In this document: positions 1 through 64,000 of the stretch, piece by piece | Layout of the letters: the number at the start of each line of letters is the position of its first letter | Position numbering within the stretch: the stretch's first letter is position 1 | Source of the DNA: Stygiobacter sp. RIFOXYC2_FULL_38_25 | GTDB taxonomy: Bacteria > Bacteroidota > Ignavibacteria > Ignavibacteriales > Melioribacteraceae | Length of the DNA stretch: 64,000 nucleotides | Direction of reading: 5' to 3' | NCBI GenBank assembly: GCA_001803165.1 | Contig: MHAZ01000006.1 | Span: 125,428-189,427, forward strand | Notes under the pieces: generated by a model | Databases searched by the model: none | What the model was told of the DNA's origin: nothing | The model's input: the letters and a program-made list of their open reading frames with translations, nothing else | Program-made: the position numbers and the translations under genes

Positions 1-922
1 TCTTTTCATTACGAAGAATCACTTCCGGAGCTTTAATATCAATTAATCTTTTCAAACGATTGTTACGAATGATTACTCTTCTATATAAATCGTTCAAGTC
101 GGAAGTAGCAAAACGTCCACCTTCAAGGGGAACGAGAGGACGAAGTTCCGGTGGAATAACCGGAATAACATTCATTACCATCCACTCCGGTTTGTTAGGA
201 ATCTTTCCTTCCTTTTCGCGGAAAGCTTCCAGCACTCTTAATCTCTTAAGAATGTCTGTGCGTTTCTGCTGAGATGTATCCGGACCCAATTGGGATTTCA
301 ATTCGCCAAATAATCTTTCGATCTCTGTTTCTTTTAATAATTCTTTTACAGCATCGCCGCCGATACGAGCAACAAATTTCTTAGGATCGTTATCTTCTAA
401 GGAATCGTTTTCGTGCGGAAGCGAATTTAAAATTTCGTAATACTGATCTTCGCTGATGAGATCTAATCTCTTCAAACCGGTTGGACCAGGATTAAGAACA
501 ACATAAGATTCGTAGTAAACAATTTTCTCTAATTCTTTTGTTGTCATTCCAAGAATGTTACCAATCTTAGATGGCAACGCTTTGAAAAACCAGATGTGAA
601 CGATAGGAACTGCAAGTGCAAGGTGACCCATTCTTTCGCGGCGGACTGCTTTTAGTGTTACTTCAACACCGCAACGGTCGCACACAATACCTTTGTAACG
701 GATACCTTTATATTTTCCGCATGCACATTCCCAATCTTTTACCGGACCAAAAATTTTCTCGCAGAACAAACCATCTTTTTCCGGTCTGAACGAACGGTAG
801 TTAATTGTTTCCGGTTTGGTTACTTCACCATGCGATCTGCTTAATATATCATCGGGACTAGCTAAACCAATGGTCAGCTTTTCAATCATCTTTGTTTTAT
901 TTTCTTGCGGTTTTACTCGCAT
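1..922 (-). CDS. rpoC: DNA-directed RNA polymerase subunit beta' (N-terminal part, cut by window edge)
   Basis: The catalytic beta' subunit of RNA polymerase; only about the first 307 residues lie inside the window and the gene continues past base 1. The ATG is at 920-922, preceded by a GGAG ribosome site five to six bases upstream. The N-terminal zinc-binding cysteines are visible at about residues 66, 68, 81 and 84 (CAC...CDRCGVEV), followed by the clamp segment with RRERMGHL and [12 protein letters not shown]. It lies 31 bases downstream of rpoB on the same strand, the usual rpoBC order. Family identity is certain; the truncation is a window effect and not a biological break. Confidence 0.97.
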
Positions 923-953
923 TGTAATTCTCCTTTAATCAAACTTGGTTGAC

Positions 954-3900
954 TTAGTTAACTTTAATATCGAGACCAAGACCTTGTAATTCCTTGATCA
1001 TAACGTTGAAAGCTTCCGGTATGTTTGGTTCCGGAATATTTTCACCTTTTACAATCGCTTCGTAAGTCTTAGCACGACCAGTAACGTCATCACTCTTTAC
1101 AGTTAAAATCTCTTGCAGAACGTGAGCAGCTCCGTAACCTTCTAGAGCCCAAACTTCCATTTCTCCAAATCTCTGACCGCCGAACTGAGCTTTACCGCCA
1201 AGAGGCTGTTGCGTGATGAGAGAGTATGGTCCAATTGAGCGAGCGTGAATCTTGTCATCAACCATGTGACCGAGTTTCATCATATAAATATAACCGCATG
1301 TAACTTTCTGATGGAATTTTTCACCGCTTCTTCCGTCGGTTAACCAAGCTTTTCCACCATCAGGTAATCCGGCTTGTTTTAAATATCCTTCTACATCTTC
1401 AACATGAGCGCCATCGAAAATTGGTGTTTCAAATTTTACACCCATTTTCTTTCCAACCCAGCCGAGAACTGTTTCATACAACTGTCCAAGGTTCATACGA
1501 GAAGGTACACCAAGAGGATTCAATACGATATCAACCGGAGTTCCATCTTCGTGATAAGGCATATCTTCAACCGGAACAACTTTTGCAACCACACCCTTGT
1601 TACCGTGGCGACCAGCCATTTTATCACCAACTTGAATTTTACGTTTCTTAGCCACGTAAACTTTTGCAAGTTGTGTAATTCCCGGAGGAAGTTCATCGCC
1701 GGATGCAATTTTAAGTTTCTCACGTTTGTAATCTTCTTCAATTTCAGAAAGAAGATTAAAATAGTTCGAATAAAGTTTCTTGATCATTTCGTTGATAGGT
1801 TTTTTCTCAAACCAGTCGCGTGTGTAATCAAGCTTTGTAATGTCTTCGATGTTAGCAAAAGTTTCTTCTTTGATTAAAGTGCCGCTTCTAAGAACAACCG
1901 AGCCGTCCAAATCGCGAACGCCGGATGAAGTTTTGCCTTCAGTAATCTTAGTTAACTTTGTAACAAGTTTAGCATAATGATTTTCTTTTCTTGATTTAAA
2001 AGAAGCATCAAGATTATCGAGCAATTTCTTTTCAAATTTCTTTGATTCAGTATCTTTTTTCTTACGGCTGAATAATCTTGTTTTGATTACAACGCCTTTC
2101 AATCCTGGAGGCGCTTTCAAAGAAGCATCCTTCACGTCGCCGGCTTTATCACCAAAGATTGCTTTAAGAAGTTTTTCTTCCGGTGTAGGATCGGTTTCAC
2201 CTTTTGGTGTAATCTTTCCAATTAGAATATCGCCTTCTTTAACTTCAGCACCTTCGCGCACAATACCATTTTCATCTAAGTCTTTTGTTGCTTCTTCGCT
2301 TACATTCGGAATATCACGTGTTAGTTCTTCTTCACCGCGCCGAGTTTCGCGCACTTGTAATTCAAATTCTTCTATATGTATAGATGTAAATACGTCGTCA
2401 GCTACAAGTTTTTCACTGAGCACAATAGCATCTTCAAAGTTGTAACCTCTCCAAGGCATGAACGCAACTGATACGTTTCTACCAAGTCCAAGTTCACCCT
2501 TTTCAATAGCTGAACCATCGGCAAGTACATCGCCTTTCTTTAATCGCTGTCCGGTTACTACAATTGGTTTTTGAGTAAAGCAAGTTTCTTGGTTAGTTCC
2601 GGAGAATTTGGTTAATGTGTACTCAACTCTCTTTTCGTCGTTAAAGCTAACTAATGTTTCCGGGTCATTAACATCCACATCATACTTAACAATAATTTTC
2701 TTTGCGTCGGAGTATTCAACAATACCATTTTCAGCAGCAATAACTATTGCGCGTGAGTCGCGGGCAATTTTTGCTTCCATGCCGGTTCCAACAATTGGAT
2801 TTTCCGGTACCATCAATGGAACAGCTTGACGTTGCATGTTCGAGCCCATGAGCGCACGGTTAGCATCATCGTGTTCTAAGAATGGAATTAATGCAGCAGC
2901 GGCAGATACAATTTGTGCCGGAGCCACATCCATATAATGAACATCTCCAGGATGAGCAACCGGGAACTCACCGCGTTCGCGGCATTTTACTCTGTCTTCA
3001 ATAAATCTTCCTTGATCATCATAAGGAACGTTTGATTGTGCAATTATAAATTCATCTTCCTGATCAGCGCTTAAATAATCTACACTATTTGTAACGCGAC
3101 CATCTTTTACTTTTCTATAAGGTGTTTCTAAAAATCCGTAGTTATTAACTCTTGTATAAATAGTTAATGAGGAAATAAGACCGATGTTCGGACCTTCGGG
3201 AGTTTCGATTGGACAAAGACGACCATAGTGAGAATGGTGAACGTCGCGAACTTCGAAGCCGGCACGCTCGCGTGTTAAACCGCCAGGTCCCAACGCAGAA
3301 ATTCTTCTCTTGTGTGTCAATTCAGAAAGTGGATTTGTTTGATCCATGAATTGAGATAATTGGTTTGTGCCAAAGAAAGCATTGATAACGCTGCTGATTG
3401 TACGTGCGTTAACCAAATCTTGAGGCTGCATGTTTTCGTTGTCGCGCATATTCATTCTTTCTTTAATAGTGCGCGCCATTCTTGCTAAACCAACATTGTA
3501 TTGTGATTGGAGCTGTTCACCAACAGTTCTAACTCTTCTATTTCCCAAGTGATCAATATCATCAACTGCCATGTTACCGTTCTTAAGCATGATGATATTT
3601 TTCATGATTGCAATAATATCTTCAGGTGTTAGTACGCGAATGTTTTCATCAACACTAAGGTTAAGTTTATCATTCATTCTGAAACGACCAACTTCGCCCA
3701 AATCGTAACGTTTATCATTGAAGAACATTTTATCAATCAAACCAACCGCAGTTTCAATATCCGGTGCTTCGCCGGAACGTAACTGGCGGTATATAGCAAA
3801 GAGAGCTTCATCTTTTGTAGTTGATGTATCTTTCTTCAAAGTGTTCAATACTAAATCTTGATCAACGGAAGTTTCAATGCTGATCAACTGTACTTTCTGA

Positions 3901-4733
3901 ATGTGTGAGCCTTTGATACTCTCAAGAATTTCTTCTGTTAACTCAGCATCTTTAGTAGCATAGATTTCACCTGTTTCAGTATCTATAATATCTGCGGCTG
4001 CAATTCTTCCTACATGCTTATCAATTGAAAGCTGTTTCATCGAAACTTCTTCAATCAAATCAAATAATCTTAAAATGGAATCATCTGTTTCGTAACCTAA
4101 CGCACGTAATAAAGTAGTGGATGGGAATTTCTTTCTGCGATCTATATATACATACATAACATTGTTGATGTCCGTCGCAAATTCAACCCAAGAACCTCTG
4201 AAAGGAATAATTCTTGCGGAATAAATTGGAGTTCCGTTTGGATGAAATGTTTGTGCAAATGCAACGCCCGGTGAACGGTGTAATTGTGTAACAACAACAC
4301 GTTCGGCACCGTTAATGATAAACGTACCGCGCTCGGTCATGAATGGCAAGTTGCCGAGATATACTTCTTGTTCAACAGAGTTTACATACTCGCCGGTTTC
4401 ATCGTCTTTAGTTGAAAGACGTAATTTAGCTTTTAACGGTGCTGAATATGATAAACCTCTTTCTTCGCATTCTGCAATAGAGAAGCGTGGTTTCTCAACA
4501 TAGTACTCAACAAAATCTAGTCTGTAAAATTCTTTGTTATCGTGAATTGGGAAGTTGGCGTTAAATACAGTTTGCAGACCTTTGTTCTCTCTCTGCGCAG
4601 CCGGAATTCTCAATTGAAGAAAATCTTCGAAAGAGTCTACCTGAATATTTAATAAGTCCGGCATCTTAATAGCAGATGAGATAGAAGAGAATGTTATTCT
4701 CCCGGTACTCTTGTTAATTTTTGATTTTTCCAA
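954..4733 (-). CDS. rpoB: DNA-directed RNA polymerase subunit beta
   Basis: The beta subunit forms half of the RNA polymerase active-site cleft. The 1259-residue product has normal family landmarks: the rifampicin-pocket segment (FFGTNQLSQFMDQTNPLSE, HKRRISALGPGGL), the PIETPEGPNIGLI motif, GDKMAGRHGNKG near residue 1060, and a C-terminal GGKAQFGGQRFGEMEVWALE block that contacts beta'. The start is a TTG at 4731-4733 six bases after a strong GGAGG; no better ATG is nearby. It follows rplL after a hairpin-bearing spacer and precedes rpoC, so it is the middle of the usual ribosomal protein/polymerase operon. Confidence 0.98.
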   Translation of the reverse strand: MEKSKINKSTGRITFSSISSAIKMPDLLNIQVDSFEDFLQLRIPAAQRENKGLQTVFNANFPIHDNKEFYRLDFVEYYVEKPRFSIAECEERGLSYSAPLKAKLRLSTKDDETGEYVNSVEQEVYLGNLPFMTERGTFIINGAERVVVTQLHRSPGVAFAQTFHPNGTPIYSARIIPFRGSWVEFATDINNVMYVYIDRRKKFPSTTLLRALGYETDDSILRLFDLIEEVSMKQLSIDKHVGRIAAADIIDTETGEIYATKDAELTEEILESIKGSHIQKVQLISIETSVDQDLVLNTLKKDTSTTKDEALFAIYRQLRSGEAPDIETAVGLIDKMFFNDKRYDLGEVGRFRMNDKLNLSVDENIRVLTPEDIIAIMKNIIMLKNGNMAVDDIDHLGNRRVRTVGEQLQSQYNVGLARMARTIKERMNMRDNENMQPQDLVNARTISSVINAFFGTNQLSQFMDQTNPLSELTHKRRISALGPGGLTRERAGFEVRDVHHSHYGRLCPIETPEGPNIGLISSLTIYTRVNNYGFLETPYRKVKDGRVTNSVDYLSADQEDEFIIAQSNVPYDDQGRFIEDRVKCRERGEFPVAHPGDVHYMDVAPAQIVSAAAALIPFLEHDDANRALMGSNMQRQAVPLMVPENPIVGTGMEAKIARDSRAIVIAAENGIVEYSDAKKIIVKYDVDVNDPETLVSFNDEKRVEYTLTKFSGTNQETCFTQKPIVVTGQRLKKGDVLADGSAIEKGELGLGRNVSVAFMPWRGYNFEDAIVLSEKLVADDVFTSIHIEEFELQVRETRRGEEELTRDIPNVSEEATKDLDENGIVREGAEVKEGDILIGKITPKGETDPTPEEKLLKAIFGDKAGDVKDASLKAPPGLKGVVIKTRLFSRKKKDTESKKFEKKLLDNLDASFKSRKENHYAKLVTKLTKITEGKTSSGVRDLDGSVVLRSGTLIKEETFANIEDITKLDYTRDWFEKKPINEMIKKLYSNYFNLLSEIEEDYKREKLKIASGDELPPGITQLAKVYVAKKRKIQVGDKMAGRHGNKGVVAKVVPVEDMPYHEDGTPVDIVLNPLGVPSRMNLGQLYETVLGWVGKKMGVKFETPIFDGAHVEDVEGYLKQAGLPDGGKAWLTDGRSGEKFHQKVTCGYIYMMKLGHMVDDKIHARSIGPYSLITQQPLGGKAQFGGQRFGEMEVWALEGYGAAHVLQEILTVKSDDVTGRAKTYEAIVKGENIPEPNIPEAFNVMIKELQGLGLDIKVN

Positions 4734-4782
4734 CCCTAACCTCCAGTTCGGTTTGTCTATTCTTTCATTTTACAATGAAAGA

Positions 4783-4816
4783 AAGTGGCAGGACGTACTT
4801 TACCGTCCTGCCACTT
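4783..4816 (-). promoter_or_regulatory. Strong hairpin between rplL and rpoB, probable attenuator or processing site
   Basis: A perfect 13-base inverted repeat (4783-4795 against 4804-4816, arm AAGTGGCAGGACG) with an 8-base loop sits in the 119-base rplL-rpoB spacer. On the minus strand it is followed by a short pyrimidine run (TTTCTTTC) but not a full T-tract. In other bacteria the same spacer holds an attenuator and an RNase III site that lower rpoBC expression relative to L7/L12; the same role here is inferred. Confidence 0.7.
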
Positions 4817-4852
4817 AAGTTTTAATTCAAATCTAGACGAGAATAAGAGAAA

Positions 4853-5230
4853 TTATTTAACAGTTACTGTAGCGCCAGCTTCTTCTAATTCTTTCTTAAT
4901 TTTTTCAGCTTCGTCCTTAGAAACAGCTTCTTTAACTGGTTTCGGAGCGCCATCAACTAAATCTTTAGCTTCTTTTAAGCCTAAACCGGTATGAGCACGA
5001 ACAACTTTAATTACGTTGATTTTTGTAGCGCCGGCAGCTTGAAGAATAACATCAAATTCAGTTTGTTCTTCAACTGGGGCAGCAGCAGCGGCACCTGGAG
5101 CGGCAGCCATCATCATCGGGGCAGCAGCAGTAACACCAAATTCATCTTCTAAAGCTTTCTTTAATTCAGAAGCTTCAACCAAAGTGAGAGCTTTAATCTT
5201 CTCTACTAATTCTTGAACTTTCTCTGACAT
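4853..5230 (-). CDS. rplL: 50S ribosomal protein L7/L12
   Basis: Stalk protein of the large ribosomal subunit that recruits translation GTPases. The 125-residue product has the N-terminal dimerisation helix pair (about 1-33), an Ala/Pro-rich hinge (about 36-55, [14 protein letters not shown]) and the C-terminal domain with EFDVIL and the [22 protein letters not shown] segment that binds factors. Length and domain order are typical. It is 46 bases downstream of rplJ, its stalk partner, and is separated from rpoB by a strong hairpin. Confidence 0.98.
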
Positions 5231-5276
5231 TTTATTTACTCCTATTACTTTAATTTATTTTACAATTCAATTTTGA

Positions 5277-5798
5277 TTATGCAGCTTTTTTCTTAGCAAC
5301 TTCGTCAATAACACTAACGAGATCGCGCATAACTGCATTAATTGCACCAACAATTCCGGATGCGGGAGCAGCAACGCTTCCAATAATACCGGCAATGATT
5401 TCTTCTTTCGTCGGCATAGAAGCTATTGTATTCAACTGTTCAGCACCATAGAAAGTTGATTCTAAGTAGCAACCTCTAAAGGTTAATTTTTGGGAATCGT
5501 CGTTATACTTCTTAATGATCTTTGCCGGAGCTACAAAATTTTCGCCGGCAAAAGCAACGCCGATCATACCAACAAGCATATCGTCGAACTTTTCATATCC
5601 GCCGACTTGTTGTAATGCTTTTCTGAAGAGAGTATTTTTTAAGACCTTATACGTTACACCATCTTTACGGAAACTAGAGCGAAGTTTGTTAATGTCGGCA
5701 ACATTAACACCACGGTAGTCAACCAAAAACATAGCGGAAGAGTTTTGTATAAGCTCTTTTATTTGTTCAATTACCTCTCCCTTTTCTGCTTTGTTCAT
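5277..5798 (-). CDS. rplJ: 50S ribosomal protein L10
   Basis: Base of the L7/L12 stalk, binding 23S rRNA through its N-terminal domain and L12 dimers through its C-terminal helix. The 173-residue product carries the typical MFLVDYRGVNVADINKLR segment near residues 23-40 and the KNTLFRKAL motif. The ATG follows a GGAG element six to seven bases upstream. In many bacteria L10 or the L10-L12 complex represses its own mRNA through a leader structure; the 92-base spacer upstream holds a hairpin, but I cannot assign it to a known leader family. Confidence 0.97.
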   Translation of the reverse strand: MNKAEKGEVIEQIKELIQNSSAMFLVDYRGVNVADINKLRSSFRKDGVTYKVLKNTLFRKALQQVGGYEKFDDMLVGMIGVAFAGENFVAPAKIIKKYNDDSQKLTFRGCYLESTFYGAEQLNTIASMPTKEEIIAGIIGSVAAPASGIVGAINAVMRDLVSVIDEVAKKKAA

Positions 5799-5854
5799 CG
5801 TTCTCCTAAAACAATTAGTTAGAACATCGTTACTTATTTATTAGAAGCATTTGG

Positions 5855-5878
5855 TAATCCCGTTCACAACCGGGATTA
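5855..5878 (-). promoter_or_regulatory. Hairpin in the rplA-rplJ spacer, possible L10 leader element
   Basis: An 8-base inverted repeat (5855-5862 TAATCCCG, 5871-5878 CGGGATTA) with an 8-base loop lies between the rplA stop and the rplJ start. This is the usual place for the autoregulatory L10 leader, but the arms alone are not diagnostic and there is no T-tract. A covariance search with the L10 leader model would settle it. Confidence 0.35.
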
Positions 5879-5890
5879 GTGCGTAATTTC

Positions 5891-6598
5891 TTAATCGTGT
5901 TTAGTACTAAAAACTGTTTCTTCTTTGGTTATCTTTAAGCCAGGTCCCATTGTAGAGGAAAGGAAGAGGCTTCTTACATAAACACCTTTTGCGGAGGCTG
6001 GTTTCATCTTTATAATAGTATGTAGAAATGCTTTCGCATTTTCTGCTAACTGATCAACAGTAAAGCTAAGTTTACCTAAAGAAGTATGAACGATGCCGGC
6101 CTTTTCAACGCGGAATTCAATTTTACCAGCTTTAACTTCTTTTACAGCCTTAGCAACATCTACTGTAACAGTACCGCTCTTTGGATTCGGCATCAAGCCT
6201 TTAGGTCCAAGAACACGTCCTAATTTTCCAAGTTCGCCCATTACATCCGGAGTAGCTATAATTACGTCAACTTCAGCCCAGCCAGCTTTAATTTTTTCAA
6301 TGTACTCTTCGAAACCAGCATATTCAGCACCGGCTTGTAAAGCTGCTTCAGCTTGAGCGCCTTTAGCAACAACAAGTACGGAAACTTGCTTTCCGGTTCC
6401 GTGAGGCAAAGAAACTGTACCACGAATCATTTGGTCAGCATGGCGTGGATCTACACCAAGACGAATAGCGCAATCTAATGTTTCATTAAATTTAACTTTA
6501 GAATTCTCTTTCAAAACTTTAATAGCATCGGCTACTGAGTATTCTTTGTTTTTATCTACGCTTTTATTAACAGCTTTAATTCTTTTTGATACTTTCAT
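5891..6598 (-). CDS. rplA: 50S ribosomal protein L1
   Basis: L1 stalk protein that binds helices 76-78 of 23S rRNA and helps release E-site tRNA; in many bacteria it also represses translation of the L11 operon. The 235-residue product shows the family segments [11 protein letters not shown] near residue 80, [23 protein letters not shown] near 125-147 and [13 protein letters not shown] near 198. Length is typical. It is 26 bases after rplK, consistent with a single transcript. Confidence 0.98.
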
Positions 6599-6624
6599 GT
6601 TTTCTTACCAGTCAAAATTTATGA

Positions 6625-7050
6625 TTAATCTTCTACTGTAAAACCCATACTTCTAGCAGTACCGGCAACCATGCTTGCAGCATGTTCAATATCGTGTGCA
6701 TTTAGATCAGGCATCTTTAATGTAGCAATTTCTCTAACCTGAGCTTTGGTAACCTTAGCAACTTTAGTTTTGTTTGGTTCAGCAGAACCTTTTTCGTGTT
6801 TTGCAGCTTTCTTAAGCAATACTGCCGCTGGAGGAGTCTTAGTAATAAATGTGAATGATTTATCAGAATAAACAGTAATCACCACAGGGATAATCAATCC
6901 TTGCTGACTTGAAGTTCTAGCATTAAATTGTTTACAGAACTCCATAATATTCACACCCTTTTGACCCAAAGCTGGACCAACTGGTGGTGATGGGTTAGCA
7001 GCACCGGCGGAAATCTGTAGCTTAATGAATCCTTCTACTTTCTTTGCCAT
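6625..7050 (-). CDS. rplK: 50S ribosomal protein L11
   Basis: L11 lies at the base of the GTPase-associated centre on the large subunit. The 141-residue product has the full family pattern: an N-terminal [19 protein letters not shown] stretch with the proline-rich switch region, [23 protein letters not shown] and a C-terminal [17 protein letters not shown]. Length is exactly typical. It is 19 bases downstream of nusG and directly upstream of rplA. Confidence 0.98.
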
Positions 7051-7069
7051 TTTTTAACCTATAATAATT

Positions 7070-7615
7070 TTATTTCTCTAATTCGCCTTGAGCAAAGTCA
7101 ATTTCAACTGGAGTTTTTCTACCAAAAATTGAAACCATAACTTTGATCTTCATTTTTTCTTCGTTTACTTCTTGAACCAATCCGGAGAAGTTGTTGAATG
7201 GTCCATCAATAATTTTTACAAAATCACCCGTACGATAAATAGTATCCGTTCTTTCTGTTTCTTCACTTTGAGAGATTCTGCCAACGATGCGCTTTACCTC
7301 TTCTGCCTGGAGCGGAACAGGATTATTCTGTGTACCAAGAAAACCCATAACTGAAGGAGTGTTAGATATAAAGTCTTTCGCCTTAATATCTAAATCGGCA
7401 CAAATAAGAATATAACCCGGGAAGAAATTTTTCTTCTTGGTTTTCTTTTTGCCATCCTTAACTTCAAAAACCTTTTCCGTAGGGACAAGGATTTCGAAAA
7501 TATGAGCACGTAATTCGTCGCTGTCTCTTAATTCAGATTCGATAAGCGTTTTAACTTTATTCTCGTGACCCGAGAAAGTTCTTACTACGTACCATTTTGC
7601 GTTAGCATTTTCCAA
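7070..7615 (-). CDS. nusG: Transcription termination/antitermination protein NusG
   Basis: Elongation factor that binds RNA polymerase through its NGN domain and links to Rho or ribosomal S10 through its KOW domain. The 181-residue product begins with AKWYVVRTFSGHENKV, has the FFPGYILI segment near residue 65 and ends with a KOW motif (GDFVKIIDGPFNNFSGLV, about 127-145). It starts three bases after secE ends, so the two are cotranscribed in the usual secE-nusG-rplKAJL order. Confidence 0.98.
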   Translation of the reverse strand: MENANAKWYVVRTFSGHENKVKTLIESELRDSDELRAHIFEILVPTEKVFEVKDGKKKTKKKNFFPGYILICADLDIKAKDFISNTPSVMGFLGTQNNPVPLQAEEVKRIVGRISQSEETERTDTIYRTGDFVKIIDGPFNNFSGLVQEVNEEKMKIKVMVSIFGRKTPVEIDFAQGELEK

Positions 7616-7618
7616 TTT

Positions 7619-7801
7619 TTAGAATATTCCTTTTAATATCCATGTCAAGGACATATCTATAACATAAGTGAACGCAGCAAGAATCAAGCAGACAACAATC
7701 ACAATTGAAGTTGACTCTTGTAATTCTTCTTTAGATGGCCAAGTAACTTTTTTCATTTCCTTGACTACATCATTTACGAAATTGATAATTTTTTCTTTCA
7801 T
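7619..7801 (-). CDS. secE: Preprotein translocase subunit SecE
   Basis: Small essential subunit that clamps the SecY channel in the inner membrane. The 60-residue product is the short single-span form: an amphipathic N-terminal helix with VVKEMKKVTWPSKEELQEST (the conserved WPS(K/R)EEL element) and one hydrophobic span at about residues 33-55. It is directly upstream of nusG and 23 bases downstream of tRNA-Trp. Confidence 0.95.
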   Translation of the reverse strand: MKEKIINFVNDVVKEMKKVTWPSKEELQESTSIVIVVCLILAAFTYVIDMSLTWILKGIF

Positions 7802-7823
7802 AACTCAGCAGTTTTAATCCTTG

Positions 7824-7896
<73 letters not shown>

Positions 7897-7897
7897 A

Positions 7898-8065
7898 TTA
7901 TTTAGTTTCTTTGAAAGTAACGTGTTTGCGAACAACGGGATCGTATTTTTTGTATTCTACTCTATTCGGATGATTTCTCTTGTTCTTTGTGGTTGAATAG
8001 CGGAATCCGGTTCCAGCAGAGCTTTCCAAAATTATTATTTGTCTTACGTTTTTTGATTTTGCCAT
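7898..8065 (-). CDS. rpmG: 50S ribosomal protein L33
   Basis: A 55-residue basic protein of the large subunit. Translation of 8065 to 7898 begins [20 protein letters not shown] and continues with [15 protein letters not shown] and [18 protein letters not shown], the L33 pattern. The four-cysteine zinc ribbon is missing, so this is the zinc-independent C-minus form. It lies between tRNA-Thr and tRNA-Trp. In many genomes tuf occupies or joins this slot; here only rpmG is present. Confidence 0.93.
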
Positions 8066-8090
8066 TTTAATACCTTTTCCATTTCTTTTG

Positions 8091-8163
<73 letters not shown>

Positions 8164-8182
8164 ATTTCAACTGAATAATTAG

Positions 8183-8216
8183 CTCAAGCTCTTCTCCCGC
8201 TTTAGCGGGATGCTCT
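8183..8216 (-). repeat. Divergent copy of the interspersed hairpin repeat (copy G)
   Basis: On the minus strand this reads a TCCCGC-TAAA-GCGGGA hairpin followed by GAAGA, matching the core of the family at 34072, 35330 and 52926 but with altered outer arms. It is a single copy, not paired, and is joined directly to a partial tRNA-Thr duplicate. The A-T-rich sequence between it and the true tRNA-Thr holds nothing else recognisable. Confidence 0.5.
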
Positions 8217-8235
8217 AAAACCGAGCTACATCAGC
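8211..8235 (-). pseudogene. 5'-half fragment of a duplicated tRNA-Thr gene
   Basis: Read on the minus strand from 8235, the sequence repeats the acceptor strand GCTGATG, the D-stem TAGCTC and the closing TAGAGCA of tRNA-Thr, with substitutions in the D-loop (GGTTTT instead of AGTTGG). The homology ends where the hairpin repeat begins, so the anticodon arm, T-arm and 3' acceptor strand are missing. It cannot fold as a complete tRNA. Confidence 0.7.
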
Positions 8236-8242
8236 ATGGTTG

Positions 8243-8315
8243 AGCGGGAGACGGGACTCGAACCCGCGACCAACAGCTTGGAAGGCTGTGACTCTACCAA
8301 CTGAGTTACTCCCGC
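8243..8315 (-). tRNA. tRNA-Gly (anticodon TCC)
   Basis: A 73-base cloverleaf: acceptor GCGGGAG/CTCCCGC with discriminator T, D-arm ACTCAGTTGGTAGAGT, anticodon loop CTTCCAA giving TCC, and T-arm GCGGGTTCGAGTCCCGT. It lies between tRNA-Tyr and the tRNA-Thr fragment in the same transcription unit. Confidence 0.95.
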
Positions 8316-8358
8316 ATTTATTGCGAAGCCAACCTTTTTACATTATAAAATGAACTAG

Positions 8359-8442
8359 TGGGCGGCGAGGGATTCGAACCCCCAAAGGCATTAGCCAACG
8401 GATTTACAGTCCGCCCCGGCTCTCCAACTCCGGCGTCCGCCC
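8359..8442 (-). tRNA. tRNA-Tyr (anticodon GTA)
   Basis: An 84-base class II tRNA: acceptor GGGCGGA paired with GCCGCCC (last pair mismatched), discriminator A, D-stem CCGG/CCGG, anticodon loop CTGTAAA giving GTA, a long variable arm (TGGCTAATGCC) and T-arm GGGGGTTCGAATCCCTC. It is the first gene of the leftward tRNA series. Confidence 0.93.
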
Positions 8443-8745
8443 AGACACTTTTCACCCACTAAGTCAAAAAGCGAGCAACAAATATAGATGGCGATATTTA
8501 AAAAAGCAAGAATTACTCTTAAAAAATAGATTAAAAACTTTATCAACAATCAGCCAAATGCGAAATCTGTACTAAAGTAATGTTGGTTCGTCAACTATTC
8601 AAGTGACCTATAATTAGAAACAAAAAATGATCAGTTAAGAAACCAAGGCTGTTTTAATATAAAGCATAAAATCTTAAATTTAGTAGAGGGAATTATAATC
8701 TCATCAACTGTTTGATTCTGAACATAACTAACTACGAGGATGGAA
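8443..8745. other. Divergent intergenic region between tRNA-Tyr and the GH30 gene
   Basis: About 300 bases of A-T-rich sequence separating the leftward tRNA/ribosomal unit from the rightward GH30 gene. Apart from the candidate promoter at 8479-8509 and the ribosome site for the GH30 gene I see no reading frame, hairpin or repeat. Confidence 0.6.
8479..8509 (-). promoter_or_regulatory. Candidate promoter for the tRNA-secE-nusG-rpl unit
   Basis: On the minus strand a TTG (8507-8509) is followed after 20 bases by TATATTTG (8479-8486), matching the Bacteroidota-type TTG...TAnnTTTG promoter. A start near 8472 would give a 30-base leader before tRNA-Tyr. It is seen by eye only, in A-T-rich sequence. 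Confidence 0.45.
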
Positions 8746-10203
8746 ATGAGAAATAATCACATTTTAGCACTGTTTTTTGCTTTCCTGCTTGCCGGTTGTT
8801 CGCTGCAAAATGAACTTACGAAGCAAGCTTATTCTGCTTCCGGTAAGAAAATTAGCGTTTATACAACTGCAGATTCATCTGAACTACGACTAAAATTGAC
8901 TGGTAATCTTGAGTTCAAGCAAGGGAAACAACCCATGGAAACTGAAATTTGCATTTTTGTTAATCCAGATAAGATATTCCAAGATTTTTTGGGTATTGGC
9001 GCGGCAATAACAGATGCATCGGCAGAGGTTTTTGCGAAATTGTCACAAGAGAAACAAAAGGAATTTTTAACTGCTTACTTTGATAAGCAAACTGGAATTG
9101 GCTACACATTAGCCCGTACTACAATTCACAGCTCGGATTTTAGCAGCGGAAGCTATACCTATGTTTCTAACGAAAACAGAGATTTATCTACTTTCAGTAT
9201 TGATCACGATAAAACTTTTAGAATCCCTTTAATCAAACAAGCAATAAAAAATGCCGGTGGTGAACTTGTTTTATATGCGAGCCCTTGGAGTCCGCCGGCG
9301 TTTATGAAGGATAATAAAGAAATGCTTCACGGTGGAAAGTTATTGCCCGAATATTTTGAATCATGGGCGACTTATTTTACTAAGTTTGTAAAAGCTTATG
9401 AAAAAGAAGGAATGCCAATTTGGGGAGTTTCTGTTCAAAATGAGCCGATGGCTGTTCAAAGATGGGAATCGTGTATTTATACTGCTGAGGAAGAGAGAGA
9501 CTTTCTTAAAAATTATTTAGGACCAATTATGGCAAAAGAAGGTCTCGGCAGCAAAAAAATTATTGTCTGGGATCATAATAGGGATTTAATTAATCAACGA
9601 GCTAATACAATTCTTAGCGATCCTGAAGCGGCAAAATATGCTTGGGGTGTTGGCTTTCATTGGTACGAAACATGGGCTGGCGGACAACCAATGTTTGAAA
9701 ATGTAGCAAAAGTTCAAGAAGCTTTTCCAAAGACAAATTTATTATTTACTGAAGGATGCGTTGAAAAGTTTGATTCGACGAAATATCAATTCTGGGGAAA
9801 CGCTGAACGTTATGGCAAATCAATGATAAACGATTTTAACAACGGAACTGTTGGCTGGACGGACTGGAATATTCTGTTAGATGAAACCGGCGGACCGAAT
9901 CATGTTCAGAACTTTTGTTTTGCACCAGTTCATGCCGATACAAGAACCGGCGAATTAATTTTTACGCCGTCGTATTACTACATCGGTCACTTCTCGAAAT
10001 TTATTCGTCCAGATGCAAAAAGAATTAGCACAGCGGCAAGCAGAAGCCAATTATTGAGCACTTCATTTCTTAATGCAGATGGAAAAATTGCTACGGTTGT
10101 TATGAACCAGAGTGATATGAAAATTACATATAAGTTGTACGTTGGCTCCCAAGCCGCCGAGGTTGTTATACTTCCCCACTCAATCCAAACACTGGTTTAT
10201 TGA
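8746..10203 (+). CDS. Lipoprotein glycoside hydrolase family 30 (beta-glucosidase/glucosylceramidase-like)
   Basis: A retaining glycosidase predicted at the cell surface or periplasm. I start at the ATG at 8746 because GAGG lies six bases upstream; an ATG at 8740 touches that GAGG. The first 18 residues form a lipoprotein signal ending LLAGC (Cys18). The (beta/alpha)8 fold of GH30 is recognisable: FLGIGAAITDASAEVF near 82, SPWSPPAFMK near 180, the acid/base in VSVQNEPM (Glu233) and the nucleophile in LLFTEGC (Glu336), then a C-terminal beta-side domain. Length (485 aa) fits. Substrate is unknown; GH30 subfamily 1 enzymes act on beta-glucosides. It stands alone and is followed by a terminator. 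Confidence 0.88.
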   Translation: MRNNHILALFFAFLLAGCSLQNELTKQAYSASGKKISVYTTADSSELRLKLTGNLEFKQGKQPMETEICIFVNPDKIFQDFLGIGAAITDASAEVFAKLSQEKQKEFLTAYFDKQTGIGYTLARTTIHSSDFSSGSYTYVSNENRDLSTFSIDHDKTFRIPLIKQAIKNAGGELVLYASPWSPPAFMKDNKEMLHGGKLLPEYFESWATYFTKFVKAYEKEGMPIWGVSVQNEPMAVQRWESCIYTAEEERDFLKNYLGPIMAKEGLGSKKIIVWDHNRDLINQRANTILSDPEAAKYAWGVGFHWYETWAGGQPMFENVAKVQEAFPKTNLLFTEGCVEKFDSTKYQFWGNAERYGKSMINDFNNGTVGWTDWNILLDETGGPNHVQNFCFAPVHADTRTGELIFTPSYYYIGHFSKFIRPDAKRISTAASRSQLLSTSFLNADGKIATVVMNQSDMKITYKLYVGSQAAEVVILPHSIQTLVY

Positions 10204-10220
10204 TTTAATGTTTATAAAAA

Positions 10221-10250
10221 AACTGCTTCGAAAATTCGAAGCAGTTTTTT
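10221..10250 (+). terminator. Rho-independent terminator after the GH30 gene
   Basis: A 12-base inverted repeat (10221-10232 AACTGCTTCGAA, 10235-10246 TTCGAAGCAGTT) with a 2-base gap is followed by a T-run. A similar CTTCGA..TCGAAG terminator core occurs after cimA, so this may be a common terminator type in this genome. Confidence 0.85.
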
Positions 10251-10306
10251 TATTGGAATATCAAAGCGTTCCACTCGAAATTTTGTAATGTCTTCGTTAA
10301 TCACCA

Positions 10307-11419
10307 TCACTTCATCAGCATCAGTTTCTTTGTTTCAGAAAAACCGTTATCCGTTTGGAGTTTGTAAAAATAAACACCGCTTGGTAGAGACGTTGCATGC
10401 AACGTCTTTACATATGTTCCGGCTTGTTTGAATTCATCAACAAGTGTAGCAACTTCTCTTCCGAGTACATCATAAACTTTCAACGTTACATGGCTTGCAA
10501 ACGGAATTTGAAAGCTAATAGTTGTTTCCGGATTAAACGGGTTAGGATAATTCTGAGCTAACTTCAATTGAGATGGGGCTTCAACTTTCACTTCTACAAT
10601 TGGTGAATATTCAAACACACCGTTGAAGTCTATTTGTTTTAAGCGGTACTGAACTTTTCCAACTGACGGATTCCCATCCTGAAAAGAATAAATTTTAGGT
10701 GAGTTGCTGTTACCATGTCCTTGAACAAACGCTATCTTTTCCCACGTCATGCCGAGCTGAGCCTGTGGTGAGTTTTGACGAACCATCGAGGCACGTTCTA
10801 CGTTGAATCCATAGTTGTTTACTTCTGTTGCAGTAGCCCAATCTAAAGCTACTATACTTCCATATGCTGTTCCGGTAAATGAAGTGAGTTCAACTGGAAG
10901 AGATGCGTCCATAACTATATCATCAAAACCCCAGTAATATGAATAGGGCGCCGTAATGTTGATTGCCGTTATTCCAATCCAATTTAAAGTTATTAGTTTA
11001 CTATTATTATCCCATTGATTTGGAGAAGGAGTATAATTTATAGTTGAATTTGATCCTCCAGTTGGAACAAAAGTCATTGTACCGGAGGAATTGCTTCCAT
11101 TACCCTCATAAACTTTCAGTGTCCTGATATTTACTGGACCGTTAAAAGAAATAACAATACTACTCGTCATATCCACATCATTGATCGCTGTTTTTCCAGT
11201 GATGCCACCAACAGGCATTAACCATTCAACTGCTGGATCGACCACCTTATAATCAACAGCAGAAGTAATTGTGACTATTCTTGAGTCAACTGTTTGGGTC
11301 ACCCTAAAGGGTGTGCCGGATGAAGTTGCAGTTTCAAAATCAAAGGTACCTGTCTGAGCAATAATTGTAATCCTGCACATAAAGATGAGAACAATTAATA
11401 AATAGAAAGATTTTTTCAT
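10307..11419 (-). CDS. Secreted protein with type IX secretion sorting tail
   Basis: A 370-residue exported protein of unknown activity. An N-terminal signal peptide (about 1-21, ending IIAQ) is followed by a beta-rich region (about 25-170) like an Ig/jelly-roll surface domain, the linker LPVELTSFTGTAYGSIVALDW that is frequent in Ignavibacteria exported proteins, and a C-terminal sorting domain (about 285-370) with NYPNPFNPETTISFQIP, KVYDVLGREVATLVDE and KKLMLMK. The tail is recognised by the type IX system and then removed. Two DNA segments, at 10741-10795 and 10384-10411, are almost identical to the gene at 12901, pointing to repeats or gene conversion inside the coding sequence. Confidence 0.8.
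   Translation of the reverse strand: MKKSFYLLIVLIFMCRITIIAQTGTFDFETATSSGTPFRVTQTVDSRIVTITSAVDYKVVDPAVEWLMPVGGITGKTAINDVDMTSSIVISFNGPVNIRTLKVYEGNGSNSSGTMTFVPTGGSNSTINYTPSPNQWDNNSKLITLNWIGITAINITAPYSYYWGFDDIVMDASLPVELTSFTGTAYGSIVALDWATATEVNNYGFNVERASMVRQNSPQAQLGMTWEKIAFVQGHGNSNSPKIYSFQDGNPSVGKVQYRLKQIDFNGVFEYSPIVEVKVEAPSQLKLAQNYPNPFNPETTISFQIPFASHVTLKVYDVLGREVATLVDEFKQAGTYVKTLHATSLPSGVYFYKLQTDNGFSETKKLMLMK
10384..10411. repeat. 28-base palindrome inside a sorting-tail coding region (copy 1)
   Basis: Centred on GACGTTGCATGCAACGTC, the inner 20 bases (10388-10407) form a perfect palindrome and the outer four on each side pair with one G-T exception. In frame it encodes VKTLHATSLP within the sorting domain. 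The same element occurs at 12978-13005 and 48710-48737. Confidence 0.9.
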
Positions 11420-11455
11420 ACAAACCTCAATTCATTTGCATTAAATTACAGATTA

Positions 11456-11489
11456 CAACACCTTCTCATAATTGAAAGAAGGTGTTGTA
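11456..11489. terminator. Inverted repeat between two secreted-protein genes
   Basis: A perfect 12-base stem (11456-11467 ACAACACCTTCT, 11478-11489 AGAAGGTGTTGT) with a 10-base loop lies between the gene ending at 11533 and the one starting at 11419. No T-tract follows on either strand, so it may be a weak terminator or an mRNA-stabilising hairpin. Confidence 0.5.
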
Positions 11490-11532
11490 AAATAACTAAT
11501 TATAATCGTTCAAAAGTTTAGACATAACCATG

Positions 11533-12330
11533 CTATGGTCTTTGTGGATAAATGCCTTCAGTTGCTATACAATAGCGTAGAGCTAAATAAGGCTGTCTAT
11601 TTTCATGAGCAACAGATGCCGCTGCGCCACTATTTTGCTGAACTGTAACTACACCATCTTTAGATTTTGTAATAACTGCCGAACCTGGTGATGTTTTGGA
11701 AATTGCTACAGAACCGGGTGTTGTTTTTGTAACAGTTGCAGTTAATGCAACATCTGCTGCTATCATACTTGCGTTTGGAGTAGATGAATATATGGTTGAA
11801 GTTCCCGAGGGCGCACTTACAGCCCCAGATGGATTATTTGTTAACGTACCAGGACCAGTTTTTGCCTTAGGAGTAACAGTGCCGCTAATTGTAGTTCCAT
11901 AAACCGCATCTGTAAGTGTAGCCGCGTAAACCGGATCGGTAACAGCAGCAACATACTCGGGATTAGCAAATGTTGCCTGATGGGAATGTAAACCGGTTGC
12001 ACATTCTGTAGGCTGTAGAGTAACTTTTTCAACACCACCGGTTTTACCTTGTATATAATCCGGCAATTGATAATTGACACCTACAGCAACTTTTCCTCTT
12101 AAATCGGGCAGCATAAAAGTTCTAACTCCATCACCGCCAAACTGCGTACCTAACAGTGAGTATAATGCATTATACTGCGAAATATTTAAAGTCTGCCCTT
12201 CACATGGCAGCCAACCTACCGGCACGAAGTTGTACGTAAAGATACGTATCTCTCCTAAGTACGGGTCCTGAGCAAAACTGCTTGTCGTTAATGCAATTAA
12301 GAGTACGATAGATAAAATAACTTTCTTCAT
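11533..12330 (-). CDS. Exported phage tail-collar domain protein (microcystin-dependent-protein type)
   Basis: A 265-residue exported protein. A signal peptide (about 1-20) precedes a clear tail-collar domain (about 24-85): YLGEIRIFTYNFVPVGWLPCEG, QYNALYSLLGTQFGGDGV and TFMLPDLRGKVAVGV. The middle is a low-complexity beta-like repeat rich in Thr, Ala and Gly, and the C-terminus (HENRQPYLALRYCIATEGIYPQR) is the usual end of this family. Such proteins resemble phage short-tail-fibre collars but are widespread in bacteria as exported proteins of unknown function; no other phage genes are nearby, so a prophage origin is not supported. Confidence 0.85.
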   Translation of the reverse strand: MKKVILSIVLLIALTTSSFAQDPYLGEIRIFTYNFVPVGWLPCEGQTLNISQYNALYSLLGTQFGGDGVRTFMLPDLRGKVAVGVNYQLPDYIQGKTGGVEKVTLQPTECATGLHSHQATFANPEYVAAVTDPVYAATLTDAVYGTTISGTVTPKAKTGPGTLTNNPSGAVSAPSGTSTIYSSTPNASMIAADVALTATVTKTTPGSVAISKTSPGSAVITKSKDGVVTVQQNSGAAASVAHENRQPYLALRYCIATEGIYPQRP

Positions 12331-12370
12331 TTTTTTTCTCCCTTCTGATTAAAAATTGTTTTGTTATTTA

Positions 12371-12610
12371 CTAAAATGTACTCCGGTTAACTTTTAACCG
12401 GGACCAGAAATAGGGAATATGGAAAAAGACTAACTGCCGTATAAGATCAGTTAATTCAATTCCATTAACAGGAATAAGAAAAACATTGGAGTTTAATTGA
12501 TATAATAAACCAGAATTTTTTAAACGTGGATTTCTTCTTTCAATAGAAGCTAATTGATAGAGAAGAGGCATTTCATTTAAAGTAGCATTTCGAATAACAA
12601 GATTGGTCAT
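12371..12610 (-). CDS. Small hypothetical protein upstream of the tail-collar gene
   Basis: A 79-residue reading frame 40 bases upstream of the tail-collar gene on the same strand. The first residues (TNLVIRNATLNEMPLLYQLA) faintly resemble the beginning of GNAT-type proteins, but the rest (HIPYFWSRLKVN) does not continue the fold, so it could be a truncated remnant or a chance frame. I assign no function. Confidence 0.3.
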   Translation of the reverse strand: MTNLVIRNATLNEMPLLYQLASIERRNPRLKNSGLLYQLNSNVFLIPVNGIELTDLIRQLVFFHIPYFWSRLKVNRSTF

Positions 12611-12900
12611 TCTTTGCAGCTTACTTTATTTTATTTTATCCCCGCAGAACCTCATGTGTTAATCAACAAGGGGTGTTCACTTTCAACGTATAATAATATT
12701 TAGCTAAGAATTTTTAACAATCGCTACTTGAAATTATTAAATACTTAATGTACAAGCAAGAATTAGTTTTATTTTATCGTTGTGATTAGGACATCAAATC
12801 ACGCTGGGCTGGGTTGTTTTTAGACCAGAATAAAGCACAGTTACACTGAGAGAGATTCCTCCGACTTTAATTATATGCCGATCAATATAGATTCGAAAGT
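12611..12900. other. Intergenic region with no recognised content
   Basis: About 290 bases of A-T-rich sequence between the small hypothetical frame and the NHL-repeat gene. I see no convincing reading frame, hairpin or repeat; a promoter for the leftward genes at 12610/12330 is likely but not identifiable by eye. Confidence 0.5.
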
Positions 12901-14619
12901 TTATTTCAAAAGTATTAGTTTTTTTGTTTCGGAAAAGCCGTTAGCTGTTTGCAATTTGTAAAAGTATACGCCGCTTGGTAAAGACGTTGCATGCAACGTC
13001 TTTACATATGTTCCCGCTTGTTTGAATTCATCTACGAGCGATGCTACTTCTCTTCCCAATACATCATAGATTTTTAAGGTAACGTGGCTTGCAAACGGAA
13101 TTTGAAAGTTAATAGTTGTTTCCGGATTAAACGGGTTAGGATAATTCTGAGCTAACTTCAATTGAGATGGGGCTTCAACATTCACTTCTACAATGGGTGA
13201 ATATTCAAACACACCGTTGAAATCTATTTGCTTTAGGCGGTATTGAACACGATTAAGATTAAGATTATGAGCAAGAGCAAGATTTTCAGTAAAAGAATAT
13301 TCTTTTGGAGAGTTTGAATTTCCATGTCCTTGAACAAACGCTATCTTTTCCCATGTCATGCCGAGCTGAGCCTGTGGTGAGTTTTGACGAACCATCAAGG
13401 CACGTTCTACGTTGAATCCATAGTTATTCACTTCCGTTGCAGTCTGCCAGTTTAGCGTTACAGAAGAACCGTTTGCTGAACCAGTGAAGCTGATGAGCTC
13501 TACCGGCAAAGCTGAACTTGCGGTAAATTCGAGTACTCTGTTGTTCCAAATATCAGCAACAAACAGTTTTTTATTTGCATTATCAATAGCTAACCCTTCA
13601 CTCCAATTAACGTTAAAACCATTCGCACCTCCACCCGCTGCATCTGTTGTCCATGATGATTGTCCAAGAATATTATCAGCATTAGATCCATCCGCTTTTG
13701 CAGCCGCATCAAGAAAGATCAGAACGCGATTATAATCAGCAACGTAGAGATTTCCATTGCCGTCAATTTCAAGATCAGAAGACATCTCAAATGCATTTTG
13801 AGTTGGTCCCCATTGTGAAGTAATTCCAAGCATACCATTTGCTGCAACTCCATTTGTTAATGGATTATCAAAGCGAAGGACTCGATGGTTCCATGTATCT
13901 GAAACCCACACTGTTGTCCCTTTCACACAAACACCGTTCGGTCCATTCATAGAAGATGTAGATGTACCGCTTGCTTTGGTAGTATAATTCGTCTGACCGA
14001 GGACAAAATCTGCTGCCGCAGTACCGTCTGTGAGTTTGCTGTTTACATCCGAAAACTTCAAGACCCTATTATTCCCAGCATCAGGCACCCAAAGGTTTCC
14101 ATTTTCATCAATGTAAATAAATTGAGGCATATCAAATTTAGTACTGCTGAGTCCCGTTGTACCTGATGTAAAATCTGTTTGCCCTATTACTCCATCAGCA
14201 TTCGGTTGATTCGTTTTCGTACTCGCGTTATCAAAACGGAGTATACGATTGACATTGTCGAGGATATAGAGCACATCATTATATACTGCAACACTAAGAG
14301 GCTCTTTAAATGAATTTTGACTTGTTACAGAAGCACCTGTACCAAACTGCATCTCAGCGGTGATTGGCGAACCGGAAAAAGGATATGCATAACGAAGGAC
14401 TCTATTATTCGTATAATCTGCAACGTAGGCTTTTCCCCTAACAACATCCAAGACAATATCCGTAGGCCAGTTCAACTGCGATAAAGCGGAGCCCGAGTTA
14501 TATGTAGTAAAATCGGGCTGCCCGACCACCTGAGAGGCATTCTGATTGTTCGTCCATTGGGCGTTTGACACGTTGAAACAGAAGAGAAGCAGAGTACAAA
14601 TAATATTAATGCGGGTCAT
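12901..14619 (-). CDS. Secreted NHL-repeat beta-propeller protein with type IX sorting tail
   Basis: A 572-residue exported protein. A signal peptide (about 1-20, ending NAQ) is followed by about six NHL-type blades, each with an R-V-L-R/K-F-like core (NNRVLRYAYP, VNRILRFDNA, NNRVLKFSD, NHRVLRFDNP, NNRVLEFTA), then the LPVELISFTGSANGSSVTLNW linker and a C-terminal sorting domain with NYPNPFNPETTINFQIP and KIYDVLGREVASLVDE. NHL propellers bind partners or ligands; enzymatic activity is unknown. The ATG has AAGGA upstream. Its tail is close to identical, at DNA level, to that of the gene at 10307 and carries the perfect 28-base palindrome. Confidence 0.88.
   Translation of the reverse strand: MTRINIICTLLLFCFNVSNAQWTNNQNASQVVGQPDFTTYNSGSALSQLNWPTDIVLDVVRGKAYVADYTNNRVLRYAYPFSGSPITAEMQFGTGASVTSQNSFKEPLSVAVYNDVLYILDNVNRILRFDNASTKTNQPNADGVIGQTDFTSGTTGLSSTKFDMPQFIYIDENGNLWVPDAGNNRVLKFSDVNSKLTDGTAAADFVLGQTNYTTKASGTSTSSMNGPNGVCVKGTTVWVSDTWNHRVLRFDNPLTNGVAANGMLGITSQWGPTQNAFEMSSDLEIDGNGNLYVADYNRVLIFLDAAAKADGSNADNILGQSSWTTDAAGGGANGFNVNWSEGLAIDNANKKLFVADIWNNRVLEFTASSALPVELISFTGSANGSSVTLNWQTATEVNNYGFNVERALMVRQNSPQAQLGMTWEKIAFVQGHGNSNSPKEYSFTENLALAHNLNLNRVQYRLKQIDFNGVFEYSPIVEVNVEAPSQLKLAQNYPNPFNPETTINFQIPFASHVTLKIYDVLGREVASLVDEFKQAGTYVKTLHATSLPSGVYFYKLQTANGFSETKKLILLK
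12978..13005. repeat. 28-base perfect palindrome inside a sorting-tail coding region (copy 2)
   Basis: All 28 bases read the same on both strands (outer GTAAAGAC/GTCTTTAC, centre TTGCATGCAA). In frame it encodes VKTLHATSLP at the same position as copies at 10384 and 48710. Confidence 0.95.
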
Positions 14620-14660
14620 ATTATAATTTCCTTCGTTTTATTGATATATGACTTTCTTTG

Positions 14661-15890
14661 TCATTTCGCGAGTAATAATTTTTTTGTGTCTGAAAAATTG
14701 CCTGCTTTGATTGTATAAAAGTAAACTCCACTGGATAATTTTGTTCCATCAAACTTTACAGTATAACTTCCCGCCGATTTTTCTTCATTAACTAATTCTG
14801 CCACTATTCTCCCCAGGGTATCGTACACTTTTAATGTAACATGGCTGTTCGTTGGAAGCTGGTAGCTGATATTCGTTGTCGGGTTAAATGGGTTTGGATA
14901 GTTTTGGAATAATTTAAAACTTGTAGGCATCATGCCATCCGTTTTAACTTCGGTTGTGTTATAAACTATCCTTACGTATTCCATCCAATCCACCACAACA
15001 TCTCCGGATTGAGGCGAGTTTTCGGAAAGTAGTACGTTTAATTGATGCCCCTCTTTACTTATAAATGTTAACAAAGATTCGCTATAGTTATAAACAAGTT
15101 GATTGCCCGCGTAAACTCTTTCCTGATAACTATTTTTAAGAACCAGAACTTTAATATCTCCGTAAGGTGTTGTAAGAGTCCCGAATCCGTATGGTGCTAT
15201 TTCTTCATGGTACACATAACAAGTATCATCAACACTAACTGAATCACCGGCAACAAACCGTGTATTAATATCAAGAGGTAAAGCGGTCATTAAAAAATCA
15301 GCAGTATCAATTTCTGTTTCTGCGGCAGTGATGTCATGATAAACTGTTCCAATAAGGGAAATATTCTGCTGGCTGAATTGATAATATTCATAATACTCTT
15401 CTGTGTCATACTTATAAAGTTTGCAATGTGTCGCTGTAGGGAAACTATTTAGATAAGGAGTTTTAGAAGGTGAAATGCCTTCTCCGTAATCATTATCTTC
15501 AAGAAAGCAGTTCGGCATAACCCAATGCTGTTCATTTACCAAATCTTCTTTGCCAATATTCATTCTGTAAGTCGAATCCTCATTAGAGTAGTAATATTCT
15601 AAACCATTCTTGGCATCGTATGCTTGCATCATATCCTGGTAAGTAATTGTGATTGGTGAGTTCAAATAATTAATCGAACTTTTTGAAAGATGATTGCATG
15701 GGCAATCTTTTGGGCTAAACATTCTCTTAAAAACAACTTTTCTTGATGCCCCCGGATCTCCGCCTCTCAAACAACCACTTCCATCTCCACCCACACTGCA
15801 TATAGAAGCATAGGAACCGGAATTAAAGACTGTCAACACAAAAATAAAAATGAGAATAAGGATTGCGTGTTTTTCAGATTTCTCTTTCAT
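14661..15890 (-). CDS. Secreted protein of unknown function with type IX sorting tail
   Basis: A 409-residue exported protein. I start at the ATG at 15890, which has AAAGGAG seven bases upstream, rather than the TTG two codons earlier. A long signal anchor (about 10-30) is followed by a Cys-containing segment (CSVGGDGSGCLRGGDPG; SPKDCPCNHLS) and a beta-rich body rich in Tyr and acidic residues, with a C-terminal sorting domain (about 320-409: NYPNPFNPTTNISYQLP, KVYDTLGRIVAELVNE, KKLLLAK). The paired cysteines near the N-terminus could form disulphides. The body matches no family I recognise. Unlike its neighbours, the tail lacks the palindromic insert and reads SYTVKFDGTKLSSG at that position. 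Confidence 0.75.
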   Translation of the reverse strand: MKEKSEKHAILILIFIFVLTVFNSGSYASICSVGGDGSGCLRGGDPGASRKVVFKRMFSPKDCPCNHLSKSSINYLNSPITITYQDMMQAYDAKNGLEYYYSNEDSTYRMNIGKEDLVNEQHWVMPNCFLEDNDYGEGISPSKTPYLNSFPTATHCKLYKYDTEEYYEYYQFSQQNISLIGTVYHDITAAETEIDTADFLMTALPLDINTRFVAGDSVSVDDTCYVYHEEIAPYGFGTLTTPYGDIKVLVLKNSYQERVYAGNQLVYNYSESLLTFISKEGHQLNVLLSENSPQSGDVVVDWMEYVRIVYNTTEVKTDGMMPTSFKLFQNYPNPFNPTTNISYQLPTNSHVTLKVYDTLGRIVAELVNEEKSAGSYTVKFDGTKLSSGVYFYTIKAGNFSDTKKLLLAK

Positions 15891-15932
15891 ATTCAACTCC
15901 TTTCTTTAGTTTTTTTATTTGATGAATAACAA

Positions 15933-17540
15933 TTAACTATTTACCCGTGATTTTTTTACTTCCGCATAGATTATGATTGAAAAAACCATTGCCAGACATA
16001 ACAACGGAAAAAGATTTTGATGCTTTGAGAAAAAAGTTGCGCCATCATTTATTAAAGAGACGCTTGCAGTTAACGCGCCTTCAGATTTGCCGGCGGAAGA
16101 ATATATGCGACCTAACCGATCTATAAAATCTGTAACTCCGCCGTTTGAACAACGGGCTGCATAACGATGAGTTTCAATACAGCGTAAACGTGTTATGTCT
16201 GCCATCTGCTTCTTAAAGTAGTCCAGAGTCCACCACGATTCATAAGATAATTGAACGAAGCATTGCGCACCTTTAAGAGCCATTTCATTCCAAATGTAAG
16301 AGTAGTTCTGTTCCTGGCAGATCGGTGTTCCTATCTTTACTGCATTTTCATTTCGCGTCTTAACTTCAATTAGTTTTATTCCCTCACCTTCCTTCAAATA
16401 GTCCGGCTTGGTTACATAGTTCTTAATGAAAGGAATCTGAGTTAATAATTTGTGGTACGGTATCTTTTCACGAACTGGAAATAGTCTAACTTTATCATAA
16501 TACTGAACAGAATCATTCGATTGATAATTGATATTAAACAGTGCGGCGCGGTTTACTTTTCTATAATCTCTCCCGGCATTTTCCGGCATAAATTGCATGC
16601 CGGTAAGCAAAGGAGTTCCCAAATCATTTACTACGGTATCAATAAATTGGATTGCCGAATTATTATTTCCATAGTCTATCGCCCCTTCATGCCATACGTA
16701 TAAGTTGTTCTGTAAATGATTCTGCTTCAACTCGTAATCTATAGAGTCTGTTAAAAATACAAGTCGCTCAATTTTATTCGTCCATCTATCCGGCGAGCTA
16801 TCATCAATACTAAAATTTGTGTTGATGAGAGTAAGGTTTAACCGAGTGCCGGAAGTTTCAGAGTAGCGAGAATAATTGTAAGCATAATAGCAAAGCGGAG
16901 GTGCAACCATTATGAAAAAGATTATTGTCAAATTTTTATTAACTGCCGCTGATTTTAGTTTTCCCAAAAATTTTCTGTAATGGAAAAACAGAAGTACGTT
17001 GAATAGCGCAACCCAGCAAGCTATTGACCACACTCCAAAAATGTCTATGTATTGAATTAGCCAGGTATTCCTGCATTGAGAATTGGAGAGCATTACATAG
17101 CCGGAAGTATGCTCAAACTGCTGGTACAGCCATTCCCACAATGAAATTATAAACGGTAAGGCTGTTAAAGCTAAGTTAAATCCATATTTTTTTTTGATGG
17201 GATAAATCAATGCAAATGAAATGGAAGCCATAAATAGTTCGCTGGCAGCCCCAATAAAAATAAACAGTTGGAATTGAGCCGTGAACAGAAAGCCATGGCA
17301 AATTATTGCATACGAGACTATTGTAAAAAACAACGCTCTAAAGTAATATTCGCGGAATGTATTTCTATTTTCAAGGTCAATGAAAAGAGGAATGAATGCA
17401 AACCATGCGATAAAGGATAAATTTATTTCTGCAAAGTAAGACCAGGAGACTCCGTATAAAATAGCTGCCAACAGCCACTTGGGAAATCTTTTGTATAATA
17501 ATTTATTATTCGATTTATTAACGGTTACTCTGGGTTTCAT
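15933..17540 (-). CDS. lnt: Apolipoprotein N-acyltransferase-like membrane enzyme (divergent)
   Basis: Lnt adds the third acyl chain to outer-membrane lipoproteins in the periplasm. The 535-residue product has about six to seven N-terminal membrane spans (20-225), a periplasmic nitrilase-like domain (about 235-490) and a last span near 505-525. The catalytic triad can be placed at Glu285 (VWHEGAIDY, usually WPE), Lys350 (YYDKVRLFPVREKIPY) and Cys408 (TPICQEQNYSY, usually ICYE). The motifs deviate from the classic form but keep all three residues, so the family call is good and the exact substrate less certain. It lies just upstream of the cargo gene at 14661. Confidence 0.8.
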   Translation of the reverse strand: MKPRVTVNKSNNKLLYKRFPKWLLAAILYGVSWSYFAEINLSFIAWFAFIPLFIDLENRNTFREYYFRALFFTIVSYAIICHGFLFTAQFQLFIFIGAASELFMASISFALIYPIKKKYGFNLALTALPFIISLWEWLYQQFEHTSGYVMLSNSQCRNTWLIQYIDIFGVWSIACWVALFNVLLFFHYRKFLGKLKSAAVNKNLTIIFFIMVAPPLCYYAYNYSRYSETSGTRLNLTLINTNFSIDDSSPDRWTNKIERLVFLTDSIDYELKQNHLQNNLYVWHEGAIDYGNNNSAIQFIDTVVNDLGTPLLTGMQFMPENAGRDYRKVNRAALFNINYQSNDSVQYYDKVRLFPVREKIPYHKLLTQIPFIKNYVTKPDYLKEGEGIKLIEVKTRNENAVKIGTPICQEQNYSYIWNEMALKGAQCFVQLSYESWWTLDYFKKQMADITRLRCIETHRYAARCSNGGVTDFIDRLGRIYSSAGKSEGALTASVSLINDGATFFSKHQNLFPLLCLAMVFSIIIYAEVKKSRVNS

Positions 17541-17651
17541 TTAACTCGCATATAATTTTTGTTCTCAAGCAATATTTATGAGCCAACTATAAAAAGATCT
17601 ATTTATTAAAAAGGGATTTAGATTTTGATTCGAAATCGAGTTAATTCCTCA

Positions 17652-18029
17652 TTAAAATGTTCTTTTTAGATTCGGCTCATTTATTATTTCTTGAATTTGA
17701 TTCAGATTTTCTTTTAGCACATAATGAACAATTCCATATTGCATAGTTCTCCGTCTAAATTGAGCATCATCATAATTTGTGATTATGATAATTTTGGCTT
17801 CGGGGAAACGCTTCTTAATTATTGCGCTTGCATCCAGCCCATTCATATTTTTCATCGCAATATCCATCAACAGCCAATCGGGATGAATTTTTTCATATTC
17901 TGTAATTGCATCTGTTCCATCAGAGCATTCAAAAAACTCTAAGGTGTCCTCCGGCTTTTGTTTTAGCCGAATCATGGATTTAATCATATTTCTCATGCGT
18001 GCCGAATCATCAACAATTAGAATTTTCAT
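17652..18029 (-). CDS. Single-domain response regulator (receiver only)
   Basis: A CheY-like receiver with no output domain. I start at the ATG at 18029 because the upstream TTG frame has no ribosome site; the product is 125 residues. The acidic pocket is KILIVDDSARMR (Asp7, Asp8), the phospho-acceptor Asp56 lies in WLLMDIAMKNMNG, and the TNYDD and VLKE elements supply the Thr/Lys switch residues. It is not adjacent to a kinase; the nearest is the 7TM kinase gene at 19031 across a 340-base spacer, so it could receive phosphate from that system. Confidence 0.85.
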   Translation of the reverse strand: MKILIVDDSARMRNMIKSMIRLKQKPEDTLEFFECSDGTDAITEYEKIHPDWLLMDIAMKNMNGLDASAIIKKRFPEAKIIIITNYDDAQFRRRTMQYGIVHYVLKENLNQIQEIINEPNLKRTF

Positions 18030-18371
18030 AAGGTTAAGCGAAATCAATTAGTATCTTTGAATTAAATTTAGCGTGGAAGACTGGCTGGTAAAATGGGAGT
18101 TCACCCTATGAATTATAGTGGTTTACCACTACTGTGATACGCGATACCCTCAAAACCGGGATATACAGTAAAAGGATAAAAGTTTTATCTCGTCCCAAAA
18201 GAAGCTGTCGCATAATTAATGAATCAAAAATAAATCAGTGTAAATCTGCTAAATCCGCGTCATCCGCGTGCTATTTCTTATTAAATAATTAATTATGCGA
18301 CATCCACCTAAAGAGACGATACTGAAAAATATCTATGCTCATTGCTATATTGGTTTTGAGGTAATACTGTG
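18030..18371. other. Intergenic region holding a terminal-inverted-repeat element
   Basis: A 342-base spacer between two response-regulator genes. It contains the 97-base element at 18206-18302 described separately and a weak hairpin-like stretch near 18117-18140 (GTGGTTTACCACTAC). No reading frame is convincing. Confidence 0.6.
18206..18302. repeat. 97-base element bounded by 15-base perfect inverted repeats
   Basis: Left arm 18206-18220 (TGTCGCATAATTAAT) and right arm 18288-18302 (ATTAATTATGCGACA) are exact reverse complements. The interior holds a direct repeat of ATCCGCGT (18253-18260, 18262-18269) in a stretch resembling common short dispersed repeats. It could be a tiny non-autonomous element or a long-range hairpin; no target duplication was identified. 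Confidence 0.75.
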
Positions 18372-19028
18372 CTAAGATAAGAGAGTTTTATTCTCGATAA
18401 TAAATTTAAGTAGGGCGTTGCAGCCGGTAATATTCAATTTCTTACAAATATTAGCCCGGTGATTTTCTATTGTCTTGTAGCTTACAAACAACACTTCGGC
18501 GATTTCTTTGGTCGTTTTGTTTTGCGAAATCATGTTAAGAATTTCTTTTTCCTTTTCAGTAAGGATTTTTATACCGGGATTTTCATCCGCAAGTTTCTTT
18601 TGCTTCATTGATCTCTGGACCATGTATTCCGACATTGATGGACTGAGATAAAAATTTCCGTCGGCAACAACGTGTACAGCTTTCAGAACTTCTTCTACTG
18701 CATTTTCTTTTAGGATGTATGCCTCCAGTCCATATTCAAGTGAGTTATTAAATATTCGTTCATCTTTGTGCATAGTAAGAAGTATAATGGAAATATTTTT
18801 ATAACGGGACTTAATCATTTTAGATAATTCAATGCCGCTCATTCCCGGCATTTGCAGATCAAGAATAACAATATCAACGGTTTCTTTTTCAATTAACTTC
18901 ATTGCTTCTTCACTGTTTCCTGCTTCGCCGATAACCTTAACGTCAGGATCTTCTGCAAGTACCGATTTAATTCCTTTTCTAAAAAGCGGGTGATCGTCAA
19001 CAATTAAAATTTTTTTTACTTTTTCCAT
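18372..19028 (-). CDS. NarL/FixJ-type response regulator
   Basis: A 218-residue DNA-binding response regulator. The receiver (about 5-122) has LIVDDHPLFRKG with Asp11-Asp12, phospho-acceptor Asp57 in IVILDLQMPGMSG and Lys in YILKENA. The C-terminal LuxR-type helix-turn-helix (about 150-215) reads ILTEKEKEILNMISQNKTTK, KTIENHRANICKKL. It starts two bases after the stop of the sensor kinase gene at 19031, so kinase and regulator are cotranscribed and almost certainly partners. Confidence 0.95.
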   Translation of the reverse strand: MEKVKKILIVDDHPLFRKGIKSVLAEDPDVKVIGEAGNSEEAMKLIEKETVDIVILDLQMPGMSGIELSKMIKSRYKNISIILLTMHKDERIFNNSLEYGLEAYILKENAVEEVLKAVHVVADGNFYLSPSMSEYMVQRSMKQKKLADENPGIKILTEKEKEILNMISQNKTTKEIAEVLFVSYKTIENHRANICKKLNITGCNALLKFIIENKTLLS

Positions 19029-19030
19029 CG

Positions 19031-20983
19031 TTAGCTGCCTCTTAACGGAATATGAATTTGAATTGAAGTTCCTTTATTAATCACGGAGTCAATGGAAATA
19101 GAACCATGTAAAATATTTACGCGTTCATGAATACCCGATAATCCAAATCCTTTACCTGAGCCATGCACGTAATTTTCTTGTCCTATTGCTGCAAATCCTT
19201 TACCATCATCCTTAACGTTGAGAGCAACTTCCCCATCTTTTTTAGTTAGGACAATTTCTGCGTTAGAGGCTTCGGCATGCTTAATAATATTGGTTAAAAG
19301 TTCCTGTAATATCCTATAGATATGTAATTCCTGTTCGCGGGTAAACAGTTTATCTATTCGATCTATAGAATATTTGAATTGAATTGAAGAGGTGCTTTCC
19401 AACCTTTGAATAACTGCTTCCAGCGATTCCGAAATTCCCAAATTATCTAATTGATAAGGATGCAAATTTTTTGAAAGTGTTCGGACACTCTCAATTACTG
19501 ATGATGAAGTCGAAGATATTTCTTTAATGTATTCCGATGCAGTATCAAGCTTCTCTGGATTATCAATTGATTTAATACAAAGGGATGAGAGGTTTTTAAT
19601 AATCAGCAATTCCTGACCAACGGCATCGTGCAATTCCATGGCAATTCTTTTTCTTTCATCATCCTGCGATTGTAAAAGCTGATGTGTGTATTCTTCGCGG
19701 ATTTGCATTTCCCGCTGGTTGGCTTCCAGTGCAATCTTCTGCTGTTTTACAAGCTGTTCCTGAACTCTGCGTGCTTCTATATTTTCCTGAAGATAACGAT
19801 ACATTGCCAATGCAATTAGTGATCCAACAAAGAATAATGTTCCCCATTGCAGTATATACGTCCGCGTGTACCAAGTGTTCTCAAAAAAATTAATATAATA
19901 CAACAGAATTTCTATTGTACTCATGATGGAAAAAACAGCGGTTCCTATTAATAGAATAACCGAATCCATCTTTTTACGGGAAGTGGATTTTATCAAGAGG
20001 ATAAGAGAAGAATTGCTAGTAATTAACAATAGTATAAAGAAAGGAGTTATTAATTCATTCATGGTTATGTTTGTTGCAAGAAGACATACCACTGCCGCTC
20101 CAAGAAAAATAAGGTGAATCTTCCAAGCCCATCCGAGGTATTTTTGATATTTAGGAATAATTACAGATTCAATTACCATGAAAAAAAACGGCGAGAACAA
20201 GAGCGAGAAATCATCCAGAAAATATATTAGAGCGGTATTATCAAAGAATATGTTTATCATCGGATTGTTAAGCGTGATTAGGGTACCAACCGATAAAAAA
20301 AAGATTGACGAACCGAGATAGAATTTTTCACGTCGTAAAAAAACAAAAACAATAAGCATAACAAGGGCAGATGTAAGTATCAGCGCGCCTATTATTAAAT
20401 CTATTATGTTTTCCGAAACAATAGTTCCAAGGAATTCATGCGTAGAACCAAACGATACCCACGATGCAAGTCCGATACTTTTACTTTGAGAAGTGAATCT
20501 AAAGTATAGATACTTGCCCGTAGAATTTTGGGGAAGAGGAATAAGATACCATCGGAATGACAACGCCCCAAGATTTTCCGTATCCAAGATGTAAGTGCGA
20601 TTGGTGAATATTTCTTTCCGGTCAAGATAAACCGACATCATCTGCTCGGATCTGTTCACGAATACAGCCGGTCCAAGTAACTTTGATGCGGGCATCTGCG
20701 TTCTAAACCATGCGGCATCATTATTTTGATTTGGCAGAATACTTTTCGATGAGTTATGCCAAGCAGAATCTGTTTGTCCGGCTGCGGCGAAACAATAATT
20801 TCCGGTGCCGTCTTTTGGCAAGTCACCACGATGGTACTGCCATTGTGTTAAGCGCAGAATTTCATTTTGCTGATTTGATTTATCTGTGCTGCATCCTATT
20901 AATGCAAATGTGCAGATAAACAAAACAAGCATGAACGCAAACCGGGCAAGTGTATTTTGTATTCTGCAAGTAAGCTCTTTCAA
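19031..20983 (-). CDS. 7TMR-DISM-type sensor histidine kinase with N-terminal lipobox
   Basis: A 650-residue membrane kinase. The start is a TTG with no clear ribosome site. Residues 14-31 look like a lipoprotein signal (ALIGC, Cys31). A periplasmic sensor domain (about 60-185) precedes seven hydrophobic spans (about 190-395), a short coiled coil, the HisKA_3 dimerisation box with His452 (RKRIAMELHDAVGQ) and a HATPase domain (LLTNIIKHAEA; DDGKGF; GFGLSGIHER). Kinases of this type phosphorylate NarL-type partners, matching the gene immediately downstream. A lipid-anchored sensor domain on a 7TM kinase is seen elsewhere in this superphylum; the ligand is unknown. Confidence 0.9.
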   Translation of the reverse strand: MKELTCRIQNTLARFAFMLVLFICTFALIGCSTDKSNQQNEILRLTQWQYHRGDLPKDGTGNYCFAAAGQTDSAWHNSSKSILPNQNNDAAWFRTQMPASKLLGPAVFVNRSEQMMSVYLDRKEIFTNRTYILDTENLGALSFRWYLIPLPQNSTGKYLYFRFTSQSKSIGLASWVSFGSTHEFLGTIVSENIIDLIIGALILTSALVMLIVFVFLRREKFYLGSSIFFLSVGTLITLNNPMINIFFDNTALIYFLDDFSLLFSPFFFMVIESVIIPKYQKYLGWAWKIHLIFLGAAVVCLLATNITMNELITPFFILLLITSNSSLILLIKSTSRKKMDSVILLIGTAVFSIMSTIEILLYYINFFENTWYTRTYILQWGTLFFVGSLIALAMYRYLQENIEARRVQEQLVKQQKIALEANQREMQIREEYTHQLLQSQDDERKRIAMELHDAVGQELLIIKNLSSLCIKSIDNPEKLDTASEYIKEISSTSSSVIESVRTLSKNLHPYQLDNLGISESLEAVIQRLESTSSIQFKYSIDRIDKLFTREQELHIYRILQELLTNIIKHAEASNAEIVLTKKDGEVALNVKDDGKGFAAIGQENYVHGSGKGFGLSGIHERVNILHGSISIDSVINKGTSIQIHIPLRGS

Positions 20984-21506
20984 GTTAAGCCAGTTTGTTT
21001 ACTTCGATAGGTAAAATACGCATTACATTATTTATTCTACAAAAATATTTTCTTGTCGTACTAATTTGGGGAAGTGAAATTAAAAGGTGTTTACTTCACA
21101 CAATTCAGTAGTTGTTTTTCTCAGCGTAGCTCTGTGACTGTTGGAGGCACTTTGAGAAATTCAAAAAAAAATTTCACAGAGCGACACTGAGCAGTCACAG
21201 AGAAACACAGAGAAAAAACTTTTGCTAGTTGAATTAGTAAACCATTTAGTAACCAAGTTTATACTTGTTAGAGGCTTGGTAGAGCGGAGGTGGAGCGCAG
21301 TTGAGAACTTGTTATCAACATCATCTTTAATCCCAAAGTCAAATAAAAGTGATATTTTAATTTGAGTCACTGTAGTTTTGGATACAGTGACTTTGGAGTT
21401 ATTATTAAGTTTGAATATCTGAAATCCGTTAAGCGAATTGATTAACAAAAGTAACTGTTTGATTGGGAAAATGATGAAACTACGTTGTAAAGAAAATCAA
21501 TATTTA
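20984..21506. other. 523-base intergenic region with CACAGAG-type repeats
   Basis: Between the two kinase genes. 21113-21216 contains two roughly complementary arms rich in CACAGAG/CTCTGTG units, similar to 40935-41043. The rest (21217-21480) has a 95-codon leftward reading frame that I regard as chance translation of repeat-like DNA, since it has no ribosome site or family resemblance. A promoter for the kinase gene at 20983 should lie here. Confidence 0.6.
21113..21216. repeat. Imperfect inverted repeat of CACAGAG units
   Basis: The left part (TTTTTCTCAGCGTAGCTCTG) and right part (CAGTCACAGAGAAACACAGA) are partly complementary and consist of repeated CACAGAG/CTCTGTG motifs. The same unit family occurs at 40935-41043. 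Sequences of this type are scattered in many bacterial genomes; function unknown. Confidence 0.6.
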
Positions 21507-22895
21507 TTATATGGGTAATTTTATTGGCAATGTAATTTCAACTTCGGTTTGTTTATCTTTTTCACTTCTCAAAATCATGATACCCTTATGCAATTTTATG
21601 ATGTTTTCAGCAATGGATAATCCTAATCCACTCCCTTGAATTTGACCTCTAATCTCATTGGAACGATAGAATCTTTTAAAGATATGATCAATTTCCTCTT
21701 GTTCAATGATGATACCTTTATCAACAATTTTAACAGTTATTTCTGTTTTAAGCTTCTTAATCGAAATCTGAACGGTAGTATTTGGAAATGAATATTTAAC
21801 AGCATTATCAATCACGTTACTAAAAACACTCTTAAGAAGTTCTTCGTCTGCAGTAATTTCAATCGGTTCGTCAACTTGAAGATTCCATGAAAGTTGTTTC
21901 TCAGATGAGATTTTTTGAAAGGACTGTACCACTTCAAGAATAATTTCGTCCAGTCGTATCATTTTTACTTTGAGGATAACATTTCCCGCTTCAAGCTTTG
22001 CAAGTTTTAGTAATGAATTTGATAGATTATTCAAACGATCTACTTCCTTGATGATCTGATCTATTTCATGCAGAGTTTCTTGATCACTAATTTTTTCTTG
22101 TATCAACTCAAGATTAGCATGAATGATTGTAAGCGGAGTTTTAATTTCATGCGATGCATCGGCAATAAAACGTTTCTGACTTTCGAATGAACTTTCCAAG
22201 CGTTCAATCATACCGTTTAGGGTTTCACCTAATTCTCGAATTTCATCTTTCGCCTCTGATACCTCAATTCGTTTATGCAGATCTTTAGCCGAAATCTGTT
22301 TAGCCGTATCAATCATTCTTGTGATAGGCTTGAAGGATATCCTGGATATATAATACGCCGCAGCAGTAGCCAAGAATAATGCAAGAGGCACAGCAATCAG
22401 AAAAAAGAAAAAGTGAAAATGTACCTGGCGTTTATATCCTGCTAAAGATGCCGAAGTAATAACGTAATATTTTTTTGGGGTTCCCAATTCAACTGGAATA
22501 ATATTGCAATAATAGCTGCTGGATTCTTTTCCGATCCCGATCCATTTTTCTTTGAGAAGAGTTTTTATCTGCTCTGCAGAAAAGCTGCTTAATAATTTCT
22601 TGTATTGAACCGCCGTGTTCAATTTATCGTCAACGATCTTAAATTGGGGATCGATAAGTCCTTCTCCCTTTATTTCGAACAACTTGTGTTGATCCGGGAA
22701 TGTACCTTCATAAATCTGGCGCATAATTTCGCTTTTAAGTTTATCCGAATAGGCCGTCAATTGCATTTCTACCAAACGCATCTGTTCGCGTTCAATGTCA
22801 TACATAGAAGCTAAAGCGATTGCAACGAGTAGGAATCCAAATACTAAAGTATAGCTTAAAACAATTTTTTTTCGAATTTCCATTTTCGCGAACAT
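21507..22895 (-). CDS. HAMP-containing sensor histidine kinase
   Basis: A 462-residue kinase: first span about 10-30, a periplasmic sensor loop to about 157, second span about 158-183, HAMP (about 184-236), HisKA with His249 (FIADASHEIKTPLTIIHANLE) and a HATPase domain (SVFSNVIDNAVKYS; GSGLGLSIAENI). Its ATG overlaps the stop of the upstream response-regulator gene by one base (TAATG), so translation is coupled. The architecture matches CusS/ArlS-like kinases; the signal is not evident from sequence. Confidence 0.93.
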   Translation of the reverse strand: MFAKMEIRKKIVLSYTLVFGFLLVAIALASMYDIEREQMRLVEMQLTAYSDKLKSEIMRQIYEGTFPDQHKLFEIKGEGLIDPQFKIVDDKLNTAVQYKKLLSSFSAEQIKTLLKEKWIGIGKESSSYYCNIIPVELGTPKKYYVITSASLAGYKRQVHFHFFFFLIAVPLALFLATAAAYYISRISFKPITRMIDTAKQISAKDLHKRIEVSEAKDEIRELGETLNGMIERLESSFESQKRFIADASHEIKTPLTIIHANLELIQEKISDQETLHEIDQIIKEVDRLNNLSNSLLKLAKLEAGNVILKVKMIRLDEIILEVVQSFQKISSEKQLSWNLQVDEPIEITADEELLKSVFSNVIDNAVKYSFPNTTVQISIKKLKTEITVKIVDKGIIIEQEEIDHIFKRFYRSNEIRGQIQGSGLGLSIAENIIKLHKGIMILRSEKDKQTEVEITLPIKLPI

Positions 22896-23572
22896 TACCG
22901 CTCCTTATCCGAAAACAAATAACCCGAACCACGTACTGTTTGAATTAGGGGTTTATCAAATCCCTTGTCAATTTTTTGACGCAGAAATTTTACGAATGAA
23001 TCTATTACATTACTCTGAGGATCGAAGTTCATATCCCATAAATGCTCGGAAATAAACTGCCGGGAGAGGATCTTGTCCGGATTCATCATGAACAATTCCA
23101 AGAGTGAATATTCTTTTGACGTAAGAACTATTTCCTTTTGTCCGCGGTATGCTTTACGTAGGTTGAAGTCGAGAGTAATACCGAATCTTTCCATTTGTGT
23201 AGATCGAACGGAAGAATTTCTCCTGATCAAAGAACGTATCCGCGCAATCAGTTCTCCAAAATGAAACGGCTTGGGAAGATAATCGTCGGCGCCGCCGTTT
23301 AATCCTTTAATTTTATCCGAGACATCATCCAGCGCAGTAAGCATTAGAATAGGCACAAGAACATTTTGATTTCGTAAGTTGCTGCAAACCTTCCATCCGT
23401 CCTGAACCGGCAGCATAATGTCTAGAATGATTGCATCGTACTCGTTTACCATTGCATATTCTTCCCCGGTTCCGCCGTCCGGCGCGATATCCACAACAAA
23501 GCCCTCTGCTTTCAATTTCTGCGAAATAGCGCCGGCAATTTTTACTTCATCCTCTATAACTAAAATTCTCAA
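22895..23572 (-). CDS. OmpR/PhoB-type response regulator
   Basis: A 225-residue winged-helix regulator. I start at the TTG at 23572, preceded by AAGGA, giving MRILVIEDEVK; a TTG 11 codons upstream has no ribosome site. The receiver has Glu-Asp near residues 7-8, phospho-acceptor Asp51 (AIILDIMLPVQDG) and Lys in DYLPKPFHFGEL. The C-terminal winged helix (about 130-223) reads LTSKEYSLLELFMMNPDKIL, and VRGSGYLFS ends the wing. It is the first gene of a pair with the HAMP kinase. Confidence 0.93.
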   Translation of the reverse strand: MRILVIEDEVKIAGAISQKLKAEGFVVDIAPDGGTGEEYAMVNEYDAIILDIMLPVQDGWKVCSNLRNQNVLVPILMLTALDDVSDKIKGLNGGADDYLPKPFHFGELIARIRSLIRRNSSVRSTQMERFGITLDFNLRKAYRGQKEIVLTSKEYSLLELFMMNPDKILSRQFISEHLWDMNFDPQSNVIDSFVKFLRQKIDKGFDKPLIQTVRGSGYLFSDKER

Positions 23573-23641
23573 CCCGTTTTCCTTAAGCAAATAATTCAAT
23601 AACAATAGACTTCGTTTCCTACTCTCAAAAATAGAGTATTT

Positions 23642-24685
23642 TCATTTTACATATAATCCTTCGCCAAATTTCAAAACCCTGAATAACGAATCGGGCATAT
23701 TATATTTCTTGAGCGCAGCAGCGAGATCCTTTTCGTGCGCATCAATAGTTTGTTCAGGGTGTTCAGGGAATGTTGCATAATGTATTCCGACACTTTGATT
23801 CGAATTTAAGAGTTGATGAGCCTTTACTGCATCATCGGGATTCATATGCTGATTTTTCATAAACCATCTTTTTTCATAATTGCCGATTGGAAGAATCGTC
23901 AAACGGAAATCGGGACATCGTTTTGATAAAGAATCTATGAATTCGCCATAGCCGGTATCTCCGGCAAAATATACTCTTCCATGCTGACTTTCAATCACAA
24001 AGCCGCCCCAAAGAGTTCTATTACCGCCGAACAAAGCTCTACCTGAACCATGCAGCGCCGGCACAAAAATAATTTTTACTCCGGTATTTTCAATTTTGTA
24101 CTCATCCCACCAATCCATTTCATAAACATTACTAATCCCTTCATCTTCCAAAATTGTTTTTACTCCCAATCCTACTAATATATGAGGATTATGCTTTTTC
24201 AGTCTCTCCATAGTTGGTAAATCGAGATGATCGTAATGGTCGTGGCTGATAAGAACAAAATCAATATTCGGTAAATTCTCGAAATCCACTCCCGGCTTGC
24301 GTATTCTGTGTGGGCTGAACCATGAAATTGGACCTGCGTAATCCGACCAGATAGGATCGGTAAGAATATTTATCCCGTCAAGTTGAATCAATGTTGTCGC
24401 ATGATTGATGTATGTAACTTTCAATTCACCTTCGCCAACTTTACCGACCGGAATTGGTTGAGGATCATCAATAATTTCATCAGACCATTCAACCGTATCC
24501 ATTTGCCAAAACCATTTTACTACATCCCCAAAACTATGATCGGGTTCTTCATTAAAGAAACGGCTACCGTCAAAATGATCGGACGGCGCTCCATTATATA
24601 AAGTAGAGCAACCGCCAAGCATATCCATAATTATAAAGACCATGATGATTATAAAAATTTTAACAGTGTTTTTTTTAATTAACAT
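23642..24685 (-). CDS. Beta-lactamase-fold lipoprotein hydrolase (NAPE-PLD/UlaG-like)
   Basis: A 347-residue metallo-hydrolase predicted to be lipid-anchored: a hydrophobic start with lipobox MLGGC near residues 22-26. The metal site is visible as SHDHYDHLD (His-x-His-x-Asp-His), with further ligands in ALHGSGRA, FAGDTGYGEF and GIHYATF. The WFMKNQHMNPDDAVKAHQLL and TFPEHPEQ segments match the N-acylphosphatidylethanolamine phospholipase D-like branch. A phospholipid or N-acyl amide substrate is likely from the family but not proven. It sits 10 bases downstream of the methyltransferase-like gene. Confidence 0.85.
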   Translation of the reverse strand: MLIKKNTVKIFIIIMVFIIMDMLGGCSTLYNGAPSDHFDGSRFFNEEPDHSFGDVVKWFWQMDTVEWSDEIIDDPQPIPVGKVGEGELKVTYINHATTLIQLDGINILTDPIWSDYAGPISWFSPHRIRKPGVDFENLPNIDFVLISHDHYDHLDLPTMERLKKHNPHILVGLGVKTILEDEGISNVYEMDWWDEYKIENTGVKIIFVPALHGSGRALFGGNRTLWGGFVIESQHGRVYFAGDTGYGEFIDSLSKRCPDFRLTILPIGNYEKRWFMKNQHMNPDDAVKAHQLLNSNQSVGIHYATFPEHPEQTIDAHEKDLAAALKKYNMPDSLFRVLKFGEGLYVK

Positions 24686-24695
24686 TTTTCTCTCC

Positions 24696-25886
24696 TCAAT
24701 ACAGAGGGACAGGAATATTCATATACTTGAATTTCGACGGCGGATTGACAATATGCATAACAGTATTATTTGAAAGATTCACAGTTACTTCAATTAATGG
24801 AATTCTTTTGACAGTATTAAAAAGGATTTCTTTCCCTTCAGCTTCCTGTCCGGCGCGAATAATCGCTCTAGTAAAAACAATTTTGTAAATGTTCTTGTCG
24901 TAATTATCCGGCGTGTAATGGTCTGAATCTTTATGAACTTTATTCATCGGTATCTCCGGCACGTACCAACCTACAGGTAAAATATAATTGATGAACTTAT
25001 CATTTTTTCCATGCATACTGTTTAACTGTTTCCGGACATTCGGATTAGCATGAGCTATTTCAATAAGCCGTGTAAGCTGTGCCTGTTCTATTTTCGAAAC
25101 AGAGATATATGCAGCATCTTTATTAAACCTTGCAAATAAACTATTCAAAGAAATTTCTTCGAGAATATTAGCCAGTTCAATTGAAGACACGTTGACCATC
25201 GAAAATAATGCGATGAAAGCAAGAAACCTCTGAAATCCGGATGGCGGCAGAGTAAATATTTTTTTTATTGCAGACATCCTCATTGGGATAAACATTTGTG
25301 TTTTTCTTTTGTACTCTAGGTATGCCTCGCCAAATTTTTCTTCGCATTCATGTTCTTCAATTTTTGCGAGAAAGTAATAAACGAATAGCATCAGCAGAAA
25401 AGAAAGAAGGACAATATATCTTGGCCATAAAATCAGCAATCCCAAACCACATATTATGAGCGAAGCATATTGCGGATGGCGTATGATTCGGTAGATACCG
25501 CCGATTACTGGTTTCTTGCGAGTAAATTTGTAATAGTAAACATGAGCCGCGCTAACACTAAATCCGGCAAAACCAAATACTGTGAGATTCCAACCGATTA
25601 TGTTATATATATTCAAAAATGCAGAAGATGTTTCCTTAACAATATGTGGAAGAAACGTTCTGCACAGCCATGCAAGAATCGGACTTTCATTAAGAAAGTC
25701 CAATCCGTTTCCATAAGCTGCATAGAAATAAACGGCAAAGGGACTTGCCATATAAATAAATTCAAATCCAATCAAAAAGTATAATACAGCAACAATCCAA
25801 ATATTTTTTTTACCAGTCTGTTGTTTGTTGGCAGATGCGTAATATTTATCTTTTTTCGATGGTACATTCATATAATTCTCATCCAT
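24696..25886 (-). CDS. Polytopic membrane protein with ICMT/PEMT-like methyltransferase domain
   Basis: About 396 residues. I choose the ATG at 25886; another ATG five codons on (25871) has GGATGAG before it and is equally possible. Four to six membrane spans occupy about residues 25-225, containing the isoprenylcysteine methyltransferase-type core GGIYRIIRHPQYASLIICG and KIEEHECEEKFGEAYLEYKR. The C-terminal 170 residues are soluble and unrecognised. Bacterial members of this fold methylate lipids or small molecules; the substrate is unknown. It lies directly after the TonB-dependent receptor gene and before the NAPE-PLD-like gene, suggesting a lipid or envelope-related operon. Confidence 0.7.
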   Translation of the reverse strand: MDENYMNVPSKKDKYYASANKQQTGKKNIWIVAVLYFLIGFEFIYMASPFAVYFYAAYGNGLDFLNESPILAWLCRTFLPHIVKETSSAFLNIYNIIGWNLTVFGFAGFSVSAAHVYYYKFTRKKPVIGGIYRIIRHPQYASLIICGLGLLILWPRYIVLLSFLLMLFVYYFLAKIEEHECEEKFGEAYLEYKRKTQMFIPMRMSAIKKIFTLPPSGFQRFLAFIALFSMVNVSSIELANILEEISLNSLFARFNKDAAYISVSKIEQAQLTRLIEIAHANPNVRKQLNSMHGKNDKFINYILPVGWYVPEIPMNKVHKDSDHYTPDNYDKNIYKIVFTRAIIRAGQEAEGKEILFNTVKRIPLIEVTVNLSNNTVMHIVNPPSKFKYMNIPVPLY

Positions 25887-25910
25887 CACGAATATTTTTA
25901 TTAAGGACAA

Positions 25911-28280
25911 CTAAAACTCAACTTTAAATCCAATTGTAGGAACCATTGATGAGCCTTCAACTTCAATCTTTCCGGTAACCTGGTTCAATGTATCCTGAAA
26001 ACCATTGGCGCGATCATAAAGATTCATTATATCAAGGTATGCAATCAACGCGAGGTTATCGGTAAATTGATTGCGATAATCTACGCGAAAATGCAATGCG
26101 TGATAATCTTCAAATCTTCTGCTGTTACGGGATGTAATTTCCATCGAATATCTAAGCTTGTCGGGATTATTGAGTGCATCCGAATGAAGCATATAACTAT
26201 CGCGTGGTCTCCCGGTAGCGTATTTCCATTTACCCGAAACCGACCAGTTATCATTGAATTGATATCCGACAAGAAGATTAAAAATATGAGGCTGGTTGAA
26301 TGATGAATTGTAGAGAGCGAGATTATTGTCATCTTTTCGTTTACTAACGCTGTACGAGTAGTTCACCTGTCCGTAATATTTATCCGAAAATCTTTTCAGC
26401 AGTGCGAGATCAATTCCGCATGCATAACCTTTACCGCTGTTCATCATTGCAGCGCTTCCGTAAGCAGGCTTAACGATCAAGTTCCATAGATTTTTATAAT
26501 ATACTTCGGCAGAGAAACGCAAGTCGGTGCTAAGATAATTAGTAACCCCTAAAATGAAATGCGAGGATTTTTCTAAGGTGAGATTTCTATTCACGCCATT
26601 AGTAGTCATATACTCAATTTCCGGTGTTTGGTCATATAACCCGGCAGCAAAGTTGATTGACGTTGCTGCGTTAAACTGGTACGAGCCGCTGATACGGGGA
26701 GACAGTGATGATTTCTTCGTCATATCATCATATTCGTATCTCGCCCCAGCGTTCACGTTTAAGTTTTCGAGCGGCATAAACGATATTTCAGTGAATGCAG
26801 CAGCTTCGTTTCTCTTTCCGCTAAAAATATAATTTACATCTTCAGGATCGGTCACGTAATATTTTTTGCCGCCCATAAAAACCAAATCGTTACTGTTGTA
26901 AGTATAGATTGTATCCTTGCCGAACTGCTCAATGTCAAATTTCCTCTGGGTAGTTTGATATTGAATCCCGGAATTAATCATCATGTTTTTAGATACTGAA
27001 TAACTGAACTCCGACTTGAATCCGTACATATCCTTTATCGAATTCATTATTTGAATTACGTCCCTTGATATCGCCGTGTTTTCAACCAGCTTAGTTCCAT
27101 TCACTTCGTCAAGATATACAGTGCCAAATTTACCTTCCCCATCAATTCGATTATAGAAAATACTTGTCTGCAATACACTGTTCGATCCGGTTAACCAGCG
27201 CCAATTCAATCCCGCAAGAGTTTTATCTTCCGTCTCCAATCCAATTTCACCGTTTTCCGGGTTACTGTTTTTAAAAATATGTTCTTTTGTACGTTGATAA
27301 GTTTCCGTTGCATAGATTCCAAGAAGAGATATTTTATGATTCTGGTTTATATCAGAAGTCATTTTGAATAAATAATCCGAAAACTTTGGATGACCATGAT
27401 CCAATTCATCCATTATGTTGAGGATTGTTTTAAAATCTTGATGACGCGCCGAAACAACCACTCCGGTATTACCAAAAAGATATGCCGGTCCATCGTAATT
27501 GGCTTCCCAACCGAGGAAATCGTAAGTGCCGTTGATTGAAAAACTCTCACGGTTTCCTTCCTTGATAGATAAATCTAAAAAAGAAGCATTCTTACCGCCA
27601 TATTTAGCTCCAAATCCGCCGCCCTGGAATTTTGCATTCTCTACCAGACCGGAAGTAAATATGCTGAATCTTCCTCCTTGAATTTCCTCGTTACCACTTG
27701 ATTCGGAAAAGTGTGATATGCTTGAGAAAGGGATATTATCAACCAAAATAATATTTTCGCGGGGTGCGCTGCCGCGGACAGAGAATGCGCTGAACTCTCC
27801 GCCGGAACTTGATACACCTGGGATTGTTTCGACTGCTCTGAAAATATCACCCGCAGAGCCGGGCGCTCTTTTAATTTCCTCTCTATCGAACATGTATGAT
27901 GAGACCGGCATATCCTGTGTTTGATTAAATAGTCCGGCAACAATTTCAACTTCGTTCACAAGGATTGATGTTTCTTCCAATTCGATTTCTTTTACATAAG
28001 TCGTCTTACTGCGAATAACACGAACATCGGGCTGAACATAAGTGTTATAACCGATGAAACTGATTTTCAGTTTGTAAACATTCTCAGGCACTTTTTCGAT
28101 GAAGTAATATCCGTCCAAATCTGAAACAGCGCCGAATTTTTCATCAATGACTGAGATATTTGCGCCTGGCAGCGGCTGCTTGGTTTTCGCGTCAATTATT
28201 TTTCCTTTTATTGAACCAGTTTGGGCAAGTGAAACGGTGGTAATAAAAACAAATACTGCTAATAAGATTAAGTATTTCAT
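25911..28280 (-). CDS. TonB-dependent outer-membrane receptor with carboxypeptidase-regulatory-like domain
   Basis: A 789-residue outer-membrane transporter. A signal peptide (about 1-19) is followed by a CarboxypepD_reg-like domain (about 24-100: GSIKGKIIDAKTKQPLPGAN, DLDGYYFIEKVPENVY), a plug domain (about 120-230; FSAFSVRGSAPRENIILVDN) and a beta-barrel to the C-terminus. No SusD partner gene is adjacent, so it is not a typical SusCD pair. The cargo is unknown. It is the first gene of a possible unit with the methyltransferase-like and NAPE-PLD-like genes. Confidence 0.92.
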   Translation of the reverse strand: MKYLILLAVFVFITTVSLAQTGSIKGKIIDAKTKQPLPGANISVIDEKFGAVSDLDGYYFIEKVPENVYKLKISFIGYNTYVQPDVRVIRSKTTYVKEIELEETSILVNEVEIVAGLFNQTQDMPVSSYMFDREEIKRAPGSAGDIFRAVETIPGVSSSGGEFSAFSVRGSAPRENIILVDNIPFSSISHFSESSGNEEIQGGRFSIFTSGLVENAKFQGGGFGAKYGGKNASFLDLSIKEGNRESFSINGTYDFLGWEANYDGPAYLFGNTGVVVSARHQDFKTILNIMDELDHGHPKFSDYLFKMTSDINQNHKISLLGIYATETYQRTKEHIFKNSNPENGEIGLETEDKTLAGLNWRWLTGSNSVLQTSIFYNRIDGEGKFGTVYLDEVNGTKLVENTAISRDVIQIMNSIKDMYGFKSEFSYSVSKNMMINSGIQYQTTQRKFDIEQFGKDTIYTYNSNDLVFMGGKKYYVTDPEDVNYIFSGKRNEAAAFTEISFMPLENLNVNAGARYEYDDMTKKSSLSPRISGSYQFNAATSINFAAGLYDQTPEIEYMTTNGVNRNLTLEKSSHFILGVTNYLSTDLRFSAEVYYKNLWNLIVKPAYGSAAMMNSGKGYACGIDLALLKRFSDKYYGQVNYSYSVSKRKDDNNLALYNSSFNQPHIFNLLVGYQFNDNWSVSGKWKYATGRPRDSYMLHSDALNNPDKLRYSMEITSRNSRRFEDYHALHFRVDYRNQFTDNLALIAYLDIMNLYDRANGFQDTLNQVTGKIEVEGSSMVPTIGFKVEF

Positions 28281-28502
28281 TTCAACTCCATAAGATTTTT
28301 GAAAATTCTATTTCAAATTTCTTATGGCAAGATGAAAATAAGATGAAAGCCCAAGAGAAAAATTCGGAGTTTATTCGATTGAGTTAAACCCAAATTTGTC
28401 ATTAGAAAAGCGCTAATGCCAAAACAACTAACATTTTCTAAGGTTTTGAGAGAGTTGCACAAATAAGAAAAACTTCAAAACCAAGAAAATGTAAGTCGGG
28501 GG
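28281..28502. other. Spacer upstream of the TonB-receptor gene
   Basis: About 220 A-T-rich bases that should contain the leftward promoter for the receptor gene. I see one weak inverted repeat (AAGGTTTTGA at 28440-28449 against TTCAAAACC near 28474-28482), and no reading frame. Confidence 0.4.
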
Positions 28503-28706
28503 TTAACTTCTTAAATTATCTACGCTTATTTTATCATCAACAAACTTTCTTATTTCTAATGAACAATCTGGGTTAAAAATAACCGACAGCCGTCTTAAAT
28601 AATCAGAACTACATGGTGAGTTATACCATTTTTGAGTTGGTTCATCTTGTGTAAAGCCGGAGACGATGCCGACCAATTTTCCGTCAGCATCTACAACCTG
28701 ACACAC
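28503..28706 (-). CDS. Short hypothetical reading frame, probably a gene fragment
   Basis: A 67-codon frame starting with GTG directly after an in-frame stop. The beginning (VVDADGKLVGIVSGF) resembles the strand-turn of a CBS domain, but the following CSSDYLRRLSVIFNPDCS does not continue one. The absence of a ribosome site and of a plausible start suggests the 3' remnant of a larger gene. No function can be assigned. Confidence 0.3.
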   Translation of the reverse strand: MCQVVDADGKLVGIVSGFTQDEPTQKWYNSPCSSDYLRRLSVIFNPDCSLEIRKFVDDKISVDNLRS

Positions 28707-28740
28707 TCATTTCAAACACTTGTTTATTAATTACAATAAT

Positions 28741-28780
28741 AAAAGCTACTTCGAGGATTCGAGGCAGCTTTTATTTTTTT
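28741..28780 (-). terminator. Terminator overlapping the cimA stop
   Basis: On the minus strand AAAAGCTGCCTCGA pairs imperfectly with TCGAAGTAGCTTTT and is followed by ATTATT. The first arm overlaps the last codon of cimA. The core resembles the terminator after the GH30 gene at 10221. It ends the nine-gene ilv/leu/cim unit. Confidence 0.7.
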
Positions 28781-30348
28781 GAGGTAGTTTTATACAATTT
28801 ATAATTCATTCCATCACAAAGTGCTTGCCAGCTTGCTTCAATTATATTTGTCGAAACCCCAACTGTTGACCATGTTGTTTCGCCGTCGCTTGATTCTATT
28901 AACACACGAACTTTTGCGGCTGTGGCTTCTTTTTCATCAAGCACGCGGACTTTATAATCTACGAGTTTAATTGCGGCAATTTCCGGATAGAAGCGAAGCA
29001 AAGCTTTTCGCAAAGCATTATCTAAAGCATTTACAGGTCCATCGCCTTCAGCGGCAGTGTGCTCAACTTCGCCATTCACTTCAATCTTTAAAACGGCTTC
29101 AGCATTGTTGTGTCTATCATTATCAAAGAAAGTATAGATCCTCGAATCAATAGTTTTGAAGAACGGAGTGAACTCATTATTCTCCGTACGGAGTATTAAT
29201 TCAAACGAAGCTTCTGCTCCATCAAATTGGTAACCTTCATATTCCAACGCTTTTATGTGTGTAACTAATTTTTTGTTAAACTCACTTCCCTCTTCAACAT
29301 CAACGCCAAATTCCTTTGCTTTGTATTTAATGTTGCTTTGTCCGGATAAATCCGAAACCAAAACTCTTTGCGAATTCCCAACCACATTTGGATTGATATG
29401 CTCATACATTCTGCTGTCTTTAAGAACAGCGCTAACGTGAATTCCACCTTTATGAGCAAAAGCTGATTTGCCGACAAATGCAGCTCTTGTGTTGGGATTC
29501 AAATTCATGATTTCGTAGACAGTGTTTGAAAGTGAAGTTAATTGATTGAGTTGGATTGTTTTCTTCGTTTTACAATTCATCTTCAACAATAAGTTGGGAA
29601 TGATGCTCACTAAGTTTGCATTACCGCAACGCTCGCCCACACCGTTTATTGTTCCTTGAACATGTACAGCGCCGCTTTCAATTGCAGCTAAAGAATTTGC
29701 TACAGCAAGATCGCCATCATTGTGTGCATGAATACCGATTGGCTTTGTAATCGCCTTCTTAACCTCATCTATTACTGATTTAATTTCGTGAGTTAAGGTT
29801 CCACCATTAGTATCGCAAAGAGTAATAACATCAGCGCCGCCATCTTCTGCAGATTTTAGCATTCTCAACGCAAATTGAGAATCATCTTTATATCCATCAA
29901 AGAAATGTTCCGCATCGAACACAACTGTTCTTCCGTTATCTTTTAGAAACTTCACTGATTTGAAAATGAGCTCAGCATTTTGAACTTCGGTTAATCCAAG
30001 ACTTTTTTCGGAATGGAATTTCCAAGTCTTACCAAAGATTGAAACGTAGGGAGTTTCCGCTTTAAGCAATGCAATCAAATTCGCATCAGTTTCAATTTTA
30101 TCCGGATACCTAGCAGTAGAACCGAACGCGCACATCTTTGCGTGATTCAGTTTCACATTTCTAATCTCACTAAAAAACTCTGCATCACGCGGATTGCTGC
30201 CCGGCCAGCCGCCTTCAATAATATCAATGCCAAAATCATCGAGCTTTTGTGCAATCATGATTTTATCGCGGACAGTTAAGCTAACAGCTTCGCCTTGTGT
30301 TCCGTCGCGAAGTGTGGTATCAAAAAGTTCTATTAGTTTCGGTTCCAT
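28771..30348 (-). CDS. cimA: (R)-citramalate synthase
   Basis: Condenses acetyl-CoA and pyruvate to citramalate, the first step of the threonine-independent route to 2-oxobutyrate and isoleucine. The 525-residue product is the CimA type of the DRE-TIM family: FDTTLRDGTQGEAVSLTVRD at the N-terminus, metal-ligand HAHND near residue 212, NGVGERCGNANL near 245, and a C-terminal LeuA_dimer regulatory domain (about 390-520). The TQGEAVS variant of the substrate loop and GGWPGSNP distinguish it from LeuA (EQSPGAS, AGFPVSSP), which is also present at 32482. It is the last gene of the branched-chain amino acid cluster. Confidence 0.93.
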   Translation of the reverse strand: MEPKLIELFDTTLRDGTQGEAVSLTVRDKIMIAQKLDDFGIDIIEGGWPGSNPRDAEFFSEIRNVKLNHAKMCAFGSTARYPDKIETDANLIALLKAETPYVSIFGKTWKFHSEKSLGLTEVQNAELIFKSVKFLKDNGRTVVFDAEHFFDGYKDDSQFALRMLKSAEDGGADVITLCDTNGGTLTHEIKSVIDEVKKAITKPIGIHAHNDGDLAVANSLAAIESGAVHVQGTINGVGERCGNANLVSIIPNLLLKMNCKTKKTIQLNQLTSLSNTVYEIMNLNPNTRAAFVGKSAFAHKGGIHVSAVLKDSRMYEHINPNVVGNSQRVLVSDLSGQSNIKYKAKEFGVDVEEGSEFNKKLVTHIKALEYEGYQFDGAEASFELILRTENNEFTPFFKTIDSRIYTFFDNDRHNNAEAVLKIEVNGEVEHTAAEGDGPVNALDNALRKALLRFYPEIAAIKLVDYKVRVLDEKEATAAKVRVLIESSDGETTWSTVGVSTNIIEASWQALCDGMNYKLYKTTSKK

Positions 30349-30423
30349 CCAAAATTCCTTTACTTAAAAACAAATCTAAAAACTATTAAATAACTCATGT
30401 TACATATATAGTCGGCTAACTTC

Positions 30424-30509
30424 GCCACTAAGACACAAAGGCACTAAGAAGTCTTGAATAAGCAAATAAATTTTTATGTTTTTCCTTTGTGCCTTAGTGA
30501 CTTTGTGGC
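30424..30509. repeat. Imperfect inverted repeat of CACTAAG units
   Basis: Arms at 30424-30448 and 30485-30509 are 25 bases each with about four mismatches; both begin GCCAC and consist of CACnAAG-like units. It lies in the 211-base leuD-cimA spacer and could fold as a long hairpin in the polycistronic mRNA. Similar sequences are scattered through many bacterial genomes. Confidence 0.8.
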
Positions 30510-30559
30510 AAAAAATATTTTGCGTGTAGAATGAGTAACTGGATAAAATTATTTCTTGC

Positions 30560-31117
30560 TCAGATCATTTTATTTTCGCGGGCGTAGTTAAATAAGCCGC
30601 CGCTGTTCACAATATCGTAAACACTTCCAAGCGGACGAAGCTGATATTCATTTCCGCTTGTTAAATTTTTGATTGTGTTAGCATTTAAGTCAACTTCAAC
30701 TTCATCACCGGTTTTAATTTTGTCGTTCAATTTCTCATTTCCCTCGAAAGGGATTAAGAAGCCGCCATCAACTGAATTTCGGTAGAAAATGCGTGCGTAA
30801 GATTCTGCAATGATTGCTTTCACTCCGGCAACTTGCAAAGCGAGCGGAGCGTGTTCACGCGAAGAGCCGCATCCAAAGTTTGAACCGCCAATCACTACTT
30901 TGTATTCCGACTGATAATTCTCGCCAACAATAAATGGTGTTTTACCTTGCGGCAATCCGGCTTTCTCAATGGGTACACTTGAAAGTGCGAAGTGTCCATA
31001 CTTTTTTAATTCTTCCGGATCGCTCGTACTGTAAACCAAATGTTCCGCCGGAATAATCTGATCTGTATCAATGTTATCGCCAAGTACGTAAGCTTTGCCT
31101 GTAATTATATTTTCCAT
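30560..31117 (-). CDS. leuD: 3-isopropylmalate dehydratase small subunit
   Basis: Swivelling domain of the two-subunit isomerase that converts 2- to 3-isopropylmalate (and, with CimA, the citramalate equivalents). The 185-residue product has the short archaeal/bacterial form: GDNIDTDQIIPAEHL near residues 13-27 and the GGSNFGCGSSREHAPLAL motif near 78-95. It follows leuC after a 55-base spacer and pairs with it. Confidence 0.95.
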   Translation of the reverse strand: MENIITGKAYVLGDNIDTDQIIPAEHLVYSTSDPEELKKYGHFALSSVPIEKAGLPQGKTPFIVGENYQSEYKVVIGGSNFGCGSSREHAPLALQVAGVKAIIAESYARIFYRNSVDGGFLIPFEGNEKLNDKIKTGDEVEVDLNANTIKNLTSGNEYQLRPLGSVYDIVNSGGLFNYARENKMI

Positions 31118-31172
31118 ATTTCTTTCCTTTTAAAATTCCTTCTCCCTTGGAGGAGGATTTAGGTGGAGGCTT

Positions 31173-32468
31173 TTATAAAAATTTTCTTGGATCAGTTAAT
31201 TCTCCGGTGACTGCACTTGCGGCAACTGTTAACGGAGAAGCCAAATAAACTTGTGATGCTTTACTTCCCATTCTTCCCGGAAAGTTTCTGTTTGTTGTTG
31301 AGACTACAACATCGCCATCACTACTTCTGCCAATCGTGTCCGATGGTCCGCCTAAACAAGCGGCACAAGATGATTCAGCAATCGTACATCCGGCATTCAC
31401 AAAAATTTCTTTAAGTGAAATTCCGCTGATTGTTTCTTCTTCCAATTGCTTTGCGACTTGCGTACTTGCCGGAACAATAAATGTTGTCACTTTCACTTTT
31501 TGTCCGAGCAATAATTTTGCCGCGTACTGAAAGTCGGTGATCTTTCCGCCGGTACAAGAACCAACGTAAGCTTTCGTAATTTTTGTCCCTTCCACTTCTC
31601 TAACAGTTGCGCGGTTATCCGGACTGTGAGGCTTTGCAACAGTTGGTTCCAGTTTGGTTACATCGTAAGTATATTTTGAATGATAAACGGCGTCGGCATC
31701 GCTTGTAAATTCTTCGTACTGAGTTACACCAATTTCTTTTAGATAATTTCTCGTTACATCATCAACGGCAATTATTCCATTCATTCCGCCCCCTTCAATA
31801 GCCATGTTAGTCAGCGTCATTCTTTCCAACATGTTCATTCCGGAAATTGCTTCGCCGTCAAATTCCATTGCACGGTAAGTTGCGCCATCGGTAGTGATGT
31901 CTCCGAGAATTTGAAGAATCAAATCTTTTGCGGTTAGATACTCGGGCATCTTTCCGTTAAATGTAAATTTGATTGACTCCGGAATCTTCTCCCAAATTTT
32001 TCCGGTACCAAGAATGAACGCAGCATCAGTATTTCCAACACCGGTAGAAAACATTCCAAACGCGCCACTTGTGCATGTGTGAGAATCAGTTCCAAACAAG
32101 ACTGTACCCGGAACATTATAACCTTCTTCCGCGAGCGCGATGTGGCAAACACCTTTATAGCGTTCTGTTCCTACATCATAATAATTTGGAAGATCATACT
32201 CGGCAGCAAACTGGCGAAGTATATCTACGTTACGGTTTGCGTGTACATTTTTTGTGAAGATGTAATGATCCGGAAAGATTACAAGTTTTTGTTTATCCCA
32301 AACTTTAGCTTGCTCACCAAATTCTTTTTTCCAGATCGCGATTGTTGGTGGTCCGCAAACATCGTGCGTCATTAACACATCAACATCAAGCCAAACGCTT
32401 TCTCCAGGAATTACGTTTGCGCGTTTTGCGGCTTTAGCCAAAATTTTTTCTGTTATTGTCATTCCCAT
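31173..32468 (-). CDS. leuC: 3-isopropylmalate dehydratase large subunit
   Basis: Iron-sulphur subunit of isopropylmalate isomerase. I start at the ATG at 32468, 6 bases after AAGGAAG; a longer frame to 32516 would overlap leuA and lacks homology. The 431-residue product shows FGTDSHTCTSGAFGMFSTGVG near residue 125, GSCTGGKITDF near 300 and ESSCAACLGGPSD near 365, supplying the three cluster cysteines, and ends in TNRNFPGRMGS. Homoaconitase-like members are similar, but the leu neighbours settle the role. leuA ends 13 bases upstream. Confidence 0.95.
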   Translation of the reverse strand: MGMTITEKILAKAAKRANVIPGESVWLDVDVLMTHDVCGPPTIAIWKKEFGEQAKVWDKQKLVIFPDHYIFTKNVHANRNVDILRQFAAEYDLPNYYDVGTERYKGVCHIALAEEGYNVPGTVLFGTDSHTCTSGAFGMFSTGVGNTDAAFILGTGKIWEKIPESIKFTFNGKMPEYLTAKDLILQILGDITTDGATYRAMEFDGEAISGMNMLERMTLTNMAIEGGGMNGIIAVDDVTRNYLKEIGVTQYEEFTSDADAVYHSKYTYDVTKLEPTVAKPHSPDNRATVREVEGTKITKAYVGSCTGGKITDFQYAAKLLLGQKVKVTTFIVPASTQVAKQLEEETISGISLKEIFVNAGCTIAESSCAACLGGPSDTIGRSSDGDVVVSTTNRNFPGRMGSKASQVYLASPLTVAASAVTGELTDPRKFL

Positions 32469-32481
32469 AATTCTTCCTTTA

Positions 32482-34056
32482 CTATTTAACCATTTCTTCT
32501 TTTTCAAAAACTTCAAGTTTGATTTCGTTAAAAACCAGATAGTGATTTATAGCTTGCAAATATGCTTTGGCACTTGCCTCAATAATATCTGTTGAAGTTC
32601 CTCTTCCGTTAAACGATTTTTCTCCTTCGCGGATTCTCACGATTGCTTCGCCGAGAGCCTGTCTGCCGGAAGTAACCGAACGTACATTGTACGATTCAAC
32701 AGTTGGCTTAATTCCAAGTGCCCGTTCAATTGCATTGAATACTGCATCAACCGGTCCATCGCCGGGAGAAGATTCTTGCACAATTTTATCTCCGGAATGA
32801 ATTTGAACTGTTGCTGTAGGAATTGTTCCGGTGCCGGCGTTAACGTGCATGTATTTCAGTTCGTACAATTCTTCTTCTTTATAAATTTCATCACCCATCA
32901 ACACTCGCAAGTCGTCATCAAACACTTCTTTCTTTTTATCAGCGATTTCCAAAAACGCTTCATAAGCTTTTCCTAATTCATCTTCACTCGGATGATAGCC
33001 AAGTTCAATCAATCTGGATTTCAATCCGTGCCTTCCACTGTGTCTTCCCAAAACAATTTTTGTTTTGTTAACACCAACAGTCTCCGGCGTCATAATTTCA
33101 TAAGTCTCACGGTTCTTCAACATTCCGTCTTGATGTATTCCACTTTCGTGAGCGAACGCGTTTTCACCAACAATAGCTTTATTCGGCTGCACTACAATTC
33201 CGGTAAATCCGGAAACCATTCTGCTGGTGTTATAAATTTCCGAGTGATTTAATCCGGTGTAGAAATCGCAAATGTCTTTACGGACTTTCAGCGCCATTGC
33301 AATTTCTTCCATCGAAGCATTTCCGGCGCGTTCACCTATTCCATTTATAGTACATTCAACTTGACGCGCACCATTTTGAATTGCGGCTATTGAGTTTGCG
33401 ACTGCGAGACCAAGATCGTTGTGGCAGTGAACGCTTATGATTGCTTTATTAATATTTTTCACTCTGCGCTTCAACTCTGCGATCTTAGCACCATACTCTG
33501 ATGGGAAAGTGTAACCGGTTGTATCCGGAATGTTTACTGTTGTAGCACCAGCTTCAATTGCTGTTTCAATAATATCAGCTAAATAACCTATGTCTGTTCT
33601 TCCGGCATCTTCGGCAGAAAATTCAATATCATCACAATAAGTTTTCGCGTAAGCAACTGCATCGTAAGACATCTTCAAAACCGTTTTACGTTTTTCTTCT
33701 AACGTAGCGCCATATTTGCTGTCGCCAAATTTTCCAAGGATGTGATAATCCGATGTGCTGCTGAAAGTATGAATGCGGGGATGCTTCGCGTTTCTCAATG
33801 CATCGAACGCGGTTTTAATATCAATTTCTTTTGCGCGTGAAAGTCCGGCAATAATAACTTCCGATTCATCAGCAATTCTTTTTACTGCCTCAAATTGCGC
33901 CGGAGAGGAAACCGGAAATCCAGCTTCTATAACATCAACTTTTAGTTTTGCTAGCTGGCGAGCGATTTCTAGTTTCTCATAAACATTTAACGATGCGCCT
34001 GGCGATTGTTCGCCGTCTCTCAATGTTGTGTCGAAGATTATAATTTTTTCGCTCAT
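32482..34056 (-). CDS. leuA: 2-isopropylmalate synthase
   Basis: First committed enzyme of leucine synthesis, joining acetyl-CoA and 2-oxoisovalerate. The 524-residue product has FDTTLRDGEQSPGASLNVYE at the start, EAGFPVSSP near residue 45, metal-ligand HCHNDLGLAVANS near 203, NGIGERAGNASMEE near 238, and a C-terminal regulatory domain (about 385-510) that in the family binds leucine. The ATG follows GGAGA. A hairpin-repeat pair fills the upstream spacer to leuB. Confidence 0.96.
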   Translation of the reverse strand: MSEKIIIFDTTLRDGEQSPGASLNVYEKLEIARQLAKLKVDVIEAGFPVSSPAQFEAVKRIADESEVIIAGLSRAKEIDIKTAFDALRNAKHPRIHTFSSTSDYHILGKFGDSKYGATLEEKRKTVLKMSYDAVAYAKTYCDDIEFSAEDAGRTDIGYLADIIETAIEAGATTVNIPDTTGYTFPSEYGAKIAELKRRVKNINKAIISVHCHNDLGLAVANSIAAIQNGARQVECTINGIGERAGNASMEEIAMALKVRKDICDFYTGLNHSEIYNTSRMVSGFTGIVVQPNKAIVGENAFAHESGIHQDGMLKNRETYEIMTPETVGVNKTKIVLGRHSGRHGLKSRLIELGYHPSEDELGKAYEAFLEIADKKKEVFDDDLRVLMGDEIYKEEELYELKYMHVNAGTGTIPTATVQIHSGDKIVQESSPGDGPVDAVFNAIERALGIKPTVESYNVRSVTSGRQALGEAIVRIREGEKSFNGRGTSTDIIEASAKAYLQAINHYLVFNEIKLEVFEKEEMVK

Positions 34057-34071
34057 GTCTTTCTCCTTTTA

Positions 34072-34113
34072 AATTCTGATCCCGCATTCAGCGGGAGAAG
34101 AATCTCCTAATTA
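34072..34113 (+). repeat. Interspersed hairpin repeat, copy C
   Basis: Reads outer arm ATTCT, then GA, inner hairpin TCCCGC/GCGGGA, then GA, closing arm AGAAT and the trailer CTCCTAATTA. It is the left member of an inverted pair with copy E in the leuB-leuA spacer. Confidence 0.85.
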
Positions 34114-34173
34114 GATTTACTCAGCATTTTTTTCTTGCATTTTTCAAACGTTAATTCTCTTACTTAAAATAAA

Positions 34174-34213
34174 GTAGGAGATGCTTCTTCCGGCAATTGC
34201 CGGACTCAGCATT
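34174..34213 (-). repeat. Interspersed hairpin repeat, copy E
   Basis: On the minus strand it has outer arm ATGCT, inner palindrome TCCGGCAATTGCCGGA and closing arm AGCAT, followed by CTCCTA. Both outer-arm bases that differ from copy C (T to G and A to C) compensate each other, preserving the pairing. It is the right member of the pair in the leuB-leuA spacer. Confidence 0.85.
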
Positions 34214-34221
34214 AAAAAAAG

Positions 34222-35316
34222 TTAAAGTGTAAAAACACCTAAACCTTGTTTGTGATAAATCTCTTTGAAATTTTCTATTACGCGCTCGGTCATTTTATCA
34301 GTTGAAACCAGCTTGCATCCTTCACTCATAATATCAACAGTACGGTAACCGTCATCCAAAGTTTTGTTGATAGCTTCTTCAATTAAGTCGCCGGCTTTTT
34401 TCATTTCGAATGAGTAAGTAAACATCATCGCTACAGAAGATATTGATGCGAGCGGATTAGCTTTGTTCTGTCCGGCAATATCCGGCGCGCTGCCGTGAAC
34501 CGGCTCGTACAAAGCGTATTTGCTTCCTAAACTTGCTGATGGCAGCATTCCTAAACTTCCGGTTATCATTCCCGCTATGTCGCTAAGAATATCGCCAAAC
34601 AAATTTGAAGTTAAGATCACATCAAATTGTTTTGGGTTGCGCACTATTTGCATCGCGCAATTATCTACATACATGTCGTTAAGTTCTACATCCGGAAAAT
34701 CTTTGTGAACTTCGTGAACAACATTGCGCCAGAATTGAGAAACTTCCAGAACGTTTGCTTTATCAACAGAAATAACTTTGTTTTTTCTTTCGCGAGCAAC
34801 TTTGAAAGCCATACGAGCGATACGTACAACTTCTTCTTTGGAATAGACCATAGTGTTGAATCCGCGCTCTGTATCAAACCCGCGCGGCTCGCCAAAATAA
34901 ATTCCGCCGGTTAATTCGCGGAAGACAACAAAGTCAACACCGTCAAGAACTTCTTTCTTCAAAGAAGAAGAATCTACAAGCGGCTTGTAAATTTTTGCCG
35001 GACGGATATTCGTGTACAATCCCAAAGATTTGCGAAGTTTTAATAACGCTGCTTCCGGTTTCAAATTATGTGGAAGCGATTCCCATTTGTATCCGCCAAC
35101 AGCGCCAAGAAATACCGCATCGGAATCATAACACGTCTGAATCGTTTCATCAGTTAATGGAGTTCCATGCGCATCGTAAGAACATCCGCCTATCAAACAT
35201 TCTTTGAATTCAACTTCAGTGTGGAAATGTTCCGCTACAGTTTTTATTACTTGAACTGCAGAAGCTGCAACTTCAACTCCAATTCCATCACCGGGAAGTA
35301 AAGCTATTTTAAACAT
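34222..35316 (-). CDS. leuB: 3-isopropylmalate dehydrogenase
   Basis: NAD-dependent oxidative decarboxylation of 3-isopropylmalate. I start at the ATG at 35316, which leaves GTGAG as the ribosome site; the frame could open three codons earlier at a GTG. The 364-residue product has LLPGDGIGVEV at the N-terminus, RELTGGIYFGEPRG near residue 133, DNCAMQIVRNPKQFDVI near 225 and GSAPDIAGQNKANPLA near 280, the NAD-binding signature of the LeuB branch. Hairpin-repeat copy A abuts its ribosome site. Confidence 0.95.
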   Translation of the reverse strand: MFKIALLPGDGIGVEVAASAVQVIKTVAEHFHTEVEFKECLIGGCSYDAHGTPLTDETIQTCYDSDAVFLGAVGGYKWESLPHNLKPEAALLKLRKSLGLYTNIRPAKIYKPLVDSSSLKKEVLDGVDFVVFRELTGGIYFGEPRGFDTERGFNTMVYSKEEVVRIARMAFKVARERKNKVISVDKANVLEVSQFWRNVVHEVHKDFPDVELNDMYVDNCAMQIVRNPKQFDVILTSNLFGDILSDIAGMITGSLGMLPSASLGSKYALYEPVHGSAPDIAGQNKANPLASISSVAMMFTYSFEMKKAGDLIEEAINKTLDDGYRTVDIMSEGCKLVSTDKMTERVIENFKEIYHKQGLGVFTL

Positions 35317-35329
35317 TATTCTCACTTTT

Positions 35330-35373
35330 AATTCTGAGTCCGGCAGATGCCGGGCGAAGAATCTCCTAATTAG
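35330..35373 (+). repeat. Interspersed hairpin repeat, copy A
   Basis: Outer arms ATTCT/AGAAT, inner hairpin CCGGC-AGAT-GCCGG, and the trailer CTCCTAATTAGA. It begins immediately upstream of the leuB ribosome site and is inverted relative to copy B at 35449. Confidence 0.85.
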
Positions 35374-35448
35374 AATGTTAAAAAATCTTTTATTTCATTT
35401 ACAAAAAAATCTTTCTTTTTGGATAATGAATCTCTGACTTATGAGTTC

Positions 35449-35484
35449 GAGATTCTTCATCCCGACACGTCGGGATTCAGAATT
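35449..35484 (-). repeat. Interspersed hairpin repeat, copy B
   Basis: On the minus strand it has ATTCT, inner hairpin ATCCCGAC/GTCGGGAT and AGAAT. Its first bases overlap the ilvC stop codon (35483-35485), so the repeat abuts the end of ilvC. Confidence 0.85.
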
Positions 35485-36475
35485 ACTTCTTAACCAGCCA
35501 GCTCATCATGCTGCGCAACTTTGCACCAACTACTTCAATTCCATGTTCTCTATTATCTTTTCTAAGCTGATTAAACTTAGATGCACCGGAATTGTATTCT
35601 TCAATAAATTCTTTTGCAAATTGACCGCTTTGAACTTCTTCCAAAATCTTTTTCATTTCTTTTTTCGTTTCGGATGTAATCACTCTTGGTCCGCGAGTCA
35701 TTCCGCCATATTCTGCAGTATCGCTCACAGAATAATTCATGCGAGAGAGACCTCCTTCGTAATAGAGATCAACAATCAATTTCATTTCGTGCATACATTC
35801 AAAGTAAGCGAGTTCAGGTGGATAACCGGCTTCAACAAGTGTTTCAAATCCAGCTTTAATTAATTCCGCAGAGCCGCCGCAAAGAACCGCTTGCTCGCCA
35901 AACAAATCCGTTTCAGTTTCATTCTTAAAGTTTGTTTCAATAACACCGGAACGCGCGCCGCCAATTCCTTTTGCCCATGCAAGCGCTAAATCTTTTGTGT
36001 TGCCGCTCGGGTCTTGTTCAACTGCAATCAAGCAAGGAACGCCGCTGCCTTGCTCGTATGTTCTGCGAACCAAGTGTCCCGGACCTTTCGGCGCGATCAT
36101 CATCACATTTACATCTGCCGGAGGAACGATTTGTTTGTAATGAATATTGAAGCCGTGTCCGAATGCAAGTGTATCACCGGATTTGAGATTAGGAGCTATC
36201 TCAGAATCATAAACAGATTTTTGAGTTTGATCCGGCAACAAAATCATAATAACATCAGAAGACTTCACAGCATCAGCAACAGATTTAACTTCAAGTCCGC
36301 CGGCTTTTGCCTTTTCAACCGATGCAGAATCTGAACGAAGACCAACGCTAACATTCATTCCGCTCTCTTTTAAGTTAAGTGCGTGCGCATGACCTTGGCT
36401 GCCGAAACCCAGCACAGCAATTTTTTTATTTTTTAGAAGATCAAGATTTGCATCCGCGTCATAATAAACTTTCAT
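35483..36475 (-). CDS. ilvC: Ketol-acid reductoisomerase (class I)
   Basis: Isomerises and reduces acetolactate or acetohydroxybutyrate with NAD(P)H. The 330-residue product is the short class I form: Rossmann motif [20 protein letters not shown] near residues 19-38, specificity loop [13 protein letters not shown] near 45-57, [12 protein letters not shown] near 127 and the C-terminal knotted domain with [21 protein letters not shown] and [14 protein letters not shown]. It is 13 bases after ilvH. Its stop codon is shared with hairpin-repeat copy B. Confidence 0.97.
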
Positions 36476-36488
36476 TTCATTACCTCTT

Positions 36489-37001
36489 TTATGTTGTTAT
36501 ATTTTTTTCTTTTAGAATTCTTACTTGCTCACCACGCTTCAAAGCAACAATACCGCTTCTAGCTATTTCCTTTATTCCGAATGCGGAAAGAAGATTTATC
36601 GCCGCATCAATTTTATCCGGCGGTCCAGTAACTTCAATTGTCAAAGATTTATTTGTGATGTCAACTATGTTTCCACGGAAGATGTCGTTAATGTTTTTGA
36701 TTTCTTCCATCGCACCTTTGGGAACTGAAACTTTGATGAGCGCCAATTCTCTTTCAACACGCGGTGCATCGCTAAGATCAACAACTTTAATTGTGTCAAT
36801 TAATCTGTTCAACTGTTTTACAACTTGATCAATGATCTGATCGTCACCTTCTGTGACAATCGTCATGCGGGAGATTTCTTCAATCTCGGTTTCACCAATC
36901 GAAATACTTCTGATGTTAAAACCTTTTCCGCTGAACATAGTCGCAACACGGTCGAACGCGCCAAAATGATTTTCTACTAAAACGGAAATTGTGTGTTTCA
37001 T
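36489..37001 (-). CDS. ilvH: Acetolactate synthase small (regulatory) subunit
   Basis: Regulatory partner of IlvB; in the family, valine binds its N-terminal ACT domain. The 170-residue product begins [20 protein letters not shown] with [15 protein letters not shown] (ACT domain, about 1-75) and ends with the second ALS_ss_C domain (about 85-160, [15 protein letters not shown]). Its ATG directly follows the ilvB stop with no gap, so translation of the two subunits is probably coupled. The symbol ilvN is used for the same family. Confidence 0.96.
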
Positions 37002-38720
37002 TTATGTCATCCTCTTTGGATTTAATCTCTTAACCATCATGTCGGAAATTGAAGCGCCGGATGGAATCATCGGGAAAACCATATCGGCTTTTACAACTCT
37101 GAACTCAATAAGAACGGGTCTGTCTTTAACTGCAAGCGCTTTATCTAAAAGACCATCAACTTCTTTTGGATCGCTTGTTGAGTAAGATTCAATTCCGAAT
37201 GCTTCGCCGACTTTTACAAAATCCGGATTGCTCGCGCCTAAATCTGTAAAACTAAATTTCTCCGCATGAAATAATTCTTGCCATTGTCTCACCATCCCAA
37301 GAAAAGAATTGTTGATGATAAAAATTTTGATAGGCAATTTGTTAGCCACAGCGGTAGTAAGTTCTTGAATGTTCATCTGGAAACCACCGTCGCCGCTGAT
37401 AGAAACAACTGTTCTATCCGGAACAGCAAACGCAGCGCCAATAGAAGCCGGAAGCGAGAAGCCCATCGTTCCCAATCCTCCGCTTGTTAAGTTAGAACGC
37501 GGGTTGTTGTATTTGTAATGTTGTGCCGTCCACATTTGATGTTGACCAACATCTGTAACAATCACAGCATCGCCATTTGTCTTTTCGCAAATTCTATCTA
37601 TAACAAATTCTGTTCTAAGTTTTCCATCTTTGTCTTCGTAACTAAGCGGGCATTCTTCGCGCCACTCATCTATTTGAGCAAGCCAAGCACTTGTATCCGG
37701 TTTAGTTGTCATCTCTGCAGCAAGTTCCGCAAGAACATGTTTTACATCTCCAACTATCGGAAGATCAACAACAACGTTTTTATCTATCGCTGTCGGATCA
37801 ATATCAACATGAATCTTATATGCCTTTGTACAGAATGTATCAACCTTTCCGGTAACGCGGTCATCAAAGCGTGCGCCGAGCGAAACTAAAACGTCACAGC
37901 TATCAACCGCTCTGTTTGCCCAATATGTTCCGTGCATTCCTAACATGCCAAGTGATAACTCATCTGTTCCCGGATAAGCGCCCAAACCTTGTAATGTCAT
38001 CGTAACCGGTAATTTATTTTCTCGTGCGAATATTTTTAGTTCTTCCGAACTGCCGGACATGATTACACCGCCGCCAACATAAAGCAAAGGTCTCTTCGCT
38101 TTTGAAATAACTTCAGCAGCTTTTTTAATTTGATTAGTATGACCTTTGTAGTTTGGCTTGTATCCGCGCAAATCAACTTCTTCCGGATAAGTGAACTGGC
38201 ATTTTGCTGCAATAACATCTTTCGGTAAATCAACAACAACTGGTCCAGGTCTTCCGCTTGATGCAATGAAGAACGCTTTCTTAATAGTTGCCGCAAGTTC
38301 TTTTACATCACGCACAAGAAAATTATGTTTTGTAATCGGGCGGGTAATTCCAACAATATCGGCTTCTTGAAATGCGTCGTTGCCAATTAGATGAGATGAA
38401 ACTTGTCCTGTGAAAACCACAATCGGCACCGAGTCCATGTATGCATCAGCAATTCCAGTTACTGTATTTGTCGCTCCGGGACCTGAAGTTACAAGCACAA
38501 CACCAACTTTGCCTGAGGCTTTAGCGTAACCTTCTGCCGCGTGAACCGCACCTTGCTCGTGACGAACAAGAATGTGTTTCAAGAAATCAACATCATATAA
38601 ATGTTCATATATTTTTAATACCGCTCCGCCAGGATAGCCAAATACATATTCAACTTTTTCTTGCCTTAAGCATTCAAAGAATATGTCTGCACCTGTAAGA
38701 ACCTGTCCACTATTTTTCAT
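37002..38720 (-). CDS. ilvB: Acetolactate synthase large (catalytic) subunit
   Basis: Thiamine-diphosphate enzyme that condenses two pyruvates, or pyruvate and 2-oxobutyrate. The 572-residue product has the catalytic glutamate in HEQGAVHAAEGYAKASGKVG near residues 48-67, a central FAD-type domain (RFDDRVTGKVDTF), and the ThDP motif GDGGFQMNIQELTTA...NNSFLGMVRQWQE near 435-475. It lies 10 bases after ilvD and directly before ilvH. Biosynthetic rather than catabolic, because of the small subunit and pathway neighbours. Confidence 0.97.
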   Translation of the reverse strand: MKNSGQVLTGADIFFECLRQEKVEYVFGYPGGAVLKIYEHLYDVDFLKHILVRHEQGAVHAAEGYAKASGKVGVVLVTSGPGATNTVTGIADAYMDSVPIVVFTGQVSSHLIGNDAFQEADIVGITRPITKHNFLVRDVKELAATIKKAFFIASSGRPGPVVVDLPKDVIAAKCQFTYPEEVDLRGYKPNYKGHTNQIKKAAEVISKAKRPLLYVGGGVIMSGSSEELKIFARENKLPVTMTLQGLGAYPGTDELSLGMLGMHGTYWANRAVDSCDVLVSLGARFDDRVTGKVDTFCTKAYKIHVDIDPTAIDKNVVVDLPIVGDVKHVLAELAAEMTTKPDTSAWLAQIDEWREECPLSYEDKDGKLRTEFVIDRICEKTNGDAVIVTDVGQHQMWTAQHYKYNNPRSNLTSGGLGTMGFSLPASIGAAFAVPDRTVVSISGDGGFQMNIQELTTAVANKLPIKIFIINNSFLGMVRQWQELFHAEKFSFTDLGASNPDFVKVGEAFGIESYSTSDPKEVDGLLDKALAVKDRPVLIEFRVVKADMVFPMIPSGASISDMMVKRLNPKRMT

Positions 38721-38730
38721 AAAAGACCTT

Positions 38731-40410
38731 TCAGAAATTAGTTTTTAAAACTGCACCTTTGTTTGCGCTTGTTACCATACGAGAGTAACGCGCTAAATAA
38801 CCTTTTTTAATTTTTGGTTCGAACTCCGGAAGCGCTTCAATACGTTCCGTAATTATTTCATCGCTGAGTTCTACATTCAATTTTCTGTTTGGAATATCGA
38901 GCGTGATAATATCACCGCTATGAACTGCCGCAATTGGTCCCCGTTCAGCCGCTTCCGGAGAAACGTGACCAATGCAAGCTCCGCGTGTACCACCGCTAAA
39001 TCTTCCATCGGTAATGAGAGCAACTCTATCGCCTAATCCCATTCCCATAATTGCGCCGGTTGGAGTTAACATTTCCGGCATTCCGGGTCCACCTTTCGGT
39101 CCTTCGTAACGAATGATTACACAATCACCCGCTTTAACATCTCCTTTAAGAATTTTTTCTACGGCTTCTTCTTGAGATTCATAAATTTTTGCTGGTCCGG
39201 AAAACTTCATCATCTTTTCATCAACCGCGCCGGTTTTTACAATCGCACCATTAGGAGCTAAGTTACCAAACAGTACTGCAAGTCCACCGGTTTTAGAATA
39301 TGGATTTTCAACAGTACGAATTACAGTTTCATCTTTTATTGATGCTGAAGAAATATTTTCGCCCAAAGTTTTTCCGGTTACTGTCGGGGCGCTTTCATCA
39401 AGCAAGTTTAATTTTGTTAATTCTTTTAAGATTGCCGAAATTCCACCGGCTCTATCAACATCTTCTATATGAACATTTTTGGTTGCCGGACTAACTTTGC
39501 ATATGTAAGGTGTCTTAGCAGAAAGTTCATTCAACATATTAAGATCAAGCTCAATTCCGGCTTCTTCTGCAATTGCTAATGTGTGAAGAATTGTATTTGT
39601 ACTTCCACCCATCGCAAGATCAAGTGAGAAAGCATTCTTGAAAGAATTGAGAGATAAAATGTTGCTTGGTTTTAAATCATCATTTACTAATTGGAGAATT
39701 TGTTTTGCTGCGGAGGTTGCGAGTTCTTTTCGTTTGGGGTCTAATGCGAGTATTGTTCCATTTCCGGGGAGAGCCATTCCCAATGCTTCGCACAAACAAT
39801 TCATTGAGTTAGCTGTAAACATTCCGGAACATGAGCCGCAAGACGGACAACTAAAATCTTCCAATTGCTTTAATCTCTCTTCGTTAATTGTTCCCGAGCT
39901 AAATTGACCAACACCTTCGAACACAGAAATCAAATCAACTTTTTCGCCACTCGGCAAACGACCGGATTTCATTGGACCACCGGAAATAAATATTGTAGGC
40001 ACATCAACACGAACTGCCGCCATTAACATACCGGGCACGATTTTATCACAGTTAGGAATGCAGATCATACCATCTAAACGGTGAGCTTCAACAACAGTTT
40101 CAACACAATCAGCTATCAACTCGCGGCTGGCTAATGAGTAGCGCATTCCCAAATGCCCCATCGCAATTCCGTCATCAACACCAATAGTATTGAATTCGAA
40201 CGGAACACCGCCGGCTTCGCGAATTGCATCTTTAATCAGCTTGCCGAATTCTTGTAAATGCACATGCCCGGGAATTAAATCTATATAGGAATTGCAGACG
40301 CCAATAAATGGTTTTTTGAAATCTTCATCGCTCTTAATAACGCCGGTTGCTTTCAGTAAGCTTCTGTGCGGAGCTTTGTCAAAACCTTTTTTGATTAAAT
40401 CTGAACGCAT
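38731..40410 (-). CDS. ilvD: Dihydroxy-acid dehydratase
   Basis: Iron-sulphur dehydratase giving 2-oxoisovalerate or 2-oxo-3-methylvalerate. The 559-residue product has the cluster cysteines in GVCNSYIDL (near 37), [15 protein letters not shown] (near 117-130) and [17 protein letters not shown] (near 190), plus [15 protein letters not shown] near 470. The ATG follows GGAGAA. It is the first large gene of the branched-chain unit; the inverted repeat at 40452-40499 and a 51-codon frame at 40507-40662 lie just upstream. Confidence 0.97.
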
Positions 40411-40451
40411 AATTCTCCAATTATAGTCCTCAGATATAACTCTTGGGTTTC

Positions 40452-40499
40452 GGTCAATCCCGATCCAATTATATTTTGTTTTTAGATTTGGGATTGACC
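40452..40499 (-). promoter_or_regulatory. Inverted repeat in the ilvD leader
   Basis: Perfect 10-base arms GGTCAATCCC (40452-40461 and its complement at 40490-40499) enclose 28 bases, starting seven bases after the stop of the small frame at 40507. No T-tract follows, so it is not a plain terminator. The sequence ATAATTGGA occurs both in the loop (minus strand) and at the ilvD ribosome site. Confidence 0.55.
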
Positions 40500-40506
40500 A
40501 GTTATT

Positions 40507-40662
40507 CTAGAATAGAATAATAATTCCTAGAAGCACTAGAATGTTAATAATCCCTAAAAGAATGATTTCTGAAGAAAGGTTATAAGTTGAAGACACGTGG
40601 TTGCAGGTCGCTTCCAGTGGAATAGCTATTGGTTGTGCCATATTTCTATTTGTGTCTTTCAT
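40507..40662 (-). CDS. Candidate branched-chain leader peptide or small membrane protein upstream of ilvD
   Basis: A 51-residue frame too short for routine calling. The N-terminal 30 residues are polar (MKDTNRNMAQPIAIPLEATC...), and the last 19 before the TAG are IILLGIINILVLLGIIILF: eight Ile, six Leu and one Val. It ends 96 bases before ilvD and is followed at once by an inverted repeat, which is the layout of an ilv leader peptide whose translation senses charged Ile/Leu/Val tRNA. Against this, the run would also make one membrane span, the peptide is longer than classical leaders and no strong ribosome site precedes either ATG (40662 or 40641). The two readings cannot be separated from sequence alone. 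Confidence 0.5.
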   Translation of the reverse strand: MKDTNRNMAQPIAIPLEATCNHVSSTYNLSSEIILLGIINILVLLGIIILF

Positions 40663-40771
40663 AGGTATTTAACTTGTTGCGAATATAGCCGATGAAAATT
40701 TAGTTGTCAAGACTTTTTTGAATATCCATAAATATTTTTCCATTTCCGTGCATAATTATGCATGTGTATTA

Positions 40772-40918
40772 TCATCTGACAACTAAAATCTTTTTGGAAA
40801 GGTTTAATAAACCGCGAATCAGGATAAGGTAAATTCCTGGAGCTAAACTTCCAAGCTCCAAATTAATTTGAAATTGACCTTGCGGATGCTTTCTATTTAC
40901 TAATTCACCTAACGCAAG
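40772..40918 (-). pseudogene. 3' fragment of a type IX cargo gene (sorting-tail remnant)
   Basis: Read on the minus strand the frame ends QGQFQINLELGSLAPGIYLI, then IRG...LSKKILVVR and a stop, which is the end of a type IX sorting domain. Nothing upstream supplies the usual NYPNPFNP motif; the frame runs into CACAGAG-type repeats at about 40935. It is therefore a truncated remnant and probably not expressed. Confidence 0.65.
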
Positions 40919-40934
40919 AATCAGAATAATATCT

Positions 40935-41043
40935 TTTCTCTGTGATTCTCTGTGATTCTCTGTATTTGCTCTCTGTTTCTTTGTGATATTTCTTTTTTAC
41001 ACAGAGTGCCACAGAGGAGTCACTGAGTTACACCGAGATAAAA
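40935..41043. repeat. CACAGAG/CTCTGTG repeat tract
   Basis: Three tandem near-copies of CTCTGTGATT are followed by CTCTGTTTCTTTGTG and, further right, by ACACAGAGTGCCACAGAGGA. The two halves are partly complementary. The same unit type appears at 21113-21216. Confidence 0.65.
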
Positions 41044-41073
41044 CTTTTTGCGTAAGGTGAGTCACTAATTCTC

Positions 41074-41236
41074 TCACACGCTCCCCAAAAATATTATAAT
41101 TCCCCAAATATGGTTGGGCATAATAACGTTATAATCCAATACAACATATTTAAAATGATTCGGAATTACTATCCGACATTGTTCTGCATAATTTTCAATT
41201 TCATGCTTAATCATTTTTTCGTGTAAAATTTTGCCA
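41074..41236 (-). pseudogene. Fragment of a REP-associated tyrosine transposase (RAYT)
   Basis: On the minus strand one frame reads GKILHEKMIKHEIENYAEQC, then RIVIPNHFKYVVLDYNVIMPNHIWGIIIF and a stop. The VIMPNHxHGIII element is the HUH metal-binding hallmark of Y1-type transposases of the RAYT group; here the second His is replaced by Trp, so the copy is inactive. N- and C-terminal parts are missing. Its 5' end overlaps the maturase gene's 3' end. It is related to the fragment at 44110-44370. Confidence 0.8.
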
Positions 41237-42442
41237 GATTTCTTCCGTTCTGAATAAGTTCATAACATTTGACGGAGGTTGTTTTTGGTTTAATTCATTA
41301 ACCATGAATTTCATGTATGGTCCAATGTGTTCAAAAAACTTTTTATAACCGCTGCACAGATAGTTCAATCCAGCTTCGCCTTCGGGTGTAGTTATAAAAC
41401 GTTCTTTAGGACAACCGCCATTGCAGGCAAATTTATACTCGCATTTTAAACAATATCCAGGAAGTTTCTCTTTTTTGTCTCTGCCGAATTTTTCCTGCTG
41501 TTCCGACACAGCAAGTAAACCGATTGACACAACTGAAATATTACCTAATAAATTTTCGGGAAAGACGTAATGATCGCACGAAAACAAATCGCCGTTATGC
41601 TCAATTGCTAAGGCATTACCGCACGTTTCGGCAACGACACATAAGCTCGGGGGAACTCCGCACCAACTTTCTAAAGCTACATCAAAACTTTGTACAAAAT
41701 ATTGGCCTACATCTTTCTTCACCCATGAATCAAAGATTTCGCACAGAAAATTTCCATATTGATCCGGCTCAACCGACCAATCACTTACAATTGAATTTAG
41801 ATTTTGCAGATCAACAGTACTTCCGATAGTTATTCCTTCGATATTTTTCTTTTCCACGGCAGGAATAAACTGCATGAATTCGCTTCCAATTTCTTTAAGG
41901 AACTCATATACCTCAAGCGGGTAATACGAATTTTTCCGATTTACAACAGTAAGGGTATTAAATCTTACAGTATGCTTTTTCAGATAATCAATTCCTCTCA
42001 GCACTAAATCAAATGTTGATTTACCTTTTTTGTTTACACGATAATAATCATGAAGTTGCTTTGGTCCATCGATAGAAATCCCGACAAGGAAATCATGATC
42101 TGCAAAAAATTTGCACCACTCATCATCTAACAAAATACCGTTTGTTTGAAAAGCATTCTCGATATATTTTCCATTGCTGTATTTATTTTGCAGTTCCAAA
42201 GCTTTTTCATAAAAAGATAAACCTAACAATGCTGGTTCGCCTCCCTGCCATAAAAATTGAACCAAACCGGCTGGCTGACTTTCAATGTATTGCCTTATAT
42301 AATTCTCCAGCATTGCATCGCTCATCTTCCAAGACTTTTCTTCCGGATAAAGCTTTTCCTTATCCAGGTAAAAACAATACTTGCAATCAATATTGCAAAT
42401 TGGACCAATCGGCTTGGCAATTATGGAGAATGGCTTTCCCAA
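41207..42442 (-). CDS. Anaerobic sulfatase-maturating radical SAM enzyme
   Basis: Converts the active-site Cys or Ser of sulfatases to formylglycine. The 411-residue product has the radical SAM cluster CNIDCKYC (Cys16, Cys20, Cys23), QFLWQGGEPALLGLSFYEKA near 64-83, and SPASM-type cysteines (CGVPPSLC, CDHYV, YCLKCEYKFACNGGCP). The start is a TTG at 42442, in the same frame as the upstream sulfatase and one codon (AAT) after its TAG. The last residues (WQNFTRKND) are encoded by DNA that recurs in the RAYT fragment at 44.3 kb, so the natural C-terminus has probably been replaced. The adjacent sulfatase is the likely substrate. Confidence 0.9.
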   Translation of the reverse strand: MGKPFSIIAKPIGPICNIDCKYCFYLDKEKLYPEEKSWKMSDAMLENYIRQYIESQPAGLVQFLWQGGEPALLGLSFYEKALELQNKYSNGKYIENAFQTNGILLDDEWCKFFADHDFLVGISIDGPKQLHDYYRVNKKGKSTFDLVLRGIDYLKKHTVRFNTLTVVNRKNSYYPLEVYEFLKEIGSEFMQFIPAVEKKNIEGITIGSTVDLQNLNSIVSDWSVEPDQYGNFLCEIFDSWVKKDVGQYFVQSFDVALESWCGVPPSLCVVAETCGNALAIEHNGDLFSCDHYVFPENLLGNISVVSIGLLAVSEQQEKFGRDKKEKLPGYCLKCEYKFACNGGCPKERFITTPEGEAGLNYLCSGYKKFFEHIGPYMKFMVNELNQKQPPSNVMNLFRTEEIWQNFTRKND

Positions 42443-42445
42443 ATT

Positions 42446-44038
42446 CTATTTCTCTAATGGATTTGTATCGCCGTATTTTTCCTGAAGCTTTTTAAGTTCA
42501 GTTTTCAATTCATTTAATACATCTTTGTAAGCCGGATCAGTGTAAAGATTGTTTAATTCATTAGGATCTTTTTCCAAATCGTACAATTCCCATGTGTCTA
42601 TATCATTATAAAAATGGATAAGCTTGTAACGCTCGGTTCGAATGCCGTAATGTCGTTTAACATCATGCCAGCCGTGAGGATATTCATAATAGTGATAGTA
42701 CATCGAAGTCCGCCAATCATTCGGTGTCTTTCCTTTAAGAATTGGGCGAAAGGATTCACCCTGCATTTCTTGAGGAGCATTAACTCCCGCAAAATCCAAA
42801 AATGTTGGAGCGAAATCGAGATTGAGCACCATCTCTTCCGAAACTTGATTGGGTCTAATTTCCTTGGGATAACGAACAACGAGTGGCATACCAAGAGATT
42901 CTTCATACATAAATCTTTTATCGTACCAGCCGTGCTCGCCAAGATAAAATCCTTGATCAGATGTATAAATTACAATTGTATCATCTGCCAGGTTATGCTT
43001 ATCAAGATAATCGAGAAGCCTGCCAACGTTTTCATCAACAGAAAGAATGCAGCTTAGGTAATCCTTAATGTAACGCTGATATTTCCATTCGGTTAAATCT
43101 TTACCTTGTAAATTATCTTCCTTAAATTTTTTACTGATGCGGTCATAGTGAGCATCCCAAAGTTTCTTTTGCTGTTCGGTTAAGCTCTCATAAGTTTTTT
43201 GCCAGGAGTCATCGGCATTTGGCGCAAACTCTTTATTGCCTCCTGTACCTGTTTCTTTTTCGAAATCACCTTCTTTAAGTTTCAGATCGTGACCCAAATA
43301 CATGTCATCTATTCTCATGTCGGCTTCTTTTGCTGCCTGCCGATTTTTATAATCGTCAAAAAGAGTTTCCGGCAGCGGCAAATCTTTATTATCGTAGGCA
43401 TCTAGATGCTTTGAGTTAGGCATCCAATTGCGGTGAGGCGCTTTATGATGTACCAGCATGCAAAACGGAGTTTCAGTATCCCGCTTTTCGAGTATCTCAA
43501 GAGCTTTATCGGTGATAATATCGGTTGTATAGCCTGTATATTTTTTATTAACTCCATTTTCAATGAATATCGGATTATAATATTCACCTTGATCGATTAA
43601 CACCTGCCAGTCATCAAAGCCGGTGGGATTTGTTACAAGATGCCATTTTCCAATCATATAAGTTTTGTATCCCGCTTTTTGAAGCAGCTTTGTAAAAGTC
43701 ATCTGTTCACCATTAAAAGCATCGCGGTTATCTCTCAATCCATTTTTATGGCTATACTTTCCTGTAAGCATTGTTGCTCTGCTTGGTCCACAAATTGAAT
43801 TTGTAACAAAGCTGTTCTTAAACATTATTCCTTCATTCGCAATTCGGTCGATGTTGGGAGTATTGATGAGAGCTTTGCTGTAACAGCTAATTGCTTGCTC
43901 GGCATGGTCGTCGCTCATTATAAATAATATATTCGGCCGCTTAGTTTGTTTACCATCGATTGGTAATAAAATTGGAAAAGTAAGTCCGACTGTTCCCAGT
44001 CCGGCAGTCTTAATAAATTCTCTTCTGGTAAAGCTCAT
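42446..44038 (-). CDS. Cys-type sulfatase with Tat-like signal
   Basis: A 530-residue arylsulfatase-family hydrolase. The N-terminus has a twin-arginine signal (FTRREFIKTAGLGTVG). Metal ligands are in NILFIMSDDHAEQ (Asp43, Asp44) and the formylglycine site is SICGPSRATMLTGKYSHKNG with Cys83, the type matured by the radical SAM enzyme encoded directly downstream. IGKWHL, HKAPHRNW and YTSDQGFYLGEHGWYDKRF supply further active-site residues. Substrates of this subfamily (S1) are often sulfated glycans. Export through Tat, after maturation in the cytoplasm, is inferred. Confidence 0.93.
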   Translation of the reverse strand: MSFTRREFIKTAGLGTVGLTFPILLPIDGKQTKRPNILFIMSDDHAEQAISCYSKALINTPNIDRIANEGIMFKNSFVTNSICGPSRATMLTGKYSHKNGLRDNRDAFNGEQMTFTKLLQKAGYKTYMIGKWHLVTNPTGFDDWQVLIDQGEYYNPIFIENGVNKKYTGYTTDIITDKALEILEKRDTETPFCMLVHHKAPHRNWMPNSKHLDAYDNKDLPLPETLFDDYKNRQAAKEADMRIDDMYLGHDLKLKEGDFEKETGTGGNKEFAPNADDSWQKTYESLTEQQKKLWDAHYDRISKKFKEDNLQGKDLTEWKYQRYIKDYLSCILSVDENVGRLLDYLDKHNLADDTIVIYTSDQGFYLGEHGWYDKRFMYEESLGMPLVVRYPKEIRPNQVSEEMVLNLDFAPTFLDFAGVNAPQEMQGESFRPILKGKTPNDWRTSMYYHYYEYPHGWHDVKRHYGIRTERYKLIHFYNDIDTWELYDLEKDPNELNNLYTDPAYKDVLNELKTELKKLQEKYGDTNPLEK

Positions 44039-44444
44039 AGCAGTTCACCTTATTTATTGGAGAAGTAAGTTGACTTTTGAATTTAATTTATAGAAAATCT
44101 TTAAGAATCTCAGAGGAAAGATGAAATATCGACAGGTTGATGAATCAGATACGCTTCATTAATGATTTGTCCTAAAGATGGTTTCTGTACAGATGCCCGA
44201 TCTGGCGTACCGGCAGAATTTATTATTATAATTCCATGAGTATGATTTGGCATAATAACATAATAACCATGATCAGCTGTGCTCAAACGATTTGGAATTT
44301 CTAATCAGCAATGCTCAACATAATTTCCAATTTCATTCATAATCATTTTTTCGTGTAAAATTTTGCCATGTTGAAACCATGAAAAATCAATATCCTCACA
44401 ATTCTCTATCTCAGCTTCTGTACTGAATTGCTTCCGGAATATGA
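44039..44444. other. Intergenic region between the sulfatase gene and dinD
   Basis: About 400 bases filled almost entirely by the RAYT pseudogene (44110-44370) and a decayed duplicate of the comM 3' end (44391-44451). A promoter for the sulfatase gene presumably lies at 44039-44109, but none is clear. Confidence 0.7.
44110..44370 (-). pseudogene. Decayed REP-associated tyrosine transposase (RAYT) fragment
   Basis: A minus-strand frame reads GKILHEKMIMNEIGNYVEHC, a stop codon, then LEIPNRLSTADHGYYVIMPN, then HTHGIIIINSAGTPDRAS and KPSLGQIINE. The intact HTH pair of the HUH motif and the LGQII helix place it in the RAYT family, but an internal stop and the missing ends (including the catalytic tyrosine region) make it a pseudogene. 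The first 27 bases are shared with the fragment at 41.2 kb. Confidence 0.82.
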
Positions 44445-44451
44445 TTAATTC
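44391..44451 (-). pseudogene. Duplicated 3' end of comM/yifB (copy 2)
   Basis: Read on the minus strand in the ComM frame this gives NHIPEAIQYRS, stop, DREL, stop, GY, against NHISEAIQYRSLDRELWGH in the real gene at 45322-45383. The two 60-base segments agree at about four-fifths of positions by eye. This copy starts at the dinD stop codon, so dinD is bracketed by two comM ends. Confidence 0.85.
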
Positions 44452-45284
44452 AAAAGTTTCGCTTTGCCGTTCTGGAGTTTTTTTTCTTTAGCTTTTCTTT
44501 TTTCTATCTGCTTTATGTCTTCTTCCGGCTTCAATATTTCCGGTTTAATTCCACGTTTTAATAGTACTTGTCTTGTTGCTTTACTGTTCTCTACAACTTC
44601 CTTCTCCAATTTTGGTTTTCCGGTTAAGTCTTTTGCTTTTATGTTATGGTCTGTCATCGCCAAAGCAAAATCTTTAGCACGTAATTCAACATCTGTATCA
44701 AAATCAGCAAGAGCTCTTTTCTCCGGAATGTTCCTTTTTTTCTTAAGTTCTTTAATCCCAATTCCACCATATAAAGCTCTAATATGTTTGTCTTTGAATG
44801 TAGCAAATTCGACCGGCAATTTTATTCCTCGTTCATATACTGTCTGTTCAATTTTTTCTTCTGTTTGCTTTAACTTTCGCCGGGATTTTAATCTTTTATC
44901 CTCATAACTAAGTTGTTCATTTATTTCTTGTTTTCTTGTTTGCACTGCAAAGTAAGTCTGAGCATATGCAATCTCTTGTTTGCGCGGATCACCATTTTGG
45001 GCAACTAAGTAACATGCGTATCTTGTAAGAAGAAAATCATTTATTTCTCTTTCTGCATCAGAACCAAGAGATACCTTTTTGGCGGAGCCGACAAAATGGT
45101 CTCCAATTTTCTGTCCACTAGCTTTACAAGCATCGAGAGATTTATTAATCACACCTTCGAACTTACGCCATTCTTTATAACCAAGCAGCGGCATCAACTC
45201 GCGTGCTGACCAATACTCTAAGTCATCCTGAACTTTTTTAATTGATTCAAGTTTAGTATTCAAATTAACTACGAACTTATTCAT
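44445..45284 (-). CDS. dinD: DNA damage-inducible protein D (DinD family)
   Basis: A 279-residue cytoplasmic protein of the DinD/antirepressor-like family. The BRO-N-like first half has LEYWSARELMPLLGYKEWRKFEGVI near residues 22-46 and LTRYACYLVAQNGDPRKQEIAYAQTYFAVQTRKQE near 85-119; the second half has the family's IRALYGGIGIKELKKKRNIP and a basic tail. In E. coli DinD inhibits RecA filaments and is SOS-induced; I see no obvious SOS operator by eye. It lies immediately downstream of comM between two comM 3' ends, suggesting that it arrived as an insertion. Confidence 0.9.
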   Translation of the reverse strand: MNKFVVNLNTKLESIKKVQDDLEYWSARELMPLLGYKEWRKFEGVINKSLDACKASGQKIGDHFVGSAKKVSLGSDAEREINDFLLTRYACYLVAQNGDPRKQEIAYAQTYFAVQTRKQEINEQLSYEDKRLKSRRKLKQTEEKIEQTVYERGIKLPVEFATFKDKHIRALYGGIGIKELKKKRNIPEKRALADFDTDVELRAKDFALAMTDHNIKAKDLTGKPKLEKEVVENSKATRQVLLKRGIKPEILKPEEDIKQIEKRKAKEKKLQNGKAKLLN

Positions 45285-45320
45285 AGCCTTACCTCATCAA
45301 TAATATTGCATTGAAAAATA

Positions 45321-46859
45321 CTAATGTCCCCATAATTCTCTATCCAAACTTCTGTACTGAATTGCTTCTGAGATGTGATTAGTTCTTATTTGCTCAAAGC
45401 TTTCAAGATCGGCAATTGTTCTTCCTACTTTTAATATTCTGTCGTATGCTCTCGCGGATAAGCCGAGTTTGTTCATCGCCATCTTAAGCAAATCTTCACT
45501 CGCTTTATCTAGTTGGCAAAATGTTTTGATTTCTTTAGAAGTCATATCAGCATTTTTGAAAACATGCTTAATTCCGGCAAATCTTTTCTGCTGAATATCC
45601 CTCGCGCCTACAACTCTTCTCCGAACCTCGGTTGATTTTTCACCGCTTGCTTTAGAAGCAAGTTCGTTAAACTTTACAGCCGGCACTTCTATGTGAATAT
45701 CAATCCGGTCTAAAAGAGGTCCGCTAATCCTTGCCATATATTTTTGGATTAGCGGAGTGTTGCAAGTGCATTCGTGATTAGGATCGGTGAAATATCCGCA
45801 CGGGCAAGGATTCATCGCAGCGGCAAGCATAAAATTCGCCGGAAATTCGATAGACATTTTCGATCTGCTAACTGTTACTTTGTAATCTTCAAGAGGCTGG
45901 CGCATAACTTCCAAAACATTTTTTTTGAATTCCGGCAATTCATCTAAAAAAAGAACTCCATGATGAGCAAAAGAAACTTCTCCGGGGCGAGGAAACGAAC
46001 CGCCTCCGATTAGCGCGGCATCGCTTACTGTATGGTGCGGACTCCGGAAAGGACGCTCGGTAATTATCGCCTTATCCTTTGCTAATATTCCAGCAACAGA
46101 ATGAATCTTTGTTGTTTCGAGCGCTTCTTCAAAAGTTAGCGGTGGGAGAATAGAGGGGAATCTTTTTGCCAGCATTGTCTTTCCACTTCCGGGCGGTCCA
46201 ATCATTATAATGTTATGCCCACCCGCAGCTGCAATTTCTAAAGCCCGTTTTACATTCTCTTGCCCTTTCACGTCGGCAAAATCGAGAATGTAATCATTAA
46301 CATGCGCAAACAATTCTTCTTTATTCGAAATGTAAGATTGGAATTCCCCTTCTCCATTCAAAAATTTGATTACATCATTCAGCGTTTCTAATCCATAGAC
46401 TTTGATACCTTCAACGATGGAAGCTTCCCGGACAGAATCAGCAGGTAAAATTATTCTCTTAATTCCTTTTCTCTTTGCTTCAACAGCAATTGGTAAACCA
46501 CCTTTAACTTTTCTTAATGTTCCATCTAACGAAAGCTCCCCAAGAAAAATTGTATCTGTTAAAAGCCCGGAACTTAGTATTTCCGTCGCTTCAAGTATTC
46601 CAATTGCAATCGGGAGATCGAACGAACTGCCTTCTTTCTTTATATCTGCGGGTGCAAGATTAACTGTAATCTTCTTGTGAGGTAATGTAATTCCGGAATT
46701 TTTAATTGCGGCAGAAACGCGCTCGCGGCTTTCCTTTACTGCGTTATCCGGCAATCCAACAATTGTAACTGAGGGAAGATTATTTTCGCTGTGAGTTTCT
46801 ACTTCTACAAGATAAGCGTCTATTCCAATTGTAGCACCGGATAGGATTTTCGAAAACAT
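45321..46859 (-). CDS. comM: YifB/ComM-family magnesium chelatase-like AAA+ ATPase
   Basis: A hexameric helicase-type ATPase; ComM promotes branch migration during natural transformation in Vibrio. The 512-residue product has the N-terminal ChlI-type domain (VTIVGLPDNAVKESRERV), Walker A GPPGSGKTML with Lys227, Walker B GVLFLDELPEF near residue 305, the NPCPCGYF...CTC cysteine cluster, arginine-finger region RISGPLLDRIDIHIEV and the C-terminal sensor domain (LSARAYDRILKVGRTIADL). Complete and probably functional. A decayed copy of its last 20 codons lies beyond dinD. Confidence 0.95.
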   Translation of the reverse strand: MFSKILSGATIGIDAYLVEVETHSENNLPSVTIVGLPDNAVKESRERVSAAIKNSGITLPHKKITVNLAPADIKKEGSSFDLPIAIGILEATEILSSGLLTDTIFLGELSLDGTLRKVKGGLPIAVEAKRKGIKRIILPADSVREASIVEGIKVYGLETLNDVIKFLNGEGEFQSYISNKEELFAHVNDYILDFADVKGQENVKRALEIAAAGGHNIIMIGPPGSGKTMLAKRFPSILPPLTFEEALETTKIHSVAGILAKDKAIITERPFRSPHHTVSDAALIGGGSFPRPGEVSFAHHGVLFLDELPEFKKNVLEVMRQPLEDYKVTVSRSKMSIEFPANFMLAAAMNPCPCGYFTDPNHECTCNTPLIQKYMARISGPLLDRIDIHIEVPAVKFNELASKASGEKSTEVRRRVVGARDIQQKRFAGIKHVFKNADMTSKEIKTFCQLDKASEDLLKMAMNKLGLSARAYDRILKVGRTIADLESFEQIRTNHISEAIQYRSLDRELWGH

Positions 46860-47047
46860 GGGTCATCCCCCAAATGGTTGTTAGTAAGCTAATAAAATTC
46901 TTCTCAACAATAAATGATAGTATTAAACTTACTTACTCGAATGTAACCATGGTAGCATTTTTACGCCAATATATTTTGACGGTTGTTGTCTTGAAAAACA
47001 ATTTTATATATTAAATGAGTTCTTTCATTCTACGGAGTAAACAAGAA

Positions 47048-48616
47048 ATGAGAAAAATTTTTATAAACATTCTGCTGCTCACAACTATATCTATTTCCGC
47101 ACAAGCAAAATTATTCGATAAGAAAGCAATAAAATTAAGCACCTCAACACTTTTGGATAAAATAAAAGGCGGTTGGGCCGGACAAGTAATTGGCGTTACC
47201 TACGGTGGACCAACAGAATTCAAATTTCAAGGAACGATGATTCAAGACTATCAAAATATTCCTTGGCAGGATGGTTATATAAAATGGTGGTACGAAAATG
47301 AACCGGGTCTTTATGATGATATTTACATGGACCTAACTTTTGTTGATGTAATTGAAAAATATGGTATAGACGCACCTGTTGATTCATTTGCAAAGGCTTT
47401 TGCTTATGCCGATTATCCTTTATGGCACGCGAACCAAGCCGCACGCTACAATATGATGCAAGGGATTATTCCGCCGCAATCCGGCTACTGGCTTAACAAT
47501 CCTCACGCTGATTGTATTGATTTTCAGATTGAAGCTGACTTTGCCGGACTGATGTCTCCGGGAATGCCGAATTCAGCTTCGGAAGTTTGCGACAAAGTTG
47601 GACACATCATGAATTACGGCGAAGGTTGGTACGGCGGCGTTTATGTTGCTTCAATGTACAGTCTTGCTTTCGCTTCAAACAACATAAACTTCATTGTTAC
47701 GGAAGCATTAAAATCCATTCCAAAGCAAAGTCACTTTTATCAATGCATCAACGATGTAATCCGATGGCACAAAAAATATCCTAACGATTGGAAAGCAAAC
47801 TGGTTTGAAGTCCAAAAGAAATGGACGGAAGACACCGGATGTCCTGATGGAGTTTTTACCGCATTTAATATTGATGCACGTATTAATTCCGCTTACATCG
47901 TTATTGGTCTCCTTTACGGCAAAGGTGATTTGGGATTAACAATGGATCTTGCTGCCAGATGCGGGCAAGATTCTGATTGCAATCCTGCTTCTGCTGCCGG
48001 AATATTAGGAACAGTTCTTGGCTACAATAAAATTCATGATACTTGGAAAAAGAATTTACATGAAGTTGAAGACATGGATTTCAAATACACAACTTATTCT
48101 TTGAACGATGTTTATTCTGTTGGATACAAACACGCTTTAGAAATGATTAAGAAAAACGGCGGCTCGGAGAACAACGGATTAGTAACTATAACGTATCAAA
48201 CTCCCAAACCAGTTAGATTTGAAAAATCCTTTGAAGGTATGGTTCCGGTTGCCCGCAAATGGGGCGGCTGGGCTGGCACTGTATTAAAAGATTCAGTCGT
48301 TCATAATTTTGAAGGGAATGGAGTTGTAGTAACAGGCTCATATTCGGAAATGAATGATAAGATTACTTTCACCAATTATGTCTTCAAATTGGAAGCCGAT
48401 CTCGATGGGAAAAAAGATACAATTTCACTTCCCTATAATTTCAAAACACGCCATACGGAAATGTTTAGCAAATACCGGCTACCATTAGGAAAACATCAGC
48501 TCAAACTAAAGCTGCTGAACCCTGACCCGATTGCAAATGTGATTATTAATGATGTAATAGTTTATTCTGATAAACCGGCAACGAGTATTATCAAACAAAT
48601 AAAGAATAAGAAATAG
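47048..48616 (+). CDS. Exported ADP-ribosylglycohydrolase-family protein
   Basis: A 522-residue exported protein. I start at the ATG at 47048, which has GGAG 11 bases upstream and begins a normal signal peptide (MRKIFINILLLTTISISAQA); an ATG at 47015 would add a polar extension. The ADP_ribosyl_GH fold is shown by KIKGGWAGQVIGVTYG, the acidic YDDIYMDLTFV motif, and CGQDSDCNPASAAGILGTVLG, the C-terminal metal-binding motif (usually GxDxDTNAA). A C-terminal beta domain (about 400-510) follows. Exported members are usually found with glycan-degradation genes, so a sugar substrate is as likely as ADP-ribose. Confidence 0.85.
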   Translation: MRKIFINILLLTTISISAQAKLFDKKAIKLSTSTLLDKIKGGWAGQVIGVTYGGPTEFKFQGTMIQDYQNIPWQDGYIKWWYENEPGLYDDIYMDLTFVDVIEKYGIDAPVDSFAKAFAYADYPLWHANQAARYNMMQGIIPPQSGYWLNNPHADCIDFQIEADFAGLMSPGMPNSASEVCDKVGHIMNYGEGWYGGVYVASMYSLAFASNNINFIVTEALKSIPKQSHFYQCINDVIRWHKKYPNDWKANWFEVQKKWTEDTGCPDGVFTAFNIDARINSAYIVIGLLYGKGDLGLTMDLAARCGQDSDCNPASAAGILGTVLGYNKIHDTWKKNLHEVEDMDFKYTTYSLNDVYSVGYKHALEMIKKNGGSENNGLVTITYQTPKPVRFEKSFEGMVPVARKWGGWAGTVLKDSVVHNFEGNGVVVTGSYSEMNDKITFTNYVFKLEADLDGKKDTISLPYNFKTRHTEMFSKYRLPLGKHQLKLKLLNPDPIANVIINDVIVYSDKPATSIIKQIKNKK

Positions 48617-48635
48617 AAACAGATTCGATCTGCCG

Positions 48636-50729
48636 TTATTTCATTAAAATAAATTTCTTTGTTTGGGTAAAGTTTCCAGCTTGCAATCTGTAAAAATAAA
48701 CACCGCTCGGTAGAGACGTTGCATGCAACGTCTTTACATATGAACCGGCTGGTTTGTATTCATCAACAAGCGTCGCGACTTCTCTTCCTAACAAATCGTA
48801 GACTTTAAGTGTAACGTGAGAACTTTTAGGGATTGTATAATTTATCGTTGTGCTTGGGTTGAATGGATTGGGATAGTTTTGAGAGAGGGAAACCTCAGAT
48901 GGAATTGTCTGCTCGACTTTAACATCAACAGAAGTGATGCCCCCGTTTGTAGTTTTCAAAATAGTGCCATTAGCCCCAACAACATATCCTTCATCTTTAG
49001 AAATGAAAGAAACTCCATACAAATTATCGCGTGTTCCACTTTTCTGTTGTACCCAACTTCTACCAGCATCTGTTGATCGAATGATTAAACCACCAGCTCC
49101 TACTGCTGCTACACTATTTACTTTTACAAAAGATACGCTGCTTAATGCAGTATTTGTGTTACTTATTTCTTGTTGCCAAGAGCTTCCACTGTCGGTTGTT
49201 TTAAGTATAGTACCAAATTCACCAACTGTTATTCCATTATTCCTATCAGTAAATGATACGCTGTTAAGAGTATTCTTTGAACCACTATTTTGAGGTTCCC
49301 AGGTTTCACCGCTATTTGTAGTTTTTAATATCACTCCATAAGCCCCAACAATAAATCCAACCATTTTGTCAATGAAAGTTACTCCAAACAACAGAGCTTT
49401 TTGATCTGTTGTTATATCAAACCAAGTTTTTCCACCATCAGTTGTTCTTAAAATACCTCTCCCAACTGCAATAGCGTTATTTGAATCCGAAAAGGCAATT
49501 CCAAACATCTCTCTAAGACTACTTTGATAAGTTAGTTGCCAATTTAAACCGCCATCAGTAGTTCTATAAATACTTTCCCATCCAACCGAAACACCTTTTT
49601 TTCTTGTGACAAAAGCAATAGCTCTGCGCCATGTCATACCATCAATTTTTCTTTGAACCCATTCTTTCCCGCCGTTTGTTGTGTTCAGTATTAAATTAAT
49701 ATAACCTGCTGCCCATCCGTAATTAGAGTCAATAAAATTTACAGAAAGTAAGGTACCTCTAGAACCCGGACTAGATTCAGCCCAGGTTTGACCACTATTC
49801 GTTGTAGTTAAAATCGTTCCGTTATCTCCAACGATGAATGCAAATGAACTATCAAAAAATGTCACTTCCCAACATGTTCCAACAACAAATCCAGTATTAA
49901 CTTTTGTCCATGAACGACCTCCATCGGTTGTTTTATAAATTGGAGTATTAAATCCAACAGTCAATCCATTTAGCGAGTCAGCAAAGGAAACACTATTCAA
50001 CAAACCGGCAGTGCTTGGACTGTTTGGTGGCAATTCAAACTTTGCTTCAGACCAAGAGTTACCTCCGTCGTTTGATCTAATGATTATACGATAACCTACA
50101 ACAATAATATTATCTTTATCTATGTATTGAATACTACAAAAATATTTATTCGAGTCTTGCGAAGCAGATTCCCATGATTTACCCCCATCTTGTGTTTTAA
50201 GAATTGTTCCTTTCCAACCAACAATTAAGCCGTTTTTTTCATCAAAGAATTTAACTTCTCTCAGTAGCTCAGTTGTCTTTGTTAATTGCTTTTGCCATGT
50301 TTCTCCGACATCTGTTGACTTAAGAATTATACCGTCTGAACCCACAGCTAAACAATTATTCCGATCAATAAAGGTAATACTACTTATTGAGCTTTCAGTA
50401 CCGCTGCTTTTGGGTAACCAAGTTATTCCACCGTTTGTAGTTTTTAGAATTACTCCTTCAGATCCAACTACAAATCCGTTTTCATTATCATTAAAAACTA
50501 CATCGGTCAAACTTTGGCTCGTTCCAGTTAACTGCAATGTCCAGGTTTTTCCACCATCTGTAGTTTTATTTATAGTACCATTCTCGCCCACTATCCACCC
50601 CAACAGGGCGTTTTCGAAATGTACACCATAAATCGCATTACCTTGTGGTAAAGGATTCTGCCAAATCCATTGAGCTATTGCTACTTGTATTGTAATTAGT
50701 ATTAATATTACTGTAAGTTTTGTTTTCAT
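48636..50729 (-). CDS. Secreted YCF48/BNR-repeat beta-propeller protein with type IX sorting tail
   Basis: A 697-residue exported protein: signal peptide (about 1-19), then about 13 repeats of roughly 45 residues each carrying GTILKTTDGGxTW and F.D..NG..VG elements, the YCF48/photosystem-II-stability-factor or BNR-like pattern, folding as one or two propellers. The C-terminal sorting domain (about 610-697) has NYPNPFNPSTTINYTIP, KVYDLLGREVATLVDE and KKFILMK. Such propellers are common surface proteins in this group; partner and activity are unknown. The third copy of the 28-base palindrome lies within the tail. Confidence 0.9.
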   Translation of the reverse strand: MKTKLTVILILITIQVAIAQWIWQNPLPQGNAIYGVHFENALLGWIVGENGTINKTTDGGKTWTLQLTGTSQSLTDVVFNDNENGFVVGSEGVILKTTNGGITWLPKSSGTESSISSITFIDRNNCLAVGSDGIILKSTDVGETWQKQLTKTTELLREVKFFDEKNGLIVGWKGTILKTQDGGKSWESASQDSNKYFCSIQYIDKDNIIVVGYRIIIRSNDGGNSWSEAKFELPPNSPSTAGLLNSVSFADSLNGLTVGFNTPIYKTTDGGRSWTKVNTGFVVGTCWEVTFFDSSFAFIVGDNGTILTTTNSGQTWAESSPGSRGTLLSVNFIDSNYGWAAGYINLILNTTNGGKEWVQRKIDGMTWRRAIAFVTRKKGVSVGWESIYRTTDGGLNWQLTYQSSLREMFGIAFSDSNNAIAVGRGILRTTDGGKTWFDITTDQKALLFGVTFIDKMVGFIVGAYGVILKTTNSGETWEPQNSGSKNTLNSVSFTDRNNGITVGEFGTILKTTDSGSSWQQEISNTNTALSSVSFVKVNSVAAVGAGGLIIRSTDAGRSWVQQKSGTRDNLYGVSFISKDEGYVVGANGTILKTTNGGITSVDVKVEQTIPSEVSLSQNYPNPFNPSTTINYTIPKSSHVTLKVYDLLGREVATLVDEYKPAGSYVKTLHATSLPSGVYFYRLQAGNFTQTKKFILMK
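48710..48737. repeat. 28-base palindrome inside a sorting-tail coding region (copy 3)
   Basis: Same as the copies at 10384 and 12978: centre TTGCATGCAA, 20 bases perfectly palindromic, outer four bases on each side paired with one G-T exception, and encoding VKTLHATSLP in frame. Confidence 0.9.
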
Positions 50730-50814
50730 TCGAGCCCCTTTTACCGCCCACTTGTTTTTAGCTATACCTAACTAAAATATTCTTTGATTGATGTGCAAGT
50801 ACAAAATTTTTCCT

Positions 50815-50841
50815 AAAAAAACCCCGCTCATGTTTGGCGGG
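50815..50841 (-). terminator. Rho-independent terminator for the nuo/toxin-antitoxin unit
   Basis: On the minus strand CCCGC-CAAACATGA-GCGGG is followed by seven T residues. It lies 55 bases after the RelE stop and would end transcription coming from nuoGHI and the antitoxin-toxin pair. Confidence 0.75.
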
Positions 50842-50895
50842 CTGATACTTTGACTCAGGCTCAGAACAACACTAAAATGGCTTTCAAGAATTTTA

Positions 50896-51159
50896 TCACT
50901 TTTTCTTCTTATAAACTTCTTTTCGGTGTTTAATTCTAAAAACAAAAATAGATTTTGCTGAATCATCTATTTCATATAAGACACGGTAATTTCCAATTCT
51001 TATCCTATAACCTTCTTGCTCGGTAAGCTTTTGAGTGCCAATAGTCCTTGGGTCTTGCGAAAGGAGAAAAATCTTAGGTGCTAGGCGAATAACTTCTTTA
51101 TCCGGTAGTTTATCCAAGTCCTTCTGAGCAGAAGGCTTAATGATTAATTTGTAAGCCAC
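50896..51159 (-). CDS. RelE/ParE-type toxin
   Basis: An 87-residue toxin of the RelE superfamily, which usually cleaves mRNA on the ribosome. It shows the family pattern KLIIKPSAQKDLDKLP at the start, DPRTIGTQKL in the middle and YRIRIGNYRVLYEIDD with IFVFRIKHRKEVYK at the end; the Arg and Tyr residues of the last part form the usual active site. Its start overlaps the antitoxin gene by 23 bases, as expected for a cotranscribed pair. Confidence 0.9.
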   Translation of the reverse strand: MAYKLIIKPSAQKDLDKLPDKEVIRLAPKIFLLSQDPRTIGTQKLTEQEGYRIRIGNYRVLYEIDDSAKSIFVFRIKHRKEVYKKKK

Positions 51160-51331
51160 GTTTTTGCAAATATTGTTCTATAGATATGTCCTTTCCTTTT
51201 ACAAGCTTTGATGCTTTATAGTCAACCATATCTTCCATCAATTCTATAGAGTCGCTAAGAGCTGGATTCTTTTTCATTTTCTCCCAATCTGCTCTTGGAA
51301 TTTTAACGTGTGTTTTTGTTTTAGTGATCAT
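51137..51331 (-). CDS. Antitoxin partner of the RelE-type toxin
   Basis: A 64-residue acidic/helical protein directly upstream of and overlapping the toxin gene. The N-terminus (KTHVKIPRADWEKMKKNP) could form the ribbon or helix that binds DNA; the C-terminal half (SKLVKGKDISIEQYLQKRG) has the ISIEQYL element typical of antitoxins paired with RelE toxins. Family assignment rests mainly on position and size. Confidence 0.8.
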   Translation of the reverse strand: MITKTKTHVKIPRADWEKMKKNPALSDSIELMEDMVDYKASKLVKGKDISIEQYLQKRGLQINH

Positions 51332-51362
51332 TACAAACCTTCTTTCAAAAAAAAAATTGTCT

Positions 51363-51860
51363 TTACTTCTTAAACTTTCTCAGAAACTCTATTCTATCTT
51401 TCAATTCATCTACCGGAACTAACAATTTGTCTTTACCAAAAATTGCACTCTCGCGGTTCTGAAAAACCAGCTCGTAATCTTTACTCATAACAATTGCTTC
51501 TTCAGGACAAACTTCTTCGCAGAAGCCGCAGAAGATGCAGCGGAGCATATTTATTTCAAATTTTTGAGGGAATCTTTCTTTCTCTAATTCAGTTTCTGCA
51601 GCTTGTACTTCTATAGCAAGAGCCGGACAAACACGCGAACACAATCCGCACGCAACACATCTTTCAGTTCCTGTACTCTCTTGAACCAAAACCGGACGAC
51701 CGCGATACGATGCCGGCGGCTCAAACTTAACTTCCGGATACTGCATTGTTACACTAGGAGAAAACATCTGCCTCAATGTCAAAGCCAATCCTTTGACAAT
51801 TTCCGGGATGTACATCTTTTCTAGAAACGTAAGGTTATTTAATCTTTTCTTTTCAGCCAT
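51363..51860 (-). CDS. nuoI: NADH-quinone oxidoreductase subunit I
   Basis: Peripheral-arm subunit carrying two [4Fe-4S] clusters (N6a, N6b) that pass electrons toward quinone. I start at the ATG at 51860, seven bases after GGAAGG. The 165-residue product has two CxxCxxCxxxCP sets: [16 protein letters not shown] and [16 protein letters not shown], preceded by the RGRPVLV segment. It is 16 bases after nuoH. nuoJKLMN do not follow; a toxin-antitoxin pair and a terminator do. Confidence 0.95.
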
Positions 51861-51876
51861 TTCATTCCTTCCGGTT

Positions 51877-52908
51877 TTAGAATCCAAAAATCATTATTAA
51901 TGCAGCGACCCAAAGAATATTTAATAATGAAAGTGGGAACATCACTTTCCAGCCTAAATCCATTAGCTGATCATAACGGAATCTTGGGATACTCCATCTA
52001 ACCCATATAAAGAAAAACATAAAGAATGCTACTTTTAACAGGAACGCACCAATTTGCAACAGCACAAGCAAAGTTGAATTGAGCCCAAGTTTATCTATAT
52101 ATGGAATTTGATATCCGCCGAGATACAAAGTAACTATCATCATACTTGCCACAATCATGTTGGCATATTCGGCTAAGAAAAATCCCGCGAATTTGAATGA
52201 GCTATATTCAGTATGATAACCACCAACAAGTTCAGGTTCAGCTTCCGGTAAATCGAAAGGTAATCTGTTTGTTTCAGCAAAAGCAGAAACCAAAAAAGTA
52301 ATAAACCCAATAGGCTGAATAAAAGCATTCCACATAAATCCGTATTGCGATGCAACAATCTTTAGCGGACTAAGCGATTGCGAAAGCATTATTACACCGG
52401 CAATTGAAAAGCCCATCGAGACTTCGTAAGAAATCATTTGTGCGGAAGAACGGATACCGCCAAGCAAAGAATATTTACTTCCGCTTGACCAGCCGGCAAA
52501 TGTAATTCCGTAAACTCCAAGCGATGTTAAAGCAAGTACGTAAAGTATTCCAATATTAACATCCGCTACTACTAAATTAATTTTGTAACCAAAAATTTCT
52601 ACAGCCGAACCAATTGGAATTACCGCATAAGTGGCGAACGCAACAAATAAAGCAATAAACGGCGCAAGTGTGTGCAAAATTTTATTAGCTTTTTCCGGAA
52701 TAATGTCTTCTTTCAAAAGAAGTTTGAATACATCCGCAAATGGCTGAAGCAAACCGAGCCATCCAACTCTGTTTGGACCTTTACGGTTTTGCACCCACGC
52801 GGCAATTTTTCTTTCAAAGTAAACCGTGTAAGCAACTGAAAGCAGCATCAAAACTACAATCAATACAATTTTGATGAGTGCGATTATTATAACTTCCAAA
52901 ATACTCAT
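51877..52908 (-). CDS. nuoH: NADH-quinone oxidoreductase subunit H
   Basis: Membrane subunit forming much of the quinone site. The 343-residue product has eight or so spans and the characteristic loops: [20 protein letters not shown] near residues 29-48, [21 protein letters not shown] near 139-159, [26 protein letters not shown] near 212-237 and [14 protein letters not shown] near 303. Length is typical. It lies between nuoG and nuoI, with a hairpin-repeat pair in the nuoG-nuoH spacer. Confidence 0.96.
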
Positions 52909-52925
52909 TAGTTAACAACTCCTTA

Positions 52926-52960
52926 AATTCTGAGTCCCGCATAGCGGGAAGAAGAATCCC
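52926..52960 (+). repeat. Interspersed hairpin repeat, copy D
   Basis: Outer arms ATTCT/AGAAT with inner CCCGC-ATA-GCGGG, in the nuoG-nuoH spacer. It is inverted relative to copy F 16 bases further on. Confidence 0.85.
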
Positions 52961-52971
52961 AATGTTCTTGT

Positions 52972-54660
52972 TTACAGACTCTTCGTCGTGGCAAGCCGCG
53001 ACTCAGAGTTTAAAATCTTGAGTTGAACACCCAACTCACCAATCATATCGTAATCTAATCCTTTGAATGCATCTACCGAATTTGAAATTTCATCAAATAC
53101 TTCTTCAGCCATTTCGTATTTTATTTTTCCACCAAGATGAGATGAAAGCTGAGCTAAAATTTTCCAGCTTGGTTTAGCGTCATGCTTACGTCCTTGGTTC
53201 CATTTGTCGAACTTGGTTCCAAACTTATCCCAGCGGCTCATGTTCATTCCATCAAGAGCGCGGTCCATTTCATCAAGTGAAACTGCCGGACGGATGCGCT
53301 GCACTCTTCCCTGGAAGTTTACAAACGTTCCATGCTTCTCAGCATACGATGCCGCCGGAAAAACTATATCTGCAAGCGCAGTTGTTTTACTTGAATTTGT
53401 TGCTGTAACAATTAACAGATCTAACATTCCAAGCGCCTGTTCCCATTCTTCACTCAACGCACCAAGATCATCTTCCATTACAAAAAGTGTTTTAACTTTT
53501 CCTTCTTTAATCAAACGATAAATTCCTTCCAGCTTCGCACCGTTGGATTTAGCAATAACTAATTCGGCTCCGGTTGTGTTGGGCGTTTTATCTTCACGAA
53601 TTAAAATATCATCTTGATCGTCAGCGACAGAATGTCTTGCAAAATCGACGCTGGTAACGTTTAATTGCTTGGCAAGTTTCAACAGAACAAAATTATCTTC
53701 GCATGTAGCAAAAGCAGAACCAACGAAAGCGATTTCGTTGCTCTTATATTCTTTTAGACTTTTCGCTGCAACTTCTAAAGCCTCATCCCAGCTTACTTTT
53801 TGAAGCTGTCCTTCTTTGCGAACGAAAGTTCCATCAATTCTATCATCAGCATTAACATTTTTGAAAGTGCTTAATCTTCCGTTGTCGCACATCCAGAAAC
53901 TGTTTACTTCTTCATTCTGGCGTGGTGTTAATCTCAAAATTTCATTATTGCGAACGCCAATTTCCGTATTGCATCCTCGCGCGCAGCCAACACAAATTGA
54001 GTTTGTGAAAGACATTTCCCAAACGCGGGATTTGAAACGGAAGTCGTTGTTGGTTAACGCGCCAACCGGACAAATATCCACAGTGTTCATCGAGTAAGGA
54101 TTATCAAACGATTCACCCGGGAATGTTGAGATTGTAACTTTATCGCCGCGGTTTACAAATGTAAGCTGGTTTGATTTTGCAATTTCATCAGAGAACCTAA
54201 TACAGCGTGAACATGAAATACATCGGTCGCCGTCAAATTTTATTCTTGGTCCAAGTTGAACGCGTTTTTCTTTTCTGTTTTTAATTTCTTCGAAGCGGCT
54301 TTCTCCGCGGCTGTGTGCGTAAGCGTAATCTTGAAGTTTACATTCGCCGGCTTCATCGCAGATTGGGCAATCAAGCGGATGGTTGATGAGGATAAATTCC
54401 ATCACCGCATTTCTTGCTTCCAAAGTCTTTGTAGAATTTGTATGAACAACCATTCCATCACCTGCAAGTGTTGCGCAAGAGATTGCAAGCTTTGGCATCT
54501 TTTCAATTTCTACAAGACAAACACGGCAGTTTCCGCTAACGGAAAGTTTTGGATGATAACAAAAATGTGGAATCTCAACACCAGCTTCGCGTGCAACTTC
54601 GATAACTGTTTGACCTTGCTTAAATTCTATTTGTTTTCCGTCAATAGTAATTGTCGGCAT
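52972..54660 (-). CDS. nuoG: NADH-quinone oxidoreductase subunit G
   Basis: Carries the chain of iron-sulphur clusters in the peripheral arm of complex I. The 562-residue product is a short NuoG: [2Fe-2S] domain with Cys34, Cys45, Cys48 and Cys62 (PHFCYHPKLSVSGNCRVC); His-Cys3 cluster (INHPLDCPICDEAGECKLQD); a [4Fe-4S] pair (CISCSRCIRFSDE and later CPVGAL); a molybdopterin-type domain starting with CVGCARGCNTEIGVRNNEI that lacks the full C-terminus of the Mo enzymes. The last dozen residues are encoded by hairpin-repeat copy F and are probably not ancestral. Upstream neighbour is an M16 protease gene, not nuoEF. Confidence 0.94.
   Translation of the reverse strand: MPTITIDGKQIEFKQGQTVIEVAREAGVEIPHFCYHPKLSVSGNCRVCLVEIEKMPKLAISCATLAGDGMVVHTNSTKTLEARNAVMEFILINHPLDCPICDEAGECKLQDYAYAHSRGESRFEEIKNRKEKRVQLGPRIKFDGDRCISCSRCIRFSDEIAKSNQLTFVNRGDKVTISTFPGESFDNPYSMNTVDICPVGALTNNDFRFKSRVWEMSFTNSICVGCARGCNTEIGVRNNEILRLTPRQNEEVNSFWMCDNGRLSTFKNVNADDRIDGTFVRKEGQLQKVSWDEALEVAAKSLKEYKSNEIAFVGSAFATCEDNFVLLKLAKQLNVTSVDFARHSVADDQDDILIREDKTPNTTGAELVIAKSNGAKLEGIYRLIKEGKVKTLFVMEDDLGALSEEWEQALGMLDLLIVTATNSSKTTALADIVFPAASYAEKHGTFVNFQGRVQRIRPAVSLDEMDRALDGMNMSRWDKFGTKFDKWNQGRKHDAKPSWKILAQLSSHLGGKIKYEMAEEVFDEISNSVDAFKGLDYDMIGELGVQLKILNSESRLATTKSL
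52977..53012 (-). repeat. Interspersed hairpin repeat, copy F, inside the nuoG 3' end
   Basis: On the minus strand it has outer arms ACTCT/AGAGT (changed together from ATTCT/AGAAT) and inner GTCGCGGC-TT-GCCACGAC with one mismatch. It encodes the NuoG C-terminal residues NSESRLATTKSL up to just before the stop codon. Confidence 0.8.
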
Positions 54661-54674
54661 ATCTTTTCCTTTTA

Positions 54675-55958
54675 CTATGCTTTTCTAAGCAATAAATTTT
54701 TTGGAGATAAAATTACTCTTGTAAGCGAACAACTTTCAAACTCGCCAAATTTATTTGTTAAACTCGAGTCTCCGAATAATTCATTAGAAAGATCGCGAAT
54801 GTCTTCCTTTGTAACTTTGTAAATTTTCTTAACTGTTTCTTCAACCGGAATAATTTTACCAAAGTAAATCATCTGATGCGCCATGCGGATCATCCGGTTA
54901 GTTGTGCCTTCCAAACTCATTAGCATATTGCCGACCAAGTATTCTTTTGCTCTATCGAGCTCGGCAGCATTAACTTTTTTCTGCTTAATCTTTTCCAATT
55001 CCTCAAAAATCAGCTTCTGGGCTTTGGAAACCGATTTTTCGTTAGTCGAAAGATAAACTCCGAAGGTGGATATATCAAAAAAGGAATTGAGAAAAGTGTT
55101 GATTTGGTAAGCAATTCCATTCTCTTCCCTAACTTTTTGGAATAGGCGACTGCTGCTTCCCTCACCCAAAATGTGAGAAAGTACAGCAACGGAAATTCGG
55201 CGTAAATCTTTGTAACCGTAAGTTGGCTTGCCAAGAATATAATGAACTTGCTGGGTTTCCTTTTCAACAAAAAGATCTTTCGAAGGCTGCATCGAAATAG
55301 TTCTAATTTTATCGTTGCTCGGTCTATAGTCTCTGGTGATATATTTCTTAGCGTACTTTACAATTTCATTATGATCAACATTACCGGACGCAACAATCAT
55401 GAATCTATCTAATGTATAATTTTCTTCAATGTACTTTAACAAATCTTTTTGTTTGAAAGCACGAAGGTTTTTTTCGGTTCCGATGATCGGCATTCCAATT
55501 GGATTTCCGGCGAATGTGTTGCTTTCAAACTTATCGAAAATCAGTTCGTCCGGTGAATCTTCAATATCGTAAAGCTCATCAATAACTACTTTGGATTCTT
55601 TTTCTATTTCCCTTGGATTGAAAACCGAGTTCTGAACCATATCTGATAGGACTTCAAATGTCTTTTCGATATGAGCGTTCAATCCTCTTCCATAAAAACA
55701 AGTGTGTTCTTTAGAAGTGAATGCGTTTAAGTAGCCGCCTAGTGATTCAATTTCTTCCGATATTCTTTTAGCAGAACGCTTTTTCGTTCCCTTGAAAAAC
55801 ATGTGCTCAAGAAAATGGCTTATTCCGGAGTTTTTCTCTGTTTCATCACGCGAGCCTACATTAAACCAAAACCCAAGTGAAAATGACTTTACATGCGTAA
55901 TCTTTTCGGAAACAATTCTCATTCCGTTGGGAAGCTGTGTTACATTAATGTTTTTCAA
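54675..55958 (-). CDS. M16-family zinc protease (processing-peptidase-like)
   Basis: A 427-residue one-chain half of the M16 protease family. The inverted zinc site HFLEHMFFKGT gives His48, Glu51 and His52, with the third ligand Glu128 in SKVVIDELYDIEDSP. The second domain (about 215-420) has the LLGEGSSSRLFQKVREENG-like motif (HILGEGSSSRLFQKVREENG) that binds substrate. Members of this group are intracellular or periplasmic peptidases, often called PqqL/YmxG-like. It ends 14 bases before nuoG on the same strand; a functional tie to complex I is not evident. Confidence 0.9.
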   Translation of the reverse strand: MKNINVTQLPNGMRIVSEKITHVKSFSLGFWFNVGSRDETEKNSGISHFLEHMFFKGTKKRSAKRISEEIESLGGYLNAFTSKEHTCFYGRGLNAHIEKTFEVLSDMVQNSVFNPREIEKESKVVIDELYDIEDSPDELIFDKFESNTFAGNPIGMPIIGTEKNLRAFKQKDLLKYIEENYTLDRFMIVASGNVDHNEIVKYAKKYITRDYRPSNDKIRTISMQPSKDLFVEKETQQVHYILGKPTYGYKDLRRISVAVLSHILGEGSSSRLFQKVREENGIAYQINTFLNSFFDISTFGVYLSTNEKSVSKAQKLIFEELEKIKQKKVNAAELDRAKEYLVGNMLMSLEGTTNRMIRMAHQMIYFGKIIPVEETVKKIYKVTKEDIRDLSNELFGDSSLTNKFGEFESCSLTRVILSPKNLLLRKA

Positions 55959-56072
55959 GTATGGTATTCTTCTGTTTTTAGTTCAAAAAATGTGGGGCAA
56001 ATATAAAGAAGGAAGAACGAAGAAGGAAGAACTCATTTTGAGTGCAGCATTAATGAAATTCTGCGATATAGT

Positions 56073-56282
56073 TTAGTCCAAATCAGATTCACTTAATTTT
56101 ACAATACACATTAAATATTTTAGTAACCCGATTTTTAGAGAGGCATTGCCATGAATTGGGATCGAGATACGCTCAATTTGCCCATCTTTAGAGTAAATGT
56201 GATGACTTCCGTGGATTCGCTTTAACACCCAGCCATTTTTTTCAAGAATTAAAGCCAACTCCTTTCCATTTAAGGTTTTCAA
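56073..56282 (-). CDS. hicA: HicA-type mRNA interferase toxin
   Basis: A 69-residue double-stranded-RNA-binding-fold toxin. The pattern NGKELALILEKNGWVLKRIH, GSHHIYSKDG and IPIHGNASLKIGLL matches HicA, with the catalytic His in GSHHIY. It overlaps the hicB gene by four bases (ATGA-type), so the pair is cotranscribed. hicB comes first here, the reverse of the E. coli order. Confidence 0.92.
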   Translation of the reverse strand: MKTLNGKELALILEKNGWVLKRIHGSHHIYSKDGQIERISIPIHGNASLKIGLLKYLMCIVKLSESDLD

Positions 56283-56482
56283 ACTGCAATCTCAATAATC
56301 TCACTTTCGCTTTCTAACTTGGTTTCACTAACATCAACACTTAAACAACCCTCAATAGCTTCATGGATGTTATTTATTACTTCGTCGTAAGTTTCACCTT
56401 GCGAAACACAACCGGGTATTGCCGGAGCTTCTGCCCAATAACCACCATCTTCCGCTTTATGTATTACAACTTTTAGTCTCAT
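56279..56482 (-). CDS. hicB: HicB-type antitoxin
   Basis: A 67-residue antitoxin with the partial RNase H-like fold of HicB: VVIHKAEDGGYWAEAPAIPG, CVSQGETYDEVINNIHEAIEG. It is the short form without a separate DNA-binding domain. It is translationally coupled to hicA directly downstream. Confidence 0.92.
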   Translation of the reverse strand: MRLKVVIHKAEDGGYWAEAPAIPGCVSQGETYDEVINNIHEAIEGCLSVDVSETKLESESEIIEIAV

Positions 56483-56560
56483 GATTTTTTCCCTTTTCGA
56501 TTATTATTTTTTAGTCAGTGCCTCACTATCACTAGTCACAATTTATTCTTTTTCTTCGCC

Positions 56561-56707
56561 TTAAAAGTAAAGTTTAACGGCTTCTTTTAAGTTTTTCACG
56601 GATTCTTCAATTGTTTCTCCAAAGGAAGACACTTCTACATTGATACTGCGCGACACAAAATATTTATCTTCTTTCCATACAACATAATTTATTTCTTGAG
56701 TTTTCAT
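56561..56707 (-). CDS. Solitary HicB-like antitoxin-type protein
   Basis: A 48-residue frame (56707 to 56561): MKTQEINYVVWKEDKYFVSR, then VEVSSFGETIEESVKNLKEA. The strand-strand-helix pattern and FGETIEESVKNL are those of the HicB-like family. It is 78 bases upstream of hicB on the same strand but has no toxin gene of its own. It may be an orphan antitoxin or a remnant of a second system. Confidence 0.75.
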   Translation of the reverse strand: MKTQEINYVVWKEDKYFVSRSINVEVSSFGETIEESVKNLKEAVKLYF

Positions 56708-56753
56708 AATCGAGTAATTTTCAATAAGAAGTTATAGGTCCCGACTAACTATT

Positions 56754-57212
56754 TCAACGTATTGTTTTACTGGGCAGTTCCATTAAGCTATCCAGAATTT
56801 CAGTTACATCATTTATTACGCGATTGCAAACTTTACCGGTCAGCTGATTAGCTTTAACGACTGCCCTTCCTTCCGGTGTGCTCACGGAAACACCAAGCAA
56901 TTCTTCACAGTTTAGAGTTTTGTTTCTCGCTTTAAATTCATCCATCAACTGATTGGATAATTTGTAAACGTGCGCTTTTGCCTCTTCCTTTTCCTTCTCG
57001 GAATTCCATTGCTTCATGCCGATTACCATTAATGCGCCTGTTACAGCTCCGCAAGTTTTCCCGGTACGCGCAATTCCTCCGCCGAAAGATGAAGCGACAC
57101 GTACCGCAGTTTGTTCATCAATGCCAAGCTCTTCTGCATAAGCTGAGAAAATAGCTTGTGAGCAATTGAATTCTTCTTTGTACAGTTTAATAGCTTTTTC
57201 TGCCGGCTTCAT
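56754..57212 (-). CDS. C_GCAxxG_C_C family protein
   Basis: A 152-residue protein of the small redox family named for its spaced cysteines. Visible elements: FNCSQAIFSAYAEELGID near the N-terminus, SSFGGGIARTGKTCGAVTGALMVIGM in the middle (the GCAxxG site, here TCGAVTGA), LNCEELLG and GKVCNRVINDV at the end. The family is thought to bind metal or act in redox chemistry; the reaction is unknown. Neighbouring genes are toxin-antitoxin pairs and give no clue. Confidence 0.9.
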   Translation of the reverse strand: MKPAEKAIKLYKEEFNCSQAIFSAYAEELGIDEQTAVRVASSFGGGIARTGKTCGAVTGALMVIGMKQWNSEKEKEEAKAHVYKLSNQLMDEFKARNKTLNCEELLGVSVSTPEGRAVVKANQLTGKVCNRVINDVTEILDSLMELPSKTIR

Positions 57213-57249
57213 TTTCTTTTCTCAACTTTTTAACAAGATATTCGTAAAA

Positions 57250-57651
57250 TTAATCCACCCAATTTTCAACTTTTAGATCATCAATGCGTTTAAATTCTCT
57301 TTCGTTATTAGTAACCAAAATCAAATTGCGGTTAATTGCTTGCGAAGCTATCAACAAATCCATTGCCCCAATCATCTTACCTTCTCTATCAAGTTGTGCT
57401 CTAATTTTTCCATAAACTTGTGCATCGGTTTTTGTGTAGTCAATCTGAATCAAGGGTAACAAAAATTGTTCAAGTGCAATTATATTTTCATTAGGACGAG
57501 TACTCTTCGAAATACCAAAATAAAACTCAGCAACTGTAATGCTTGATATTCCGATGGATTCCGGTTTTAACTTCATAAAACGTTTCAGAACCGCTTCCGG
57601 TTTTTTCTTGATAATATAAATACAAATATTAGTATCAAGAAGGTATTTCAT
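57250..57651 (-). CDS. vapC: VapC-type PIN-domain ribonuclease toxin
   Basis: A 133-residue PIN-domain nuclease. The acidic active site can be placed at MKYLLDTNICIYII (Asp7), SSITVAEFYFGISKS (Glu near 42), GAMDLLIASQAI (Asp near 98) and LVTNNEREFKRIDDL (Asp/Glu near 118). The start overlaps vapB by four bases. VapC toxins usually cut tRNA or rRNA. Confidence 0.92.
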   Translation of the reverse strand: MKYLLDTNICIYIIKKKPEAVLKRFMKLKPESIGISSITVAEFYFGISKSTRPNENIIALEQFLLPLIQIDYTKTDAQVYGKIRAQLDREGKMIGAMDLLIASQAINRNLILVTNNEREFKRIDDLKVENWVD

Positions 57652-57893
57652 AGGAACAACTCTTCACGGTCTTCTAATTCCGGTTGAGAACGTTCACTCA
57701 TGAAATCATCACTGAACTTATCTAAACTATCCAGAAAGGAATCCCATTTTTTGTGGTGAGGTATTAGTACTACCGCATCTCCAATTTTGGTTACATATAC
57801 ATCATCACCTTTGATTCTAAAAGCTTTTGGCAAACGAACAGCTTGGCTTTTTCCATTTTTGAACAATTTTGCTGTTTCCAACACGCACCTCAA
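57648..57893 (-). CDS. vapB: VapB-type AbrB-fold antitoxin
   Basis: About 77-81 residues. The AbrB/SpoVT swapped-hairpin core is clear: TAKLFKNGKSQAVRLPKAFR and GDDVYVTKIGDAVVLIP. The actual start is probably the TTG at 57881 (GAGGT five to six bases upstream) rather than the TTG at 57893. The acidic C-terminal tail (SERSQPELEDREELF) would wrap the toxin. Coupled to vapC. Confidence 0.9.
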   Translation of the reverse strand: MRCVLETAKLFKNGKSQAVRLPKAFRIKGDDVYVTKIGDAVVLIPHHKKWDSFLDSLDKFSDDFMSERSQPELEDREELFL

Positions 57894-57961
57894 ATAATCT
57901 ATACTAAAGGTATAGACTTTAAAAATTGATTACAAGAGTTCACCAAAAGATGTAGTAAATA

Positions 57962-59173
57962 TTATTTTGGAAACTTCTCTACATACTTTCCGTAGAACTC
58001 TCCAATAGCTTTGTAAGCCCTCTCCAAAATATTTTCCGGAGGAAGAAAAACTATTCTAAAATGTTGAGTGCCCGGCTTCTGTCCAAATCCGCTTCCGTGA
58101 ACAACAACTACTCCGGTTTCTTTTAGGAGTTCTACAGCAAAGTGGAAATCGTTGGTAACATTATGCAAACGCGGGAACGCATAGAAAGAACCTTCAGGTG
58201 CGACACATGAAATTCCGGGGATTGAATTCATCGCTTCAACTGTCATATCGCGGCGCTTGGTTAGCTTCTTCATTGCTTCAGTTAGATGAGATTGATCGCC
58301 AAGAAGTGACGGGGCAATTCCATATTGAGCCGGATGATTTGCACACAAACGCGCGCGTAAAATTTTATTTATCGCTTCGATGTAATCTTTGAGAACAGCG
58401 TTGTTTCCGCTAACAATTCCCCAGCCAATTCTAAAACCAGGAACCATATAATTTTTGGATAGTCCGCCAAAGGTAATCATCGGCACCTCGGAGTTTAGCG
58501 AAGCAATTGAAGTGTGAACTTTTCCATCCATCAAAAGTTTATCGTAAATCTCATCTGCAAAAATCACTAAGTTATGTTCAATTGCGAGTTCAACAATTTG
58601 TTTGAGCAATTCCGGAGAGTTGTTTGAGCCGGTCGGATTATTTGGATTGATAAGAATAATTGCCCGCGTTTTAGAATTAATTTTACTTTTAATATCATCA
58701 ATATCCGGCTGCCAGCCGTTACTTTCATCTAAGTAATAAGGATTTTCCATCGTTTGCAATTTGCTTTGAATAGCCGTGTAAAGAGGATAGCCGGGCGTTG
58801 GTGTTAGAACATTTTCGCCATCATTAACCAATGCTGTCAAGCAGATTTCAATTGCTTCGCTTGCGCCGGTTGTAACAAAAATATCTTGAATATTCTTAAT
58901 TCCCTTTCGCTCAGCTTCTTGCCCAATTGCATCAACAGCTTGTTTAATACCGGATGATGGCGAATAACCGTTAAGATTTTTTTTCATCGCTTCGTAAGTT
59001 GCTTCGATGAGATGTTTCGGCGGTTCCCAATCAAATTGGTTTGGATCGCCGATGTTCAAATACAACATTTCTTTTCCAGTCTTGGCAACTTCGTTAGCAA
59101 GCACAACAATATCACGCACGGCGTAAGTAATGTTTTCTGTTCTGACTGCCGGTTTAATTACAAAATTTGACAT
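57962..59173 (-). CDS. PLP-dependent aminotransferase class I/II (alanine/aspartate type)
   Basis: A 403-residue fold-type I aminotransferase. Visible elements: LYLNIGDPNQFDWEPP near 38-53, GYSPSSGIKQAV near 74, TTGASEAIEICLTALV near 100-116, NPNNPTGSN near 176-184, FADEIYDKLLMDG near 207-219 and the PLP lysine in GGLSKNYMVPGFRIGW. It resembles AlaA-type alanine transaminases more than aspartate-specific ones. GGAGA precedes the ATG. Substrate specificity is not certain from sequence. Confidence 0.9.
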   Translation of the reverse strand: MSNFVIKPAVRTENITYAVRDIVVLANEVAKTGKEMLYLNIGDPNQFDWEPPKHLIEATYEAMKKNLNGYSPSSGIKQAVDAIGQEAERKGIKNIQDIFVTTGASEAIEICLTALVNDGENVLTPTPGYPLYTAIQSKLQTMENPYYLDESNGWQPDIDDIKSKINSKTRAIILINPNNPTGSNNSPELLKQIVELAIEHNLVIFADEIYDKLLMDGKVHTSIASLNSEVPMITFGGLSKNYMVPGFRIGWGIVSGNNAVLKDYIEAINKILRARLCANHPAQYGIAPSLLGDQSHLTEAMKKLTKRRDMTVEAMNSIPGISCVAPEGSFYAFPRLHNVTNDFHFAVELLKETGVVVVHGSGFGQKPGTQHFRIVFLPPENILERAYKAIGEFYGKYVEKFPK

Positions 59174-59334
59174 GCATTCTCCATTAGGTTGAATCTTTCT
59201 GTCGAAAAATTAGTTCTTTCGAAAAACATTCTCCATTTATATTTCAAAAATTTCAGATTATTAATTATGAAGGTATTTATATGATGAGCAATTAAACCGT
59301 AAAACGAGTTGTACCTTAGCTAAAGAGGGAAAAA

Positions 59335-60177
59335 TTATTTATTCCCTTCAGCGGATTTCTTGCCGGACTGATTTTCGATTGGAAAAATTTTAGCATTCTG
59401 TTTTTTCGAATTATCGTAGCTATCGCTTGAATACCACCAAGTTGAAGGAAGCTTTACATAGTAATTTTCGTAACGCTTTTTAGCTTTCTTTATCCGTTTG
59501 CTTATCTGAAACTCTTGAAGCGAATAAGAGAATAATTTACTAACGAATTCTATTCTCGGGATGATTGCATCCGAGTTCTTAGCAAATATTGCCAGAGGAA
59601 TAGTCATGAAAAAAATTTTAACGTCCAAAAAGAATGATCTATTCTCTTCGTAAAACAAATCGAGAGCAATTAAATTTTCAACGCCTAGATTCCGATCGCC
59701 TATCAACTGCCAAGCGCCGGTGATTCCCGGTTTTGCGGCTAGCTCATTTCTTATTTTATACTGAACCGGAAACTGATTCTTCATTATTTCTAAGTCGCGC
59801 ATCATCAAAGGGCGTGGACCGACAAAACTCATCTTTCCTAAAAACACATTATAAATTTGAGGCAGCTCATCAAATCCGGTTAACCTAAGCCATTTAGCAA
59901 AGCTCCCAATTTCTACAGAGTTTTTATGAATCAGAAAAATGTCTTTCCATTTATTGTGTTCAATCTTATTGGCTTGAGAAGTTGTTATTGTTCTGAATTT
60001 AACAATGTTGAAACATTTTTGGTCAAGCGATAGACCACGCAGCTGTACAAAGAATGGATTCTCTTTCATCAATAAAAATAAAATTGTTGCAATAATTATT
60101 TGCAACGGCAAAGTAATTGCTATTACCAAAAGAGACGCAGCAATATCAAATAATTTTTTAGCGATCTTATAAAGCAT
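59335..60177 (-). CDS. Bacterial sugar transferase (polyprenyl-phosphate priming glycosyltransferase)
   Basis: A 280-residue enzyme that would move a sugar-phosphate from a nucleotide sugar to undecaprenyl phosphate to start glycan synthesis. It has one N-terminal re-entrant or membrane helix (about 8-37), a basic segment with VKFRTI near 58, LRLTGFDELPQIYNVFLGKMSFVGPRPLM near 100-128 (the DELPQ and GPRP motifs) and a hydrophobic patch near 195-215. The second half (about 225-280) is a basic tail not typical of the family. No glycan cluster is adjacent. Confidence 0.88.
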   Translation of the reverse strand: MLYKIAKKLFDIAASLLVIAITLPLQIIIATILFLLMKENPFFVQLRGLSLDQKCFNIVKFRTITTSQANKIEHNKWKDIFLIHKNSVEIGSFAKWLRLTGFDELPQIYNVFLGKMSFVGPRPLMMRDLEIMKNQFPVQYKIRNELAAKPGITGAWQLIGDRNLGVENLIALDLFYEENRSFFLDVKIFFMTIPLAIFAKNSDAIIPRIEFVSKLFSYSLQEFQISKRIKKAKKRYENYYVKLPSTWWYSSDSYDNSKKQNAKIFPIENQSGKKSAEGNK

Positions 60178-60183
60178 TTTATC

Positions 60184-60954
60184 CTAAAAAAGTAAAGTCC
60201 ATAGAATGTAATCGAGTATTAAAATTAATGAAGAGCTTACAACAAAGGAACGAATAGTTGAAAGACCAACACCTTCGGCACCGCCTTCGGTTCTAAATCC
60301 TATATGACAGCCGAGCAGAGATGTTACTCCACCAAACAGTAATCCTTTTATTAGTCCAAATATGAAATCGCTGAAAGCAAAAAACCTTCTTACAGATTCA
60401 AAGAAAACATTAAATGAAACTCCAAGAAACAAATTAGAAATGAAATAGGCCCCTACGATTGCAATTGCATTGGCAAAGATTACAAGAATCGGCATCATGA
60501 TGATTGCGGCAAAGAAACGCGGTGTAGCGAGAAATCCAACCGGACTGATTCCCATAGTTTCTAGTGCATCAATTTGTTCAGTAACTTTCATAGAACCAAG
60601 TTCGGCAGCGATTGACGCGCCAACTCGTCCAGCAATTACAATTGCAGTTAGTACAGGACCAAGTTCCGTTATAATTGCGCGTGAAGTTGCTGAGCCAAGA
60701 AATGATAGCGGCGCAATTCCTTTTAGTTGATAAGCGGCTTGCCAAGCTGCCACAGCTCCGGTAAAACTTGCAATGATTAACACAAGCGGAATTGAATTAA
60801 CACCGATGTGTTCCATCTGATAGAAAAAGTTTTTTCTGCTTCTGTATAAACTTGGCGAGTGCCTAAATATATCCACTAGAAGTAGAAATACTTGCCCGCA
60901 CTCTTCAAACAAGTTAAGAGTCTTTTCGCCTACTTTTTGAAAAAATGAAATCAT
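60184..60954 (-). CDS. mlaE: MlaE-family ABC transporter permease
   Basis: Membrane subunit of a lipid-transport (MCE-type) ABC importer/exporter. The 256-residue product has five or six spans, FTGAVAAWQAAYQLKG near 67-82, and the family signature ELGPVLTAIVIAGRVGASIAAELGSMKVTEQIDALETMGISP near 97-139. It lies six bases upstream of the sugar transferase gene. The ATPase (mlaF) and MCE protein (mlaD) are not in the window, so the symbol is a family label. Confidence 0.88.
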   Translation of the reverse strand: MISFFQKVGEKTLNLFEECGQVFLLLVDIFRHSPSLYRSRKNFFYQMEHIGVNSIPLVLIIASFTGAVAAWQAAYQLKGIAPLSFLGSATSRAIITELGPVLTAIVIAGRVGASIAAELGSMKVTEQIDALETMGISPVGFLATPRFFAAIIMMPILVIFANAIAIVGAYFISNLFLGVSFNVFFESVRRFFAFSDFIFGLIKGLLFGGVTSLLGCHIGFRTEGGAEGVGLSTIRSFVVSSSLILILDYILWTLLF

Positions 60955-60979
60955 AGTAACCCGAATTGCTAAACGAAAG

Positions 60980-62662
60980 CTAAGAAAGTTGTTTGATTTT
61001 AGAAATCACTTCATCTGAATTTGCCGAAACACATAATTCTTTGGCTGTATCCGGCAAATGAAAATTTTTGGTTATGTCTGCAAGCAATTTTAATTGCAGT
61101 TCCGGCTCCGTTTCCGGCGTAAGTAATAATGTAATTACGTGCGCGATTTTCCCATCGAGAGAATCAAAATCCAAACCCCCGCGGCTAATTGCTGTAACAA
61201 CCAAAGGAGATTGAATCTTTAGTCTTGCGTGTGGAATTGCTAAATGATTTGCCAGTCCGGTTGAAAACTGCTGTTCACGTTTCCAGACTTCTTCGTAAAC
61301 TTTTTCTTTATTCAGTTTATTCTTTGAAGCGGCAAAATCGCAAAGCTCTTTTATTAACACTTCTTTAGTATCTGCGTCAGAAAAAAGAATTAAATCCTTC
61401 CTCAGCAAATCTTTGAAATTGAGTTTCTTTTTACTGCGTTTTAGAAAATAACCCATCGCCGGTGCGCTGCTAAGTGAAGTAACCAAAGCCATGATTACCA
61501 ACGCAACAAAAACTTTTTCTTGGATTAATCCCGCTTGAAACGCAAGCGTTCCTAAGACAATTTCCATTGCACCGCGCGAGTTCATTCCAAAACCAATAGC
61601 GAGTGAATCTTCTTTGTTCATTCCGCCCCAATATGCACCTAACCCACAGCCAACAACTTTGCCAACAAACGCTAGGGCAATAAATATTAGAACAATTCCC
61701 AAATCAAAATTTTGAATGAAGTTTACACGCAATCCGATTGAAACAAAGAAGAGAGGCGCAAAAATATTTGTTACAAACTGCTGAATGATTTCCCGTGTTT
61801 CTTCTTTTAGATGAGCTGAATCCCCGATTGCAATACCAACGATGAAGGCACCAAAGATTGCGTGTACTCCTATCCATTCACTAAATGCCGCACCGGCAAA
61901 CCCGAGTACTAAAATTAGATTTAATATTCCGCCCGGATATGTTGTAATTTTTTCAAACTTAGGAAGAATGTAATTGAAAACTCTCCGCACGAAAAAAAGT
62001 GTAACCACTATAAACACGCCAAGCATTAACATAGTAGAACTGAATTCTAATCCGCTGGAATTCCCCTTCATCATTGCAAGAATCACAGAAAAAATTATCC
62101 ATCCCACCAAATCGTTCAGCATTGCGGAAGCAATAATCAAAAAGCCAATTTCTGTTTTGAAAATATTGAGATCCATTAAAGTTCTTGCAACTACAGGAAG
62201 TGCTGTAATTGAAAGCGCAGTACCTACAAACAATGCAAAGATTAGATGATTTTCCTTAGCAGAAATTCCTAACTCGTTAGGGAAGAACCACGCTACACCA
62301 AATCCAACAGCGAATGGGAATAACACTCCCATCAAACTAATAAGCGATGCAACTTTACCTTGCCGAGTAACTAACGAAAGATCAACTTCTAAACCAGAGA
62401 CAAGCAGCAACATTACAACTGCTAAAAGAGTTATGCCTTGAAACGCAATGTTTACAGCACCAGTATAAGAAAGGAAGTTGTTCATTATTCCCGGAAACAA
62501 AACGCCAAAAATTGTAGGACCAAGAATAATTCCGGCTAAAATTTCACCAAGAACAATTGGCTGCTTAAATTTTTTAAGAAACTCGCCAATTGCCCGTGAG
62601 AAGAAAAGCATTACGGCTACACTTGAAAGGAATAATACAATATCGTGTTCGGATAAGCTCAT
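60980..62662 (-). CDS. CPA2-type cation/proton antiporter fused to a PTS EIIA domain
   Basis: A 560-residue protein in two parts. Residues 1-400 form a Na+/H+ or K+/H+ exchanger with about 12 spans (EILAGIILGPTIFGV, LNDLVGWIIF with the transport Asp, GFGMNSRGAMEIVL). Residues 415-560 form a PTS EIIA type-2 domain with phospho-acceptor His478 (HLAIPHARLKI). No other PTS gene is visible, so the domain may sense phosphoenolpyruvate-dependent phosphorylation rather than move sugar. It overlaps the universal stress protein gene by four bases, so the two are coupled. Confidence 0.9.
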   Translation of the reverse strand: MSLSEHDIVLFLSSVAVMLFFSRAIGEFLKKFKQPIVLGEILAGIILGPTIFGVLFPGIMNNFLSYTGAVNIAFQGITLLAVVMLLLVSGLEVDLSLVTRQGKVASLISLMGVLFPFAVGFGVAWFFPNELGISAKENHLIFALFVGTALSITALPVVARTLMDLNIFKTEIGFLIIASAMLNDLVGWIIFSVILAMMKGNSSGLEFSSTMLMLGVFIVVTLFFVRRVFNYILPKFEKITTYPGGILNLILVLGFAGAAFSEWIGVHAIFGAFIVGIAIGDSAHLKEETREIIQQFVTNIFAPLFFVSIGLRVNFIQNFDLGIVLIFIALAFVGKVVGCGLGAYWGGMNKEDSLAIGFGMNSRGAMEIVLGTLAFQAGLIQEKVFVALVIMALVTSLSSAPAMGYFLKRSKKKLNFKDLLRKDLILFSDADTKEVLIKELCDFAASKNKLNKEKVYEEVWKREQQFSTGLANHLAIPHARLKIQSPLVVTAISRGGLDFDSLDGKIAHVITLLLTPETEPELQLKLLADITKNFHLPDTAKELCVSANSDEVISKIKQLS

Positions 62663-63510
62663 AAAGAATCATCATCCGGTTTTACAATTAATAATGAACA
62701 CGGCAATTGCCTGAACACAAACTCCCAATCATGCTGGAAAATTCTATCAAGTAATTTTGGCTTTCTTGCCGGAGAAGGAATAACAAAAAGGTCACCCTTG
62801 TTTTCGTTTACCCAGTTACTTGCTTCCCAGCCTTGTTTACCATACAGGCAAATTGTTTTTATCTCGGCACCTGGCAGATTCAACTCACGAACAAACAATT
62901 CCATTTTGCTTTTTTCTTCATCAAGCCAAACGTGTCTCATAGATTGAGCTTCTTCTTTCGAACCGGAATCATAAACTGTTGTCGCAAGTGCCGGAAGTTG
63001 AAACTCCCGTATAAAAAAAAGTTCTTTAGAATTTAGCAGTGAGGAAATTTCATAAGCTTTCTTTGCCGCAAGCTCGCTAAGCGAAGTGAAATCCACAGAG
63101 ACACAAACTTTTTTAAAAGGCGCTCTTTCAATTGATGGCTGTGTAAGAAGTAAAACAGAACAAGGAGCTTCTCTCATCAAAGTTCTGGCAACAGAACCAA
63201 TGTAGTATTTCAAAAAATTTTCTTTAATCAAGGCACCGGCAATAAGAAGATCAATTTTTTCGGTTGAACAAAATTCCAAGATAGAATCCTCTACATCGCC
63301 ATCGCGCCACAGCAATTTGTAGGAGTCCTCTTTAAGTCCGGTCTCCTTAATCATTTTGATCATTTCGTTTTTCAACTCATCGGTAAAATCACCGATGTGA
63401 ATTAAAACTAACTCTGTATTGAACAATTCGCTAAATCGCTTTGCTTCAAAAAGAAGTGCGCGCGAGTTAGGTGAAAAAGTTACGGCGAGACCAATTTTTT
63501 TGAAGGCCAT
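62659..63510 (-). CDS. Tandem-domain universal stress protein
   Basis: A 283-residue cytoplasmic protein with two UspA-like domains. The first (about 2-128) ends in IGSVARTLMREAPCSVLLL, the nucleotide-binding loop of the ATP-binding class; the second (about 135-280) ends in HDWEFVFRQLPCSLLIV with a degenerate loop. Its stop codon overlaps the start of the antiporter gene (ATGA). Tandem Usp proteins next to antiporters often modulate ion transport; this is an inference from the coupling. Confidence 0.9.
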   Translation of the reverse strand: MAFKKIGLAVTFSPNSRALLFEAKRFSELFNTELVLIHIGDFTDELKNEMIKMIKETGLKEDSYKLLWRDGDVEDSILEFCSTEKIDLLIAGALIKENFLKYYIGSVARTLMREAPCSVLLLTQPSIERAPFKKVCVSVDFTSLSELAAKKAYEISSLLNSKELFFIREFQLPALATTVYDSGSKEEAQSMRHVWLDEEKSKMELFVRELNLPGAEIKTICLYGKQGWEASNWVNENKGDLFVIPSPARKPKLLDRIFQHDWEFVFRQLPCSLLIVKPDDDSL

Positions 63511-63563
63511 TGTTGTGCCTAAATTTTAGTGAAATTCCATATTAAGATAACAAACTTTTCGGG

Positions 63564-63592
63564 TTGGCAATTACTCTTATTTTGTATATTTT
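63564..63592 (+). promoter_or_regulatory. Candidate promoter for ilvE
   Basis: TTG (63564-63566) is followed after 18 bases by TATATTTT, one base from the TAnnTTTG consensus, 45 bases upstream of the ilvE ATG. Weak evidence in A-T-rich sequence. Confidence 0.3.
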
Positions 63593-63636
63593 TTTATGTG
63601 GAATGTATCATAAATTAATGAGCTATAGGTGAAATT

Positions 63637-64000
63637 ATGAGTGCTGAAACAATTGCAAAACCCGGTAAAGTGAAACTGCCGGAAAATTTAGTCTTCGGTA
63701 AAATTTTTAGCGAACATGTTTTTGAAATGGATTATGACAGCTCCAAAGGGGGCTGGCAAACACCGGTTATTAAAAAATTAGAAAATCTTAGTATTCATCC
63801 GGCAGCAATGGTTTTCCATTATGGACAAGCGTTATTTGAAGGATTGAAAGCTTACAATTTAGTTGATGGGCGCGTTGCAATGTTCAGGCCGGGAAAAAAT
63901 ATTGAGCGTCTAAACAGTTCGGCCAGAAGACTTTGTATGCCGGAAGTAGATATCGAACAAATTTTGAAATGGTTAACTGATTTAGTTTGTATGGACAAAG
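63637..64000 (+). CDS. ilvE: Branched-chain amino acid aminotransferase (N-terminal part, cut by window edge)
   Basis: Last enzyme of valine, leucine and isoleucine synthesis. The ATG at 63637 follows AGGTGA after five bases. About 121 residues lie in the window: VFGKIFSEHVFEMDY, GWQTPVIKKLENLSIHPAAM, VFHYGQALFEGLKAYNLVDG and MFRPGKNIERLNSSARRLCMP are typical of fold-type IV enzymes. The PLP lysine lies beyond the edge. It is transcribed away from the other branched-chain genes, 23 kb from ilvD. Confidence 0.93.
   Translation, partial: MSAETIAKPGKVKLPENLVFGKIFSEHVFEMDYDSSKGGWQTPVIKKLENLSIHPAAMVFHYGQALFEGLKAYNLVDGRVAMFRPGKNIERLNSSARRLCMPEVDIEQILKWLTDLVCMDK

Follow-up and report, generated by a model that had tools for sequence, protein, structure and literature searches.

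The question raised by the leuB-leuA spacer of this Stygiobacter genome is what its two facing hairpins are and what moves them; a preliminary description had read them as a REPIN moved by RAYT transposases, remnants of which lie 7–10 kb away. In the window, that is, the whole 64-kb stretch of DNA that was analysed, half-element C (34073–34103, plus strand; 50.5 bits with model R1) faces half-element E (34181–34212, minus strand; 61.8 bits), as had been described. The 77-nt spacer between them (34104–34180, no strand) starts with CTCCTAATTAGA, which is also present in the second pair, and finishes with TAGGAG. That second pair, matched by model R1 in both halves, occupies the ilvC-leuB spacer (35331–35362, plus strand, and 35452–35483, minus strand, the latter overlapping the ilvC stop codon with its first base). 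A third, likewise matched, lies in the nuoG-nuoH spacer and consists of 52927–52957 on the plus strand and, after a 20-nt gap, half-element F (52978–53009, minus strand). The claim of a paired inverted layout held for all three, which are convergent (plus, then minus) with gaps of 77, 89, and 20 nt. The flanking genes, named from Pfam matches as ilvC, leuB, leuA, nuoG, and nuoH, are all on the minus strand. Five of the six copies are intergenic or touch a gene end, and F is inside the 3′ end of the nuoG-like frame. Around F (52972–53009), the half-element seems to provide the last codons of that frame before its stop.

Each half-element combines a 5-bp outer stem with an invariant TGA...GAA collar and an inner hairpin that varies. 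Read 5′ to 3′, the order is a 5-nt arm ending in T, GA, the inner hairpin, GA, and the complementary arm (ATTCT-GA-TCCCGCATTCAGCGGGA-GA-AGAAT in copy C). Four of the six window copies have ATTCT/AGAAT as outer arms, and compensatory changes give ATGCT/AGCAT in E and ACTCT/AGAGT in F, exactly the variants previously listed. Neither a GTC tag before the stem nor GTAG directly 5′ of it occurs in any of the six.

The expectation that the genome (4.4 Mb, 22 contigs) would hold many further copies was borne out, with 56 exact matches to ATTCTGA...GAAGAAT against none for the reversed pattern. A covariance model built from the six copies gave at least 37 matches (E up to 0.1) over 10 contigs, a number that includes the six training copies and for which 150 of 876 first-look candidates were scored; the six close pairs among these matches, three of them the training pairs, are all convergent. 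In an own-genome sample, an inner stem was found in 19 of 27 ATTCTGA...GAAGAAT matches by our own filter. A scan of 464 kb of the genome for TGA, a GC-rich stem-loop, and GAA, in which outer pairing was not required and part of the sequence had been picked for earlier matches, gave 19 matches, whereas three shuffles gave 1, 1, and 0. With other core words, four in number, the count was 1–4, and TGA...AAG, which shares two letters with the true motif, gave nine. The pattern ATNYTGA...GAARNAT was discarded as too noisy (549 matches versus 149 in the reversed control), as was a looser core scan dominated by chance matches.

Spacers in the own-genome stretches inspected are mostly 20–25 nt (one is 14 nt) and usually start with CTC or CC and end with AG, with little common sequence otherwise. 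Since its spacer is 77 nt rather than the usual 20–25 nt, the C-E pair may be a decayed or composite copy. Near the minus-strand half of the second pair, a spacer of normal length seems, by eye, to terminate in a partner cut short to GAGATTC, so that the two leu-operon pairs (77 and 89 nt) may be composite. GTC precedes the hairpin in 14 of 26 copies kept from the own-genome sample and in 21 of 26 kept from a hairpin-rich relative, G074, and the tail CTC follows it in 12 of 26 and 23 of 26, respectively, a few kept rows being chance.

The outer arms had been said to covary, and the covariation is significant both in the six copies and in an outside set. Among the window copies, 91.5% of 71 cells pair versus 79.2% in shuffles (0 of 500 as high), both-sided changes occur at 6 of 12 pairs, and sliding the partner by 1–3 columns lowers pairing to 37–55%; the covariation score exceeded all 500 column shuffles and all slid versions, in an alignment that is small and whose structure was derived from the same six copies. 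The outside set consisted of 97 distinct half-elements (100 in total) from 119 loci of other bacteria, retrieved with the pattern GTCA...TGA/GAA...TCTC, which put no constraint on the three arm pairs, after removal of the query copies; they were thus not chosen for pairing. Its three outer pairs are Watson-Crick in 91, 93, and 94 of 97 half-elements versus 74.1, 39.5, and 86.5 expected, the middle pair (93 versus 39.5) departing furthest; none of 10,000 shuffles reached the observed value at any of the three pairs, a figure that is not a strict probability because related sequences are not independent. Fully paired arms include ATTC, ATCC, ACCC, ATGC, ATGT, ACTC, and ACGC, and of 291 cells all but 13 are paired (the exceptions being 1 G-T, 5 A-C, and 7 other), so that one-sided intermediates are rare. 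In the own genome and G074, a scan ignoring the outer arms still recovers mostly paired arms.

Folded as single-stranded DNA, C reaches −9.4 kcal/mol (z −4.8) and E −9.0 kcal/mol (z −4.2), and the opposite strands reach −8.9 and −8.5 kcal/mol, respectively; both strands of C and E beat 200 of 200 shuffles, and the DNA energy model rates the two strands of one hairpin nearly equal.

Comparison with same-genus genomes indicates that the hairpins were gained rather than inherited, because comparable genomes lack them at four sites. The leu-operon hairpins are absent from both spacers in all five same-genus genomes with a leuB region (L086–L090), the nuoG-nuoH pair from all four that align on both flanks (of five searched), and a further pair at C17:471 kb from both genomes that do so (of three searched); in a strict rescan of the relatives' loci, all matches were poorly paired chance hits whose inner stem was slight or missing. 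The leu spacers of the relatives are, by eye, about 7–13 nt in two genomes and hold different inserts in others. Other short repeats or palindromes occur in the spacers upstream of leuB in L086 and L088 and in the leuB-leuA spacer of L086 and L087, as if these spacers were favoured landing places. Neither a mobile intermediate nor an excision was seen, and no exact empty-to-filled junction was found among the relatives compared, and because their spacers have diverged or hold other inserts, exact junctions, element ends, and a target duplication could not be fixed.

These sites also bear on the idea that the hairpins work as RNA in the leu, ilv, and nuo operons, whether as terminator, mRNA stabiliser, or processing site. 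The hairpins do lie between co-directional genes, and REPs may act on mRNA according to the accessible text of PMC3733652, but the same-genus genomes do without them at the sites compared and no Rfam family is matched in window positions 33500–53500, where the only hit is a sub-threshold FasX at 48595–48736. Between 33900 and 35700, three terminator-like sites were found (1.6 expected), two of them near C and E, but all are on the plus strand, opposite to the genes. Nor do the one-sided changes at the outer pairs carry a sign of RNA-level selection, given the small numbers, as they include no excess of G-U over A-C (1 versus 5, few cases); the two inner pairs of 7-nt inner parts, with 4 G-T and 0 A-C, point in the opposite direction on equally few cases. 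A role as RNA is a very improbable explanation of the family.

Movement in trans by a RAYT of the same genome, as in a true REPIN, was the reading of the preliminary description, and inverted doublets with compensatory changes are indeed the layout described for REPINs in the accessible part of PMC3116915. The announced remnants exist, both on the minus strand: one at 44191–44379 has an in-frame stop and matches R4 over 44191–44367 (E 3e-10) and R3 over 44221–44379 (E 2e-8), and a second of the same kind lies at 41077–41235 (R4, E 2e-6). They resemble the own-genome RAYTs L003 and L004, which carry GTAG hairpins, and the remnant at 44191–44379 is probably not the partner of the TGA/GAA hairpin. 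A GTAG hairpin, GTAGAGACGTTGCATGCAACGTCT, of the type found at R4-type RAYTs and belonging to a different family, occurs on the plus strand of the window at 10384–10407 and again at 48710–48733; a GTAG scan of the window gave four matches, two of them A+T-rich, versus 0–1 in five shuffles. Such hairpins lie beside or inside five own-genome RAYTs: on both sides of L003 and L129, on one side of and inside L004, and only inside L035 and L036. REP insertions within tnpA-REP are described as frequent in subclass 2.4 in the accessible portion of PMC6006769.

An intact RAYT of another type, R2, speaks for the RAYT reading: the own genome holds several RAYTs, and one of them, L005, has an ATTCTGA...GAAGAAT hairpin 110–159 nt upstream and a half-copy downstream. 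The relatives of L005, however, carry another palindrome, GTCnnGG...CCnnGAC, which, among 12 R2-type RAYT loci, lies on both flanks in 8 and on a single flank in 3, with none found by pattern in 1; the preliminary description had itself named an unrelated palindrome at an intact RAYT gene as evidence against its reading, and such a palindrome is what was found. The 12 loci are those with both flanks (L016 and L018, at contig ends, were dropped, and other R2-like matches without a retrieved locus fall outside the count). Elsewhere the palindrome occurs twice in the window, three times in 400 kb of the own genome, and four times in 24 kb of far parts of the R2 loci. The R2-type clade at L005–L017, with its own palindrome in 11 of 12 loci, is a consistent REP-RAYT pair in its own right, and it could belong to a RAYT subclass described for Bacteroidetes in the accessible text of PMC6006769, where the structures flanking that subclass are called 'atypical'. 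The TGA/GAA hairpin is close to an R2-type RAYT in only one of the 12 loci, the own-genome L005, where it stands beside that gene's own palindrome, so a RAYT link could look right from one genome.

Across RAYT loci L005–L034 and L115–L144, convincing hairpins were found only at L005, at L006 (1.4 kb off), and at L133; the stem filter of the 12-locus palindrome scan misses the L005 hairpin, which was found otherwise, and of eight NF047646 matches in the own genome, C9:105107, which has a stop, was left out of the locus scan. At L133, in genome G025, an IS200-like Y1 gene some 330 bp away from a hairpin pair was rejected as the mover of that pair, since the gene is flanked on both sides by a CCACGTCC...GGGCGTGG hairpin of its own; among Y1 loci L365–L372 of hairpin-rich genomes, a real hairpin was found only in L365, the same place as L133. 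Two neighbouring observations concern other repeats. The L133 pair (G025:C102, about 1060–1200) sits between inverted copies of CTCACCTTACGCAA, which also follows the 41.1-kb RAYT remnant of the window (about 41045–41075, minus strand) and is possibly another carrier repeat. In the own genome, an IS200-like TnpA (L001, 1100–2000; G000:C6:52 kb) lies between ATAGCCCC...GGGGCTAT hairpins of the ATAGCCCCxGGCTTAAGCC type on both sides, another Y1-hairpin system.

Genome-wide counts showed no clear link. Over 79 genomes of the family, the hairpin number hardly tracks the number of RAYT matches (Spearman 0.21, p 0.06), and the median hairpin count is 11 both in 13 R2-clade genomes and in the 66 others, low counts per genome including chance matches in coding sequence. 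Two hairpin-rich genomes, G057 and G058, hold dozens of genuine clustered hairpins yet no significant Y1: in G057 (99% complete), the best PF01797 match is not significant (E 0.045) and NF047646 is without a match, and G058 has no PF01797 match at E up to 1 and no NF047646 match. In the other hairpin-rich genomes, Y1 matches at E up to 1 number 3 in G078, 2 in G016, 7 in G025, and 6 in G074. A RAYT in the genome is thus not needed for the hairpins to be present, although a RAYT since lost may have moved them in the past. The 119 outside loci (856 kb) contain only two RAYT-like frames, the nearer 523 bp off (E 7e-4). Among 139 frames next to hairpins in these loci (≤700 bp away, 100–450 aa), no Pfam family was matched more than three times, and no transposase is among the 25 commonest of the 215 Pfam families. 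No RAYT is consistently linked to the hairpin, and we regard transposition in trans by a RAYT of the same genome as unlikely. The REPIN reading of the preliminary description therefore stands for the copies, covariation, inverted pairs, and gain at sites, and fails for the RAYT as mover.

In some related genomes, the pair has a different setting. G074 has 225 pattern matches; seven of nine strictly matched pairs combine one ATAT-type with one ATTC-type half, and the spacers are alike and mostly 30–31 nt. Many of its pairs lie inside longer inverted ends, GARRCCTTTGCATAACCTAAATT, and the inverted repeats around the pair resemble GAGACCTTTGCATAACCTAAATT; several copies have, by eye, 5-bp A+T-rich target duplications (TATAA, TATTA, TAAAA, and TTTTA). 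The element looks like a DDE-type MITE carrying the pair. Copies with ends like GARRCCTTTGCATAACC, 5-bp A+T-rich duplications, and the hairpin pair as core are seen at L167 (about 9780–9960), L170 (about 6900–7080), and L178 (about 5790–5970). The whole family could, on this model, consist of miniature elements that depend on a cut-and-paste (DDE) transposase and whose inverted ends include the hairpins; the G074 repeats and duplications speak for this. However, such outer repeats were not seen around the own-genome copies inspected, and even in G074 clear duplications are confined to some of the copies, L166 showing none. Further, no full-length version is visible in the 119 outside loci, since convergent pairs 300–3500 bp apart (4) are fewer than divergent ones (11). 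We doubt that a DDE element explains the family.

G057 and G058 differ again in arrangement: 49 of the 58 pattern matches in G057 lie in dense clusters on two contigs (C2:489–559 kb and C3:257–273 kb), and because the copies are clustered elsewhere, a 400-kb stretch of this genome is without hairpins; of the 71 matches in G058, most are, by eye, real hairpins. The clusters are of mixed, often alternating orientation, and their inner stems are of many kinds and, by eye, mostly paired.

The family also extends far beyond these relatives. A 27-mer, GTCATTCTGAGCGAAGCGAAGAATCTC, the commonest form of the repeat, is exact in at least 119 stretches and, among the 80 matches listed, in about 18 phylum-level groups, assigned from sequence titles with Gamma- and Alphaproteobacteria counted once. 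The groups are Acidobacteria, Bacteroidota, Ignavibacteria, Chloroflexi, Clostridia, Cyanobacteria (SIG26), Helicobacter, Nitrospirae, Planctomycetota, Poribacteria, Deltaproteobacteria, Gamma-/Alphaproteobacteria, Verrucomicrobia, Elusimicrobia, Armatimonadetes, Methylomirabilis, Abyssobacteria, and Daviesbacteria. The listed carriers are mostly metagenome bins, for which misbinning is possible, and include the named strains Helicobacter marmotae, Winogradskyella psychrotolerans, Chryseobacterium sp., Edaphobacter aggregans, Hymenobacter aerophilus, and Oscillochloris sp. By our own arithmetic, about 3e-5 chance matches are expected in 257 Gb. The 27-mer is rare on plasmids and phages: a 30-nt query matched 6 of 72,556 plasmids, each of them from cyanobacteria, and 1 of 50,697 phages, and a search of 2.9 million viral contigs located the 27-mer in 17 stretches.

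Inverted pairing holds here as well. Of 129 copies of the 27-mer, 48 have an inverted partner with fully complementary arms within 70 nt on the tail side, and neighbours ≤120 bp apart in the 119 outside loci are convergent in 59 cases, divergent in 20, and same-direction in 6, after 17 overlapping same-direction detections were set aside. Among partner halves with a 7-nt inner part, 31 of 38 have a GNA loop and 22 of 38 read GCGNAGC, with all four bases at N, although the partners come from loci picked with a GCGAAGC query and their loops may not be independent of it. GNA minihairpins are described as extraordinarily stable as DNA, GCGAAGC melting at 78 °C, in the accessible text of PMC4686876, and the predominance of GNA-loop inner hairpins suggests recognition as single-stranded DNA. 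The 27-mer itself folds to −1.9 kcal/mol, no better than shuffles (108 of 200 at least as good), a poor score that we assume arises because the energy model gives no credit to the collar and GNA loop.

The same data bear on a history without any transposition of the repeat's own, in which ancient short palindromes are kept paired by template switching, multiplied locally by slippage, and spread by recombination, pairing being a by-product that is not selected. Template switching in replication (quasipalindrome correction) would keep the palindromes paired, and both the scarcity of unpaired cells in the outer stems and the dense clusters in G057 and G058 would follow from such a history. It leaves unexplained, however, the gain at new sites, the invariant TGA/GAA collar and the GTC/CTC ends, and an identical 27-mer in about 18 phylum-level groups, and it has in our estimate a poor chance of being correct.

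The hairpin pair is, we think, probably a non-autonomous chromosomal repeat of the REPIN/BIME kind whose mover lies outside the RAYTs examined. Two nested DNA hairpins face each other and fold on opposite strands, each with a fixed collar, TGA...GAA, that can form tandem G-A pairs, an outer 5-bp stem whose letters are free to change while paired, an inner hairpin of free sequence, and often GTC before and CTC after. The unit may be read in its folded single-stranded form, which would probably arise on the lagging strand or in the course of repair. An enzyme might read the tag and the mismatched collar and hold the stems largely without sequence preference, like TnpA-REP of E. coli; a fixed collar, an outermost A-T pair, and, outside the window copies, frequent GTC/CTC, together with varying stems, are, by this analogy, what would be expected of a protein that reads a tag and a mismatch zone. 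Copying or cut-and-join at such sites would then spread the unit, and the enzyme may be lost, shared with other elements, or a general host function, and is none of the RAYTs examined here. In some relatives, the pair has other routes, travelling inside a terminal-inverted-repeat element (G074) or multiplying in dense clusters (G057 and G058).

A bolder version, which we offer tentatively and hold to be rather unlikely, is that paired single-stranded DNA hairpins with a TGA/GAA collar and GNA minihairpins are pan-bacterial and spread without a dedicated transposase, through a conserved host function that copies or inserts folded single-stranded DNA; one 27-mer would then be identical in about 18 phylum-level groups while seldom occurring on plasmids and phages. 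That some short palindromic repeats have no known mover is an acknowledged gap, as stated for the CGTC repeats in the accessible text of PMC3733652, and the present family is defined by a structural rule (a covarying outer stem, a fixed collar, and often a GNA loop) rather than by sequence alone. The exact 27-mer in named strains is a ready bait for the protein that reads it, and such a bait would clearly discriminate between a host enzyme and a transposase that has been lost or is shared.

Among known systems, literature motif searches, with most subscription journals out of reach, returned no paper on a TGA/GAA repeat. DDE MITEs are resembled in G074, where the pair lies inside inverted ends and some copies have 5-bp duplications, but not around the own-genome copies inspected, where such ends were not seen. 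With REPINs (Bertels and Rainey, 2011; PMC3116915, in its accessible part), the family shares inverted doublets, compensatory changes, singlets, and clusters, and two inverted REP-like hairpins do occur as one unit; it differs in that no RAYT is consistently flanked by the TGA/GAA hairpin, only L005 being close and having its own palindrome, and in that spacers and inner stems vary widely. The E. coli REP/BIME system resembles it in the conserved mismatch zone inside the hairpin stem, as far as the accessible text of PMC8266576 describes it, and in the mixed-orientation clusters that the hairpin family forms in relatives' genomes. In that text, E. coli REPs need the mismatch bulge for TnpA-REP, which makes non-specific contacts with the stem; the TGA/GAA hairpin, in contrast, lacks a GTAG tag, has another collar, and no cognate TnpA was found for it.

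The closest kind are the CGTC-tagged REPs, which include Neisseria dRS3 (Di Nocera et al., 2013; PMC3733652), the comparison being with the accessible text of that paper. Theirs is one uninterrupted stem of 8–9 bp with a 4–5 nt loop and a CCA tail, whereas here the TGA/GAA collar splits the stem, the tail is mostly CTC, and the six window copies are without the tag; it is by this textual description that the TGA/GAA hairpin is set apart from the families of PMC3733652, one of which it may equal. The likenesses are a CGTC/TGTC tag before the stem in many hairpin copies outside the window, A-T pairs at the stem start, head-to-head heterodimers with 20–100 nt spacers, and an occurrence in several phyla, including Chlorobi and Bacteroidetes. 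The CGTC-tagged REPs, too, are without a known dedicated transposase in that account, and the TGA/GAA hairpin likewise forms head-to-head dimers with no dedicated transposase in the loci and frames examined.
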